Assembly (NCBI GenBank): GCA_039619475.1
Contig: CM077115.1
Location: forward strand, 479,892,400-479,956,399
Direction of reading: 5' to 3'
DNA from: Icerya purchasi
Taxonomy: Eukaryota > Arthropoda > Insecta > Hemiptera > Monophlebidae
Length of the DNA: 64,000 bases
In this document: positions 1-64,000 of the stretch, piece after piece
Layout of the letters: each line of letters begins with the position of its first letter
How positions within the stretch are numbered: the first letter of the stretch is position 1
Notes under the pieces: model-generated
Database searches by the model: none
Seen by the model: the letters and a program-made list of their open reading frames with translations, nothing else
Told to the model about the DNA's origin: nothing
Position numbers and translations under genes: made by a program

Positions 1-251
1 CCTACTGTAATTTTCAAACAATGTATTACGGAAAAGATCCACCACATCCAGCAGTGAGCGTAGAAGATTTTCTCAACAAATATCCGCTCTTTATTATTCC
101 GTGTAATTTTCAAAACGAACTTCTAAATGATGGAAGTCCGCTACAAGTGCGAGTGGATTTTAAGACCAGCAAAAATATCCCTGAAAATACGCTGGTTTAT
201 GCTCTTATAATACACGATAAATTAACCAGTTATAATGTTTTGGAATTGTAA
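1..251 (+). CDS. C-terminal part of a probable Polinton/Maverick capsid jelly-roll protein (partial)
   Basis: The reading frame is open from the window edge to a TAA at 249-251, so the ATG at 21 is probably internal and the gene starts to the left. The visible residues are rich in beta-strand patterns. They include 'YPLFIIPC', a 'VRVDFKTSKNIPENT' stretch and 'YALIIHDKL' close to the end. From memory, this resembles the end of proteins that accompany insect Maverick PolB genes, with a 'D.R.EFE...NFPANT.AYCLIIHD' pattern interpreted as a capsid jelly-roll. The neighbours (a Maverick-associated protein and PolB) support the assignment. Only about 80 residues are visible, so major and minor capsid protein cannot be told apart. 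Confidence 0.5.
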   Translation, partial: YCNFQTMYYGKDPPHPAVSVEDFLNKYPLFIIPCNFQNELLNDGSPLQVRVDFKTSKNIPENTLVYALIIHDKLTSYNVLEL

Positions 252-268
252 GGAGAGGAGAAAAGCAG

Positions 269-276
269 TATAAAAG
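269..276 (+). promoter_or_regulatory. TATA box for the gene starting at 450
   Basis: TATAAAAG lies 18 bp after the stop of the capsid-like gene and about 175 bp before the ATG at 450. A possible 69-bp leader intron follows, with GTATGT at 312-317 and an acceptor AG at 379-380 preceded by a T-rich stretch. If used, it would remove the upstream ATGs near 322-327. Both are inferred from motifs only. Confidence 0.4.
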
Positions 277-449
277 ACGTGTATTTAATAGTTTGAATTT
301 AGTATTGTTTTGTATGTGATCGATGAATGTACTTATTTCTATCTTCTTCGTGTTGCTGTTATTTGTTTTAATTAATATAGTTTCTTTTTTAACAAAACTG
401 TTTGTGTTGATTTATTTTTTTCATTATTATTTATTTGGTAATATTAACA

Positions 450-1385
450 ATGTCGACAGAATTCGAGTCCGTACGTGACGTTATAATTGACTTTCAGTGT
501 TTTAAAAATAACGATAATACTTATATTATAAAAGAACTAACGATATTATCTCTAGATGGAAATATTTTATTTCATCAAATTTATAAGCCACCTTTCAACT
601 GGAATATATTAACTAATAGCAAAAAACGAACAAATTCATGGGTTGTGCAAAACTATCATTCGATTTTGTGGAATGCTGGAGATGCTAATTATGAAAGTAT
701 TCCTAACGATTTAGAAAACGTTTTAAAACCGCTACAACCGTTGCAGTTGTACATTAAAGGAAATTCGAAAATCGAGACTATATGGGAAAAGCTAATGAAC
801 ACATCGCTTACAGACTTCAAGATTATTAATTTAGAAAGTCAGTATGGTATGCCGAACTTGAGAAAATTAAATAATACGTACAATGCTATATCAAAGTCCA
901 TTAAATGTGATGCGCACACTGATGGAAAATTAAATATATGCTCATTACGGAATGTATATGTAATGACAAAGTGGTTCGATATGAATGTTAGACCTGTTTT
1001 ATCAGCACTAAAGCATCCTGTACAACAAATATTACAAGATGTTACTGCAGAGACGCTTATTTCTGCATGTCCGAATAGGATTTGTGATTATTACGATAAA
1101 TTGCCGGAAACTCTGAAGAATAATGAAAATGTCAAAAAGTACTTACCATGTTTTAAACATCATAGATTCGATATACCTGATTCATTGCAGCTCAGCGCAG
1201 TTCATCCTGTTTTGGTGAAAGATTGTTCAAAATGCGGATATAAAAGTTTTAGTGAATTTTTGCAAGATTTATGTCCTACAACTTTTGGAAAAGATTCTAA
1301 TAATAACAAAGTTGGTAAAATTTCGGATGAAAATACTGAATGTGATTGCGGTTGTCTACCTACAGCTTATCCACATTTCGATTAA
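450..1385 (+). CDS. Maverick-associated protein, possible DEDD-type exonuclease-like fold
   Basis: The protein has 311 aa from the ATG at 450. The frame is open back to a TTG at 435, but 450 is the first ATG. The N-terminus 'VIIDFQCFK' (about residues 11-19) has a D-x-Q where DEDD exonucleases have D-x-E. It is followed by 'KPPFNW' (47-51), 'NYHSILWNAGD' (68-78), 'YIKGNSKIETIW' (101-112), 'INLESQYG' (126-133) and a His at 156. From memory, the same motif order occurs in uncharacterised proteins encoded beside PolB in arthropod Mavericks. The C-terminus carries C-x2-C (259-262) and CDCGC (298-302), a possible metal site. The missing acidic residue makes nuclease activity uncertain. The gene is intact, lies on the same strand as the capsid fragment and is AT-rich like its neighbours. 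Confidence 0.6.
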   Translation: MSTEFESVRDVIIDFQCFKNNDNTYIIKELTILSLDGNILFHQIYKPPFNWNILTNSKKRTNSWVVQNYHSILWNAGDANYESIPNDLENVLKPLQPLQLYIKGNSKIETIWEKLMNTSLTDFKIINLESQYGMPNLRKLNNTYNAISKSIKCDAHTDGKLNICSLRNVYVMTKWFDMNVRPVLSALKHPVQQILQDVTAETLISACPNRICDYYDKLPETLKNNENVKKYLPCFKHHRFDIPDSLQLSAVHPVLVKDCSKCGYKSFSEFLQDLCPTTFGKDSNNNKVGKISDENTECDCGCLPTAYPHFD

Positions 1386-2092
1386 TTAATTTTTAGTTTA
1401 TTCATTAACAAATTTTGCATGTTATATTTATGTTGTATTATTTTAATTATAATTTAAATAAATGTATGTTTATTTAATGTGTTTTTTGATTTTCCGTCTT
1501 CTTACGATTTCTTATTTTTCTTCTTCTTTAGCAATGAACCTAAATAGTATTAGTTAATACTAAATTATACATGTAAATAATAGTAAAATGAAATAAACAC
1601 AAAATAAATGAATGAAGAAAGAAAACGTGTATTTACATCAAAATACAACAATAAAAACAACGATAGCGACGATATTGTCGATGGCGATTGGAAATACATA
1701 TGCGCGATAAAATATGACTGTACATTATGGATCGATATAAAATAGAACGGAAAATACAATAAAATAATAATGCCGACAATGATGGTAATTGGAAATATAT
1801 ATACACGATAAATATAACTGTACAATATGGTTCGATATAAAAAATGAAAAAATAATAAGGGAAATATTAATAAACTGTGCATCGCACCATAGAATAAATA
1901 TATTCTAAACCGAAACGATTAATTTCATATTTATTTATAACCAAGATTTTCGGAGTGCTAAATAATGACGAAGTAACTATATATTTTTTAACATTATTTT
2001 TGAAATATGGACTTGATGGATCATTTTCTCCTTTATTTATTTCATTTATTATGAAAGTTACTATAAATCTATGTACTTCAGACTTTATATTT
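1386..2092. other. AT-rich intergenic region with an internal tandem duplication
   Basis: No gene is seen. Convergent gene ends (the + gene to the left, the F-box gene on - to the right) face each other here. An AATAAA-like signal (aataaatg, about 1458) may serve the left gene. Short reading frames here are low-complexity and hydrophobic and look non-coding. Confidence 0.6.
1679..1850. repeat. Imperfect tandem duplication, about 103-bp period
   Basis: The segment with 'gattggaaatacatatgcg' and 'gatcgatataaaat' (about 1,684-1,745) recurs as 'attggaaatatatatacac' and 'ttcgatataaaa' (about 1,788-1,843). There are several substitutions, so the duplication is not recent. Confidence 0.7.
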
Positions 2093-2344
2093 CTAAAGAA
2101 TACAACATCTGTACTTTTTTTTTATGTTAATATTTTTAACGAAGGTCTCACGTTTTTTATATCTCTGTTCGAAAACCCATTCATTATTAATAAAGGTAAT
2201 CCGCTTTGAAATTGCCCTTTGTAGTTTTTTATAAATATCTTTGCTTGATATAGAAAGACGAACTATATCTTCAGTGTCAAGATGCCAAACAATTTCTTCT
2301 AACATTTCTTCTGGTAAGTCAATCATTTTAATTTGTGAATTCAT
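2093..2344 (-). CDS. Short F-box protein, paralogue of the gene at 2,790-3,278
   Basis: The protein has 83 aa from an ATG at 2344 to a TAG at 2093. Residues about 9-41 form an F-box: 'LPEEMLEEIVWHL' then 'D..RLS..SK.I...L', matching the family pattern LPxExLxxIxxxL...D...L. F-box domains bind Skp1 and recruit targets to SCF ubiquitin ligases. Residues 1-60 align with the neighbouring larger F-box protein (same MNS start, 'ISKRITFINN' against 'LSKRVVLLNN'), and both genes share the start context GAATTCATGTTCTATA. It is about half the length of its paralogue, so it may be a truncated copy or a bare F-box adaptor. It lies between Maverick-type genes and points the same way as PolB. Confidence 0.65.
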   Translation of the reverse strand: MNSQIKMIDLPEEMLEEIVWHLDTEDIVRLSISSKDIYKKLQRAISKRITFINNEWVFEQRYKKRETFVKNINIKKKYRCCIL

Positions 2345-2789
2345 GTTCTATATTTATGGATGAGAAAATTTAAGAGTTATAACTTTGTTAATTTATTAAT
2401 TTAATGTATCACATCCGGAAATGTGTAATATTATTTAAAAAATAAATTGTGAATCAGTCACGCGCCTAGGGAAATATATGACAATGCCGACCACAATGTC
2501 GACAATAGGTATACTTTTAATAGATACTTGAATGAAAACACCGTGAAAGGACGAGTGTAAAAGAAAAATAAAAACATTGAAAAAAAGGTCGGTAGTACGA
2601 AATTGCTACCGGAAAGACCGCACAGGGTCAGGTCAGGTATAAAAATATAAAGAGTCAAAAGTGGCGGTGTGAGAAAAGCATATGTGTTTAAACCCCGTTA
2701 AAGTAAACCGCCTACAGAGACCACCGAAAGTAAAGAAAAAAAAAAGGTCGGTAGTACGAAATTGCTTATAAATGAATTCAGACCTATGT
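2345..2789. repeat. Intergenic segment with a 26-27-bp direct repeat
   Basis: The sequence 'ggtcggtacga'-type unit, precisely aaaaaaggtcggtagtacga plus aattgct, occurs at about 2,581-2,607 and again at about 2,741-2,766, bracketing about 134 bp. A TATA-like gtataaaaatataaag lies at about 2,638. No gene was recognised. The repeats could flank a small insertion or be duplicated upstream elements. Confidence 0.6.
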
Positions 2790-3278
2790 CTATATTATAC
2801 ATTCAAATTTAAAATTGTCATGTAGAATTCTGACTGTATTATCGTCCCATATATTTACAATAGAATTTATAATTGTAATGTCGCATATGCGAACATCGTT
2901 GCCAAAATAAAAAGGAAAATAAAAAAAGTACTTGCGTAATTCGAAAGGATTATTAAAGCTCCCACAATTTGAAAAAATGAATTTTCTTATGCCATGATCG
3001 CATGCAATCTTTAAATATTTCATAATATTCTCCACCGGAAGTTTATAAAAACATACAGTATCAACGCGAGGAGATAAACAAAAATTAGAAAAATAACACT
3101 CATCAAAACTACAATCATTGTTTAATAGTACCACCCTTTTTGATAATTCTGTATGTAAATTTTTATGAATATGTTTACTGCATTTCGATAAACGCGTAAC
3201 ATCCAGCACATTCAAATGTTTACTAATTTCAACTAACATTTCGGGAAGTAAATTGGAAAGTTTAACTTCAGAATTCAT
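2790..3278 (-). CDS. F-box protein next to PolB
   Basis: The protein has 162 aa from an ATG at 3278. Residues about 9-41 read as an F-box: 'LLPEMLVEISKHLN' followed by 'LDVTRLSKCSKHIHKNL'. The remaining 120 residues contain no leucine-rich, WD or kelch repeats that I can recognise and are rich in Phe, Asn and Cys. It is a paralogue of the shorter gene at 2,093-2,344. The start lies next to an A-tract and 164 bp downstream of the PolB stop, on the same strand. By analogy with F-box proteins of poxviruses and plant viruses, it could redirect host SCF ligase, but that is inference. F-box genes are not a standard part of Polintons as I know them. Confidence 0.65.
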   Translation of the reverse strand: MNSEVKLSNLLPEMLVEISKHLNVLDVTRLSKCSKHIHKNLHTELSKRVVLLNNDCSFDECYFSNFCLSPRVDTVCFYKLPVENIMKYLKIACDHGIRKFIFSNCGSFNNPFELRKYFFYFPFYFGNDVRICDITIINSIVNIWDDNTVRILHDNFKFECII

Positions 3279-3442
3279 GTTCTATAAAAAAAAAAAAAAA
3301 AAAAAATATATGAAAAATTGTTTAAATCTTTACATAATATTTATTGTGAGATGTTTAGTATTATTTTTTAAATGTTATTACAGGGACAGATGTAAATTAT
3401 TATCATATACACGCTCTTTTCACTCTAACACAAGCACTCTGC

Positions 3443-6400
3443 TTAACCTATCAACCGTTTATAATAACAATCCGGTTGCCATAATGAGCTGTGTTTATAT
3501 GCGGTAAACACAGACAGTTCATCCAGAACTAAATTAAAATTATTTTTATAATTTACAACATCTACATGTCCATATGGGAATGTATGTATATTATCCGGAC
3601 CTATTAGACGCTTATCATCTGCCCCTGATAATGCTAACTTAGATTCTTTTATGGTGTATAGTATATGATTAAAACTGCGTATGTTAAAACTGACGTGGCT
3701 AGTTTTATACATTACAGACTTATTTAATATACAATAGCAATAATGACTAAACGCAAGATCGTGTTTTACAGTCGATTGGGATACGCCCTTACATTTTTTA
3801 ATAAGATTATTATTACTAAATTTAATAGTATACACCTTCGAACGGAGTCCAACGAATGCGCTTATAGGTATACTATTAGCCTCATCTTTGAACTTTCCTA
3901 AAGATTTTTTGTTAACTAAACTATAACATGAGTGGTCGGTAGGATAATCGCTAGTGTCGTACAAACTTAAATTATTCCGAATGTCATTGTAGAGGTCCGC
4001 AGTTTTTATATTATAAATAAAGGAATCTGTGTCCATATAAAGAAGTTGCAACTTTTCGGGTCCGTACATTGGCAGCATTACATCATAATGATGTCTATAC
4101 ATAATGCATTTACTTATGTCTAACACAGCCATTCCTACAAATAAAGGCTTGTCAAACATTAATTTAGTTCGATGTTGATGTACGGCACACAAGAACGGGT
4201 TTTCATTGAAAATCGTCCAGTCTTTAAATGTTGATTTACCAACCATTTTTGAAAATTTTACTTTACTAGATGTTACTTTAATATTTGGCCGAGAGCGTAT
4301 GTTTTCTAATAGTTTCCCATAAGACGCGTTCGTCATTAATTTGAAAAAGTTTTTCTCAAACTCATTCTTTGCCTGTTGGCGAAGTTGAGTGTTGAGATCG
4401 ACATATTTTTTAAGCCACGATGTCTGCTCAAATTTAATTACTCTATGAATTTTTCGAAGACGTAAACCGTTTTTAATAGCAAATTTTAAATATGAATAAT
4501 GAATTATATAATTTGTTTTATTTTCTAGTGTTGCCACTAGTTTTTTTACGTTACCCCTACGCGAAACATTTTTAGACATCGGGCATATTGGTAAATCAGA
4601 GTGTAAAAGATGCAACTCCTTCATATAGTCCAAATCCACTTCCATTATATAATCAACAGGTGAATCATCTGAAACGGACATGACGTCAAAATTAGCAATT
4701 TCATCATCAGTCATCCACTGAAACCCTCTATATGGAAGCGGTGAACACATCGCTGTACCATATAAATTGTTACAATCGATGTAGAAGATAAAATTGGACT
4801 CATCTCCGCTATCATTACAATCAGTGGAAGAAACATATTGATTATTTGCAACACAATACCGTTTAGAGCATTGTGTTAAACCTCCGCGGATAGCAGATTC
4901 AAAAAACAGATACTTATCGTAATCTGTGAGGAGTTCTATTTGTACTCCCGTAACTTTCAACATTGCCTGAAAACTAAGTCCGGGAGCACTAAAGAACCAA
5001 CATGCATCTAATTGGTAAATGTTATGGCAAACATCACGAAAATTCTCAAACACATCAGCTAATAATAGCACATCTGTCCGTAAATAAATGTCGCTATATT
5101 CACCTAACGTGCTGATATTTAGCGTGTTCCATACGTTTCTCGCATGATTGTAATCATCATCAGAGACGTGTGTTTTTGAAAGAGAACTATAAAATTTTTC
5201 ACGGCTAGGTAATGTTGTTTCTGCTAATTTAGACCAATCATCACAATACTCATAAGGAAACACACCCTTACGCCGTAGCAGAGAGAGTAATGAACTATTG
5301 GGAAGGTTGGCTAAAGTATGTTTAAATGAATCATCTGGTAAATTTTTTGCCAACTTCTCCAAACTACTAGCCATAAACTGTAAAGAGTCGACAAAACGCA
5401 GTTGAATACGTTCGCTAATTCTTTTTGTAAATCCTTTGTATTTTTCTGCCGTGCTTGCTAGGGCAAATATTTCTTTTGTGTCAAATGCCAGCTCTCTAAT
5501 GATCAAATGACCGTCATATCCACTCAAATTATGCAATATTACGGGAACAAATGAAGGAAGCTGATATTGAATATTACATTGCGAATGAGCAGCGCCTCTA
5601 TATTTCCCAGTTATATGACAGTGGTCTGCAACTTTATCATTTCCTAGCGGACCCCCACAAATATGACATTCGGTAGCTCTACGATAATTAAGACGAGAAT
5701 GAGCGGTCCACGAAATACGCGTTTTCTTTTGGTAAATTTTCTCAATAACTTTTGCTTCCCGCACTAACTCCTGTACAAATTTTTTTGCCGCATCAGGTCC
5801 TCGATATAATTTAGGTGGCGATATTGTATTATCTAATCGGTTGACTACATAATAACAATACGACATGGCTTCATGACGCTGGACCTTGATGGTATTACTT
5901 CTCTGAGTTCTTCGGATGAATGTGTTCTGTGCATCATCACCCAACGCCATTTCAGATTCGTCAATAATAGAAATAGAAGAATCATCTACATTCATAGAAT
6001 TATCACTCTCCGCACTCAGTCTCCGTTCCATTTCCCCCTCTTCTGTTTCTGGAATTTTCACAAGAATACTTTCGAAGTCTGCGTAAATGCAGAAATTTAT
6101 AAATTGTTTATATTTATATTTATCGAATTTTAATACATTTTTTCCATTTTTCGGCATAATAGCTGTGACAGGAGGAACTTCTCTGCATAGTTTGCTGTGA
6201 TCTAAATGTCTCGCTTCATTATGTGTGTAAGATAAACATCTTCGACAGATAAACATTTGATTACTAAATGAAGTTATCTGCCGAGCAACCAGTCTACTTA
6301 AGTTCCGTATACAACAGAAGTGTTGTTTGTCTCCATTTTTCAACAGGAGGAGGTCATGGTGTATGCCTCTTTCTTCTTTGGTGATTCGAAGAGGAAAAAC

Positions 6401-7117
6401 AATATTTTTATCATCTACACCGTATACATTGACTGAGGCGGAGGGATTATTCTGTTCAAAGATCTTCACATCAGATAATGGCGTTGGGAATGAAATACCA
6501 CTCCAGTTATACCTAGCTCTCAACACTGGATTCGAGAGATATTGACTGACACGGTATGGATGCTCTTCTACAAATTTTGCGAGAATTGCATACATAAAAC
6601 ACTGCTTATCGTCAGAATTATATGGTTTCACATTTACTACTGCTTGCTTACGTTTTAGAGGGGTAGGTAGATCTATGAATGAGCCTGCGCGTTGAAGAAG
6701 ATTTCTAAAGTTGAGACGAACTTCGAGATATTCTATTTTTTGTAACAACCATCCTGATCCAGATGTGAGATCCATCTTGTCAACCAATACATTCATCTGC
6801 TGTACAGACTCATCAAACCACCCCTCTAAATCATCACCAAGTAGTAGCAAACGTGCGCTTATGGGGAAATACATCGGCGATGAGGTAATTTCACCCTCAG
6901 CAACCATCTTCTCGAATACACAGTGTAGAGACAAGCTAACTTTCACACCCGTCCGGTTATTGTTTTCAATTTTTTCGATAACATCATCCTTAATATTTGA
7001 CAAAAAACGTTCGATATCCAGTTGCATATTGTTGGTGTTAACGAATCGGTAGGTTGCCAGTCGAGATCTATATCTAGTATTAACTTCTTCAACAATATAA
7101 CTCGCGCTGGCTGCCAT
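3443..7117 (-). CDS. Protein-primed-type family B DNA polymerase (Polinton/Maverick PolB), intact
   Basis: The protein has 1,224 aa from the ATG at 7117. The frame is open 14 codons further to a GTG at 7159, but no earlier ATG exists. Numbering from 7117: Cys/His cluster C291-C294-H307-C311; Exo I D347-x-E349; an endonuclease-VII-like Cys/His domain with C484/C487, DHCH 498-501 and H511/C514-N; Exo II N530...D535; Exo III Y678-x3-D682; polymerase motif A D781 in 'DCNNLYG'; motif B K926 to YG 933-934 in 'KLMTNASYG'; motif C DTD 1029-1031; and a 'KCKGV' motif near 1107-1111. All expected catalytic residues are present and no stop or frameshift is seen, so this copy looks functional or recently so. 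The family copies element genomes from a terminal protein primer. The Exo I-Exo II interval is enlarged by an acidic linker and the Cys/His nuclease-like domain, as in other insect copies known to me. Confidence 0.95.
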   Translation of the reverse strand: MAASASYIVEEVNTRYRSRLATYRFVNTNNMQLDIERFLSNIKDDVIEKIENNNRTGVKVSLSLHCVFEKMVAEGEITSSPMYFPISARLLLLGDDLEGWFDESVQQMNVLVDKMDLTSGSGWLLQKIEYLEVRLNFRNLLQRAGSFIDLPTPLKRKQAVVNVKPYNSDDKQCFMYAILAKFVEEHPYRVSQYLSNPVLRARYNWSGISFPTPLSDVKIFEQNNPSASVNVYGVDDKNIVFPLRITKEERGIHHDLLLLKNGDKQHFCCIRNLSRLVARQITSFSNQMFICRRCLSYTHNEARHLDHSKLCREVPPVTAIMPKNGKNVLKFDKYKYKQFINFCIYADFESILVKIPETEEGEMERRLSAESDNSMNVDDSSISIIDESEMALGDDAQNTFIRRTQRSNTIKVQRHEAMSYCYYVVNRLDNTISPPKLYRGPDAAKKFVQELVREAKVIEKIYQKKTRISWTAHSRLNYRRATECHICGGPLGNDKVADHCHITGKYRGAAHSQCNIQYQLPSFVPVILHNLSGYDGHLIIRELAFDTKEIFALASTAEKYKGFTKRISERIQLRFVDSLQFMASSLEKLAKNLPDDSFKHTLANLPNSSLLSLLRRKGVFPYEYCDDWSKLAETTLPSREKFYSSLSKTHVSDDDYNHARNVWNTLNISTLGEYSDIYLRTDVLLLADVFENFRDVCHNIYQLDACWFFSAPGLSFQAMLKVTGVQIELLTDYDKYLFFESAIRGGLTQCSKRYCVANNQYVSSTDCNDSGDESNFIFYIDCNNLYGTAMCSPLPYRGFQWMTDDEIANFDVMSVSDDSPVDYIMEVDLDYMKELHLLHSDLPICPMSKNVSRRGNVKKLVATLENKTNYIIHYSYLKFAIKNGLRLRKIHRVIKFEQTSWLKKYVDLNTQLRQQAKNEFEKNFFKLMTNASYGKLLENIRSRPNIKVTSSKVKFSKMVGKSTFKDWTIFNENPFLCAVHQHRTKLMFDKPLFVGMAVLDISKCIMYRHHYDVMLPMYGPEKLQLLYMDTDSFIYNIKTADLYNDIRNNLSLYDTSDYPTDHSCYSLVNKKSLGKFKDEANSIPISAFVGLRSKVYTIKFSNNNLIKKCKGVSQSTVKHDLAFSHYCYCILNKSVMYKTSHVSFNIRSFNHILYTIKESKLALSGADDKRLIGPDNIHTFPYGHVDVVNYKNNFNLVLDELSVFTAYKHSSLWQPDCYYKRLIG

Positions 7118-8399
7118 TTTGCACTCGTGAAAATCTAAACCAATCAACAGCACATTCACTTTAACACTGCTAACATCTTGCTACTGCATAATATAATTAT
7201 ACTTTCAAAGAAGAATAAGCGAATTTAAAATTTTAGCTCATTTTTTAAGTTTCATTAATTAATTAATTTATTTTTTTCAATAATATATTCGAGTAAAGTA
7301 TCAAATGAGAAATATTTCAATTAACCAATAGGACTAATTATTTAGTAAGTGATTTAGCATTCGAATCATTCAATCATATTTAATAAAAAATTTCTCAAAA
7401 TAAAATTAAAAATATTATTTACGTCGAAGTTAATAAAATAACTAATTAACATTAAATCAGAATGATTGGGTACCTATTTATAGAAGTATACTACTACAGT
7501 TTATACATTCATTAATATACAATACAAACATTAATTAATTAACAAACATAAAAGAACAATGTAAAAATTTAAAATACATATCACATTTAGAATTGGTAAA
7601 ACGGATGTGGTGAAATAGTGGAAGCATACAGCAGTAGAAACTACTAATAAAAATTTTTTAAAAATTTTAGCTCCGCTGTGTGAATGAAATTTAACGTAAA
7701 GAATGGAATTGGTTAATAATACTATTTTTTAAAAATGAAACTTGATATTAAAACTACTTAGGGGAAAGTAATGCGAATAATAAATAAAATAAATACTTTA
7801 AGAAAAATTATTAATGAGTGATCGATACAAGAAAATAAAATAAATAACTATGCAATGACATCAATGAACTTGGTAAACATTTTATATTCCGCGTGTGATA
7901 TGTATTATGTTTATGTAAATGTTCTAAAGTACATACCAGAGCTGGATATCGAAACAAATTAATGTAGAAAGGATTCTGTTGATGATGCGGTGTTTTCTTA
8001 TTGCTGCTACTATTGTTGATGTTCTTGTCGATTTTTCACGTTATTCCGTTTAGTGTTGTTGTTGAATGTTCGAATGTGCTAAAGCAAATTATTCATATTT
8101 ATTATATTGCAAATATTAGAGTAATATAAATAAAAAATTTGTAACTTTACGTAATTTATAAAATTATTTTGGCAAACAAATGATGAAAATGTTATTATTT
8201 AGTGGCATTATTAATGTTTGAAAGAAATTAAATAAAAGTACTACCTTTTAATTAAACTTTCTTCATATTTCCTTATAATCCCGCACCCACTTTCAAGACT
8301 TAGGAAAAATTATGGAAAATGGATCGCGTGCAACATCCAACATTAATAATCATTCCGCTTAGAGTTATTAAAGTTAACATGCCCTGACTTTTATTTTCT
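7118..8399 (-). other. AT-rich region upstream of PolB; possible leader intron
   Basis: No coding region is seen. On the - strand a donor-like TCTG|GTATGT (GT at 7936-7935) and an acceptor-like 'ttatgcag' near 7188 would place a roughly 750-bp intron in the PolB leader. A TATAAAT lies near 8,155-8,162 (-). The sites are individually common in AT-rich DNA, so this is weak. Confidence 0.25.
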
Positions 8400-8473
8400 T
8401 TTTGTTGCTTTTTTTTATTTTTTTATATTTTTTTGTTTTTTTTTTGTTTTTTTTTGTTTTTTTTTTTTTTTTT
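8400..8473. repeat. Poly(T) tract with single G interruptions
   Basis: Long T runs are separated by single G or A bases and end abruptly next to the 113-aa gene. Read on the - strand it is an A-rich tail starting about 42 bases after the stop codon of that gene. This could mark retroposition or simply be low-complexity sequence. Confidence 0.8.
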
Positions 8474-8476
8474 GAT

Positions 8477-8592
8477 ATAGCAATTCCATTATTACATCAC
8501 TACACCAAAATCCTTCAGGTGTGTGGATAAAACATACAAATTACATCACCTGAAGGACTTTGATGCAACTCCGTAACGAATGGAATTGCTAT
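8477..8592. repeat. Imperfect 45-bp inverted repeat over the end of the 113-aa gene
   Basis: The left arm 8,477-8,521 and right arm 8,546-8,592 pair through perfect blocks at both ends (14 bp, atagcaattccatt; 11 bp, tccttcaggtg) and a similar middle, leaving a 24-bp loop. The stop codon at 8,515 lies inside the left arm. It could form a hairpin in DNA or in the transcript's 3' end. Confidence 0.8.
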
Positions 8593-8856
8593 CCTTTCAA
8601 AAACTCTTAACCGTGTAACATCATCGCCCGTACATATAGGCGAGTGTAATGTGTTGAATTCCATTACCGCTTCCTCAATTGAACGAGGAAACGCTAATGG
8701 AATTCCCGATGCGGTCATTCGTTGAATGATGATATGGCGAATCTCATTATTATGAAATGGGAGAATTTGCATCGCTGGTGGATCAATAGTAAAAATTTCA
8801 GGAGATGGTGGAGAGTGGGGCGGGGACATTGGAGGCAAACCTTCTTTTGGTGCCAT
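8515..8856 (-). CDS. Unrecognised 113-aa protein with spliced leader
   Basis: I do not recognise this protein. It starts MAPKEGLPPMSPP, with a Pro-rich N-terminus ('SPPHSPPSP', possibly unstructured). A globular-looking remainder follows, with 'EIRHIIIQRM', 'FPRSIEEAVMEF', 'VFERIAIPFVTEL' and a short tail 'CMFYPHT'. There is no signal peptide or membrane segment. Five bases upstream of the ATG is a textbook splice acceptor (pyrimidine tract then TTATTTAG), and a donor lies 411 bp further, so the ATG probably begins the second exon. An inverted repeat overlaps the stop codon, so the original C-terminus may have been altered. It lies on the same strand as PolB, about 1.4 kb upstream. Confidence 0.55.
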   Translation of the reverse strand: MAPKEGLPPMSPPHSPPSPEIFTIDPPAMQILPFHNNEIRHIIIQRMTASGIPLAFPRSIEEAVMEFNTLHSPICTGDDVTRLRVFERIAIPFVTELHQSPSGDVICMFYPHT

Positions 8857-8861
8857 TGTAT

Positions 8862-9272
8862 CTAAATAAGAAGAAGAAAAAATAGAAAATTATGTGATTA
8901 ATATTTTTTCGAATAATTATAAAATTTTTACTTGTTTGGTAAATAATAATATTTGATTATGTTTCCATCGAAAATTATAGTACTTGTGATTGGCTTCAAG
9001 GTTAAAAAAAAAAATGAATAAATAAATTAGTAAATTTGGATTATAATCAAAATTACATTTGATAAAAGAATAAAAAAAAAAAATAGAAACTCTTTACTTA
9101 ATCAATTGAATATGGGTGCGATTAGATTTGAAAATAAGATATGAATGTGAGATAATGAAAATACTTTGGTAATTATAGAGACGTCGTATGAAAATAAAAA
9201 TTAACAAAATAAAAAATAAATGTAGAATAATTTTTGATATTTTAATTAAATAAATACACTGCGATTACTTAC
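8862..9272 (-). other. Predicted leader intron of the 113-aa gene
   Basis: On the - strand the donor reads CCAAATTG|GTAAGTAATCG (GT at 9272-9271), and the acceptor is a strong pyrimidine tract ending in TTATTTAG (AG at 8863-8862), followed by ATACAATGG with the gene's ATG. Both sites match the eukaryotic consensus very well and the pair is correctly placed behind a TATA box. The region itself is AT-rich and non-coding. Confidence 0.6.
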
Positions 9273-9424
9273 CAATTTGGATGAAAATCCGTTGATTGCA
9301 AAACAGAAAAATAATCGAACTTGAAAATTTTTAAAGTACACAATTGTAAGAACGTCAGAAATATATGCCGCGATCTGCGCCCAACTATGACTTATAAATG
9401 AGGAGATTCGATATGTGGAAGTGG

Positions 9425-9431
9425 TTATATA
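9425..9431 (-). promoter_or_regulatory. TATA box for the spliced 113-aa gene
   Basis: TATATAA on the - strand within 'agggtatataaccac' lies about 150 bp upstream of the predicted donor at 9,272. Transcription would start around 9,395-9,402, giving a first exon of roughly 125 bp. Confidence 0.5.
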
Positions 9432-9499
9432 CCCTTTCAACTGATCTATCGAACGTGACTTTTCGAAGATGAGAAATCAGGTTCGGTACATACAACCCC

Positions 9500-10259
9500 T
9501 CAACTATATTCTTGACATAATTGTCGGTGGTCTTTGCTGCAGATATTTTCGTTTCTCAGGCGGACATATTTAATGGGATATTTCTTATGACTGATATATA
9601 GCCGAAAAGGAATGTGGTCGTTTTCTATTAACAACATATGTGAATTAGTTAATGGAAAAGGGACTATACAAAAAATATATCGACTACCCTGAAATGTTGT
9701 TCTAGGTGGAAATTTGCTTCGGATAATGGTGTTTCCATTAATCGTTACATAAAAGAAGATAAAATCTCCGATAAAATGTCAGCGATTTGAAGAACTGAGG
9801 GGTTGTTCACTAATACCGAAATATATTACTTCTGTCGTTGTTGGATCACTCACGAACCCTACCTCCTGCAGCGTAACATGTTGAAGTACAAAATTATTCG
9901 AATGAATGATATTTGAATCTAAATTAAATGTCGTGGCGCCGTGCACAGCTAGTATTCTATTCCTTTCTTATAACATTCGAAAATAATAAAAATTTTTTAA
10001 GATCTGTGGGAATACAGACTTTCTTAGACATACTGTTCAAATGGTTCTCGACACCTGCTGGCATAATGCATTTAGCAATATCACTTGAACACGACCGCTC
10101 CGAATAAAACGAAGGGTATAAATTAATGAGATTGTCGAATAGATTGAAATAATGTGCATCTAGATGTGGACCTTTGATTCGACCTTGAACAAACGACCGA
10201 TGAAATTATTCCACGTCTGGATGATGCAATCGTCCGCCATTTAAAGTCACCACTCCTCG
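9500..10259 (-). pseudogene. Broken reading frame of an unrecognised protein
   Basis: On the - strand an open frame runs from about 10,259, interrupted by one TAA. It contains 'TLNGGRLHHPDVE', then 'GPHLDAHYFNLFDNLI', 'CIMPAGVENHLNSM' and 'PTDLKKFLLFSNVIRK', and ends near 9,955. After a frame change the reading resumes with 'AVHGATTFNLDSNI', 'HVTLQEVGFVSDPTTTEV', one TGA, then 'GDFIFFYVTINGNTIIRSK' and 'FRLYISHKKYPIKYVRLR'. The length of the runs, mixed amino-acid composition and alternating hydrophobic pattern suggest a former beta-rich protein of about 250 residues. No family was recognised. Its position next to the Maverick-type genes suggests an element gene, which is inference. Confidence 0.45.
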
Positions 10260-10303
10260 GGGATGGCATTTAAAAATATTCGTTGGAAATAAAAATATTA
10301 AAC

Positions 10304-10322
10304 GTGTGCGTGCGTGTGCGCG

Positions 10323-10364
<42 letters not shown>
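10304..10364. repeat. (TG)n microsatellite
   Basis: A tgcgtgtgcgcg lead-in is followed by about 20 TG dinucleotides. A shorter TG run occurs at the homologous position in the third repeat copy near 55,790-55,808, so it belongs to the repeat family. Confidence 0.9.
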
Positions 10365-10366
<2 letters not shown>

Positions 10367-11302
10367 CGTGTAGCGATTAGGATTATATCGATGGCGTCAA
10401 GGGTCTGCGAAGATGATATGGTGGTTAATTTCGAACGAACGTCTAGAATTCACCCCCTGCATCCGTGCCACCCCCAACCAGTTGCTGGAACATTCAAATA
10501 TTTCCGTTAAAATAAAAATAATAATAATAATAATAAATATCGAATAATCACGATCGTTCGGTTCTAGAACATTCAAAAATTTCCGTTAAAAACATCGAAC
10601 GAACGTCTAGAATTCACCCCCTGCGCCCCGCATCGCCATCATTTGATCGCTGGAACGTTCAAATATTTTTCCGTTACAACCGTGCGCTCACGTTTACATT
10701 ACACCCCTCGTAGCAGCACACCCGCCTGCCCTCATTCGATTGATGAAACGATCGGATATTCTTCTTAAAAATTAAATTTTTTTAAAAAAAAAATGCCGGA
10801 ACGGAGCACGATACGGAAAATTCCTTCAAAATTTGGGTTCTAAGTGTTGAGTTTCGAACGTTTTTGACACTCCGCCAAAATTTTACCCCTCCCAACCCCC
10901 GAAAATTAAAAATTAAAAATTACGCTACATATATTACAAATAGACTCCTGTACAATACATACACATAATGGTAGAAGGCGCTGCACGCCGCGCCGCTAGC
11001 AACCTGTTGCTGGAACGTTCAAATATTTCCGTTAAAAATAATAATAATAATAATTAATAATTATAATTATAATTATAATAATAATTATAATAATCACGGT
11101 CCGTTCAGTTCTGGAACGTTCAAATATTTCCGTTAACAAATAAAAATAAAAATAAAACATCGAAAAAATGCCTGGAATTCAACCCCGCGAACCGCGCCAC
11201 CCTAATTAACTAACCGAATCGCGGTACCGAATGCATATTTCCCCCCTCATAACAACACCCCCTCCCGCCCACTGGCTGACAACCTATAAAAAGACACTAC
11301 TT
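10365..11302. repeat. Dispersed repeat module shared with 56.0-56.5 kb
   Basis: A motif of about 28 bp, tggaacgttcaaatatttcc plus gttaaaa, recurs near 10,485, 10,563, 10,650, 11,008 and 11,111. It is spaced by 'gaattcaccccctgc' segments and (TAA)n or (TAAT)n runs. The stretch 10,741-10,980 ('cggagcacga', 'gggttctaagtg', 'acatacacataatg') matches 56,280-56,490 in the same orientation. No coding sequence is seen. It abuts the outer end of the P1 left arm. Confidence 0.8.
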
Positions 11303-11459
11303 TTACCCCTTCCACCCTCTTTTCCGATCAATTTCGATGTTTTAATATCGAATATATCGCATTCAATTTACTTTTACTACGACCATTAAACCCCCGATCG
11401 ACGCTCCCGACGCCTCCGTCATCTCATATTGAGAGGTAATTATTTTTTTATGTGACCGC

Positions 11460-12040
11460 TATGAATGCACACCGTCCATTCCCGCACACCCATCTGCTAT
11501 CGTTAGTTCCCATACCGTTCATAATAACTTTTATTCAACTCCAAGTATTATGGAATTATTCCAATTATATATTTTCTTCACTCCCGATCATTTCTTCTGA
11601 CCGTTCATAATATTTTTATTTTCCTCCGGTTCTAAAAATAAATCCTACAATGTCTTCAACACGATGAATGCGCACACATCTTCTGCAGTTAGTTTCCATA
11701 CCGATCTTAATAATTTTTCGAGCCTAAATATTATAGAAATAGCCGAAGTACATTTTTTTCGTTTCTGATCATTTCTTCCGACCGTTCATAATATTTTTAT
11801 TTTTCTCTGGTTCTAAAAATAAATCCTACAATGTCTTCAACGCGATGAATGCACACACATCTGCCGTCGTTAGTTCCCATACCGTTCATAATAACTTTTT
11901 TCAACTCCAAGTATTATGGAATTATTCTAACTATATTTTTTTTTTCGCTTCCGATCATTTCTTCCGATCGTTCACATTTTTTTCTCAGGTTCTAAAAATG
12001 ATTCCATCTACGTCACGACCACAATGAATGCGCACCGCAT
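11460..12040. repeat. Tandem modules of about 180-200 bp in the P1 left arm (mirror about 23,820-24,400)
   Basis: Units start with 'gaatgcncac' at about 11,463, 11,665, 11,846 and 12,024. They contain 'ttagttnccataccg', 'tatnatggaattat', 'ccgatcatttctt' and 'ggttctaaaaataaatcct'. The same unit is repeated in P2 from about 28,866 to 29,880. Short reading frames inside (for example 11,845-12,027) follow from the repeat and show no protein-like conservation. Confidence 0.85.
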
Positions 12041-12826
12041 GTTCCCTCGCAAACATCTGATGTTAGCAGTTTTCATACTGGATAATGATATTTTTTCCTC
12101 GGTGTTTTAGAATTAGTCTAAGTATATATTTTTTTTTTTACGCTTCCGATCATTTCTTCAGAGTGTTTATCATTTTTTATATTTTTTAGCGTTTCCAAAA
12201 ATTCCTTTATCGTTCCCAGTCCCTCCAAGCGAAATCTTTCATAATATATTTTCCAGAGCTCCCCCCCCCCAACCATCAATCCTCTAAAGAAACATAGACG
12301 CTGTCTCCAACACCCATTTTACCATCAGTTATTGTATATTATTGTCAAATTATTTTTCCAAAAGCCTTTTTAAAATTTTTTCACGTTCGTACATATTTTT
12401 TATTTGCACGACATTCGTTTCCATGCACACACGTTTCCATACCGATTGTAATATTTATTTATTTTTCATCCCCTCCCAGACTTCATACACATCCCACTGG
12501 CACGTTCAACGATAGTTTCTTTATTGATCCTGTACATTTTTTCTGCATTAGCCGCGGGAGCGTAGCACATCAATCCATCCCACACACTATGCGTCCTCAT
12601 ATATTTAATTTTTAATTAACGATCTTTAATTATTTTTACTGGTATTATTTTTCCTACACAATCACTCCATCATACATACTTTACACTGTGAAAATAATTT
12701 TAGCCTTTCGATAGAGGAAATCTCCGATCACTAAATAATTGTTATAGGCGTCCTATTTTTAATATTATACACATCTCAGTATAATTATTAAACGAAGGAA
12801 TTCGCAGCATCGTTGCTGCAATCGCA

Positions 12827-13590
12827 CCAGTCTTTCTTTTTAGGAATCGTCAACCTCTGCAGGTATACGCCTCATCGCTACACCAGCCTTTGTCTGCACG
12901 GGTTGCTTATCTTTAAGGCCCCTCGTGTGTCGCACACTATTTACCGTTATTCGAAAGAAGTATATTTTTTACGATCTCGCGCACGCACCTATACGCACAC
13001 ATTTAACATTAGGGTCATTGGTCAGGCGACATTTCCAAGAACAATCACTGCTCCGCTGTCTAAGCTGCATCACCGGTCGTTCGCAACATTATTGATGAAG
13101 CGCCCTTTTTTACAATAGGATAATTTATGACGTCTATACACCTTTTCTAGGAATCAAGGTAAAAGCGACCAATCTTTCCCACTGAAACCGGTTTTTAGAC
13201 ACGCCCCCAGTCTTTCTTTTTAGGAATTGACAACTTCTACAGGTATAAATCTCATTAACATGACAGCCTTTGTATGCGAGGGTTCTTTATCTTCAAGGTC
13301 ATTTATGTGTCGCACGCTATTTACCATTATTCAGCAGAAGAATATTTTTTTTTTGCGTTCGCATACACCTGTACGCACACATTTAACATCAGGCTCGTTT
13401 TCAAGAACAACAATCGCTGCTCCACAACCTAAACCGCCTCGTCTCGCCATTCACTCGCAACATTATTGAAGCCTCTATCATGTACCTGCATTTACGACCT
13501 TTTACAACAGGATAATTTATGACGTCTATACACCTTTTCTAGGAATCAAGGTGAAAGCGGTCAATCTCTCCCGCTGAAACCGGTTTTTCA
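12827..13590. repeat. Tandem duplication, 380-bp unit, in the P1 left arm (mirror about 22,266-23,029)
   Basis: 'ccagtctttctttttaggaa' occurs at 12,827 and again at 13,207. Both copies share 'gtgtcgcac', 'tacgcacacatttaacat', 'ataatttatgacgtctatac' and 'aaaccggttttt'. With the mirrored arm this makes four copies in P1. The reading frames at 12,813-13,118, 13,227-13,469 and 13,526-13,756 are confined to this unit and were not recognised as genes. Confidence 0.85.
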
Positions 13591-13760
13591 CACACGTTAC
13601 ACAATGGTATAATGTGTAGTTCAGGGCTTCGTCTTCCACCGCTCGTTTCTTGACGTACCGTTTGTTAGCATTAACATGAATATGATACTGCCGTGTGGTA
13701 AGAGCATCATACAGAACGATCACGTCCGAGACATTTACTAGACGCATAACCCGCATGCTT

Positions 13761-16300
13761 ATGTAACTGATCTATACACTAAAGAAATCCTCCTTAACCG
13801 ATCCTGTTAGACTGGTGGAGAGTAATGGCCTCGCACTACTATTTACCGATAACGCCTCAGCTTCAACACCTCTGCACAGCCATGTAGTAAACGTTATCTT
13901 CCTTATTACAATCTTATGTTTTAACATTGTTACACTATTTTTCTCATTTTTAACTAATTATACCCCGTTTTCCACTATTTCACCCCATTTTCATACATTT
14001 TAGCACTTTTACACTGTTTTCGTCAATTTCTGCTATTTCTCACCGTTTTTTCAGTGCTTTTAGTCCTTTCACACAATTTTCCTCAATTTTTCGCGATCTT
14101 TCTTACTTTTTTCTTCCAACTCTTTACTATGCCTATATTCAACCGCGATAACCTTCTCTAGGCTTTCTTTCAACCCCTCGGTCTCTACTATGCACCTCAC
14201 CCACTTAGCGACCTTCGCCGCAGAAGAATGTTTTAGGTATTCCATGGGGGTCCTCACTTGCATATGGAGATGTACCAGTTGAATCAATCAAATCTTTGAG
14301 AGGGTGGTATGATGCATCAAATCGGGAGTTGTCTTCGGTTATTCCGCTGCTAGAGCTCCTCCCAACATCTTCAATGTGACTATTATACTGATGTGCGATA
14401 AGAGCGTCAATCAGTTCAAACGTGTCCTACATATTGACTAGACATCTGCCCAACACGCTTATGTAACTGATCTATGGACATCTTTAAGCACCCCCTCTCC
14501 CCCGAAATCGTTCCTATTAGGCTGGTATGAGTAAGGGCCTCCTGCAACCATTTATCAATTACCATGTTCTCGTCAATCACCACTGCACAGGTATGTAGGA
14601 GTTATTTTCCTCTATAAAATATTCTCGCGTTTAACACTGTTACGCCATTTTTCCAGTGCTTTTAGTACCTTTCACACAATTTTCCTCATTTTTTCATGTG
14701 TTTTCTTACTTTTTTTTTCTTCCAACTCTTTACTAAGCAGATATTCAACCGCGATAACCTTCTCTAGACTCTCTTTTAGCCCCTCAGTCTCTGCCAAGGC
14801 ACATCTCACGCTTAACGTCCATCACCGCAGTAGAATGTTTTAGGTATTCCAAGGAGCTCTCCACTTGCATATGGAGGTGTAACGGTTGAATCGATCACAT
14901 CTTTGAACGGGTTGTCTGATGCATCAAATCGGGAGGTGTCTTCGATCATTCCACTGCTAGAGGCTCCGCTCGAGATCTTCCATGTGATTATTATGCTGAA
15001 GAGCGTTCATCAGTTCAAACGGGCCCTAGATTTTGACCAGACATCTGGCCCAGCATGTTTACACAGCTACTCAGTACAGTAAGGATATCTTTAAGCACTC
15101 CCTCCCCCCGTAATCGTTCCTATTAGGCGGGTATGAGCAAAGGCCTCATGCAACCATTTATCAATTACTATGTTCTCGACAATCATCGATGCACAGACAT
15201 ATAGGAAATGTTTTCCTCCTCATAATATTCTCGTGTTTAACACTTACACTGTTTCCATCATCTTTAAGTAATTATAAACAATTTTTCACTATTTCTCTAC
15301 ATTCTCATGCATTATACTACTTTTACACTGATTTAGACAATTTTTGATGTTTCTCACCATTTTTCCTTTGTTTTAGCTCCTTTCACACAACTTTCTTCAG
15401 TTTTTCACTGTCTTTGTAAGGTTTTTTTATTTCTTACAATTCTTAACTACATTATTCTTTGTATGCATATGCTTCAGGAATATGTTCTACTATATCTACA
15501 ACAAATCAATGCTAATATAACTTGCTAACCTATGATATGATGCGGTGTGTAGGTGTCTGTTTATATGTATAGATGAGCGAGGACGGGTGATTGTATATGT
15601 TTGTATGCTTTTGCGAGTGAATGTGGGAGTTTATGCAAGTGTGTGGGGGTGCGACATGCACGTGATTATTACATTGTTATAGTCCTCGTCATCGACGCAT
15701 CATCATAATTATTATAAAAATTGTAAAAACATATTTGTCATCGTAATAACTGAAATTAACATTAGTACATTCCATCAGGCACCCAATATACTTTAGAGGC
15801 AGAGTTAAAATGGGATGCAGCCAGTGGAGAAATAGCCGTGACTGAAATCTCAACTAGATATACGGTTTTCATCACCAAATTTTAAGAAGATGTATATTTT
15901 TTCTACAAGTTGGGAATAGTAGTCTCTTGAATAGCATGCAAAATGTCAGAGCGACGGTTACAATGTGCAGGTCTATAAGCATGCTCCTTTTAAGCCAGTG
16001 AGAGCAAGGGACTCATGCAACTGCTTCCCAATCACTTCCAGCACATAAGCCTCAGTCGCATGCACTGTCATGCAGGAATTGTATCCATCATTATCATATT
16101 TTTATGCTTTAAACACCGCTTTTTCCTCAATTTAAATAATTATAGCCAATTTTCAACCACTTCTCCTCATTTTCTTACATTTTAGTACTTTTACACTGTT
16201 TTAGTCAATTTCTGCTATTTCTCACCATTTTCAAATGTTTTTACCACCTTTCACGCAATTTTTCCTCAATTTTCACAATCTTTGTAAGGCTTTTTTTCCT
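13761..16300. repeat. Ladder of diverged modules of 600-900 bp in the P1 left arm (mirror about 19,556-22,095)
   Basis: The anchor 'gtaactgatctat' or its variants, followed by 'ttaag...cctnttag..tgg', occurs near 13,761, 14,461, 15,061 and 15,960. Each is followed by an AT-rich half with 'acactgttttcgtcaattt'-like and 'tttcacacaattttcctcaa'-like strings. P2 has the same module near 33,010-33,200 and 33,500-33,910. Units are 60-85 percent alike by eye, so the ladder predates the palindromes. Confidence 0.8.
14069..14287 (-). CDS. Hypothetical 72-aa coiled-coil reading frame (P1 left arm)
   Basis: The frame runs from an ATG at 14287 and its second half is charged and helix-prone: 'ETEGLKESLEKVIAVEY', 'SKELEEKSKKDREKLRKIV'. 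A diverged neighbouring module (about 14,690-14,830, -) encodes the same C-terminal stretch. It has an in-frame one-codon insertion, substitutions and the same stop, which suggests past coding constraint. No family is recognised and the frame may be only the last exon of something longer. An identical copy lies at 21,569-21,787 on +. Confidence 0.3.
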   Translation of the reverse strand: MIQLVHLHMQVRTPMEYLKHSSAAKVAKWVRCIVETEGLKESLEKVIAVEYRHSKELEEKSKKDREKLRKIV

Positions 16301-17500
16301 AAATGTGGGTACTTTAGTCATAAATGGAGTAATTTTCTGCGTGAGGAGTACTTTTCAGCTCGACGTGTATACTTCGTGATATGACATTCAATTCATTATT
16401 AATCTATGTTTCAACAGGTTTGTGGTCGGTTGTTGGAGGTTTACAGAACTTTCTGGTGCATTGCTTATAGTATAATGGTTCTTGTGTGCTAGTGAGATGA
16501 TGGTGTTTGGTTGGGAATAATAAACATGGGTAAGAGAAGGAGTGCGTCCCATCAAGCAGGGGGAGTGTTGCTTCGTAATTAACTCGGGTATTGCGCGCAT
16601 TGCATGGCAGTTATAATATGCTCGAGCGAAAATTAGTCGCTGTACTCGCATGGCGTTCATGTTATTCATTAAATGTTCACACAGAGAGATGCAATGGGCT
16701 CATCAACTTATGGATCCATGCGATCACTTCGATTTTTATAATTGTAATATGCACTGAGCATGTATGTATTCCAACAAACCCATCAACTCTGTTACAGATA
16801 GTAATGTTTGAGGATAGATAGTGAAACGTTCATTAGAACATGAATGTGTATACAAAGTGTTGTTACATCACATGTATGTCATCAAATTAACTAGAATGTT
16901 GCGTCTATAGTAAAAAAAAGAAATGAGGGGGTTTCCCTAAGAGGGCGACTATAATAAAATTGATGCGATTTTAGATGGAAATGGGGTATTTTACAGTAAA
17001 AACGCTGTTTTGCACCTAAATGGTGAATATTCTGGAGGTTAAACGGTATTTTTCACACAAAATTTGATGTTTTTTTATAAATGTGGCTATTTTACTCCTA
17101 CATGGAGTAATTTCTGCATGAGGAGTACTTTTTGGACTGACATGTATACTTCTTGATGTGGTATTCAATTCATTCTGAAGCTATGTTTGAACAGCTTTGT
17201 AAATGGTTGGGGGGAAGTTTACAGAACTTTTCTGTTGCATCAGTTATAGTATAATAGTTTTTTTTGTGCTAGTGAGATGAAGGTATTTGGTTAGGAATAA
17301 TAAATATGGGTAAGAGGTGGAGTGCATCCCCATCAAGCATGGGAGAGTATTGTTTGGGAATTAACTCCATTATTTGCACACATTGCAATACAATTATAAT
17401 CAGTTTTGGTCAAAATTACTTGTTGTATATTGTTCATGTTATACATTAAACATTCACACTGAGAAACGGACTGAACTCTTCAACATCAAGATCCATGCGA
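16290..17500. repeat. Tandem pair of about 780-bp units in the P1 left arm (mirror about 18,356-19,566)
   Basis: The block with 'gaggagtacttttcagctc', 'gtatacttcgtgatatgac' and 'tttacagaactttctggtg' (about 16,290-16,690) recurs as 'gaggagtactttttggact', 'gtatacttcttgatgtggt' and 'tttacagaacttttctgttg' (about 17,085-17,480). The first unit holds a 93-aa frame on - (16,388-16,669). In the second unit the same frame is interrupted by stops, so coding status is doubtful. Confidence 0.8.
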
Positions 17501-17553
17501 TCATTACACTCTTTTTCAACAATTTGTGACGTTTCATACTATTTTTTAATGTT

Positions 17554-17781
17554 TTGAACGGCTCTTATGATGTATTTCAGCACATTTTCAAAGGTACAAA
17601 GTTCGTAATGCGAAATAATTTTAATTATTTCGACAGTCTTTACACACAAATAAAATACTATACCCTTATCACACTCAACATGAAACAAATCATTACAAAT
17701 AGAAATAAACAACGAAATTGCTCAGAAATTTTAATGAAATTTAAGAAGCATAGTGTATATGAAAATGAATATATTCTTTAA
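17554..17781 (+). other. 75-codon reading frame near the P1 centre, probably not a gene
   Basis: The frame is AT-driven (Asn, Lys, Ile and Tyr rich). It overlaps a block homologous to the P2 inner arm (aaataaacaacgaaattg at about 17,700 against 'aaataaacaacaaaattg' at about 35,305), where no comparable frame exists. A mirrored copy is at 18,075-18,302 (-). Confidence 0.5.
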
Positions 17782-17887
17782 ATCAACACTCCAAACTTGC
17801 AGTTTCAGAATTATATCAGACCCTGACTAAGAACCCCGTTGTTCCTCTTGCTGCATATATATGTATATAATCATATATTATTAAATT

Positions 17888-17968
17888 TATATCTACATAT
17901 ATATATCTACATATATATATCTACATATATATATCTACATATATACATAAATATGTAGTTATATGTAT
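17888..17968. repeat. Loop of P1: TACATATATATC-type microsatellite
   Basis: About five units of 'atatctacatat' are followed by 'acataaatatgtagttat'. It lies exactly at the symmetry axis. The same 12-bp unit forms long arrays at the centre of P2. Confidence 0.9.
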
Positions 17969-20900
17969 AATTTAATAATATATGATTATATACATATATA
18001 TGCAGCAAGAGGAACAACGGGGTTCTTAGTCAGGGTCTGATATAATTCTGAAACTGCAAGTTTGGAGTGTTGATTTAAAGAATATATTCATTTTCATATA
18101 CACTATGCTTCTTAAATTTCATTAAAATTTCTGAGCAATTTCGTTGTTTATTTCTATTTGTAATGATTTGTTTCATGTTGAGTGTGATAAGGGTATAGTA
18201 TTTTATTTGTGTGTAAAGACTGTCGAAATAATTAAAATTATTTCGCATTACGAACTTTGTACCTTTGAAAATGTGCTGAAATACATCATAAGAGCCGTTC
18301 AAAACATTAAAAAATAGTATGAAACGTCACAAATTGTTGAAAAAGAGTGTAATGATCGCATGGATCTTGATGTTGAAGAGTTCAGTCCGTTTCTCAGTGT
18401 GAATGTTTAATGTATAACATGAACAATATACAACAAGTAATTTTGACCAAAACTGATTATAATTGTATTGCAATGTGTGCAAATAATGGAGTTAATTCCC
18501 AAACAATACTCTCCCATGCTTGATGGGGATGCACTCCACCTCTTACCCATATTTATTATTCCTAACCAAATACCTTCATCTCACTAGCACAAAAAAAACT
18601 ATTATACTATAACTGATGCAACAGAAAAGTTCTGTAAACTTCCCCCCAACCATTTACAAAGCTGTTCAAACATAGCTTCAGAATGAATTGAATACCACAT
18701 CAAGAAGTATACATGTCAGTCCAAAAAGTACTCCTCATGCAGAAATTACTCCATGTAGGAGTAAAATAGCCACATTTATAAAAAAACATCAAATTTTGTG
18801 TGAAAAATACCGTTTAACCTCCAGAATATTCACCATTTAGGTGCAAAACAGCGTTTTTACTGTAAAATACCCCATTTCCATCTAAAATCGCATCAATTTT
18901 ATTATAGTCGCCCTCTTAGGGAAACCCCCTCATTTCTTTTTTTTACTATAGACGCAACATTCTAGTTAATTTGATGACATACATGTGATGTAACAACACT
19001 TTGTATACACATTCATGTTCTAATGAACGTTTCACTATCTATCCTCAAACATTACTATCTGTAACAGAGTTGATGGGTTTGTTGGAATACATACATGCTC
19101 AGTGCATATTACAATTATAAAAATCGAAGTGATCGCATGGATCCATAAGTTGATGAGCCCATTGCATCTCTCTGTGTGAACATTTAATGAATAACATGAA
19201 CGCCATGCGAGTACAGCGACTAATTTTCGCTCGAGCATATTATAACTGCCATGCAATGCGCGCAATACCCGAGTTAATTACGAAGCAACACTCCCCCTGC
19301 TTGATGGGACGCACTCCTTCTCTTACCCATGTTTATTATTCCCAACCAAACACCATCATCTCACTAGCACACAAGAACCATTATACTATAAGCAATGCAC
19401 CAGAAAGTTCTGTAAACCTCCAACAACCGACCACAAACCTGTTGAAACATAGATTAATAATGAATTGAATGTCATATCACGAAGTATACACGTCGAGCTG
19501 AAAAGTACTCCTCACGCAGAAAATTACTCCATTTATGACTAAAGTACCCACATTTAGGAAAAAAAGCCTTACAAAGATTGTGAAAATTGAGGAAAAATTG
19601 CGTGAAAGGTGGTAAAAACATTTGAAAATGGTGAGAAATAGCAGAAATTGACTAAAACAGTGTAAAAGTACTAAAATGTAAGAAAATGAGGAGAAGTGGT
19701 TGAAAATTGGCTATAATTATTTAAATTGAGGAAAAAGCGGTGTTTAAAGCATAAAAATATGATAATGATGGATACAATTCCTGCATGACAGTGCATGCGA
19801 CTGAGGCTTATGTGCTGGAAGTGATTGGGAAGCAGTTGCATGAGTCCCTTGCTCTCACTGGCTTAAAAGGAGCATGCTTATAGACCTGCACATTGTAACC
19901 GTCGCTCTGACATTTTGCATGCTATTCAAGAGACTACTATTCCCAACTTGTAGAAAAAATATACATCTTCTTAAAATTTGGTGATGAAAACCGTATATCT
20001 AGTTGAGATTTCAGTCACGGCTATTTCTCCACTGGCTGCATCCCATTTTAACTCTGCCTCTAAAGTATATTGGGTGCCTGATGGAATGTACTAATGTTAA
20101 TTTCAGTTATTACGATGACAAATATGTTTTTACAATTTTTATAATAATTATGATGATGCGTCGATGACGAGGACTATAACAATGTAATAATCACGTGCAT
20201 GTCGCACCCCCACACACTTGCATAAACTCCCACATTCACTCGCAAAAGCATACAAACATATACAATCACCCGTCCTCGCTCATCTATACATATAAACAGA
20301 CACCTACACACCGCATCATATCATAGGTTAGCAAGTTATATTAGCATTGATTTGTTGTAGATATAGTAGAACATATTCCTGAAGCATATGCATACAAAGA
20401 ATAATGTAGTTAAGAATTGTAAGAAATAAAAAAACCTTACAAAGACAGTGAAAAACTGAAGAAAGTTGTGTGAAAGGAGCTAAAACAAAGGAAAAATGGT
20501 GAGAAACATCAAAAATTGTCTAAATCAGTGTAAAAGTAGTATAATGCATGAGAATGTAGAGAAATAGTGAAAAATTGTTTATAATTACTTAAAGATGATG
20601 GAAACAGTGTAAGTGTTAAACACGAGAATATTATGAGGAGGAAAACATTTCCTATATGTCTGTGCATCGATGATTGTCGAGAACATAGTAATTGATAAAT
20701 GGTTGCATGAGGCCTTTGCTCATACCCGCCTAATAGGAACGATTACGGGGGGAGGGAGTGCTTAAAGATATCCTTACTGTACTGAGTAGCTGTGTAAACA
20801 TGCTGGGCCAGATGTCTGGTCAAAATCTAGGGCCCGTTTGAACTGATGAACGCTCTTCAGCATAATAATCACATGGAAGATCTCGAGCGGAGCCTCTAGC

Positions 20901-21568
20901 AGTGGAATGATCGAAGACACCTCCCGATTTGATGCATCAGACAACCCGTTCAAAGATGTGATCGATTCAACCGTTACACCTCCATATGCAAGTGGAGAGC
21001 TCCTTGGAATACCTAAAACATTCTACTGCGGTGATGGACGTTAAGCGTGAGATGTGCCTTGGCAGAGACTGAGGGGCTAAAAGAGAGTCTAGAGAAGGTT
21101 ATCGCGGTTGAATATCTGCTTAGTAAAGAGTTGGAAGAAAAAAAAAGTAAGAAAACACATGAAAAAATGAGGAAAATTGTGTGAAAGGTACTAAAAGCAC
21201 TGGAAAAATGGCGTAACAGTGTTAAACGCGAGAATATTTTATAGAGGAAAATAACTCCTACATACCTGTGCAGTGGTGATTGACGAGAACATGGTAATTG
21301 ATAAATGGTTGCAGGAGGCCCTTACTCATACCAGCCTAATAGGAACGATTTCGGGGGAGAGGGGGTGCTTAAAGATGTCCATAGATCAGTTACATAAGCG
21401 TGTTGGGCAGATGTCTAGTCAATATGTAGGACACGTTTGAACTGATTGACGCTCTTATCGCACATCAGTATAATAGTCACATTGAAGATGTTGGGAGGAG
21501 CTCTAGCAGCGGAATAACCGAAGACAACTCCCGATTTGATGCATCATACCACCCTCTCAAAGATTTGA

Positions 21569-21787
21569 TTGATTCAACTGGTACATCTCCATATGCAAGT
21601 GAGGACCCCCATGGAATACCTAAAACATTCTTCTGCGGCGAAGGTCGCTAAGTGGGTGAGGTGCATAGTAGAGACCGAGGGGTTGAAAGAAAGCCTAGAG
21701 AAGGTTATCGCGGTTGAATATAGGCATAGTAAAGAGTTGGAAGAAAAAAGTAAGAAAGATCGCGAAAAATTGAGGAAAATTGTGTGA
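21569..21787 (+). CDS. Hypothetical 72-aa coiled-coil reading frame (P1 right arm copy)
   Basis: This is the exact mirror copy of the frame at 14,069-14,287, identical in sequence, with the same ATG and stop. Everything said there applies. The related decayed frame of the next module lies at about 21,050-21,185. Confidence 0.3.
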   Translation: MIQLVHLHMQVRTPMEYLKHSSAAKVAKWVRCIVETEGLKESLEKVIAVEYRHSKELEEKSKKDREKLRKIV

Positions 21788-24557
21788 AAGGACTAAAAGC
21801 ACTGAAAAAACGGTGAGAAATAGCAGAAATTGACGAAAACAGTGTAAAAGTGCTAAAATGTATGAAAATGGGGTGAAATAGTGGAAAACGGGGTATAATT
21901 AGTTAAAAATGAGAAAAATAGTGTAACAATGTTAAAACATAAGATTGTAATAAGGAAGATAACGTTTACTACATGGCTGTGCAGAGGTGTTGAAGCTGAG
22001 GCGTTATCGGTAAATAGTAGTGCGAGGCCATTACTCTCCACCAGTCTAACAGGATCGGTTAAGGAGGATTTCTTTAGTGTATAGATCAGTTACATAAGCA
22101 TGCGGGTTATGCGTCTAGTAAATGTCTCGGACGTGATCGTTCTGTATGATGCTCTTACCACACGGCAGTATCATATTCATGTTAATGCTAACAAACGGTA
22201 CGTCAAGAAACGAGCGGTGGAAGACGAAGCCCTGAACTACACATTATACCATTGTGTAACGTGTGTGAAAAACCGGTTTCAGCGGGAGAGATTGACCGCT
22301 TTCACCTTGATTCCTAGAAAAGGTGTATAGACGTCATAAATTATCCTGTTGTAAAAGGTCGTAAATGCAGGTACATGATAGAGGCTTCAATAATGTTGCG
22401 AGTGAATGGCGAGACGAGGCGGTTTAGGTTGTGGAGCAGCGATTGTTGTTCTTGAAAACGAGCCTGATGTTAAATGTGTGCGTACAGGTGTATGCGAACG
22501 CAAAAAAAAAATATTCTTCTGCTGAATAATGGTAAATAGCGTGCGACACATAAATGACCTTGAAGATAAAGAACCCTCGCATACAAAGGCTGTCATGTTA
22601 ATGAGATTTATACCTGTAGAAGTTGTCAATTCCTAAAAAGAAAGACTGGGGGCGTGTCTAAAAACCGGTTTCAGTGGGAAAGATTGGTCGCTTTTACCTT
22701 GATTCCTAGAAAAGGTGTATAGACGTCATAAATTATCCTATTGTAAAAAAGGGCGCTTCATCAATAATGTTGCGAACGACCGGTGATGCAGCTTAGACAG
22801 CGGAGCAGTGATTGTTCTTGGAAATGTCGCCTGACCAATGACCCTAATGTTAAATGTGTGCGTATAGGTGCGTGCGCGAGATCGTAAAAAATATACTTCT
22901 TTCGAATAACGGTAAATAGTGTGCGACACACGAGGGGCCTTAAAGATAAGCAACCCGTGCAGACAAAGGCTGGTGTAGCGATGAGGCGTATACCTGCAGA
23001 GGTTGACGATTCCTAAAAAGAAAGACTGGTGCGATTGCAGCAACGATGCTGCGAATTCCTTCGTTTAATAATTATACTGAGATGTGTATAATATTAAAAA
23101 TAGGACGCCTATAACAATTATTTAGTGATCGGAGATTTCCTCTATCGAAAGGCTAAAATTATTTTCACAGTGTAAAGTATGTATGATGGAGTGATTGTGT
23201 AGGAAAAATAATACCAGTAAAAATAATTAAAGATCGTTAATTAAAAATTAAATATATGAGGACGCATAGTGTGTGGGATGGATTGATGTGCTACGCTCCC
23301 GCGGCTAATGCAGAAAAAATGTACAGGATCAATAAAGAAACTATCGTTGAACGTGCCAGTGGGATGTGTATGAAGTCTGGGAGGGGATGAAAAATAAATA
23401 AATATTACAATCGGTATGGAAACGTGTGTGCATGGAAACGAATGTCGTGCAAATAAAAAATATGTACGAACGTGAAAAAATTTTAAAAAGGCTTTTGGAA
23501 AAATAATTTGACAATAATATACAATAACTGATGGTAAAATGGGTGTTGGAGACAGCGTCTATGTTTCTTTAGAGGTTTGATGGTGTGGGGGGGGGGAGCT
23601 CTGGAAAATATATTATGAAAGATTTCGCTTGGGGGGACTGGGAACGATAAAGGAATTTTTGGAAACGCTAAAAAATATAAAAAACGATAAACGCTCTGAA
23701 GAAATGATCGGAAGCGTAAAAAAAAAAATATATATACTTAGACTAATTCTAAAACACCGAGGAAAAAATATCATTATCCAGTATGAAAACTGCTAACATC
23801 AGATGTTTGTGAGGGAACATGCGGTGCGCATTCATTGTGGTCGTGACGTAGATGGAATCATTTTTAGAACCTGAGAAAAAAATGTGAACGATCGGAAGAA
23901 ATGATCGGAAGCGAAAAAAAAAATATAGTTAGAATAATTCCATAATACTTGGAGTTGAAAAAAGTTATTATGAACGGTATGGGAACTAACGACGGCAGAT
24001 GTGTGTGCATTCATCGCGTTGAAGACATTGTAGGATTTATTTTTAGAACCAGAGAAAAATAAAAATATTATGAACGGTCGGAAGAAATGATCAGAAACGA
24101 AAAAAATGTACTTCGGCTATTTCTATAATATTTAGGCTCGAAAAATTATTAAGATCGGTATGGAAACTAACTGCAGAAGATGTGTGCGCATTCATCGTGT
24201 TGAAGACATTGTAGGATTTATTTTTAGAACCGGAGGAAAATAAAAATATTATGAACGGTCAGAAGAAATGATCGGGAGTGAAGAAAATATATAATTGGAA
24301 TAATTCCATAATACTTGGAGTTGAATAAAAGTTATTATGAACGGTATGGGAACTAACGATAGCAGATGGATGTGCGGGAATGGACGGTGTGCGTTCATAG
24401 CGGTCACATAAAAAAATAATTACCTCTCAATATGAGATGACGGAGGCGTCGGGAGCGTCGATCGGGGGTTTAATGGTCGTAGTAAAAGTAAATTGAATGC
24501 GATATATTCGATATTAAAACAACGAAATTGATCGGAAAAAAGGGTGGAAGGGGTAAA

Positions 24558-25757
24558 GGAGACTAAGGCTAATTTAGATTATAAAAATAATTGATTTGTT
24601 AATTTGTAAATGTTTTGGATAACCGGTTAGGTTTAGACAGCAGAGCAGGGATTGGGTTATTATGTGAAAAAAAAATAATAATTAAAAAAATAATTGAAGC
24701 AGCGTAAACGGACGACACGTGCGGGGGATCGGGGTGTGCGCTATCGCGACGTAGAACGTTATGTTAGATATATGCGCGCGATCGGGACGTGCGTCTTGGC
24801 ATGTGGCAGTAAGATCGGGGAATCATAAAAATAAAAAATATGCTTCGGCTAATTTTATATTATGTATACTTAGACTTTGAAATATTTAAGAAATAATCGC
24901 GGTATCGGGAACGGAGCGCGTATGTGTGGGTGTGATATCGCGGTGGAGATCGGAATATGCGTGGGATCGGCGCCTGCGCTTTCGCGTCGGCGACCGGAGC
25001 GTGCACGGGATCGAAATATACGTGTGAGAGGTGTGAACTGGAGTTATAGGTTAGATTTACGCTTTAAATAATATATTGGGGTTAAATTTTGGAATTTTCA
25101 TACTTAGGCCTCGGAATTTTTAAAAAAATCGTGGTAAAGCAGCGGGTGGGCGGGGCTATTGGAGACTTGGTTTACTTTCGGACGTTAATTAATGTACTTA
25201 TGTTAATTAATAATCTGTTCGGTTTATCGGAAACGAGCATGACGCGTACGGGGGAATTTCAAAGAAATTTAGGGAACTTGGGGGAACTTTCAGCACCTGG
25301 ACACTAATTGGGGTTACTTGCGCCCCCGAATAACACTTTGGGTAGTTTATTGACCTCTGGACACTGTTTGGACGTTCGGTTTACTGGAAATGTGCGGGAA
25401 CCGTCCAGAGGAAATTCGAAGGAATCGGGGGAAACTTGGGTGAATTTCAAGCACCTGGACATAAATTGGGGTGAATTTTGGACTCTTGGACATAAATTGG
25501 GTGAATTTTGAGTAGCTGGACGGGAATTTGGGTGAAATTTGAGCACATGGACGCAAATTGGGGTGAATTTTGAGCACCTGGACAGGAATTTAGGTTAAAT
25601 TTGAGCACCTGGACGGGGATTGAGGTGAATTTTGAGCACCTGGACGGGGATTGAGGTGAATTTTGAGTACCTGGACGGCAAATCGGAGGAACTGTCCAGG
25701 AATATCGGAGGAAAACATGGACACTCGGGGGAAACTCGGGGAAACTGGCCCAGTTCA
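24558..25757. repeat. Outer arm segment of P1 without a left partner
   Basis: The sequence matches the P2 right arm from about 43,830 to 45,230 ('ttgatttgttaatttgtaaa', 'ttaggtttagac', 'gcagggattgggttattatg', then GC-rich motifs 'gcgctttcgcg', then 'cggttta' and minisatellite). It shows that the P1 right side is nearly full length while the left side was cut at 11,303. Short reading frames at 24,877-25,071 and 25,089-25,307 lie in repeats and are not considered genes. Confidence 0.9.
25430..25700. repeat. 31-bp minisatellite (right end of P1)
   Basis: The unit is ggtgaattttgagcacctgg plus acggggattga, repeated about 8 times with variation. Related, less regular units lie at the P2 ends (27,260-27,560; 44,973-45,270) and a cleaner array at 56,850-57,030. 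Overlapping frames on both strands are repeat artefacts. Confidence 0.9.
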
Positions 25758-25776
25758 TACATTTATTAGCTACTGA

Positions 25777-26400
25777 CGAAGGATAAAAAAATAAAAGACA
25801 CTGATATTTGAAGAGGAAGTGGAAAAATGTTTAATGAGAAAGCGATAACCTAAATAAGATCTCAGGATAAACATTGGATTCAGATAGAATGGTTGAGATA
25901 GAAGGTAACCTTAAAGCTCCGAGACAAAGCCGAAAACAAGTGTTTTGGAGACGATATAATTGATTTGGAAAAGTTGCCATATAAGAAACTTCGATAATCT
26001 AATCCGGAACGTACGAGATATTTAGATAACATTATTAGCACATAAGCTTCCCCATCTCGTAGGTGAGAGAGCTTTAAGGAGATTTAAGACTTTAAGCGAG
26101 GAAGCGTATAAATGGTTGATATGTTCATGGAATGGCAGGCGAGGGGATAAGATGATGCCAAAATAACGAAAAGAGCTGAACATTGGAATTGAATGATTTT
26201 TTGCATTTATCTACACTGAGCCTAAAGCCGAAGGATGAAGGCTATATTGCTGATTTAGGTACGCAGATGAAGAAATGAATATTAGAAAGGGCTGTTTGTT
26301 GTTAAAGAGCTATTTAGTTCCTCATTGGCAACTAGAATACTAGGCAAAAGGAAAGGAGTAAACAAGGATATCATCTGCGAAAAACAGAGATTTAGATTTT
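25777..26400 (-). pseudogene. Decayed LINE reverse transcriptase fragment (Jockey/I-like)
   Basis: On the - strand, broken across frames, one reads 'SLFFADDILVYS' (RT motif with F/YADD) near 26,390. Further on come 'FRYFGIILSPRLPFHEHINHL' and 'RSGLDYRSFLYGNFSKS' near 26,000, which match the order of LINE RT motif C and thumb/connection regions. Multiple stops and frameshifts make it non-functional. It fills the gap between P1 and P2. Confidence 0.6.
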
Positions 26401-27231
26401 AAAGAAAGAAAACCACGTTTACACACATATAAATATTAACACGATTGTATTGATAAACCGCGAAAGTTTAAAATTATATTCATCCAGCCGTTCTTATTAT
26501 AATATACGTTGTTGTATAAATGCCGCAAACATCCATCTTAATATTTTGTCATTATGACTAAACCGCCTTAAATTCGTTAATCTTGGGTACGTTACTGCTA
26601 AAAAAAACCTTTCACCAAATTAAGGCTAGAAAATTCAAAATAACGAAAATGAATGTTCCTTTTCATTAAAATAGATTTCGTAGTCCTATTCGGTTGCATC
26701 TTAATTGCGATCACGCGGATTTCGGTTACTGATGAAATCCGTCTAGATTATCGAATTCAACAAAGGCTAAGTGCTTGACTAAAAGTCCCAGTTACGGCCG
26801 CTGCTCTTTTTCTATAGCTGCAATGATAAGATGGAACATTTTAATCGAATTATTCTGGCCCTTCGAACAATGATTCTATGTACAAAGTGAATAGGTTTTT
26901 TATCAGAAATTAATTTGCCTTAGTTCTGCAACTTACGCTATTATTATAAAGAAGAAATAATATTTGTTTATCCGTTGGTTTATGACAATGGTAAAAGCAA
27001 TTGTAATCATTCCTTCGCCGTTTCGAAGGACATAAAACTTCCGTTCGTGTACGAGTATAAAGAGTAAATCTTATCCGATTATAATGCTAAAACCGAAAAC
27101 AGAATTAAACGTAAAAAAAAAGATAAAACAGATGAAAATAGATGTAATATTTTAATAAAATAAGAAAATACATTCAAGTTATAACAATTTACAATTACTC
27201 CCCTTTTGCTTCTTGGTTTGTAGTAGTGGTA
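26401..27231. other. AT-rich spacer between the palindromes
   Basis: No gene, repeat family or RNA was recognised. The P2 left arm begins at 27,232 with agtagtcattaaacccgggg; the flank immediately before it, 'tttgtagtagtggta', shares a short gtagt string with the arm end. Confidence 0.5.
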
Positions 27232-27239
27232 AGTAGTCA

Positions 27240-27560
27240 TTAAACCCGGGGACTGGCCGTTCCGCTAATCCGAACCCCAATTTCTGTCCCGGAGGCGAAA
27301 ATTCACCCTAGACCGGTAATCCGAACACAAAATTCACCCCAATTCATGTCCAGGTGGTCAAAATTCACCCAAGTTTCCCCCGATTCCTCCAAGTTTCCCC
27401 CTGACGGTTCCCGTGCATATCCGATAAACCGAACATCCAAACAGTGTCCAGAGGTCAATAAACTGTCCAAAGTGTTATTCGGGGGCGAAAGTAACCCCAA
27501 TTAGTGTCCAGGTGCTGAAAGTTCCCCCAAGTTCCCCAAATTTCTCAGAAATTCCTCCGT
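27240..27560. repeat. Outer end of the P2 left arm, irregular 31-bp-type minisatellite
   Basis: It contains 'aattcaccccaattcatgtc', 'aaaattcacccaagtttccc', 'ccccaattagtgtccaggtg' and similar strings, the reverse complement of the unit at 25,430-25,700. The mirror copy is at about 44,973-45,293. Confidence 0.8.
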
Positions 27561-27799
27561 ACGTGTCCCGCTCGTTTCTGATAAACCGAACCGATTATTA
27601 ATTAACATAAGTATATTAATTAATATCCGAAAGTAACCCAAGTCTCCGCTGGCCCCGCCCGTCCTGCTCCGTTACCGCAATTTTTTTCAAAATTCAGGAC
27701 CTAAGTAAGAAAATTCCAAAATTTAACCCCAATATATTATTTAAAGCGTAAATCTAACCCAACACCTCCGTTACACCTCTCACACATATATTTCGTTCC

Positions 27800-28570
27800 C
27801 GCGCACGCTCCGGTCGCCGTCGCGAAAGCGCACGCGCCGATCCCACGCATATTCCGATGTTCACTGCTTTACCACAATTTTTTTTCAAAATTCAGGACCT
27901 AAGTAAGAAAATTCCAAAATTTAACCCCAATATATTATTTAAAGCTAAAATTTAACCTATAACTCCAGTTCACACCTCTCACACGTATATTTCATTCCCA
28001 CGCTCGCTCCATCCACCGTCGCGAAAGCGCACGCGCAGATCCCACACATATATCTAACACAACGTTATTCTGTGCGAAAGCGCATACGCTGATCCCGATA
28101 CCTCGATTATTTTTTATAAAATTAACTTAAGTATAATTTTTTTATTTTCCCGATTCCCCGATCTTACTGCCATATGTCAAGACGCACGTCCCGATCCCGC
28201 GCATATATCCAATATAACGTTCTCCGCCGCAAAAGCGCACACGCCGATCCCATGCATATTCCGATGTCCACAGCGATATCCCGCGCACACACGCGCTCCG
28301 TTCCCGATACCGCGATTATTTCTTTAATATTTCAAAGCCTAAGTATACATAATATAAAATTAGCCGAAGGATAATTTTTTATTTTCCTGATTCCCCGATC
28401 TTACTGCCATATTCCAAGACGCACGTCCCGATCCCACACATATATCTAACACAGCGTTATTCTCTGCGAAAACGCACGCGCTGATCTCCCGCATATATCT
28501 ATCATAACGCTATCCGCCGCGAAAGCGCACGCACCGTTCCCCCGCACGCGCCGACCGTTTACACTATCGC
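27800..28570. repeat. GC-rich iterated motif cluster, P2 left arm (mirror about 43,963-44,733)
   Basis: GCGAAAGCGCACGCGCCGAT or close variants occur near 27,822, 28,021, 28,073, 28,229, 28,465 and 28,519. Each is usually followed by 'cccacgcatat' and 'atctaacataacgtt'-like strings. The cluster is much richer in GC and CpG than its surroundings. Two or three related copies lie in the P1 right flank (24,720-25,020). The reading frame at 28,174-28,374 lies inside and is not considered a gene. Confidence 0.85.
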
Positions 28571-28849
28571 GATTATTTTTTTAATAATTATTTTTTTCAC
28601 ATAATAACCCAATCCCTGCTCTGTTGTCTAAACCTAACCGTTTATCCAAAACATTTACAAATTAACAAATCAATTATTTCTATAGTCTAAAATAGCCTTA
28701 GTCTCCTTTACCCCTTCCACCCTCTTTTCCGATCGATTTCGTTGTTTTAATATCGAATATATCGCATTCTATTTACTTTTACTACGACCATTAAACCCTC
28801 GATCGACGCACCCGACGCCTCCGTCATTTCATATTGAGAGGTAAGTATT

Positions 28850-29900
28850 TTTTTATGTGACCGCTATGAATGCACACCGTCCCTTCTCGCACACCTATCT
28901 GCTGTTGTTAATTCTCATATCGTTCATAATAACTTTTATTCAACTCCAAGTATTATGGAATTATTCCAATTATATATTTTCTTCACTTCCGATCATTTCT
29001 TCTGACCGTTCATAATATTTTTATTTTCCTCCGGTTCTAAAAATAAATCCTACAATGTCTTCAACGCGATGAATGCGCACACATCTTCTGCAGTTAGTTT
29101 CCATATCGATCTTAATAATTTTTCGAGCCTAAATATTAAAGAAATAGCCGAAGTACATTTTTTTCGTTTCCGATCGTTCTTCCGACCGTTCATAATATTT
29201 TTATTTTCCTCCGGTTCTAAAAATAAATCCTACAATATCTTCACCGCTATGAATGCACACCGCCCATTCCCACACACTCATCTGCTGTCGTTAGTTCCCA
29301 CATCGTTCATAATAATTTTTTCGAGTCTAACTATTATGGAATTATCCTAATTATATTTTTTTGCTTCCGATCTTTCCTTCCGACGGTGTATTATTTTTAT
29401 TTTTCTCCGATTCTAAAAATAAATCCTATAATGTCTTCACTGATATGAAGGCTTACACATCCTCTTCAGTTAGTCTACATACCGTTCATAATAACTTTAA
29501 GTATTATGGAATTATTCCAATTATATTTTTCACGTTTCCGATCATTTCTCCCGACAGTACATTATTTTTATTTTTCTCATAATCTAAAAATAAATCCTTC
29601 GATACCTTTACTGTATGAATGCATACACATCCTCTGCAATTAGTTTCCATATCGTTCATAATAGTTTTTTTTCAACTCAAAGTATTATGGAATTAACCTA
29701 AGTATATTTACTTCACTTACGTTAAATTCTTCCGTCCGTTAATAATTTTATATTTTTTTCTCAGATTCTAAAAATAAATTCGTCGATGTCTTCACTGCTA
29801 TGAATGCGCACACATCTTCTGCCGTTAATTCTCATATCGATCATAATAATTTTTTCATGTCTATGTATTATGGAATTACTCTAAAATATTTTTTTTCTCA
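28850..29900. repeat. Tandem modules of about 180-200 bp, P2 left arm (mirror about 42,633-43,683)
   Basis: Units start at about 28,866, 29,069, 29,250, 29,445, 29,616 and 29,800 with 'gaatgcncac'-like strings, the same unit as at 11,460-12,040 in P1. Reading frames here (29,069-29,350, 29,361-29,582) are repeat-derived. Confidence 0.85.
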
Positions 29901-32900
29901 CTCCAAAGATTTTTTCCAAAAGTAAGTATTTGTAAATTTATGTCGAGTAGAGTTTTATTTAACACGATTTCAACCCCCCTCCCTCTCCTTTCCGCCCTAC
30001 ACAAATTACAAATCTTTCATATTATTTTTCACGAGGACATCCACCCGAATGTGAATCCGCGCCACTCATTCCTGCACACACATATGCTAGAGATGGTTTC
30101 CCAATCATTCATATTAATTTTTTTTCCAAGTCTATTAGTTTAAGAATATTTTATTTATTTCAAACTCCAAATATTTTTCAAGATCTTTTCATATTATATT
30201 TTATTTTCTGTTTAAGACCCCATCAAACCCTCGACTGTCGCAAAAGCATCCCGACACTTCTCACACACGTTCTCCATTATACATTATCAAAATGAATCGA
30301 AATTTATAATCAACGAAGACAATTTACTGATGGTATATACTTTTTATATTTTTTCCCCGTACTCCTCGACCGCCAGATCCGTCACAAAAGCGTACTAGTC
30401 GTTCCCGCACATATATACATTGTCACGACTACACAACACTATATCTGTGCATGTTATACATTCCTATTATGTATTTTCAAAATCGAACCGACTCTCAATA
30501 TTTTTCACTTTACACGGATCTAAAAATTTCTTCTTCTCTCCTTTTACTGCCCTGGACTAAATTAACAACCATACATAATGTTATTTTTATTTATTTATTC
30601 TCAAATACTTATACACGCATACACATCCGTTAGCACTATTTACCAAATCATTCATATTAATGTATTACAGATTTTTAAGCTTCCAATCATTTCACCGTTC
30701 ATAAGTTTTTTATTTTTATGCAAATCAGTCGTCGTGAATCTCAAACATCCGTTCTGCACACATGTTTCTACGCATTCGTCACTGTATCCGTCCGTTATTC
30801 CACTTTCATTTATTTTATTCATTTGTTATTTTTTCTATCAAAAGCCTGAATCTAACCTTGAACCTCTTTACCGTTCATCATTCTTTGTATGTAATACTTT
30901 TCTGAGCTTAGTTACCGTAGAATTTAATTAATCTATATATTTTATTTTTCAATCGACAAAATTTTTTAAAATCTTTCATAATCATATTTTTATACAAATA
31001 CATGTATGGTTTTAATATTTTTTTTAAATTTCGTAAATTATTTTTCCGCGATATACACGAGTTCGTCTATGAGGTGTTGGCGGACAATTGTATAGAGCGA
31101 CAGATAGAAAAAACCTGTTAGTTTACGAACCACAGCATGTTCGAAGAAAAAAAAAAACACGGTAGCACGACCAGATCAGGGTTGCAATGTGCGAGTGAGA
31201 GAGTGTATGTGAGTGAAATAGAAGGTTATATTCTCGAGGGCAACAGCCTGATTGTAAAAATACGTTAAAGATACCTGCATCTATCCCTGAACAGTCATCA
31301 TATCGAACACAAAAAGGTCGCCTAAAAGAATATTGTTTTCTTTTTCAGGTAACGAACAGTAACATTTTTTTCTCTGTGTTATAAAATTAGCCCGAGTATA
31401 TTTTTTATTCTTTCATTACGCTAAAATTTTTTCAAATCTTTTTTGTAATATGCTGTGCAGACAAATGTACGCCGCAGACACTTCTCGCTTCATTACTACT
31501 GATATATCTGTACGTTCATTGACACTATTCTTATCGTAATATAGTTTTTTCAGGAAATCGTAGAAAATGGTTCTTCGCTACATTCATACTATGTAATCTA
31601 TTTCCAAAATTCAAATCGTGCATAATTACTTTAAAATCAACTTAAATATATTTCATCATTTCCAAAATTAGCAATCTCCTTACAGATCATTATCTCATTT
31701 TCCGATTGTCAATAATATTTTTTTTTTTAATCTATTGTACATATATTATTTTTTTATCGTTTAAATTTTTCTTCAATTCGCAAAGGGCCTAACCTATAGA
31801 AAACATATTCTTGTAAACATTCATGACGAATTCACTCCTTCTACTTACATTATGAGTTAATTTTTCTGTAATTATTTTTAACATCTTGAAATTATAGTAG
31901 TTTTTTTTTAATTTTTTTATTTTCCATACATGACAAAAATATTGAAATCACTACATCTATAAATGCATTCACCGTAAGACTCCACTAAACTATCATGAAT
32001 TTTTAAAATTAGCCCAAACATACTATTTTTCACTACAAATTACATTCGCCTATAATTTTTTCTATATAATCACTAACCTACGAAAACACTTCGTTCGTTT
32101 TACTCATGTCGAAGCAATCACTCCTTTTCCCTCTTGCTATCTATGTTCAAAGTCTAATAATGTAATACGAAATTATTCTAAATAAATGTTCATGCTAGCA
32201 AAATTATTACATCACCTCTTTTTCTACACAATTGTATGCATGTTTCCGAAAAATCTCACTATATATTTTCAAAATTAACTCCAGCCCCATGTATTATTTT
32301 TACATTTCATTCATTTATATTTGTTTAATCATATCTGCTGCAAGACCGTATAAAAGAATACAAGCAGTTCCCGCACACATAATTATTGTTCAGAGGTGTT
32401 GTTGGCGTACTTTATCATATACTTTTGTAAGCTCATACAGAACGGCTTCATTACCTTTTATCATTCATTTAGATGCGGAGTCACACAACTTTTAGCGGAG
32501 CAATCAATTCTTTGCAAAACTAATGATTGAAAGCATCCTCCCCACCCTCCAAAAAAAGACGTTGAATAGCGAGGATTTTTTTTTTACACACCCAAAATAA
32601 ATGAGATAATTATTTCTCTATATTTATCACATTACCAAGATTGTATATATCACTCGATCACCTCTTTTACTCATTCGTCGATTTCAAATGTGAAGGAAAT
32701 TTTCGTACCATGCTTTATTCATACATTTTATTTCTGAATAGAATGTTATATGGCTGGGATGGCAGTAAAGATTTCAATTTTATATATGAAGAAAGGATGA
32801 AGCAATCCAGAGACTGTTGTAAATGTATAAGTCTTATTATTTGAAATATAAAATTTGAAGGAAATTTATATATCTTGCATCGTTTTAAGATGTTTTATTT

Positions 32901-33000
32901 TTACATTTTTTTTAATCTCCCTCTTACTATTATTTTTGAAACGGATGTTGATAACTATGAATAGTATTTGTGATTATAGAGAGAGAGGTAAACGTTTTCC
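29901..33000. other. AT-rich part of the P2 left arm (mirror 39,533-42,632), no gene recognised
   Basis: About 3.1 kb of very AT-rich, pyrimidine-biased sequence. Short frames (for example 30,578-30,931 and 32,232-32,495) are rich in Ile, Phe, Ser and Tyr, lack recognisable domains and look like composition artefacts. Degenerate traces of the outer modules ('cgcacacatatatacatt', 'gttccatatcgttcat'-like) persist to about 30,450. Confidence 0.5.
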
Positions 33001-33920
33001 TTACTTTTGACTAATTATGTACAATTTTCAATCATTTTTTACAATTTTTCGCACATTTTACTACTTTTACATTGTTTTAAGCAATTTTTGCTATTTCGCA
33101 TCATTTTCCAGTCTTTTTTTTGTACTTTTTACACAATTTTCATCGATCTTTCAACAACGTTGTAAGGGTTTTTTTTTTTTTTCTTTCTTACATCTCATTA
33201 CAATATCGTTAGTCATCAATGATAACAGTACATATTTATGCTTTCACATCACCTTTCGCTTCATCTGTGCACATCTACAACTTAACAAGCGCAGAACCAG
33301 TTGAATGTTGTAGGCCCGCAATCACGATCTACATTTGATTATTGGATTTACCAGTCACATCTTTGAACGTTTGATTTAATGAATTGACAGGGACTTTGTA
33401 TTTTGCTCGCCCGCTCGATATCTTCAACAGACTATCATGCTAACGTTTAATAAGAGCAGCCATAAAGCTCCAGACGTTTACTGAATGTTTTCTCAACACA
33501 TTCACAGCCCATACCCCATACACTAAGGAAATCTTTAAACACCTCTATAACATTCCTTTTAAGCTGGAGGGAGCAAGGGACTCCTATAATCGTTTTGACA
33601 ATCAACACTTCGTCGTCCATCGCCCTAGCTTTACTTGTCGTTGCACAGACATGTAGTAAACGTTTTCTTCTTTTACAATTTTTTTATATTTCAACACTAT
33701 TAACAAATTTTCCCACCATACTAACTAATTATAAACAGTTTTCCATTATTTCTTATCATGTTCTTATGTTTTAGAGTCTTTTTATGCTATTTTTTTTCAA
33801 CAATTTATGATATTTCTTTTCATTTTCTTGCGTTTTAATGTCTTTCATACAATTTTACTCAATTTTTCGTCATATTCGTCAGTTTTTTATTTATCTCTTA
33901 CATTATATATCTGAATGTGT
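33001..33920. repeat. Inner modules of the P2 left arm shared with P1 (mirror about 38,613-39,532)
   Basis: 'cttttacattgttttaagca', 'tttacacaattttcatc' and 'gttgtaagggttttt' (33,060-33,190), then 'actaaggaaatctttaaac' and 'acatgtagtaaacgttttc' (33,520-33,670), repeat the module ladder of P1 at 13,761-16,300. Confidence 0.8.
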
Positions 33921-34124
33921 CGAATATCCAACCTTTTAACTATATTTTATAATTTGATACGATCATAGATAATAACAAAAGATTTAATTCAATATTGTTC
34001 ACAATTTATTCAATAATTTTTATGACATTCATTATAATCTATAAAAATAATCATTGCTTCATTGTTTCAATGTTAAATTCTAATATATCATTATCAGCCA
34101 TTAATATTTTACAACATAAAATAT

Positions 34125-35093
34125 CTAATTTAACTGAATATATCCTTCTTCAGCCAACTTTTCTTCAATCATCCGAATTTCAGTATCTAAACCATTATTT
34201 CCCGATTGTTTAGATCTGTGTAGTATCAATAATCGCTCAACCAATTCATTAGGATCGTCAGAATAATTGAAATGAGAGTCTTCAAGATTTACTTTGTGAA
34301 CAGTCCTATATGCACGTTTCTTTTTCGTTTTACCCTGATAAACTTTTACATTCTTTATGGTAGATTGAAATAGAGGACGTATTATTTTTCTGTATTTAGG
34401 AAGTGGAGTACCCTTTAATACACCAGTAACACGTACATGAGCTCCAGTAAATTCCAGTATTTGTTTATATAAAGCTAAATCATTATTTGTATATTTATTC
34501 TCATCAACATTTGCTTCCATCAGTAAATGAATCAGTCCTGGTGTGTAAGGAAATTTAGTTAGTGTTCTTCCTTTTCCTAAATAAATTTCACCACATTTCC
34601 GATTCCATGAAATTGGTGTTGAACCCATCATATACTCATGTGTGTTCGCATTATATTGTATTCCATATACAGGTTCATTTGGTAGAGGTTCATCATAATC
34701 TATTTGAAATGGAGCCGTTTCATATATATTAAGGGCCTTATTATCACGATTTTCATATTCTTCTTCATTTTCAATAGCAGTCTCATAATCACGTTTCCTA
34801 CTGTCATTAGAAAGTTTGTGTCGTTTTACCATTGATATATCATCACTTATTCCATCAGAACCATTTTTCATCCTTTTAGGTATTTGTAATGATTCCCGAA
34901 TATCCAATATCTGTTTTGTAACAGGTTCAAGCATTGCAGCTGAAGTATTTGTAATAGATTTAGTCGCATACTTTAACACATTATATTTTTTCATTATATT
35001 GCTGCGTATCCTTTCCAGTTCGCTTTTAAGAATTGCTTCTTTATTTATTCCGTTATTACCAACATTAACCATCACTTTACTCGTTGATACCAT
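34125..35093 (-). CDS. 322-aa arthropod mobile-element-associated protein (DUF8207-like), P2 left-arm copy
   Basis: The frame is complete from an ATG at 35093, 49 bp behind a TATA box, to a TAG at 34125. Residues 15-75 are helical and charged and may form a coiled coil. Residues 80-120 are acidic and low-complexity, with 'VKRHKL' as a possible nuclear signal. Residues about 135-243 ('GEIYLGKGRTLTKFPYTPGL', 'YTNNDLALYKQILEFTGAH', 'KYRKIIRPLF') and the tail 'DDPNELVERLLIL' plus 'GYIQLN' match, from memory, a family common in aphid and other arthropod genomes and often found with Maverick-like elements (DUF8207). Its biochemical role is unknown to me. An intact frame in both arms suggests recent function or very recent duplication. 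Confidence 0.8.
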   Translation of the reverse strand: MVSTSKVMVNVGNNGINKEAILKSELERIRSNIMKKYNVLKYATKSITNTSAAMLEPVTKQILDIRESLQIPKRMKNGSDGISDDISMVKRHKLSNDSRKRDYETAIENEEEYENRDNKALNIYETAPFQIDYDEPLPNEPVYGIQYNANTHEYMMGSTPISWNRKCGEIYLGKGRTLTKFPYTPGLIHLLMEANVDENKYTNNDLALYKQILEFTGAHVRVTGVLKGTPLPKYRKIIRPLFQSTIKNVKVYQGKTKKKRAYRTVHKVNLEDSHFNYSDDPNELVERLLILHRSKQSGNNGLDTEIRMIEEKLAEEGYIQLN

Positions 35094-35141
35094 TATTACA
35101 GGTAATTAAAAATTCATCAAAACTTACATGTAAATCTTCTC

Positions 35142-35149
35142 TATATATA
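35142..35149 (-). promoter_or_regulatory. TATA box of the left 322-aa gene
   Basis: TATATATA followed by GAGAAG (- strand) lies 49-56 bp upstream of the ATG, a spacing that leaves a leader of roughly 20 bases. It is identical in the other arm. Confidence 0.5.
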
Positions 35150-35457
35150 CATTTCACAATCTATTTTGAACACAGAGAGTTAATGCTAATTCATCAGCAA
35201 TAATTTATAGAATGTTTTTAAAGGCTTAAAGGATGCTTATTATATACATATTGTATTTCAAACTGTTCCCTAAAAACACTATTCATGAAACAAAATCTTT
35301 ATAAATAAAAATAAACAACAAAATTGGAACAGAAATTTTAATGGAATTTAAGAATCAGTATTTATTTTTCAATATACTAATATCTCAAAATAAGTGATAA
35401 CATCTAACCTTTTACTAATGATATTACAAAATCTGGAGCAGTGTAATTCACATGCAG

Positions 35458-35807
35458 GATATATACATATATATCAACATATACACATATATATCTACAT
35501 ATATACACATATATATCTACATATATATATACATATATATCTACATATATACATATATATCTACATATATACATATATATCTATATATATATATATATAC
35601 ATATATATCTACATATATACATATATATCTACATATATACATATATATCTACATATATACACATATATATCTACATATATACATATATATCTACATATAT
35701 ATACACATATATATCTACATATATACATATATATCTACATATATACACATATATATCTACATATATATATACATATATACATATATATCTACATATATAC
35801 ACATATT
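35458..35807. repeat. TACATATATATC microsatellite array, left of the P2 centre
   Basis: About 350 bp of units atatctacatat with TA and CA variants. The first 60 bp or so mirror the right array exactly, then the two arrays lose register. Long Ile/Tyr/His reading frames across it are artefacts. Confidence 0.95.
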
Positions 35808-36284
35808 TCCCCAAAATCCTCAGGCGTCCACTGTAATTTCTATATTATCATCATCACTAACACTAGTAAATTCTTCCTTTTTAACACCATTATCACATGA
35901 TTCATTGTTTAGAGGTTGCAGAATACACTCAAAACCAGAAAAAATGACAAATTTACTTTTATTCAATCAACTGCTCAAGCTGATGTTACATTATGAACAA
36001 CCTATACCAGCTTGTTATAATGAATTTGTATAACTTATATAACGCGAAGTATAATTTAAATAATAAAAAATAATAGATAGTATAAAAAATTTATAATTTT
36101 TTTTAAACAATATCAAAGTGTAGTGTTGTTGACTAATTTTGAGTAGAAAGCCTAAAAAGAAAAACATGTAACTTTAGTGACATTTGAGAAATTTATATCA
36201 TTTTACAAATTATGTTTGTGTAACAAGATTGTTAGATTTAAATTGAATTTTATAACATACCCATCTCATAAAGTATAACACATC

Positions 36285-36285
<1 letters not shown>
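35808..36285. other. Unique central spacer of P2
   Basis: This is the only part of P2 without a mirror copy. Apart from the possible PolB fragment, nothing was recognised. It is AT-rich in its right half. Confidence 0.8.
35820..35960 (-). pseudogene. Possible PolB Exo I-region fragment in the P2 central spacer
   Basis: A - strand frame of 46 codons ends in TGA at 35,820. Its start '[17 protein letters not shown]' resembles the Exo I region of Maverick PolB ('FVIYADFECIL.P'), with the catalytic D-x-E reduced to G-x-E, followed by an acidic stretch. Upstream and downstream frames are closed. The match rests on about 15 residues, so chance is a serious alternative. Confidence 0.25.
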
Positions 36286-36333
<48 letters not shown>

Positions 36334-37077
36334 GATATACATGTATATATATGTAGATATGCATGTGTATATATGTAGATATACATGTGTATATATGTAG
36401 ATATATATGTGTATATATGTAGATATATATGTGTATATATATAGATATATATGTATATATGTAGATATATATGTATATATGTAGATATATATGTATATAT
36501 ATATATATACATATATATGTGTATATATGTAGATATATATGTATATATATGTAGATATATATGTGTATATATGTGGATATATATGTATATATGTAGATAT
36601 ATATGTATATATATGTAGATATATATGTATATATATGTAGATATATATGTGTATATATGTAGATATATATGTATATATGTAGATATATATGTATATATGT
36701 AGATATATATGTATATATATATGTAGATATATATGTATATATGTATATATATATGTAGATATATATGTGTATATATGTAGATATATATGTATATATGTAG
36801 ATATATATGTATATATATATGTAGATATATATGTATATATGTAGATATATATGTATATATGTAGATATATATGTGTATATATGTAGATATATATGTATAT
36901 ATGTAGATATATATGTATATATGTAGATATATATGTATATATGTAGATATATATGTATATATATATATGTAGATATATATGTATATATGTAGATATATAT
37001 GTATATATATATGTAGATATATATGTGTATATATGTAGATATATATGTGTATATGTTGATATATATGTATATATCCT
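36286..37077. repeat. TACATATATATC microsatellite array, right of the P2 centre
   Basis: About 790 bp of units atatatgtagat with variants, starting with a pure (TA) run at 36,286-36,330. It is more than twice as long as the left array, which is expected of an unstable microsatellite or of assembly collapse on one side. Confidence 0.95.
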
Positions 37078-37383
37078 GCATGTGAATTACACTGCTCCAG
37101 ATTTTGTAATATCATTAGTAAAAGGTTAGATGTTATCACTTATTTTGAGATATTAGTATATTGAAAAATAAATACTGATTCTTAAATTCCATTAAAATTT
37201 CTGTTCCAATTTTGTTGTTTATTTTTATTTATAAAGATTTTGTTTCATGAATAGTGTTTTTAGGGAACAGTTTGAAATACAATATGTATATAATAAGCAT
37301 CCTTTAAGCCTTTAAAAACATTCTATAAATTATTGCTGATGAATTAGCATTAACTCTCTGTGTTCAAAATAGATTGTGAAATG

Positions 37384-37391
37384 TATATATA
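37384..37391 (+). promoter_or_regulatory. TATA box of the right 322-aa gene
   Basis: This is the mirror copy of the site at 35,142-35,149; TATATATA lies 49 bp before the ATG at 37,440. Confidence 0.5.
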
Positions 37392-37439
37392 GAGAAGATT
37401 TACATGTAAGTTTTGATGAATTTTTAATTACCTGTAATA

Positions 37440-38408
37440 ATGGTATCAACGAGTAAAGTGATGGTTAATGTTGGTAATAACGGAATAAATAAAGAAGCAA
37501 TTCTTAAAAGCGAACTGGAAAGGATACGCAGCAATATAATGAAAAAATATAATGTGTTAAAGTATGCGACTAAATCTATTACAAATACTTCAGCTGCAAT
37601 GCTTGAACCTGTTACAAAACAGATATTGGATATTCGGGAATCATTACAAATACCTAAAAGGATGAAAAATGGTTCTGATGGAATAAGTGATGATATATCA
37701 ATGGTAAAACGACACAAACTTTCTAATGACAGTAGGAAACGTGATTATGAGACTGCTATTGAAAATGAAGAAGAATATGAAAATCGTGATAATAAGGCCC
37801 TTAATATATATGAAACGGCTCCATTTCAAATAGATTATGATGAACCTCTACCAAATGAACCTGTATATGGAATACAATATAATGCGAACACACATGAGTA
37901 TATGATGGGTTCAACACCAATTTCATGGAATCGGAAATGTGGTGAAATTTATTTAGGAAAAGGAAGAACACTAACTAAATTTCCTTACACACCAGGACTG
38001 ATTCATTTACTGATGGAAGCAAATGTTGATGAGAATAAATATACAAATAATGATTTAGCTTTATATAAACAAATACTGGAATTTACTGGAGCTCATGTAC
38101 GTGTTACTGGTGTATTAAAGGGTACTCCACTTCCTAAATACAGAAAAATAATACGTCCTCTATTTCAATCTACCATAAAGAATGTAAAAGTTTATCAGGG
38201 TAAAACGAAAAAGAAACGTGCATATAGGACTGTTCACAAAGTAAATCTTGAAGACTCTCATTTCAATTATTCTGACGATCCTAATGAATTGGTTGAGCGA
38301 TTATTGATACTACACAGATCTAAACAATCGGGAAATAATGGTTTAGATACTGAAATTCGGATGATTGAAGAAAAGTTGGCTGAAGAAGGATATATTCAGT
38401 TAAATTAG
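37440..38408 (+). CDS. 322-aa arthropod mobile-element-associated protein (DUF8207-like), P2 right-arm copy
   Basis: The translation is identical to the copy at 34,125-35,093, on the opposite strand. The two genes diverge from the palindrome centre, with start codons about 2.35 kb apart across the microsatellites and spacer. Start, stop and TATA box are the same. The C-terminal half (about residues 135-322) is the recognisable family domain and the N-terminal third is variable and charged. Identity of both copies implies recent duplication or gene conversion between arms. No polymerase, integrase or capsid gene accompanies it inside P2, so by itself P2 would be a non-autonomous element. Confidence 0.8.
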   Translation: MVSTSKVMVNVGNNGINKEAILKSELERIRSNIMKKYNVLKYATKSITNTSAAMLEPVTKQILDIRESLQIPKRMKNGSDGISDDISMVKRHKLSNDSRKRDYETAIENEEEYENRDNKALNIYETAPFQIDYDEPLPNEPVYGIQYNANTHEYMMGSTPISWNRKCGEIYLGKGRTLTKFPYTPGLIHLLMEANVDENKYTNNDLALYKQILEFTGAHVRVTGVLKGTPLPKYRKIIRPLFQSTIKNVKVYQGKTKKKRAYRTVHKVNLEDSHFNYSDDPNELVERLLILHRSKQSGNNGLDTEIRMIEEKLAEEGYIQLN

Positions 38409-41400
38409 ATATTTTATGTTGTAAAATATTAATGGCTGATAATGATATATTAGAATTTAACATTGAAACAATGAAGCAATGATTATTTTTATAGATTATA
38501 ATGAATGTCATAAAAATTATTGAATAAATTGTGAACAATATTGAATTAAATCTTTTGTTATTATCTATGATCGTATCAAATTATAAAATATAGTTAAAAG
38601 GTTGGATATTCGACACATTCAGATATATAATGTAAGAGATAAATAAAAAACTGACGAATATGACGAAAAATTGAGTAAAATTGTATGAAAGACATTAAAA
38701 CGCAAGAAAATGAAAAGAAATATCATAAATTGTTGAAAAAAAATAGCATAAAAAGACTCTAAAACATAAGAACATGATAAGAAATAATGGAAAACTGTTT
38801 ATAATTAGTTAGTATGGTGGGAAAATTTGTTAATAGTGTTGAAATATAAAAAAATTGTAAAAGAAGAAAACGTTTACTACATGTCTGTGCAACGACAAGT
38901 AAAGCTAGGGCGATGGACGACGAAGTGTTGATTGTCAAAACGATTATAGGAGTCCCTTGCTCCCTCCAGCTTAAAAGGAATGTTATAGAGGTGTTTAAAG
39001 ATTTCCTTAGTGTATGGGGTATGGGCTGTGAATGTGTTGAGAAAACATTCAGTAAACGTCTGGAGCTTTATGGCTGCTCTTATTAAACGTTAGCATGATA
39101 GTCTGTTGAAGATATCGAGCGGGCGAGCAAAATACAAAGTCCCTGTCAATTCATTAAATCAAACGTTCAAAGATGTGACTGGTAAATCCAATAATCAAAT
39201 GTAGATCGTGATTGCGGGCCTACAACATTCAACTGGTTCTGCGCTTGTTAAGTTGTAGATGTGCACAGATGAAGCGAAAGGTGATGTGAAAGCATAAATA
39301 TGTACTGTTATCATTGATGACTAACGATATTGTAATGAGATGTAAGAAAGAAAAAAAAAAAAAACCCTTACAACGTTGTTGAAAGATCGATGAAAATTGT
39401 GTAAAAAGTACAAAAAAAAGACTGGAAAATGATGCGAAATAGCAAAAATTGCTTAAAACAATGTAAAAGTAGTAAAATGTGCGAAAAATTGTAAAAAATG
39501 ATTGAAAATTGTACATAATTAGTCAAAAGTAAGGAAAACGTTTACCTCTCTCTCTATAATCACAAATACTATTCATAGTTATCAACATCCGTTTCAAAAA
39601 TAATAGTAAGAGGGAGATTAAAAAAAATGTAAAAATAAAACATCTTAAAACGATGCAAGATATATAAATTTCCTTCAAATTTTATATTTCAAATAATAAG
39701 ACTTATACATTTACAACAGTCTCTGGATTGCTTCATCCTTTCTTCATATATAAAATTGAAATCTTTACTGCCATCCCAGCCATATAACATTCTATTCAGA
39801 AATAAAATGTATGAATAAAGCATGGTACGAAAATTTCCTTCACATTTGAAATCGACGAATGAGTAAAAGAGGTGATCGAGTGATATATACAATCTTGGTA
39901 ATGTGATAAATATAGAGAAATAATTATCTCATTTATTTTGGGTGTGTAAAAAAAAAATCCTCGCTATTCAACGTCTTTTTTTGGAGGGTGGGGAGGATGC
40001 TTTCAATCATTAGTTTTGCAAAGAATTGATTGCTCCGCTAAAAGTTGTGTGACTCCGCATCTAAATGAATGATAAAAGGTAATGAAGCCGTTCTGTATGA
40101 GCTTACAAAAGTATATGATAAAGTACGCCAACAACACCTCTGAACAATAATTATGTGTGCGGGAACTGCTTGTATTCTTTTATACGGTCTTGCAGCAGAT
40201 ATGATTAAACAAATATAAATGAATGAAATGTAAAAATAATACATGGGGCTGGAGTTAATTTTGAAAATATATAGTGAGATTTTTCGGAAACATGCATACA
40301 ATTGTGTAGAAAAAGGGGTGATGTAATAATTTTGCTAGCATGAACATTTATTTAGAATAATTTCGTATTACATTATTAGACTTTGAACATAGATAGCAAG
40401 AGGGAAAAGGAGTGATTGCTTCGACATGAGTAAAACGAACGAAGTGTTTTCGTAGGTTAGTGATTATATAGAAAAAATTATAGGCGAATGTAATTTGTAG
40501 TGAAAAATAGTATGTTTGGGCTAATTTTAAAAATTCATGATAGTTTAGTGGAGTCTTACGGTGAATGCATTTATAGATGTAGTGATTTCAATATTTTTGT
40601 CATGTATGGAAAATAAAAAAATTAAAAAAAAACTACTATAATTTCAAGATGTTAAAAATAATTACAGAAAAATTAACTCATAATGTAAGTAGAAGGAGTG
40701 AATTCGTCATGAATGTTTACAAGAATATGTTTTCTATAGGTTAGGCCCTTTGCGAATTGAAGAAAAATTTAAACGATAAAAAAATAATATATGTACAATA
40801 GATTAAAAAAAAAAATATTATTGACAATCGGAAAATGAGATAATGATCTGTAAGGAGATTGCTAATTTTGGAAATGATGAAATATATTTAAGTTGATTTT
40901 AAAGTAATTATGCACGATTTGAATTTTGGAAATAGATTACATAGTATGAATGTAGCGAAGAACCATTTTCTACGATTTCCTGAAAAAACTATATTACGAT
41001 AAGAATAGTGTCAATGAACGTACAGATATATCAGTAGTAATGAAGCGAGAAGTGTCTGCGGCGTACATTTGTCTGCACAGCATATTACAAAAAAGATTTG
41101 AAAAAATTTTAGCGTAATGAAAGAATAAAAAATATACTCGGGCTAATTTTATAACACAGAGAAAAAAATGTTACTGTTCGTTACCTGAAAAAGAAAACAA
41201 TATTCTTTTAGGCGACCTTTTTGTGTTCGATATGATGACTGTTCAGGGATAGATGCAGGTATCTTTAACGTATTTTTACAATCAGGCTGTTGCCCTCGAG
41301 AATATAACCTTCTATTTCACTCACATACACTCTCTCACTCGCACATTGCAACCCTGATCTGGTCGTGCTACCGTGTTTTTTTTTTTCTTCGAACATGCTG

Positions 41401-44400
41401 TGGTTCGTAAACTAACAGGTTTTTTCTATCTGTCGCTCTATACAATTGTCCGCCAACACCTCATAGACGAACTCGTGTATATCGCGGAAAAATAATTTAC
41501 GAAATTTAAAAAAAATATTAAAACCATACATGTATTTGTATAAAAATATGATTATGAAAGATTTTAAAAAATTTTGTCGATTGAAAAATAAAATATATAG
41601 ATTAATTAAATTCTACGGTAACTAAGCTCAGAAAAGTATTACATACAAAGAATGATGAACGGTAAAGAGGTTCAAGGTTAGATTCAGGCTTTTGATAGAA
41701 AAAATAACAAATGAATAAAATAAATGAAAGTGGAATAACGGACGGATACAGTGACGAATGCGTAGAAACATGTGTGCAGAACGGATGTTTGAGATTCACG
41801 ACGACTGATTTGCATAAAAATAAAAAACTTATGAACGGTGAAATGATTGGAAGCTTAAAAATCTGTAATACATTAATATGAATGATTTGGTAAATAGTGC
41901 TAACGGATGTGTATGCGTGTATAAGTATTTGAGAATAAATAAATAAAAATAACATTATGTATGGTTGTTAATTTAGTCCAGGGCAGTAAAAGGAGAGAAG
42001 AAGAAATTTTTAGATCCGTGTAAAGTGAAAAATATTGAGAGTCGGTTCGATTTTGAAAATACATAATAGGAATGTATAACATGCACAGATATAGTGTTGT
42101 GTAGTCGTGACAATGTATATATGTGCGGGAACGACTAGTACGCTTTTGTGACGGATCTGGCGGTCGAGGAGTACGGGGAAAAAATATAAAAAGTATATAC
42201 CATCAGTAAATTGTCTTCGTTGATTATAAATTTCGATTCATTTTGATAATGTATAATGGAGAACGTGTGTGAGAAGTGTCGGGATGCTTTTGCGACAGTC
42301 GAGGGTTTGATGGGGTCTTAAACAGAAAATAAAATATAATATGAAAAGATCTTGAAAAATATTTGGAGTTTGAAATAAATAAAATATTCTTAAACTAATA
42401 GACTTGGAAAAAAAATTAATATGAATGATTGGGAAACCATCTCTAGCATATGTGTGTGCAGGAATGAGTGGCGCGGATTCACATTCGGGTGGATGTCCTC
42501 GTGAAAAATAATATGAAAGATTTGTAATTTGTGTAGGGCGGAAAGGAGAGGGAGGGGGGTTGAAATCGTGTTAAATAAAACTCTACTCGACATAAATTTA
42601 CAAATACTTACTTTTGGAAAAAATCTTTGGAGTGAGAAAAAAAATATTTTAGAGTAATTCCATAATACATAGACATGAAAAAATTATTATGATCGATATG
42701 AGAATTAACGGCAGAAGATGTGTGCGCATTCATAGCAGTGAAGACATCGACGAATTTATTTTTAGAATCTGAGAAAAAAATATAAAATTATTAACGGACG
42801 GAAGAATTTAACGTAAGTGAAGTAAATATACTTAGGTTAATTCCATAATACTTTGAGTTGAAAAAAAACTATTATGAACGATATGGAAACTAATTGCAGA
42901 GGATGTGTATGCATTCATACAGTAAAGGTATCGAAGGATTTATTTTTAGATTATGAGAAAAATAAAAATAATGTACTGTCGGGAGAAATGATCGGAAACG
43001 TGAAAAATATAATTGGAATAATTCCATAATACTTAAAGTTATTATGAACGGTATGTAGACTAACTGAAGAGGATGTGTAAGCCTTCATATCAGTGAAGAC
43101 ATTATAGGATTTATTTTTAGAATCGGAGAAAAATAAAAATAATACACCGTCGGAAGGAAAGATCGGAAGCAAAAAAATATAATTAGGATAATTCCATAAT
43201 AGTTAGACTCGAAAAAATTATTATGAACGATGTGGGAACTAACGACAGCAGATGAGTGTGTGGGAATGGGCGGTGTGCATTCATAGCGGTGAAGATATTG
43301 TAGGATTTATTTTTAGAACCGGAGGAAAATAAAAATATTATGAACGGTCGGAAGAACGATCGGAAACGAAAAAAATGTACTTCGGCTATTTCTTTAATAT
43401 TTAGGCTCGAAAAATTATTAAGATCGATATGGAAACTAACTGCAGAAGATGTGTGCGCATTCATCGCGTTGAAGACATTGTAGGATTTATTTTTAGAACC
43501 GGAGGAAAATAAAAATATTATGAACCGTCAGAAGAAATGATCGGAAGTGAAGAAAATATATAATTGGAATAATTCCATAATACTTGGAGTTGAATAAAAG
43601 TTATTATGAACGATATGAGAATTAACGACAGCAGATAGGTGTGCGAGAAGGGACGGTGTGCATTCATAGCGGTCACATAAAAAAATACTTACCTCTCAAT
43701 ATGAAATGACGGAGGCGTCGGGTGCGTCGATCGAGGGTTTAATGGTCGTAGTAAAAGTAAATAGAATGCGATATATTCGATATTAAAACAACGAAATCGA
43801 TCGGAAAAGAGGGTGGAAGGGGTAAAGGAGACTAAGGCTATTTTAGACTATAGAAATAATTGATTTGTTAATTTGTAAATGTTTTGGATAAACGGTTAGG
43901 TTTAGACAACAGAGCAGGGATTGGGTTATTATGTGAAAAAAATAATTATTAAAAAAATAATCGCGATAGTGTAAACGGTCGGCGCGTGCGGGGGAACGGT
44001 GCGTGCGCTTTCGCGGCGGATAGCGTTATGATAGATATATGCGGGAGATCAGCGCGTGCGTTTTCGCAGAGAATAACGCTGTGTTAGATATATGTGTGGG
44101 ATCGGGACGTGCGTCTTGGAATATGGCAGTAAGATCGGGGAATCAGGAAAATAAAAAATTATCCTTCGGCTAATTTTATATTATGTATACTTAGGCTTTG
44201 AAATATTAAAGAAATAATCGCGGTATCGGGAACGGAGCGCGTGTGTGCGCGGGATATCGCTGTGGACATCGGAATATGCATGGGATCGGCGTGTGCGCTT
44301 TTGCGGCGGAGAACGTTATATTGGATATATGCGCGGGATCGGGACGTGCGTCTTGACATATGGCAGTAAGATCGGGGAATCGGGAAAATAAAAAAATTAT

Positions 44401-45301
44401 ACTTAAGTTAATTTTATAAAAAATAATCGAGGTATCGGGATCAGCGTATGCGCTTTCGCACAGAATAACGTTGTGTTAGATATATGTGTGGGATCTGCGC
44501 GTGCGCTTTCGCGACGGTGGATGGAGCGAGCGTGGGAATGAAATATACGTGTGAGAGGTGTGAACTGGAGTTATAGGTTAAATTTTAGCTTTAAATAATA
44601 TATTGGGGTTAAATTTTGGAATTTTCTTACTTAGGTCCTGAATTTTGAAAAAAAATTGTGGTAAAGCAGTGAACATCGGAATATGTGTGGGATCGGCGCG
44701 TGCGCTTTCGCGACGGCGACCGGAGCGTGCGCGGGAACGAAATATATGTGTGAGAGGTGTAACGGAGGTGTTGGGTTAGATTTACGCTTTAAATAATATA
44801 TTGGGGTTAAATTTTGGAATTTTCTTACTTAGGTCCTGAATTTTGAAAAAAATTGCGGTAACGGAGCAGGACGGGCGGGGCCAGCGGAGACTTGGGTTAC
44901 TTTCGGATATTAATTAATATACTTATGTTAATTAATAATCGGTTCGGTTTATCAGAAACGAGCGGGACACGTACGGAGGAATTTCTGAGAAATTTGGGGA
45001 ACTTGGGGGAACTTTCAGCACCTGGACACTAATTGGGGTTACTTTCGCCCCCGAATAACACTTTGGACAGTTTATTGACCTCTGGACACTGTTTGGATGT
45101 TCGGTTTATCGGATATGCACGGGAACCGTCAGGGGGAAACTTGGAGGAATCGGGGGAAACTTGGGTGAATTTTGACCACCTGGACATGAATTGGGGTGAA
45201 TTTTGTGTTCGGATTACCGGTCTAGGGTGAATTTTCGCCTCCGGGACAGAAATTGGGGTTCGGATTAGCGGAACGGCCAGTCCCCGGGTTTAATGACTAC
45301 T

Positions 45302-45768
45302 ACTGTGGTATTATGCACGAGCAACAGTTTGCCATTCGAGCCGAGTTTTATAATCCAGCGATTTGTGTCTAATTTGATCTTCCGCACTGGCACCCTCGGA
45401 TGTTTACTATTCTGTACTATCTTGATCTTTAGCTATTATGACTTCCACATATGTGTGTCGAAAAATTCTAAGCAACAGCTAAATATTCAGAGCGGATCGT
45501 TACCAGTTGATAAACATTTGTTCGGTGTTCTGCATGTCCACGATATTCATCTCTAGAAGCTCAAATCTCAAAATCATTTTTTCTCTAATATTCCCTAATA
45601 ACTGTTCAGGGTTTCGCTGGATACGCTGCAGTTGAAAAAGTGAGTGTTTTTAGTAGTTTTCCTTTTTTTTTCTTTTTTTTTTATGCGACATTTTTGTTAA
45701 TCTGACTACGAAATTTCGAGCAATGTTTATCATTTGTCAATAATGAGCCGAAGTACTTATCAGCTACT
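45302..45768. other. Right flank of P2, no gene recognised
   Basis: The P2 arm ends at 45,301. The reading frame beginning at 45,293 straddles the junction and is therefore unlikely to be an original gene. The sequence beyond is of ordinary composition and was not recognised. Confidence 0.5.
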
Positions 45769-46240
45769 TTTTGCCTAGTGTTTGTCTTACGGTCTATCGT
45801 TATTACTTCAGTTCAGAATTAGGCTATATGCTTCACTTTATTTACGTGATTTATTCAAAATTTGCTCCAGGTCAAGTTCGCCAATTGTCATTATGTCGTT
45901 TACATAGCGTAAATTACTTACTTATTGACCGTTTATTTGAATCCCTCCCAATTATTGAAGATGTTTCTCCTAATAAACTTGGGGTACGCATTAAGTCGAG
46001 TAGAGGTGATATATAATCTTGTCTTATTCCAATGTTTGTTTCGCAAGTGTTTGACATAACAATTATACGTACATTGGAGTTATTGCTTTTATACGGACTT
46101 TTTATTGAATTAAGTGGTGAGGCGCTTCAAAATATTCCAATATTGCCTGTAATCTGTGCTATTCTTAAAGATGACAAAGTACGAATATATCTCGAAACTC
46201 TAGAGCTGAAATGCTCTCTGGTAGCAAACCCAAAGTAAAA
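45769..46240 (-). pseudogene. Heavily decayed RTE-like LINE fragment
   Basis: Read on the - strand across frames, 'NNSNVRIIV' then 'NIGIRQDYISPLL' resembles the 'V.......I..GVRQGC.LSP.LF' RT motif. 'VNDIMTIGELDLEQILNKS' resembles the following 'YADD....E....L' region. The order and spacing fit; stops and frameshifts are frequent. Confidence 0.4.
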
Positions 46241-47390
46241 AAAAAAAGTATATTATTATCTCTCAAATGGTAACACGAGAGCTTTTTTCAATGCCGGACA
46301 AACTTTGTTTTTTTGTTTTTTGTAAGCTAGAGTTGGAAGAACTAGTCACTGTGTGCTACTCTTTATACCATCCTAAGTAGTTAAATAGTGAATGTCAATG
46401 TTGGATTCGAGTTTCTATTGTATATATTTTTTCCCCAATTAAACTTTAATTTTACTTAGTGCCGTTTTGAACCCACAATACCGTTTATTAAATTGCATTT
46501 GATATTTTTTTTACAGTTTCAATTTTGAATTTTGAATTTGAAGTTTATCATATCTCGTTTTAATCCGACCCACGTTTTGCTGCTCTTATTAACAGTTAAA
46601 CAAAGACTATAATAAAAGTGTTTTTTTTGTTGTTTTTTTTTTGGGGGGGGGGGGGTCCCCATTCTGGACATAACCAGTGGAGCAAGTATATTTAACATAA
46701 TCTTGTATGTTAGTTATAAAATTATTGTGTGTAAGTGTAGTGGGTGCTTAGCAATAAACACAGATTTTTCTTTTTTATAATTTATATAAGTTGTAAGGGA
46801 AAGTAACGGTGATGTTGGTACATAGTCACCGTTACATTGTATGCACTTTAATTAGCTTATCAATTAATACAGAATTATATTTAAATTAAATACTATACGT
46901 ATGTGTTTATGTATATAAACTAGCAAAAATAAACTCTACAATGATGGTTTGTTTTTTGTTGTTTTTTTTGGGGGGGGGGCGTCAAAAATTCAACCCATCG
47001 ACAAACGATGATGATTTTTATTTCGAAAGTGAATTTGCTTCCAAGCAGGAGTACAATTCAGAAAGTAACGATTTTTACGCTGCAGAATCTGATAAAAAAA
47101 AAAAAAAAAACTCTACAAACGTAACATGTATAAGCAGTAGAAAGATGAACCGCCTCATACCATAAGAATTCTTGTTCATAATTTGGTTAGATATAGTATT
47201 TTAAAAGGTTATTTATTTATTAACTGCAGCCTAATTTTATTTTATATTAATACTGTCGTTCTGCAGTTGCAACACAATTATGTTGAGAGTCATTTATAAA
47301 GATCGGAATGAAAATTGTCACCATTCTCTTGCCTATTCGCAATTTTCTCACTGAACATTCCGCGCTAACCTCGACCCGCTACTTTCAATA
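46241..47390. other. Unassigned region with two T/G homopolymer junctions
   Basis: No gene was recognised. The + frame at 46,941-47,165 runs out of a G tract and contains an acidic stretch but no known domain. The tracts at 46,621 and 46,950 are listed separately. Confidence 0.5.
46619..46656. repeat. T-tract followed by about 13 G
   Basis: 'gttttttttgttgttttttt' runs directly into a G homopolymer. A second copy of the same string and G tract (about 10 G) is at about 46,947-46,979. Confidence 0.85.
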
Positions 47391-47399
47391 TTTCCGAAG

Positions 47400-48110
47400 T
47401 AATTTTCCCTGATCCGGAGATTTATAATTTTTTAAAGGCACATCGATTGAAATGTGCAAAATTTGATAATGCGATACGTAGAAAGAATAAATCAGTGGGA
47501 AGAACACCGGCAGATATGTTGAAATGTATCGGTCTAGGAGCAAGCAATTGCTGGCTATTTTAAATAAAATGTACAATGACGATACATTACCGATTGATTT
47601 TAAGAAAAATAATATTATACCAGTTAAAAAAAAAAAAAAAGAAGAAAAAAAGAAGAAAAAAAGAAGAAAAAAAAAGAAAAAAAAAAGTTCTTCACAGACA
47701 TGTTTGCAAAACAGGACAATAGCATTAATGAACGGCGCGTTAAAAATACTATTAATACATAATAAATGCAAGAATAGAGAAAAAGTTAAACACGCAATTA
47801 AGTCCCACCCAGTTCGGATTTTTATAGTAATTATTTAACGTGCTTTGAACATAAACAAAAAAATAACAGCGTGCTATACAGATTATGGAAAAAAGAAGTT
47901 TGTGACAGAGTAACTCACACGAAACTAACAAGTATACTACAGAAATATAATTTAGACGAAAATAATACGAGATTAATTAAAAATCCTTGCTGGAAACAAA
48001 CAGCCAATATTAAAATCAAAAATAAATATTCCGCTGAAAAGGGCGAAAAACACCTTTTCCTTCCCGCTGAACGATTTGCAAAATTTTGCGTACATTTATA
48101 GGAAAAAAAT
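47400..48110 (+). pseudogene. RTE-like LINE reverse transcriptase fragment
   Basis: 'LLAILNKMYNDDTLPIDFKK' followed by a lysine-coding A/G tract and 'NRTIALMNGALKILLIHN' matches the RT N-terminal motifs ('YRTISLMSH..KILLRI'). After a frame change at about 47,865, 'HTKLTSILQKYNLDENNTRL' and 'NPCWKQTANIKIKNKYS' match the motif before 'GVRQGC'. About 250 residues of the domain are represented, with at least two frame changes and an expanded A/G tract. Confidence 0.7.
47627..47688. repeat. Purine tract (A-rich with GAAGAAA units)
   Basis: About 60 bases of pure A and G on the + strand interrupt the LINE fragment where the family encodes a short 'PKKKG' stretch, so it probably arose by slippage in an A-rich codon run. 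Confidence 0.9.
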
Positions 48111-49180
48111 GAACTAAAATACACTATATCGGTTCCAAAAATTAACCCAGAAACTAACGATTTTCACACACGCAAGTGTCGCTGGAACTGTATGCCTCCG
48201 GTATGCTGTCGCGAATTCGTAAGATTAATCTAACTATACTATCCCCGCTGCCAAAATTAATATCCCACCCCTTGTTGTATGTCTCCGAAAATCCTATGGT
48301 ATGCCTTCAAAATTAGCAAATTATACCGATACCAAAAATTAATTTAGAGATCTTTCTACCATTTTTACCGATCGTAAATAAAGCTTTTTTTTTCTTTCAA
48401 AGCGCCACTATTGTAATATCCTACGAAAGCGCACTCTCGCACACACTAATACCAGAGAACACAATTGGACATCGGGTTTGGGACAATTGCGTAACGCCAG
48501 CATATCACAAAAAATCGATTAAGCCATTTGAAGTATAAGAAAACACTTGCAAAAAATCTCATTGTGACAGTTACTCTACATTCCGTTAATTCTGCGAAAA
48601 CTACTCTTCAAGCTCTCTCCAAATCGTGTTTCAAGCGAAATTATATTAATTCATTTTTTAACAAATGGCGCGCTCAACGAACGTACGTAAAATCAACAAC
48701 GAGAAATTTAAATTTGTTACTAACGAAAAATCAGTTCTAATGAGAAAGAATCGAATTAAATGAAAATATTTAAATTTAAAAAAGGAACTCCTAAATCCGC
48801 ATACATTTTTCCCATAGAGGAAATAAAATACTTTCACCACTGTTACACGCCTCTGAGGTGGCAGGTTATCAACATTATTTTCTAAAGAAAAAAATACACT
48901 ACTTACAAAGTTCGACTGCAGAATGTCATTAAGAAGTCGTAAGCAACACCTGCAGGATAAAACGGTTTCCTAAATGAACCGCACAGACATTAACTGCAGC
49001 AGCTGGTAGCGGATAATTAAAAAATTTTGAAATAGCTGAAAAAATTCGCTCAGCGTCATTCCGATGAAACCGAATTTTATCGAAACAAAGTAATATCAGC
49101 GAATTTGTTTTCTACCGTTCTTGTTCGGAAATGATCCAAAAAAGAATGTCGATAATTTTTAAAAATTCGAAAAACTTACA
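48111..49180. other. Unassigned region
   Basis: No gene or known repeat was recognised. 'tacgaaagcgcactctcgc' at about 48,421 recalls the GC-rich motif of the palindrome arms, but it is a single copy. Confidence 0.5.
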
Positions 49181-49336
49181 ATTTCCCCGGAAAAACAGCT
49201 AATAAAATTAAGAGCTCAAAATGAACTATAAAATATAATCCGGTCTCAAATGACAAATATTTCCCCGAAAAAACAGCTAATAAAATTAAGAGCTCAAAAT
49301 GAACTATAAAACATAATCCGGTCTCAAATGACAAAT
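49181..49336. repeat. Tandem duplication of a 78-bp unit
   Basis: 49,181-49,258 and 49,259-49,336 share 'aaaacagctaataaaattaa', 'gagctcaaaatgaactataa' and 'aatccggtctcaaatgacaa' with very few differences, so the duplication is recent. Confidence 0.9.
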
Positions 49337-49520
49337 ATTTGGCGACACCACCCGGCTTTAAATGTACGATATATTAATGATGCCATCGTCATTTTCATGC
49401 CGTCAGGGATAATAAAAAAAATCATGCACATTTTTGTGTTACGTTTTTACATAACGTTTAAAAACGTAACAATTAAAATGGACTCTTCTATAAGGCCACG
49501 ACAGGATCGGAAGTGTAATA

Positions 49521-50798
49521 CTACCCTGATCAAAAAGTTTCAGGAATTTGTTCAGAAAAGTAAAAATACCGGTTTATTCACCCAAACTGATTTTGTCCCC
49601 TTCGAAGTACTCTCCACTGACTCTGCAACGCACTTATGATCCAATTTCCAAAACATCTGTTATACTCAGTTTTTTGTATGGCCATCAGAGCCATCTTCAA
49701 TTTTTCTATTATCTCCTCTCGGCTGCTGAAACGCGTTCCCCGGAGCGGGTTCTTGAGTTGATCGAACCGGAAGAAGTCGCAGGGAGCTAAATCAGGCGAA
49801 TTCGGTAGTATTCGTTCTATTCTTTGGCAAAAAATCACGAATAGCGACAGCACTGTGCGACGGTACGTTATCGACGTGCAAAACCCAGGAATTGTTTATC
49901 CACAAATCCTGTCTTTTTTGGCGGATTACTTCATGCAAACAAATAATAATCCTTGCTGACTGTCTGACGTTCTCTAAGAATTCACGGTGCACAACGCCGT
50001 TGTAATCAATGAAACCCGTAAGCACCACCTTTATTTTCGACTGACAACGACATGTTTTTTCAGTCTGGGCTCATTTAGCGTACACCATTCACTCGCTTGA
50101 TGTCTGGATTGCATGTCATACTCATACACCCACACCAAGTCTCCAATAATGATGCGTCTGATGAATGTTGGATCGGATTTGGACTGAGAAATCATGTCTT
50201 TCGCGATGTTAACGCGGTCCTTTTTTTGCATGAAATTCGGATCTTTCGGTACCAGTTCTGCAGCAACACGTCTCCAGCCTAAATCGTTTAATAAAATGTC
50301 TTGGACGGATCCACAACCGATATGTATGTCCTCTGACAGCTCCCTAATGGTCAACTTGGGATTTTCGGCCAGCATTTCTTTGATTTCATCGATGTTTTTT
50401 CGGTTTTTGATATCGATAGCCTACCACTGCATTCGTCATCTTCAACGGACTCAAGACCATTTCTGAAGCATTCGTGCCACACGTAAACATTTGTTCTCGA
50501 TAGAGTATCGTTGCCAAAACACTTTTCTAACATTTCCAAGATTTTCGTTCAATTCGTTTTTAATACAAAATTTAATCCAAACTCGTTGATGCAAAGTTAA
50601 TTCCATTTTTAAAATCGTAAAAAATCGAAACACAAAACAGATGTATTAAAAATGGCATAGCCTTTACAGATGTCGAGCTGCGACACTGAAATTTGGCCGG
50701 AATATAAATGACAGTGTGGCAACTTAAAAAAAAAAATTAAACCGCGTGACCGGTAGCGCCACCCAGTGGCCATTCCTGAAACTCTTTGATCAGGGTAG
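49521..50798 (-). mobile_element. Mariner element with both terminal inverted repeats and TA target duplication
   Basis: The left end CTACCCTGATCAAAAAGTTT and the right end (reverse complement CTACCCTGATCAAAGAGTTT) match over about 27 bp, and both are flanked by TA (49,519-49,520 and 50,799-50,800). At 1,278 bp it is a typical full-length mariner. The transposase inside is dead. Confidence 0.95.
49578..50606 (-). pseudogene. Mariner transposase pseudogene
   Basis: The ATG is at 50,606. 'LHQRVWIKFCIKNEL' and 'NVYVWHECFRNGLESVEDDE' represent the N-terminal DNA-binding half. 'LTIRELSEDIHIGCGSVQDI' is the second helix-turn-helix. Catalytic residues lie in 'IIGDLVWVYEYD', 'LHVDNVPSHSAV' and 'SPDLAPCDFFRF'. 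The C-terminal 'LRGTRFSS' also fits the family. At least four frame changes (about 50,530, 50,390, 50,040 and 49,810) disrupt it, so no active protein is possible. The surrounding ends are intact and could be mobilised in trans only by a related transposase. Confidence 0.92.
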
Positions 50799-50800
50799 TA

Positions 50801-53800
50801 TTTAAGATGCAGTATAAAATTTATTTAAAAAATTTATAAATTACAACTGAAAAATAAGCTAAATTGTTTGTAGTTGACAAGAATGATGAAATGCACATAT
50901 TGATATAAATTTGGACTATATTAACAGTTGCCCCTATTCCAGGAGCCACTTGATATGATTTCTCCGCGTTGAGGACCCTTTTCTGGAAGCCCCGATTACC
51001 TGGTACCTAATCTCATTCTTTGAGATTAGTATTAGGCTTATCTTTTATATTTTATTTACTTATATTTTTTTAAATCTTTGCCCGCGGCGGGTCCGAGCTT
51101 TTCCCGTCGGGAAATTTCACCACGCTGACGCGCAAATGTTCTCCCCTATTGGAAACGAAAAAACCTCATTATGCAGACTCAATGTGCAATGTGCTTTTCT
51201 CGGTCAACTGAAAACTAGTGAACGGTTTTTATTTGACACTTCGCGAACTGCAGCCCACATTTTTTATTTTGTTTTGGCTGAAATTGTTTTACCTTCGCTA
51301 TAGATGTTTATAGTTAATTTTGGTGCACTTATTTTTGCACTGAAACCTTTATTCTACGCGATTAGCTTTTTCGGTTATCCTTCTACGAAATAGATTCAAT
51401 GCAGTTTTCCTTTTTAAAACGTCTAAAAATATCATAATCGCAGTACTTGTTAGATATTTAGTCATTTTGAAATCTGACCTTTAAACTTTTTTTTACTATT
51501 AAAAATTGCCGCTACTTGACACAGTTAATAAATATTTCAATCCATACATGACACCTTTGCTGCATTTATTCCCAATTATTCAGGATAAAATTTGTATTGC
51601 CGGCTGCAAAAATTCAGCAAATTGTCAATGATGTTAGTGTAGCGTACATACCTGAAGTACACCGATTGCGTTGTATTGCAAAAATCCAGCCAGCTTGATA
51701 ATGATTCATTACGTGTTCGAATATTAGTTTGACGCATGAATTAATGTCTTCTTTGCTTCCTTTCAGCACTGATACGTTCAGATATATATATATTTTTTTA
51801 TTGAAAATGATTTTTATACGTGTGTTTTTAAGAGCCTTTTTCCAGTAATAAATAAAATTGACAAAAAGCCATTTTCTCCTCAATTTTTAGGCTGTAATAT
51901 TAATTCCTAAAGTGCCGATACTAACGTGACTTACTGTACATAATAGCAACGACTGGCATCTATTTCAGACCACCAAACTATGCAGAGCCATAATTCTGCA
52001 GTAGTAAGACCCATATTACGGTAAGCAATGTGAACAGGTTTTTATTTTTTTTTTGGCTGCTTATTGTAGCAAGTTGTCTGGGAAACTGGAGTATGTAATT
52101 CAATTATTTAATAAGTTTTTATATATCAGATTTTCAAAAAGTAATTTTTTTCATTATACATAAAATTCACAATTTCTAACAACTTTAGTTAATTTCTCCA
52201 TGAGTTTAAAGGAATAGCTATTCGACAAATTCGTTTGTCTATCAGTACGTGCTAGTCTCATGAGCTACCGAACCAATTTTGTTCCAGTTTTCACCAGAGT
52301 GAATGATGCCCCTGCAAAAGGTTTTAGTGCATTATTTATAAGTTTCTGGTATGATTTAGCCGAGCTTTGGAAGTTTTTGTCAATGAAGTGAGGAAAATAG
52401 AATAAAATAATAAAAAAAAAAGATTGAATAAAATGTTTACTATGATAAATATAAACATAAACTCTAGATAACGTACTATTAATTTCTGGCACAAGTAAGA
52501 ACACCGCGTTCTCTTTTTCCTTTTTCGTTATTCAAATCCTTAAACCTCTATAACAGGATTTCAACATACGAGCTGCGCTCCTAGCCTAGCTGTTGTAAAT
52601 AGCACGGAGAGTTTAAAAATAGAGATGTCCTTTATTACTTTTTACAGAGAAATAGAGAATGCTGCAACAAAATTTTTAATAGTTGCTACCGAAAATGTTA
52701 TTTACACTCGTAAGGAAAATTATTCATATTTAAGTTTTAAGTCCTTGCTTAACTCTAATGCTGTCGCGGTAATAAATTAATTTTTAAAAAATACTCCACG
52801 GAGAGGTCGAAAGACGCAGAACAAAACAGGCATGGAGATGTTCCCTTAAATAATTATGGGTGTGACCACCTCACAACGATTTAGAATGGAGTATTTCGCG
52901 TAAGTTAAAAAAGTGGAAACTTGCTGATTTTATATACCTATTTTTAAAAACATGGCTGTATATGTCCTTTAATTGAACGAAAAAAAGGATCAGAAATCTT
53001 CAGCTAAATGTGAAGACCGATATTAACGATGATAAACAGGTTTCCCAGAGGGCAAGAGAATCTTTACGTGAAAACTAAAAAATAAAAATTATTCACATTT
53101 AAAGCAGAAGGATGCAAGAGGGAAACTAGTTGGACAGTTCATAGAATAAGTGAATGGTAAAGAAGAAGTAAAAAACGAATGATTTTAGTGATGAAAGCAA
53201 TCTGACTTTCAGAAATAAAACTCACTTAACTCTATAGGAAGTATCTGAGCAAAGAAGGTAGTTTTTTCAGGAAGTAGCTTTATAACGTAGACATAGCATT
53301 GAATCGCGCATAATTGCAAGTATTAATTACGCAAAAACGCGTTACATCGTAAATAATTCTTTATAATAATCTTTTAATTTTTTTAAATATTTCAATACAC
53401 AATTGAATTATACAGTGTACTATGCTCCATAAAGAAATATATTTTATTAGAATATTTTGAAAACTAAAATTGCAAAAAAATTAATAATAAGTGCAACGCC
53501 GGGAATTTAAACTTTTCCCCAGAAATATTATTTACATTCAAATCTTAAACCACTGCCAACTACTATGGTTTGCTATTGCGGAATATACTTGAAGATTGTT
53601 TTATTATAATATTCTCGAAAGGGAAAATTAAGCAAAGGAAATAAATCTTTTATAAAAATACACAGAATTCAACGCATAAAAAGAAGAAAAAAATTCAATA
53701 TTTAAAAAGGTATTAATATAGCGAGTAAGTAAATGAGACACACATTTATAAAATAAACGAATATAATAAAAATAGTGAATAAAGAATAAAAAACAGATAA

Positions 53801-54540
53801 CAACAATGGTCAGTGGCACTTATTTTTAGGTAGGGAGGATCGCCAGCCGAGGGCAATGCCCAACAGCGGCACTTAGTTGACTATAATGAATATTTTGGCA
53901 AAGAACGTATAAATTTACACAGGTAGGAATGTTTACTATATAATACTTATGACCTTTAAATAAAACAAAAAAAATTTCTGTCGATTTCTAGATACGGATT
54001 TGAACGGGTATTACAGGCGAAACCGTGGGTAACAGCTAGTAATGCTATAAATAAAAGCAAGTTTTTTTTTCGATTTTTTTTTTTACGATTATCTAGTTTT
54101 TAACAATTACAATAACAAAGTTGAGTACATACACTTACAGCAAAGTGGCTCCGACTTAATACATCATTTCATCAAGTTATACAATTTCCAACGTTTAAGC
54201 TGTCTTCTAATATCCTCCGCCGAGTGGTGGTCGAGGAGTTGTATGAGTTAATCATTTCAAGAGTAGTTAGTTACGTTGTATGTTATCACGTTTAATTATT
54301 TCAGCGGAGCAGTTGTGCTAAGATTATTCCGATTATTTTCATTTATTGTTTGCCTTATCAGTATTTTTGATTAGTGTTTGTCTAATCGTTCTATTATTTA
54401 ATTCTACGTTTTATTTCGCAATCGTAAATTACAATAGCTTCGTTTCACCAATTTCCGTTGTCTGGGTTTTAATTTTGTTTGTTCATATCTTTTTCATTTG
54501 TATTTGCAACCTTCCAAGCTAATTTTTAACGTTGCGCCGA
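50801..54540. other. Unassigned AT-rich region of 3.7 kb
   Basis: No gene, RNA or clear repeat was recognised. Short frames (51,614-51,883 and 52,265-52,504, both -) have no visible domain. The last 350 bp may be the 5' part of the LINE that follows, inferred from position only. Confidence 0.5.
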
Positions 54541-54561
54541 GCGTCAGACTACCCTCTCAAT

Positions 54562-55236
54562 GTTCCCATTCTGTTTTCTGTTTGGTCATATAGCGAAACA
54601 ATGCCGTAGTGCATCCATTATCTGTTCGCATTGTTCTGATAAATATTCCATTTCAGAGTGCTCCAATATTAACCTTCCCCCAACCTGTCGCAATTGTAAA
54701 GGTCAGCACCCCCAAATAATCGACAGTGTCTAGAGTGGATTCGCCAAAAAGAAATTAAATAGATTATGGCGCACTAGAACATCTCTTTTAAAGAAGCCAA
54801 TTCCTTCAAATCAAAATCCTTAGCATCTGCTGCCTTTTCATACGCCGATCGTGCTGCAGCCTGTAACCCCCTCACTACTAATAAACCTAAAAACTTTTCG
54901 TCTTCCCGATTTTCTCCACCAGTGCAATCTGTCAATAGCAAAAATAAATACTTTCACAAATCCAGCCAAAAGCATCATGTCACGAAACCTGTTCCTCAAT
55001 TTCCGCCTCTTCCTTCCAATCGTTCTCCGCTTCCTTCTAATGGCTGGGCCATCAAAAATTCCAATCCGTATTTGTCAGACAATCCGAAATCTTCTACCGA
55101 CAACTCAATAAGCAATGGTCGCAATTTATCATTCTCGATTATAGAACTCCTCGCAAACCACAATATCCCTACTACCTACACCTTAGTAAACTCTCTCTCT
55201 AATCTTCTGTCTAATCAATTCCTTTCATCTTCTTGA
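54562..55236 (+). pseudogene. LINE ORF1 (gag-like, zinc-knuckle) pseudogene, Jockey/I-like
   Basis: The frame reads 'CFLFGHIAKQCRSASIICSH' (first knuckle, second Cys replaced by Phe), 'CSDKYSISECSN' and 'PPTCRNCKGQHP'. After a stop and frame changes it continues with 'RQKEIK', 'NISFKEANSFKSKSLASAAF', then a long open Ser/Pro/Asn-rich C-terminus to 55,236 ending 'NQFLSSS'. This is the usual layout of LINE ORF1 with a C-terminal tail after the CCHC array. No ORF2 follows; the palindrome-family segment begins 300 bp later. Confidence 0.75.
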
Positions 55237-55544
55237 AGCCACTAATGTTTATTTTTGAGTCTCTATTATCCCATCCTTTCATATAGTTTTCCCTTTTGTA
55301 TATCCTTTTTTAAGTAACAACCACATATCATAGCAAAAATTATGGATATTGGTTATACTTTGCTTTCAAAGGGTTATGGTCATCACATGTCTGAACCCAT
55401 GTCCAGAGACCCGTACACTTTTTCTATCCTTACGTACTCCTCTAAACAACATCAATCTCTCATGATCAAATTCATGAGCGCAATTTATATACCGCTTTTA
55501 AAGTGTTATGGGCATTACATGACTAAACTCATGGCTAGTGAACC

Positions 55545-57035
55545 GTCAGATTTCATAATTAGGCTGATTCTATAATATTAGACTTGAAAAAATTATTATG
55601 AACGATAAGAGAACTACCGGTAGCAGATGAATGAGAATGAAAGAGTGGCTAATACATTGACAGATTAATTTTTAGAATCGGAGAAACAAAACAGAAGAAA
55701 TAAACAGAAGCGTAAAAGAAAAAATATAGTTAGGCTAATTCTATAATATTTTGACTCGAAAATAAAATATGTACGAAGTGGTGGTGTGTATGTGTGTGTG
55801 TGTGTGTGATATCGCGGTGTTTATTTCGGTGGCGACGGAGCGTGCATGGAATAGTACAGTGTACCTTTGTACAGGTTAACTCAATGCTTGATATGTGTGC
55901 AAGAATGGACGGTGTGCTTTTGCAATGAACAGAGAATACGTAAAAATAAAAATAAAAAAATATCAACGGATTAAGTATAAGATCGGAAGCGGAAAAAGAC
56001 GAAAAATATATATCAGGTGGCGGTGTATATGTGTGCGTGTGTGAACGTGTAGCGATCGTGAACAGGTTTCTATCGGTGGCGTGTGAGAGTGAGCATAGAT
56101 GATCGGCTAGTTAATTTCGAACGAACGACTGGAATTCACCTCACCTGGTGACAGTTTCAACTAGTTGCTGGAACATTTAAATATTTCCATTACATCCGCG
56201 GTCGCGCTTACATAATACATCTTGTAGCAGCACACTCGCCCGCTCTCATTCTATTGATGGAACGTTCAAATATTTTCTTTAAAAATAAAATTTAAAAAAA
56301 AAAAAAAACGCCAAAACGGAGCACGACTCGGAAAATTCCTTTAAATTTTGGGTTCTAAGTGATGAGATTCAAACGTTTTTATCACTCCGGCAAAATTTTC
56401 CCCTCCCAACCTCGAAAAATTAAAATTAAAAAGTATGTTACATATATTACACGCAGAGTCATGTATAATACATACACATGATGATAGAAGGCGCGTGTAT
56501 TGGAAAGCGAGTACACTTTCATGGTGTTTAAGGCTATGTTGAATATATGCGTGGAAACGGTGCGAGCGCATTTATAGATAACAGTATGAACGGGGAATCG
56601 TGAAAATTTGAAGAAATTTTGGGGAAACTTGGGTGAATTTTAACCATATGGATACAAATTGGGGTGAACTTTCAGCACCTGTACGCTAATTGGGGTGAAT
56701 TTTGTCTACCTTGATGGAAATTAGGGATCGAATTAATGGAACTGTCCAGGGGAATCAGGGGTAAACAGGGAAAACTCGGAGGAAATCTGTGAAATCAGGG
56801 GAAACTTGGGGTAACTTTGGGCTCTAAAAGAGAAATTGGGGTTAATTTTTACCACCTGGACATAAATTTGGGTGAAATTTGGACATCTGGACACAAATTG
56901 GGGTGAGTTTTGAGCACCAGGGGACAAATTGGGGTGAATTTTGAGCACCGGGGGACAAATTGGGGTGAATTTTGAGCACCGGGGGACAAATTGGGGTGAA
57001 TTTTGAGCACCGGGGGACAAATAGGGGTTGGTGAC
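55545..57035. mobile_element. P3: one-armed, degraded copy of the palindrome family
   Basis: The order from left to right is outer-arm module ('aaaaattattatgaacgat', about 55,580; again 'taggctaattctataatatt', about 55,730), a TG microsatellite with 'gatatcgcggtg' (55,788-55,822), the 'ggaacnttcaaatatttcc' module (56,100-56,500, homologous to 10,400-10,980), and the 31-bp minisatellite (56,630-57,030). Orientation is that of the right arms of P1 and P2. No mirrored left arm is present. Confidence 0.8.
56630..57030. repeat. 31-bp minisatellite of P3
   Basis: The unit is ggggtgaattttgagcaccg plus ggggacaaatt. The last four units are almost identical; earlier ones are more diverged. It is the same unit as at 25,430-25,700. 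Confidence 0.92.
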
Positions 57036-57077
57036 GTCAGACCTGCCAGCTGTCACATTTATACCCTACTTATTGCA

Positions 57078-57625
57078 CTGATTTCAGAAAAAATAGAGGA
57101 ATTAGAGACTATGTTAAATGAACTGAATGATGTAGAGAAAAAAGCGTGATTAAATATAAATCTAGATAAATCGGAAATGATAGCTTATGGGACTCGAACT
57201 AAAATAATAAAATTAAATAAGGAAATACAAGAACTTGAAAATATTATTTACCTAGGCCAGCTAATATCGTCGAATAATAGTATACAGTAAAAGAGGTAGA
57301 GCACAGAATTACTCTTACATGGAGGAAATACTGGTCTTTAAAACATATTTTCAAAGGGCAATACAGTAATAGATTAAAATGTGAAGTATTGAACAACTGT
57401 GCGATGCCTACTCCATGGTTGTCAGACTTGTACCTTATCAGGTAGCATAATTAATAAAATAAAGAAAACGCAGAATGCGTTGGAGAGATCGTTGTCAGGT
57501 GTTCAGTTAAAGAATAGAGTCAATTTAAAAAATATTAGAAATAAGCTGAAATATATAGTTATAAGTTTAGCAGGGTAATAAAAAGATTAAAATTGGATTG
57601 AGCAGGACACATGACTAGTATATTT
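57078..57625 (+). pseudogene. RTE-like LINE reverse transcriptase C-terminal fragment
   Basis: 'ISEKIEELETMLNELND' then 'LNINLDKSEMIAYGTRTK' and 'ENIIYLGQLISSNNS' is the region after the YADD motif ('IEELQ.ML..L......GL..N..KTK.M' and 'Y.YLGQIIS'). Later, in other frames, come 'WRKYWSLKHIFKG' and 'KTQNALERSLSGVQLKNRVN'. At least three frame changes and several stops are present. Confidence 0.75.
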
Positions 57626-57639
57626 ATAATAAATGAAAG

Positions 57640-57960
57640 CAGGGTAGGCAAAAATTAAGATGGGATGGGGGGGGGGTTAACATGGACATTGGCCCAAGAA
57701 CAATGGAACAGAGGAGTAAGAGAGACCAGATCCTTACACAATCAAAAATAGCCAACAGAAAGAAATCAAGAGCTGGGATAACAGAAGGAGAAGGAAGGGA
57801 GAGAATGAATGAAGCACAGCATGGAGCGAGAATACCGATTTGTAAAAGAAAGGAATAAAAAGAAGCTTGTTCAGTCGAAAGCGACAAACAACCGAACATT
57901 ACATGATCGAGATCACAAAATCATAAAAATGCTTAAAAATAAAACATTTGAGACCAGCTT
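57640..57960 (-). pseudogene. LINE 3'-end fragment, same family as 60.8-62.2 kb
   Basis: The - strand frame contains 'FYSFLLQIGILAPCCASFIL' and 'SLPSPSVIPALDFFLLAI'. These align with 'FYAQMLALGLPAPYCAFYIL' and 'SLPSLSIIPSFSYF' encoded at 60,830-60,950 (-). Only the C-terminal tail after the RNase H and zinc-binding part is present. Confidence 0.65.
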
Positions 57961-58016
57961 GAACGGGCCCGTTTGAGGGAAGCCTTTGCCTGTTATCAGG
58001 GCTAAATAATAATTAT

Positions 58017-58529
58017 AATTAAATGAAATGTAATCATAATGGGACTGTATTCCCAAAATATATCGGTGTTTTAGTTTAAATTTAATATTTATATATTAAT
58101 TACAACGTAATTCTTAAGCTACCCCCCCATTAGCAAAAATGTCCCAATTTTATGTAACGTTTGTTATATTTTATAGAATTTTTGTTATTGTTATTTAAAA
58201 AATGTCACAATTTTATGTAACGAAATATGTAACGAAAAAATGTCTTAATTTTATATAATGAAAGTTAAATGTTAGGATAGGATTTTTGTGACTATGTTAT
58301 TTTTTTTTGTGTTGATGCCAGTAAAAATTACGTTGTAAATTTTGATCATTTTATACAAAGTATAGAAAAGAAAGAGACAGAAATAAAAGCAAAAGGGGTC
58401 AAGGGGCGTAGCCCCTTGCGAGGCCAAAATGGCCGAGTTTATATATATATATATATAGATTAAATTTAAACTAAAACACCGACATGTTTCGGCAATACAG
58501 TCCCAATATGATTCCATTTCATTTAATTT
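58017..58529. mobile_element. 513-bp element with 70-bp terminal inverted repeats
   Basis: 58,017-58,086 pairs with 58,460-58,529 ('gactgtatt', 'tcggtgttttagtttaaatt' on both sides, about 88 percent identical). Inside are three direct copies of a unit 'atgtcncaattttatgtaac' (58,139-58,250) and two short hairpins, 'aggggcgtagcccct' and 'ggccaaaatggcc' (about 58,402-58,434). There is no coding capacity. It fits a MITE-like non-autonomous DNA element; no target duplication was recognised. Confidence 0.65.
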
Positions 58530-59569
58530 TAATTTTCGGAAAAAGAAAAAATAATAAATAAAAATGATCGATTTAAAATCTTATGACAAAAATTACAATT
58601 ATAAGTAATTTATGTATATAACGTAGAAAGGTTAAGTATTAGTAATTATTATAAATCATGGCTAATAATAATAACAGACTGGATTTCACATAAAGAAATT
58701 CGAATAACATAAAATACGACTAAATATTTAAACTTTAAAAATTTATAATAAACAAAAACTGTAAAAAATGCGTGAAATATATTATTTAAAAAAAAAGTTT
58801 TCCTAATAATAATTTAAGTAAGAAATTATTTTTCCCCGCTCACCTGTTTTGACTGTTTCTCGCTGCAGCGGACAGCATTGTATTTAAGTATACGCTTATC
58901 AATTTCCAATAAAACATATTTCACATTCCACGCTACAATGGACAATGAACCTAAGTTTTAGCTTAACCTGAATAATGCTGCTAGTTCGACACATTAAACA
59001 TTAATACACTTACCAATATCGCCGTGCTTAATATATTCTATAATTTAACTTCACAACCATCAACTCCATTATGGTGGAGCATGCTTTTCATCTAAAGAAG
59101 AAAGGTAAAAGTTTTTGCATGTTAAACGGGCAATTCAAATGTAAGAAATAAAACCGATAGGTTCAGCAAACCTAATCAATGGGAATTTTCTCGAATTAAT
59201 CGGAACCATAGCTTATTTAATGATCCTAGTATGACGGAAAATGTTAATAAAATTCAAAGAAGTTCAAATAATTAATCATCACAGAGACACGCGTAATCTC
59301 GAAACGAATTAATTATTAAGGCAAACACAATAAAGTGATCAATTTTTAATCACAATAAGTACTGTTCTATAATTCTGAACGTGAAATTCCCCTTTACGCT
59401 TGGGGATATATTCTATAGAAGTTACTTCGGGCTGATAATTGTATTTATATTGTTAAATTACTTACACATTTATAATATGTAAATTAGCAGATTTCTGTAA
59501 CCTCTATTAACTGAAAACTACCATTTTTGATAGTAATTTCATGTAAGAGAATATATTAACGTATATTAA
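58530..59569. other. Unassigned AT-rich region
   Basis: Nothing recognisable was seen on either strand. Confidence 0.5.
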
Positions 59570-59940
59570 GTCGTCGCGATAGCCTAGTTGCTAGAGCGCT
59601 TGACTTCCGTTATGGAGATCACGGGTTCGATCCCGAGCGACGACGAACTTATTACAAGAATAAATAAATAAATAATCGCTAATAGTCACGTGGAAGGCAA
59701 TGGCAAACCACCACGTTCAACATCATATGCGCGCTAGGTCAGTACACAGCAGACATAAATAGGACTGCACTTGTATATCGATAAATCAAACGATTACTAA
59801 TCAGTGTGTACACCTGCGTTGCATATAATAATTTCCTAGTACACTATGCCTGTGTCTGTACAGCTGAGATGTACGAATAGGTAGTCGCCGACGCTCAGAA
59901 ATTAAGTATGGCACTATAAAGATAAAGAAAGATATTACTA
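59570..59940 (+). repeat. tRNA-derived SINE
   Basis: The head (59,570-59,644) begins GTCGTCG and ends CGACGAC like an acceptor stem, has an A-box-like 'tagcctagttgctagag' and a perfect B-box GGTTCGATCCC. It is followed by (AAATA)n. The body carries 'ggaaggcaatggcaaaccac', a string I know from arthropod SINEs. The tail ends in 'aagataaagaaagata'. The T-stem does not pair fully and no CCA-type gene end follows, so this is a SINE head and not a working tRNA gene. Confidence 0.85.
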
Positions 59941-60829
59941 GTAGAAAATTAGATAATAGATGCGTATATTACGTGTATGTACCGCAATAATCTCGTTAAC
60001 TAGATAATTATTGTAATATTTACTGATTTTTATACTGATTTAAAATTTACCTCAATATTATATAAATTCTCGTAGTTCGTTATTTTGTTATAGAACATTA
60101 ACTTACAGTTCTATTGTGATTATGTGATCATTCGAATATAATCAACCACAGTGTCTTTTTAAACATGGAATACATTTTACGAATGGGGTGCTTTATGAAA
60201 AAAGGGTTATCGAAAATTGTTGCTAAAACCGTTTATACGTCGAAACAATAATTCTACTGTTTAACTCGGGTACATATACTCATGCTATCTTCCCTTGCAA
60301 AACTACTAATATGCGACTGATACTCGCAACTACATATTTTACTTTAATTTTTCAGGAACTTTTAAATACTACGACGAGACAAGCTCCTAACTGGAAAATT
60401 TCAAATAAACTACTAATTTCTTTTCACATTCTGCTTTTCACTTTATAATTACCGACTTTTTACATGAAGTAAAATTGTAAGATACCAAAATTACACTCAA
60501 AAATAATCGCGCATTCTTATAAAATTAATTTTTTATTTTCTAACAAAAAATTTGTTTAAAATTGAAAATTCAAATTGACCACATAGTTCTTCATGTACGG
60601 TTTTAAATTTCGATTTTGTAATTAGTTATTAAAAACACTTGTAAAAACTATGTTTCAATTAATTGATAAACGTATTTCACGCTTTAATGTTTTTGGTAAT
60701 GCTGTTGTTTTTTTTTTTTTTTGTTCTTTTTTTTCTATATATCTTGGGCATGTCAACAAGGAACCTTCGCCCGAAAGAACTACGGATGAAAAAGCCTCAA
60801 CTAAATTGCGATACGATCAGATATTACGG
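59941..60829. other. Unassigned AT-rich region
   Basis: No gene or known repeat was recognised. The + frame at 60,650-60,835 crosses a T tract and the start of the LINE fragment and is not considered a gene. Confidence 0.5.
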
Positions 60830-62210
60830 AAATAACTAAAGGAAGGGATAATAGACAAAGAAGGAAGCGACAGGATGTAAAAAGCACAATAAGGAGCAGG
60901 AAGACCAAGAGCTAACATTTGAGCATAAAAAACCGACTGCTCCATTACGAGCGAAGGACATTCAAAAAGGAGGTGGTTAAAATCACAAAGAGCTTCGTCG
61001 TTTGGATGACACGAGGAAGATACAAGGGCGAAACGAAAACGAGACGAAAGTAATAAAGTACGACTGAATAGCAAACGAATAATCGAAACGATGACAGAAC
61101 GACGAACCAAAGGAAAATCACAGAACCACTATACAGAGAAGTGGAAGAATCATTTGTAGGAGGAAAAGGCTGAAACGAAAAAGTCAGACCGGACTGTAAA
61201 ATGTATTTTCTGCAAAGAGGAAGGAGATTAAACCCTAGAATGTTTGAAAAGTAAATAAGTGAGGAAGCAGTAACTTGGGCCAGAGAATCCTCCATTTCAT
61301 TGCCTACTATCCCTACATGATTAGGCACCCACAACAGAACAATATTAATTGAATACAAAGAATAAAGATCGTGGATGTGAAAACGAATACGTAGAATAAT
61401 AAAATCACAAGAGTGAGTGGAAAGAGGAAAAGAAACGGCTTGAAGGGCATTCTTGAAATCAGAAATCACTAAATAATCAGAGGAAGACTGATGGGATAAA
61501 ATTTAAATAATAGCACGCAGGATAATCATGAGTTCGTCGGTATAAATTGAGCAAAAAGAAGGCAGATGGAAAGATTCAGCAAAATTAATGTCCGGGATAA
61601 TGAAAATGGCTCCAACTCCACCAGGTCCCCTTGAGCCATCAATAAAAATACACACGTGTGAGGGAAAAAGGGAACCAAGTGTTACGGAATTTCTGTCAAG
61701 CCTCGTTTTCGAAGGAAGCTTGGAAGGTAATGACAAAAAAAAAAAAAAAGAAAAAAAACCTTGGGTGGGTATGCAAGTTTGTCAATGTTAAAAGAGAAAA
61801 GAGAAGTAGGGTAAGTTAAAGGAAGTAATCACGGAAGGAAGGTAGGACGTCAATGATAAGCGCTTTCAAAGAAAACGATAATCCAAATAGAATCTACGTA
61901 TAAACAAGAGAGGCGTATTGGATTCAGCTAGTAACGCCGAAATCAGAGCAGATTTCAGGGCACCAAGTCAAAGACAGAGATACGAATTTTGGACAATATT
62001 TAATTTGGAAAAAAGAGAGACTTAGCGTCATTACCATAAATAAAGCGGCAGTAGTCAAACTTGGACCGAATGATAGATTTGTACAAAGGAACAAGTATAT
62101 AAATAAGGATCGCACCGCCCCATTTTGTCTTAGTGGCTGAATTTGGTTTTTACGCTTTGGTTTATTAATTGAAATTTGAAAAGAACGCTGCAAAAGCCTG
62201 TGCAAGGATT
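60830..62210 (-). pseudogene. LINE ORF2 C-terminal half: RT end, RNase H and tail (Jockey/I-like)
   Basis: Read on - from 62,210, 'LVPLYKSIIRSKFDYCRFIY' is the end of the RT domain. RNase H follows at about 61,680-61,240: 'IFIDGSRGPGGVGAIFI' (first Asp), 'IYTDELMIILRAI' (Glu), 'VISDFKNALQAV' (second Asp) and 'LLWVPNHVGIVGNEMEDSLA' (His and last Asp). Near 60,980 'DFNHLLFECP' and the tail 'LPAPYCAFYILSLPSL' complete the protein. The presence of RNase H fits I, R1 or some Jockey-like clades. Several frame changes and stops (for example near 61,500 and 60,945) disable it. The zinc-knuckle ORF1 at 54.6 kb may belong to the same family, which is inference. Confidence 0.85.
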
Positions 62211-64000
62211 ACAGATTTTTCTACACAGTCATTCAGAAATCATTATACATATTTTCGTTTCACTATGTTTAAAAAATATCAAAAATTCCGAATTTAATAT
62301 TTAAAAAATTTATATGGATGCCACAAATAGCAAAGTAGTGTGTAGACTGTTTAAAGGTTTTTTAACAGAATTTAAAAAAATACTCTTCTTTTCTTTCATA
62401 CTCCAAGACTAGAAGTATAGCGAACTCGTTATTCTAATTTTTTTTTTTTTTCACTTTCCCACTCCGTTTATAAGCAAAACACATTGTACAATTAAAATAG
62501 AGAGTAAATTAATATAAATTTCGAAAGTAGTATTGTCGATTAATAAAATACGCACAATAAATAAAAGGAAGAAAAGTTATAAAAAACTAAACCATAAAAA
62601 AAAAACAGCTTTTATGAAAAAAATTCATTAAAATTTCTATAAATGAAATATTAATGGAAGATGGCGAAATTATATTTTGACCTCGCCGACATTATTTACT
62701 ATAATTACTCACTGTTCAAGAAAATTAAACAAATAACGAATTATTTTTAACAATATATTTACAAAGTACGAAGTATAATAAGGCAATTCACCAACAGCGA
62801 AAGATTGAAATGATCATGTTTTTAATTAAGTAATCATTAAATAGAGTATAAATAAAATTGACCAGTCGTAGTTTTAGAAATTCGACAGCGATTTTTTAAT
62901 TATATTTAAAAAAAGAAAAAAAAACAAGCAAATTATCACAATTGAGCGTTATGATCACAATTCTTCTAACTTAATTTACGAAAGCAATATAGTTAAGAAA
63001 ATTTAGGGTCATTAAAACTGACCAAGATATCACATAATTTGTACCTATTGCGTTTTTTAACAAATAAATATTGAACACACAAACATTTATATATACACAT
63101 ATATGCATACGCACACGAATATATATATATTTTAAAAAAGTTCATTACATTTTACTCAAATAATATTTCTTGCTAATATCAATAAAACCTGAATTGTATT
63201 CAAATTGGTAAAAAAAAAAACGTAAACTAATCCGAATACAGGGTTTTCGAGTATTTACCGTTCAAAGCAATAAACAAACGCTTAAATAATAACTATGACT
63301 ACAATAACCGGTTTTTAATAAAAAAAAAAGATAACAAGCTAATTGCACAGAGACTAACAGGAAATATTCACAGTATAAAAAATTATTACGTTTTGACTAT
63401 AAGACCATATAATTCTAATAATGCAATATTTTAAAAGAATTTCATTTTGTTTACACTAAAAACAACTTAAAATCCGAGTAGAGAAAATTAATTCCATATA
63501 GGGACAGCAAAAACAAAATAAAAAAGTTCGAAACTTATCAATTTTTACATTAAAATGATATAACTGTGACCTTTCTATTTACTTCGCGAAATTAGTAATG
63601 TTGATAACAATGAAGTTTACTAACATTTCGACATTTTTTAAATTAAAAAAGGCTAATTTGGAAGATAAAGTAAAAGAGACTTATTGCACACAATGAAGAA
63701 TGCGAAAAATTGCGATTTTAGTTATGTAACACGAACAATTATATCTATATTGAGGTCAATATTTAAAATTACTGTTAATATTCTCATCTGGAGATTATCA
63801 TTCAGTCTTTTTATTATGTAACTTACATATTTATTAATGAGAATAATCGATAAAATCGTGACTAAATTTGACAATTTTAATTTGGAAAGTTACTAGCGAA
63901 AATGTTTTTTATAAATAATCATAAAATCATAAAAAAAAAAATGTAAATAATAAATTTTTTAAAACAAAAAAGAAAACTAAATAATTCAGAGAAAATTTCT
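62211..64000. other. AT-rich tail of the window, no gene seen
   Basis: Very AT-rich, with poly(A) and poly(T) runs and a short mixed TA/CA microsatellite near 63,085-63,130. No conserved reading frame, RNA or repeat was recognised. Confidence 0.6.

Follow-up and report, generated by a model that had tools for sequence, protein, structure and literature searches.

Polintons, or Mavericks, are regarded as ancient relatives of the majority of eukaryotic double-stranded DNA viruses (PMC7805220). According to the sections of a vertebrate survey that deal with element structure, Mavericks are 12.7-24.6 kb in length, have an (AGT)2 end motif, are flanked by a 6-bp target-site duplication, and possess terminal inverted repeats (TIRs) of 46-1,447 bp (PMC8097293), which agrees with the range of about 0.1-1.5 kb that an earlier note on the DNA described here had given for Polinton TIRs. 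Protein-primed replication of these elements is, in those sections, a prediction drawn from their gene content and terminal motifs and not an observation (PMC8097293).

The window analyzed here is a stretch of 64,000 nucleotides from the genome of the insect Icerya purchasi, and positions given without a prefix refer to it. It contains a palindrome of 18,073 bp, P2 (27232-45304), which is flanked by a perfect 6-bp target-site duplication, GTGGTA (27226-27231 and 45305-45310). The termini of P2 are of the Polinton type (AGTAGT...), with the (AGT)2 // (ACT)2 terminal motif present as AGTAGTCATT on the left and AGTAGTAGTCATT on the right. The left arm (27232-35806, plus strand) starts with AGTAGTCATTAAACCC, and the right arm (36727-45304, minus strand) ends in ...GACTACTACT with one extra AGT unit compared with the left end, so that the right limit of 45301 set in the earlier note falls short. 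The near-perfect palindrome described in that note is real: alignment of the arms (27232-35806 versus 36727-45301) over 8,588 bases, with the microsatellite portion counted, gives an identity of 99.65%; a near-perfect inverted repeat of 8.5 kb is far beyond chance. Outside the central microsatellite the arms differ by four substitutions in about 8.3 kb (27847/44686, 28906/43627, 29007/43526 and 32217/40316), of which only the last had been noticed before. Each arm of P2 carries subterminal tandem repeats with a unit of about 180 bp (28888-29920, mirrored at about 42617-43645), which recur in its neighbor P1 and in other palindromes. The center consists, as previously described, of a pair of TA/CA-rich microsatellites around a spacer of about 478 bp (35807-36284) which is unmirrored and would form the loop of a hairpin. 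The two arrays are unequal, with the right one (approximately 36285-37074) exceeding the left one (35459-35806, start approximate) in length.

P2 resembles Polintons in its (AGT)2 ends, its 6-bp duplication and a length within the 12.7-24.6 kb given in the survey sections cited above (PMC8097293), and its genome holds integrase, Polinton-type family B DNA polymerase (PolB), ATPase and capsid sequences. It departs from them in that Polinton TIRs measure tens to about 1,450 bp around a unique interior (46-1,447 bp in the vertebrate elements of that source; PMC8097293), whereas the inverted repeat of P2 is about 8.6 kb and takes in the whole element bar an unmirrored center of about 0.5 kb. The gene of P2 occurs twice, and a unit-length element in the same genome has a TIR of 656 bp. 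P2 lacks an integrase gene and a PolB gene of its own, both of which are encoded by other elements in the genome, and it also lacks a capsid (double jelly-roll) gene. P2 is Polinton-derived and is not an autonomous Polinton.

The only open reading frame of at least 150 amino acids in P2 outside the microsatellite is a 322-aa gene, present in the left arm (34125-35093, minus strand) and in the right arm (37440-38408, plus strand); both copies are complete, as the earlier note had stated, and they are identical. An orthologue of this gene adjoins the integrase gene in Polintons of the I. purchasi genome and shares 49-54% identity with the P2 gene. A profile search with the protein returned five distant database proteins, all annotated by the database itself as PF26634, the family named DUF8207. 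A literature search by that name returned nothing, a single-sequence protein search gave no match, and searches of Pfam, NCBIfam and PHROGs gave no credible match; the fold was predicted with a model confidence (pLDDT) of 41. Its location next to the integrase gene in Polintons and its retention as the sole gene of P2 prompt the guess that the protein contributes to replication, to packaging or to the control of a helper. Among 22 copies pN/pS is 1.36, and recent copies therefore show no constraint.

Searching the genome for relatives, as the earlier note had proposed, revealed many palindromes. The 124 scored copies of the 322-aa gene comprise 55 divergent pairs (46 with equal scores) and 14 singles without a scored mirror partner. 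A gene carried by a second kind of palindrome, type B, has 120 scored copies, namely 50 convergent pairs (42 equal) and 20 copies lacking such a partner. Mirror pairs are fewer for integrase (9 pairs among 122 scored copies) and for PolB (one pair among 38). Ten further mirror pairs (L011-L030) were read in halves. All ten proved to be palindromic, with a length of 17-20 kb, and each is flanked by a perfect 6-bp duplication, identified by script in eight cases and from the letters in two (L017/18 and L027/28). Perfect 6-bp duplications also flank two elements that were checked in part, a PolB palindrome (C1:475533444-475553252) and a mirrored integrase element (C2:18393809-18412770). Together with P2, this gives a perfect duplication in 13/13 mirrored elements for which both ends were located. 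All 16 mirror pairs in one set measure 17.0-20.2 kb. Twelve palindromic elements were checked, and the genome likely holds more than 100.

The cargo of these elements varies, being one 322-aa gene per arm in the P2 type, two genes in type B, or either half of a Polinton. The left-half palindrome (type C, L017/L018) carries integrase, ATPase and a capsid fragment (double jelly-roll, PF21738), and the right-half palindrome carries PolB. The latter is less uniform, with 98.2% identity over 457 bp at the ends and 99.3% over a 4.66-kb center in the stretches that were read. The terminal sequences are built from blocks that combine the types in mosaic fashion, yet the mosaic is the same in the two arms of an element; for example, bp 501-1000 of P2 are 99.4% identical to type B element L011 versus 86% to type A element L013. 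Two integrase pairs (C2:18.39 Mb and C1:519.15 Mb) have no symmetry within 700 bp around the expected centers, and their centers are either unmirrored for at least 700 bp or displaced, or the elements are not palindromic throughout. No ends were found at the guessed positions for the integrase pairs at 367.6 and 519.1 Mb, nor for five of six single-integrase copies. Literature searches found no description of palindromic Polintons.

P2 has a neighbor in the window, P1 (11302-25774), a gene-poor palindrome mirrored over 11302-24557 with internal 31-bp tandem repeats and a right end read by eye at about 25774 (...GCTACT). P1 was considered as an independent curiosity, a view that was rejected, as it is a diverged member of the P2 family with blocks of 68-90% identity and the same microsatellite center. 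To its left lies element D (1-11301), the right part of a Polinton with a PolB gene (3443-7117, minus strand) that has an open frame of 1,224 aa and an endonuclease VII-like domain. Element D ends in ...ACTACT at 11301, exactly where the symmetry of P1 starts, and this terminus lies inside the P1 left arm, adjoining TTTACC. Neat nesting of element D in P1 predicted a partner duplication upstream, a prediction that failed in the 7 kb examined (contig positions 479879400-479886387), where TTTACC|AGTAGT and the remainder of the P1 left arm were not found.

Beside the palindromes, the genome holds unit-length Polintons in which the integrase and PolB genes are co-linear. A scored integrase lies within 14 kb of 21 of the 38 PolB copies and is co-linear in 21/21, while the remaining 17 have no scored integrase nearby. 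Neither gene contains stops in 19 of these 21 Polintons, and 30 of the 38 PolB copies are without stops (one of the 30 being partial). The idea that all PolB copies are mirrored and unit-length elements absent was accordingly rejected, with 36/38 scored PolB copies unpaired. One unit-length Polinton that was measured is 20.7 kb in length and has the 656-bp TIR mentioned above and the duplication ATCACC. The left end of a single-integrase element (C1:134550400) is 90% identical to the first 201 bp of P2. Beyond this genome, scans of IMG/VR with single proteins gave no match and a scan with a PolB profile gave two viral contigs (L001 and L002), neither of which has inverted repeats of at least 40 bp in the stretch examined; a PDB sequence search with the PolB profile gave zinc-finger matches only.

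Taken together, these data suggest, with a probability of roughly 80%, that P2, with its 18,073 bp, is an inserted member of a palindromic family that has multiple copies and Polinton ends, and that its arms likely arose when a replicating Polinton-type strand folded back near the middle of the genome and copied itself. Both the very long-TIR element and the hairpin replication product of a virus-like element envisaged in the earlier note find support in the 6-bp duplications, the Polinton end motif, the many insertions and the palindromic Polinton halves. The fold point can be read in L017/L018, where the fold lies inside a gene and the unmirrored loop holds that gene's next codons. When the exo-like protein encoded in the window is aligned to this palindrome, the match that begins in the left arm and continues into the loop covers residues 10-259, whereas the match on the mirror side covers only residues 10-213. 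L017/L018 and the PolB palindrome are self-complementary left and right halves of a Polinton genome, respectively; for P2 itself, whose parent is diverged (49-54% identity of the 322-aa gene to the Polinton orthologues), such an origin is an inference. A unit-length Polinton would replicate through protein priming and strand displacement, and a strand would snap back (within the exo-like gene in type C) and prime on itself to yield a self-complementary genome with one end in two copies. Integrase supplied in trans would then insert this genome, and some such genomes (P2 type and type B) would later have spread as satellites. Possible helpers are the unit-length Polintons whose integrase and PolB frames are open. 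Our conclusion is that P2 is a member of a high-copy class of Polinton satellites, which are self-complementary, likely arose through fold-back copying and are probably mobilized by Polinton enzymes.

Alternatively, P2 could be a chromosomal palindrome that began as an inverted duplication in place, or as a palindromic insertion long ago, and is kept uniform by gene conversion like the palindromes of the mammalian Y. The earlier note had proposed a recent inverted duplication maintained in this way. Its first part is rejected because the target-site duplications sit outside the entire palindrome in 13/13 elements, which means that each element was already mirrored as a whole when it was inserted; its second part, upkeep by conversion, is possible. 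P1 has no differences between its arms in the inner 5.6 kb and has nine substitutions and two indels in the outer 1 kb, a pattern that fits post-insertion gene conversion better than one-step copying. Differences between copies, including stop codons, are mirrored on both arms, as seen in pairs of the 322-aa gene (C2:124460811/124464075 and C1:449664611/449668267), of integrase (C2:253537004/253550226) and of type B (C1:85055284/85065563 and C1:352496519/352506705), and pN/pS above 1 in recent 322-aa copies would suit neutral changes mirrored after insertion. Gene conversion cannot, however, create a mirrored element with duplications outside both ends or insert it at many sites, which makes it an improbable account of the palindromes, though it may act additionally in their upkeep. 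Against a synonymous divergence of about 3% between type B elements, P2 and the ten further pairs show 24 arm-to-arm substitutions over about 92 kb, a count that leaves out the last, central 1-kb bin of every element and with it 74 substitutions, nearly all in microsatellite or loop. Identity of the arms may be renewed by copying through a hairpin, by mismatch repair in the hairpin, or by chromosomal gene conversion.

An assembly artefact, in which fold-back (chimeric or hairpin) reads or the collapse of two inverted copies produced the symmetry, is very unlikely. The assembly, as its description states, was made from PacBio HiFi reads with hifiasm 0.14 (PMC11183206), and a HiFi read can be shorter than an 18-kb palindrome. 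Perfect 6-bp duplications nevertheless join two different flanks in 13/13 cases, the arms have private differences, and the mirrored layout recurs at many sites with different genes. Even less probable is that the palindromes belong to another superfamily, as Foldback (FB-type) transposons that have captured genes. Suggestive of such elements are the long inverted repeats and the tandem repeats inside them, with units of 31 bp (P1) and about 180 bp; the 31-bp repeats near the outer ends are reminiscent of Drosophila FB. The target-site duplication of FB is 9 bp, though, whereas those here are 6 bp, the ends here are AGTAGT, and relatives bear Polinton-type integrase, PolB, ATPase and capsid sequences.

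A genome such as that of I. purchasi, in which unit-length Polintons occur together with old palindromic lineages and with half-genome palindromes whose fold point can be read, offers a fossil record of Polinton replication and allows fold-back copying to be tested in the chromosomes of an animal. The palindromes show a route to long near-perfect palindromes besides local duplication and gene conversion. Read-through transcription would yield long RNA hairpins, which might trigger silencing by small RNAs. A more speculative and rather doubtful extension is that scale-insect Polintons are a community of self-complementary genomes, in which unit-length helpers coexist with palindromic satellites that each have one end and their genes in two copies and are brought up to roughly the length of one genome by padding, all perhaps co-packaged as in a multipartite virus, with hairpin passage resetting the arms so that the usual decay of inserted DNA is escaped.

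Several known systems share parts of this organization. MITEs and Foldback elements are non-autonomous DNA elements with an inverted-repeat structure that likely rely on enzymes made elsewhere; the palindromes described here differ from them in being 17-20 kb long and gene-bearing, with Polinton ends and 6-bp duplications. Invertron-type mitochondrial plasmids are, like Polintons, linear with a terminal protein, and panhandle intermediates have been proposed for their long inverted repeats; in the cases covered by the relevant part of that report the flanking host mtDNA is inversely repeated, whereas in I. purchasi it is the element that is palindromic (PMC1864894). The snapback genomes of AAV are, like the left-half and right-half palindromes here, self-complementary halves of a linear genome; they may be symmetric or looped, and they replicate with helper functions (PMC8235507), a dependence that the palindromes may share. 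In the pertinent sections of that source they are packaged parvovirus molecules and are not described as chromosomal insertions (PMC8235507), whereas the palindromes of I. purchasi are inserted, high in copy number and tied to a different replication system.

P2 is a Polinton-derived, self-complementary element and probably a satellite, which would have arisen by fold-back copying and be mobilised in trans. It is 18,073 bp long, and its arms (27232-35806 and 36727-45301) form an inverted repeat. The earlier note had described these arms as differing by a single mismatch with no net indel; base-by-base alignment bore out the mirroring, but gave four substitutions outside the central microsatellite (at 27847, 28906, 29007 and 32217) and a right end that exceeds the left by one AGT. 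The note was right to place an intact 322-aa gene in each arm, as the same ORF is intact in both and oriented away from the centre, and its 480-bp spacer within a microsatellite pair corresponds to about 478 unmirrored bases between two arrays of unequal length. The termini read AGTAGTCATT... from the left and AGTAGTAGTCATT... from the right, and P2 is an insertion, with GTGGTA duplicated immediately outside its ends (27226-27231 and 45305-45310). The counts of AGT at the ends, two versus three, could reflect slippage during protein-primed initiation.

The window occupies C1:479892400-479956399 of an assembly with 1,103,370,081 bases, of which the large contigs C1 and C2 hold 601.66 Mb and 497.30 Mb; the genome paper on Icerya purchasi gives 1,103.38 Mb in two chromosomes, a scaffold N50 of 601.66 Mb, and HiFi reads assembled with hifiasm (PMC11183206). 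With the first 1,001 bases of P2 as query, the best 40 of 1,972 first-look candidates were scored and, paired by eye, gave eight singles and 16 mirror pairs, whose end-to-end lengths all fall within 17.0-20.2 kb. Ten of the 15 pairs other than P2 were retrieved as halves, and in all ten the mirroring continues to the central region and perfect 6-bp duplications are present (eight found by script and two, GTAATC and ATTATC, read directly from the letters). Target-site duplications also flank a palindrome carrying PolB (GGCGAG) and a mirrored integrase element at C2:18393809-18412770 (AGTGTC). The earlier note had proposed searching the genome for other copies with their ends and target-site duplications, and a perfect 6-bp duplication is present in all 13 mirrored elements for which both ends were found, 12 of them being palindromes as far as read. 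The ends of two further integrase mirror candidates were not at the guessed positions. Two mirrored integrase pairs (C2:18.39 Mb and C1:519.15 Mb) showed no symmetry in the 700 bp read around each expected centre; genes are mirrored in both elements, as are the ends in the first, and the asymmetric centres are possibly long loops or later insertions. Some mirror pairs adjoin in tandem (C2:341.04-341.08 Mb, C2:466.22-466.25 Mb, C1:449.91-449.93 Mb and C1:48.92-48.95 Mb), as concatemers or segmental duplications, and those at 341 and 466 Mb apparently have part of one end in common.

Arm-to-arm substitutions number 4 in P2 and 0, 2, 2, 0, 0, 5, 6, 1, 3 and 1 in the retrieved pairs (L011 to L029, odd-numbered halves), or 24 in about 92 kb with the last central 1-kb bin of each excluded and indels extra. 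A further 74 fall within the excluded bins, almost all of them in the microsatellite or the loop. Local alignment of L019/L020 gives 98.6%, owing to 233 extra bases in a repeat of one arm; aligned globally, the first 9.6 kb differ by one substitution. The PolB palindrome, whose arms are 98.2% identical across 457 bp of its ends and 99.3% across the 4.66-kb centre, looks older than the others.

The palindromes differ in cargo. The 322-aa gene of P2 (type A) is present in one of the ten retrieved pairs (L013/L014), and eight pairs (type B) carry an ORF of 314-339 aa with one of 252-286 aa. The type B genes are distantly related to Polinton genes, sharing 24% identity with the exo-like ORF and 29% with the N-terminal portion of PolB. 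The remaining pair, L017/L018, is of type C and carries eight ORFs, each 120 aa or longer; one of them was seen on a single side, since the retrieved sequence breaks off at the centre. They encode an rve integrase (PF00665, 3.6e-12) in which a chromo domain matches weakly, an ATPase like Pox_A32, a protein resembling phospholipase A2, a fragment of the double jelly-roll type (PF21738), a 315-aa homologue of the 322-aa protein, two further proteins of 264 and 236 aa, and an exo-like protein with 68.6% identity to window ORF 450-1385. "Exo-like" is a label we presume for these two homologues, which had no family match in domain searches of the window and type C ORFs.

Genome copy counts are lower bounds, scoring being limited to the best candidates. 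The 322-aa gene has at least 124 copies (best 124 of 2,731 candidates), 120 of them free of stops. The 124 comprise 14 singles and 55 divergent pairs, and both members score equally in 46 of the 55 pairs, across 34 score classes. At least 120 copies of a type B gene (best 120 of 3,548) form 50 convergent pairs, 42 with equal scores, and 20 singles. Stop codons are mirrored too, as equal-score copies with stops in both arms occur for the 322-aa, integrase and type B genes. Ends were examined in a minority of the 322-aa and type B pairs, and the others are probably palindromes as well.

Both Polinton halves exist in mirrored form, as integrase pairs and as a PolB pair. The window carries a Polinton-type PolB (3443-7117) with 202 database relatives, the best at 41% identity; of 18 members that were aligned, Endonuclease VII is matched by 15 and DNA_pol_B_2 by three. 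An Endonuclease VII-like domain lies within the window protein at residues 467-516, there below Pfam's cut-off. Two IMG/VR viral contigs carry a Polinton-type PolB, one (L001) also with an integrase-like ORF by reading. PolB has at least 38 genomic copies (best 38 of 3,436 candidates), with one mirror pair among them; 30 lack stops, one of these being partial. A scored integrase lies within 14 kb of 21 of the 38, co-linear in every case, and both genes lack stops in 19 of the 21. A unit-length Polinton (C2:214121287-214141997) has a 656-bp TIR with two mismatches, one within the right-hand end motif, and the duplication ATCACC on both sides. The integrase has at least 122 copies (best 122 of 1,677), including nine mirror pairs, two of them adjacent; their spacings of 12.1-16.0 kb fall into about six classes, and the mirrored halves probably arose via several independent folds. 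In type C the fold point is legible in the exo-like gene: residues 10-259 of the window exo-like protein can be followed from the left arm into the loop, but on the mirrored side the alignment covers no more than residues 10-213. A strand turning back inside this gene during fold-back copying would leave such an asymmetry. Among six single-integrase elements tried, one (C1:134550400) has a terminal end 90% like the first 201 bp of P2, and five had no end at the guessed position.

An orthologue of the 322-aa gene adjoins the integrase: of 14 integrase flanks retrieved, 12 contain an ORF of 150 aa or more at this place. The P2 protein has 49-54% identity to these orthologues (the alignment used the nine flank ORFs that reach 250 aa), and pN of about 0.28 against pS of about 0.5 points to constraint after the two diverged. 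The 22 recent copies, with pN/pS of 1.36 and 53 variable sites (21/16/16 by codon position), mark a recent burst without visible constraint. For the type B genes pN/pS is 0.35 and 0.50 (eight and seven copies).

P1, the neighbouring palindrome with 6.6-kb arms (mirrored 11302-24557, right end about 25774), has the centre and outer repeats of P2 at 68-90% identity and no ORF above about 110 aa. Its left arm halts at 11302, abutted by a Polinton end, ...ACTACT (11296-11301), of element D (1-11301), the right part of a Polinton ending inside that arm. D contains a capsid-like tail (by eye), the exo-like ORF, F-box ORF(s) and an open PolB frame, and its integrase is at C1:479886388. TTTACC follows the Polinton end at 11301 and recurs at the mirrored place in P1's right arm; neither the TTTACC expected ahead of D's left end nor the rest of P1's arm was found in C1:479879400-479886387. 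Two short ORFs lie beside PolB (2093-3278, minus), one with an F-box match (PF00646, 2.9e-4). A third-arm remnant at 55555-57070 has, by eye, 180-bp repeats, a block like 10344-10981, 31-bp repeats and the end ...CCTACT. Stretches at about 49578-50420 and 60817-61781 (both minus) are presumably mariner transposase and LINE pieces, judged by eye.

The outer blocks are mosaic between palindrome types, as read from sequence similarity: bp 501-1000 of P2 are 99.4% like type B L011, and bp 2501-8000 are 97.6-99.8% like type A L013. The two arms of P2 nevertheless agree, at 99.6-100% in all 500-bp windows as far as bp 8000, so that an exchange affecting one end appears to have been transferred to the other. 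Hairpin replication or repair, by which the arms would be renewed, explains the mirrored mosaic blocks. Gene conversion within the chromosome would account for them too, and the arms of P1, identical in the inner 5.6 kb but with nine substitutions and two indels in the outer 1 kb, favour such conversion, a pattern qualified by the seemingly rearranged locus.

Among the papers listed by literature searches, with most subscription papers outside their reach, no title or opening of an abstract dealt with palindromic Polintons. In excerpts on vertebrate Mavericks, elements of 12,723-24,620 bp have TIRs of 46-1,447 bp, (AGT)2//(ACT)2 as commonest end motif, 6-bp target-site duplications and end repeats ascribed a "jumping-back" role (PMC8097293). 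The half-genome palindromes are paralleled by AAV snapback genomes, described in part of one account as comprising either genome half and being symmetric or loop-bearing (PMC8235507), and by integrated invertron plasmids, whose flanking long inverted repeats are attributed, in an excerpt, to panhandle intermediates (PMC1864894).
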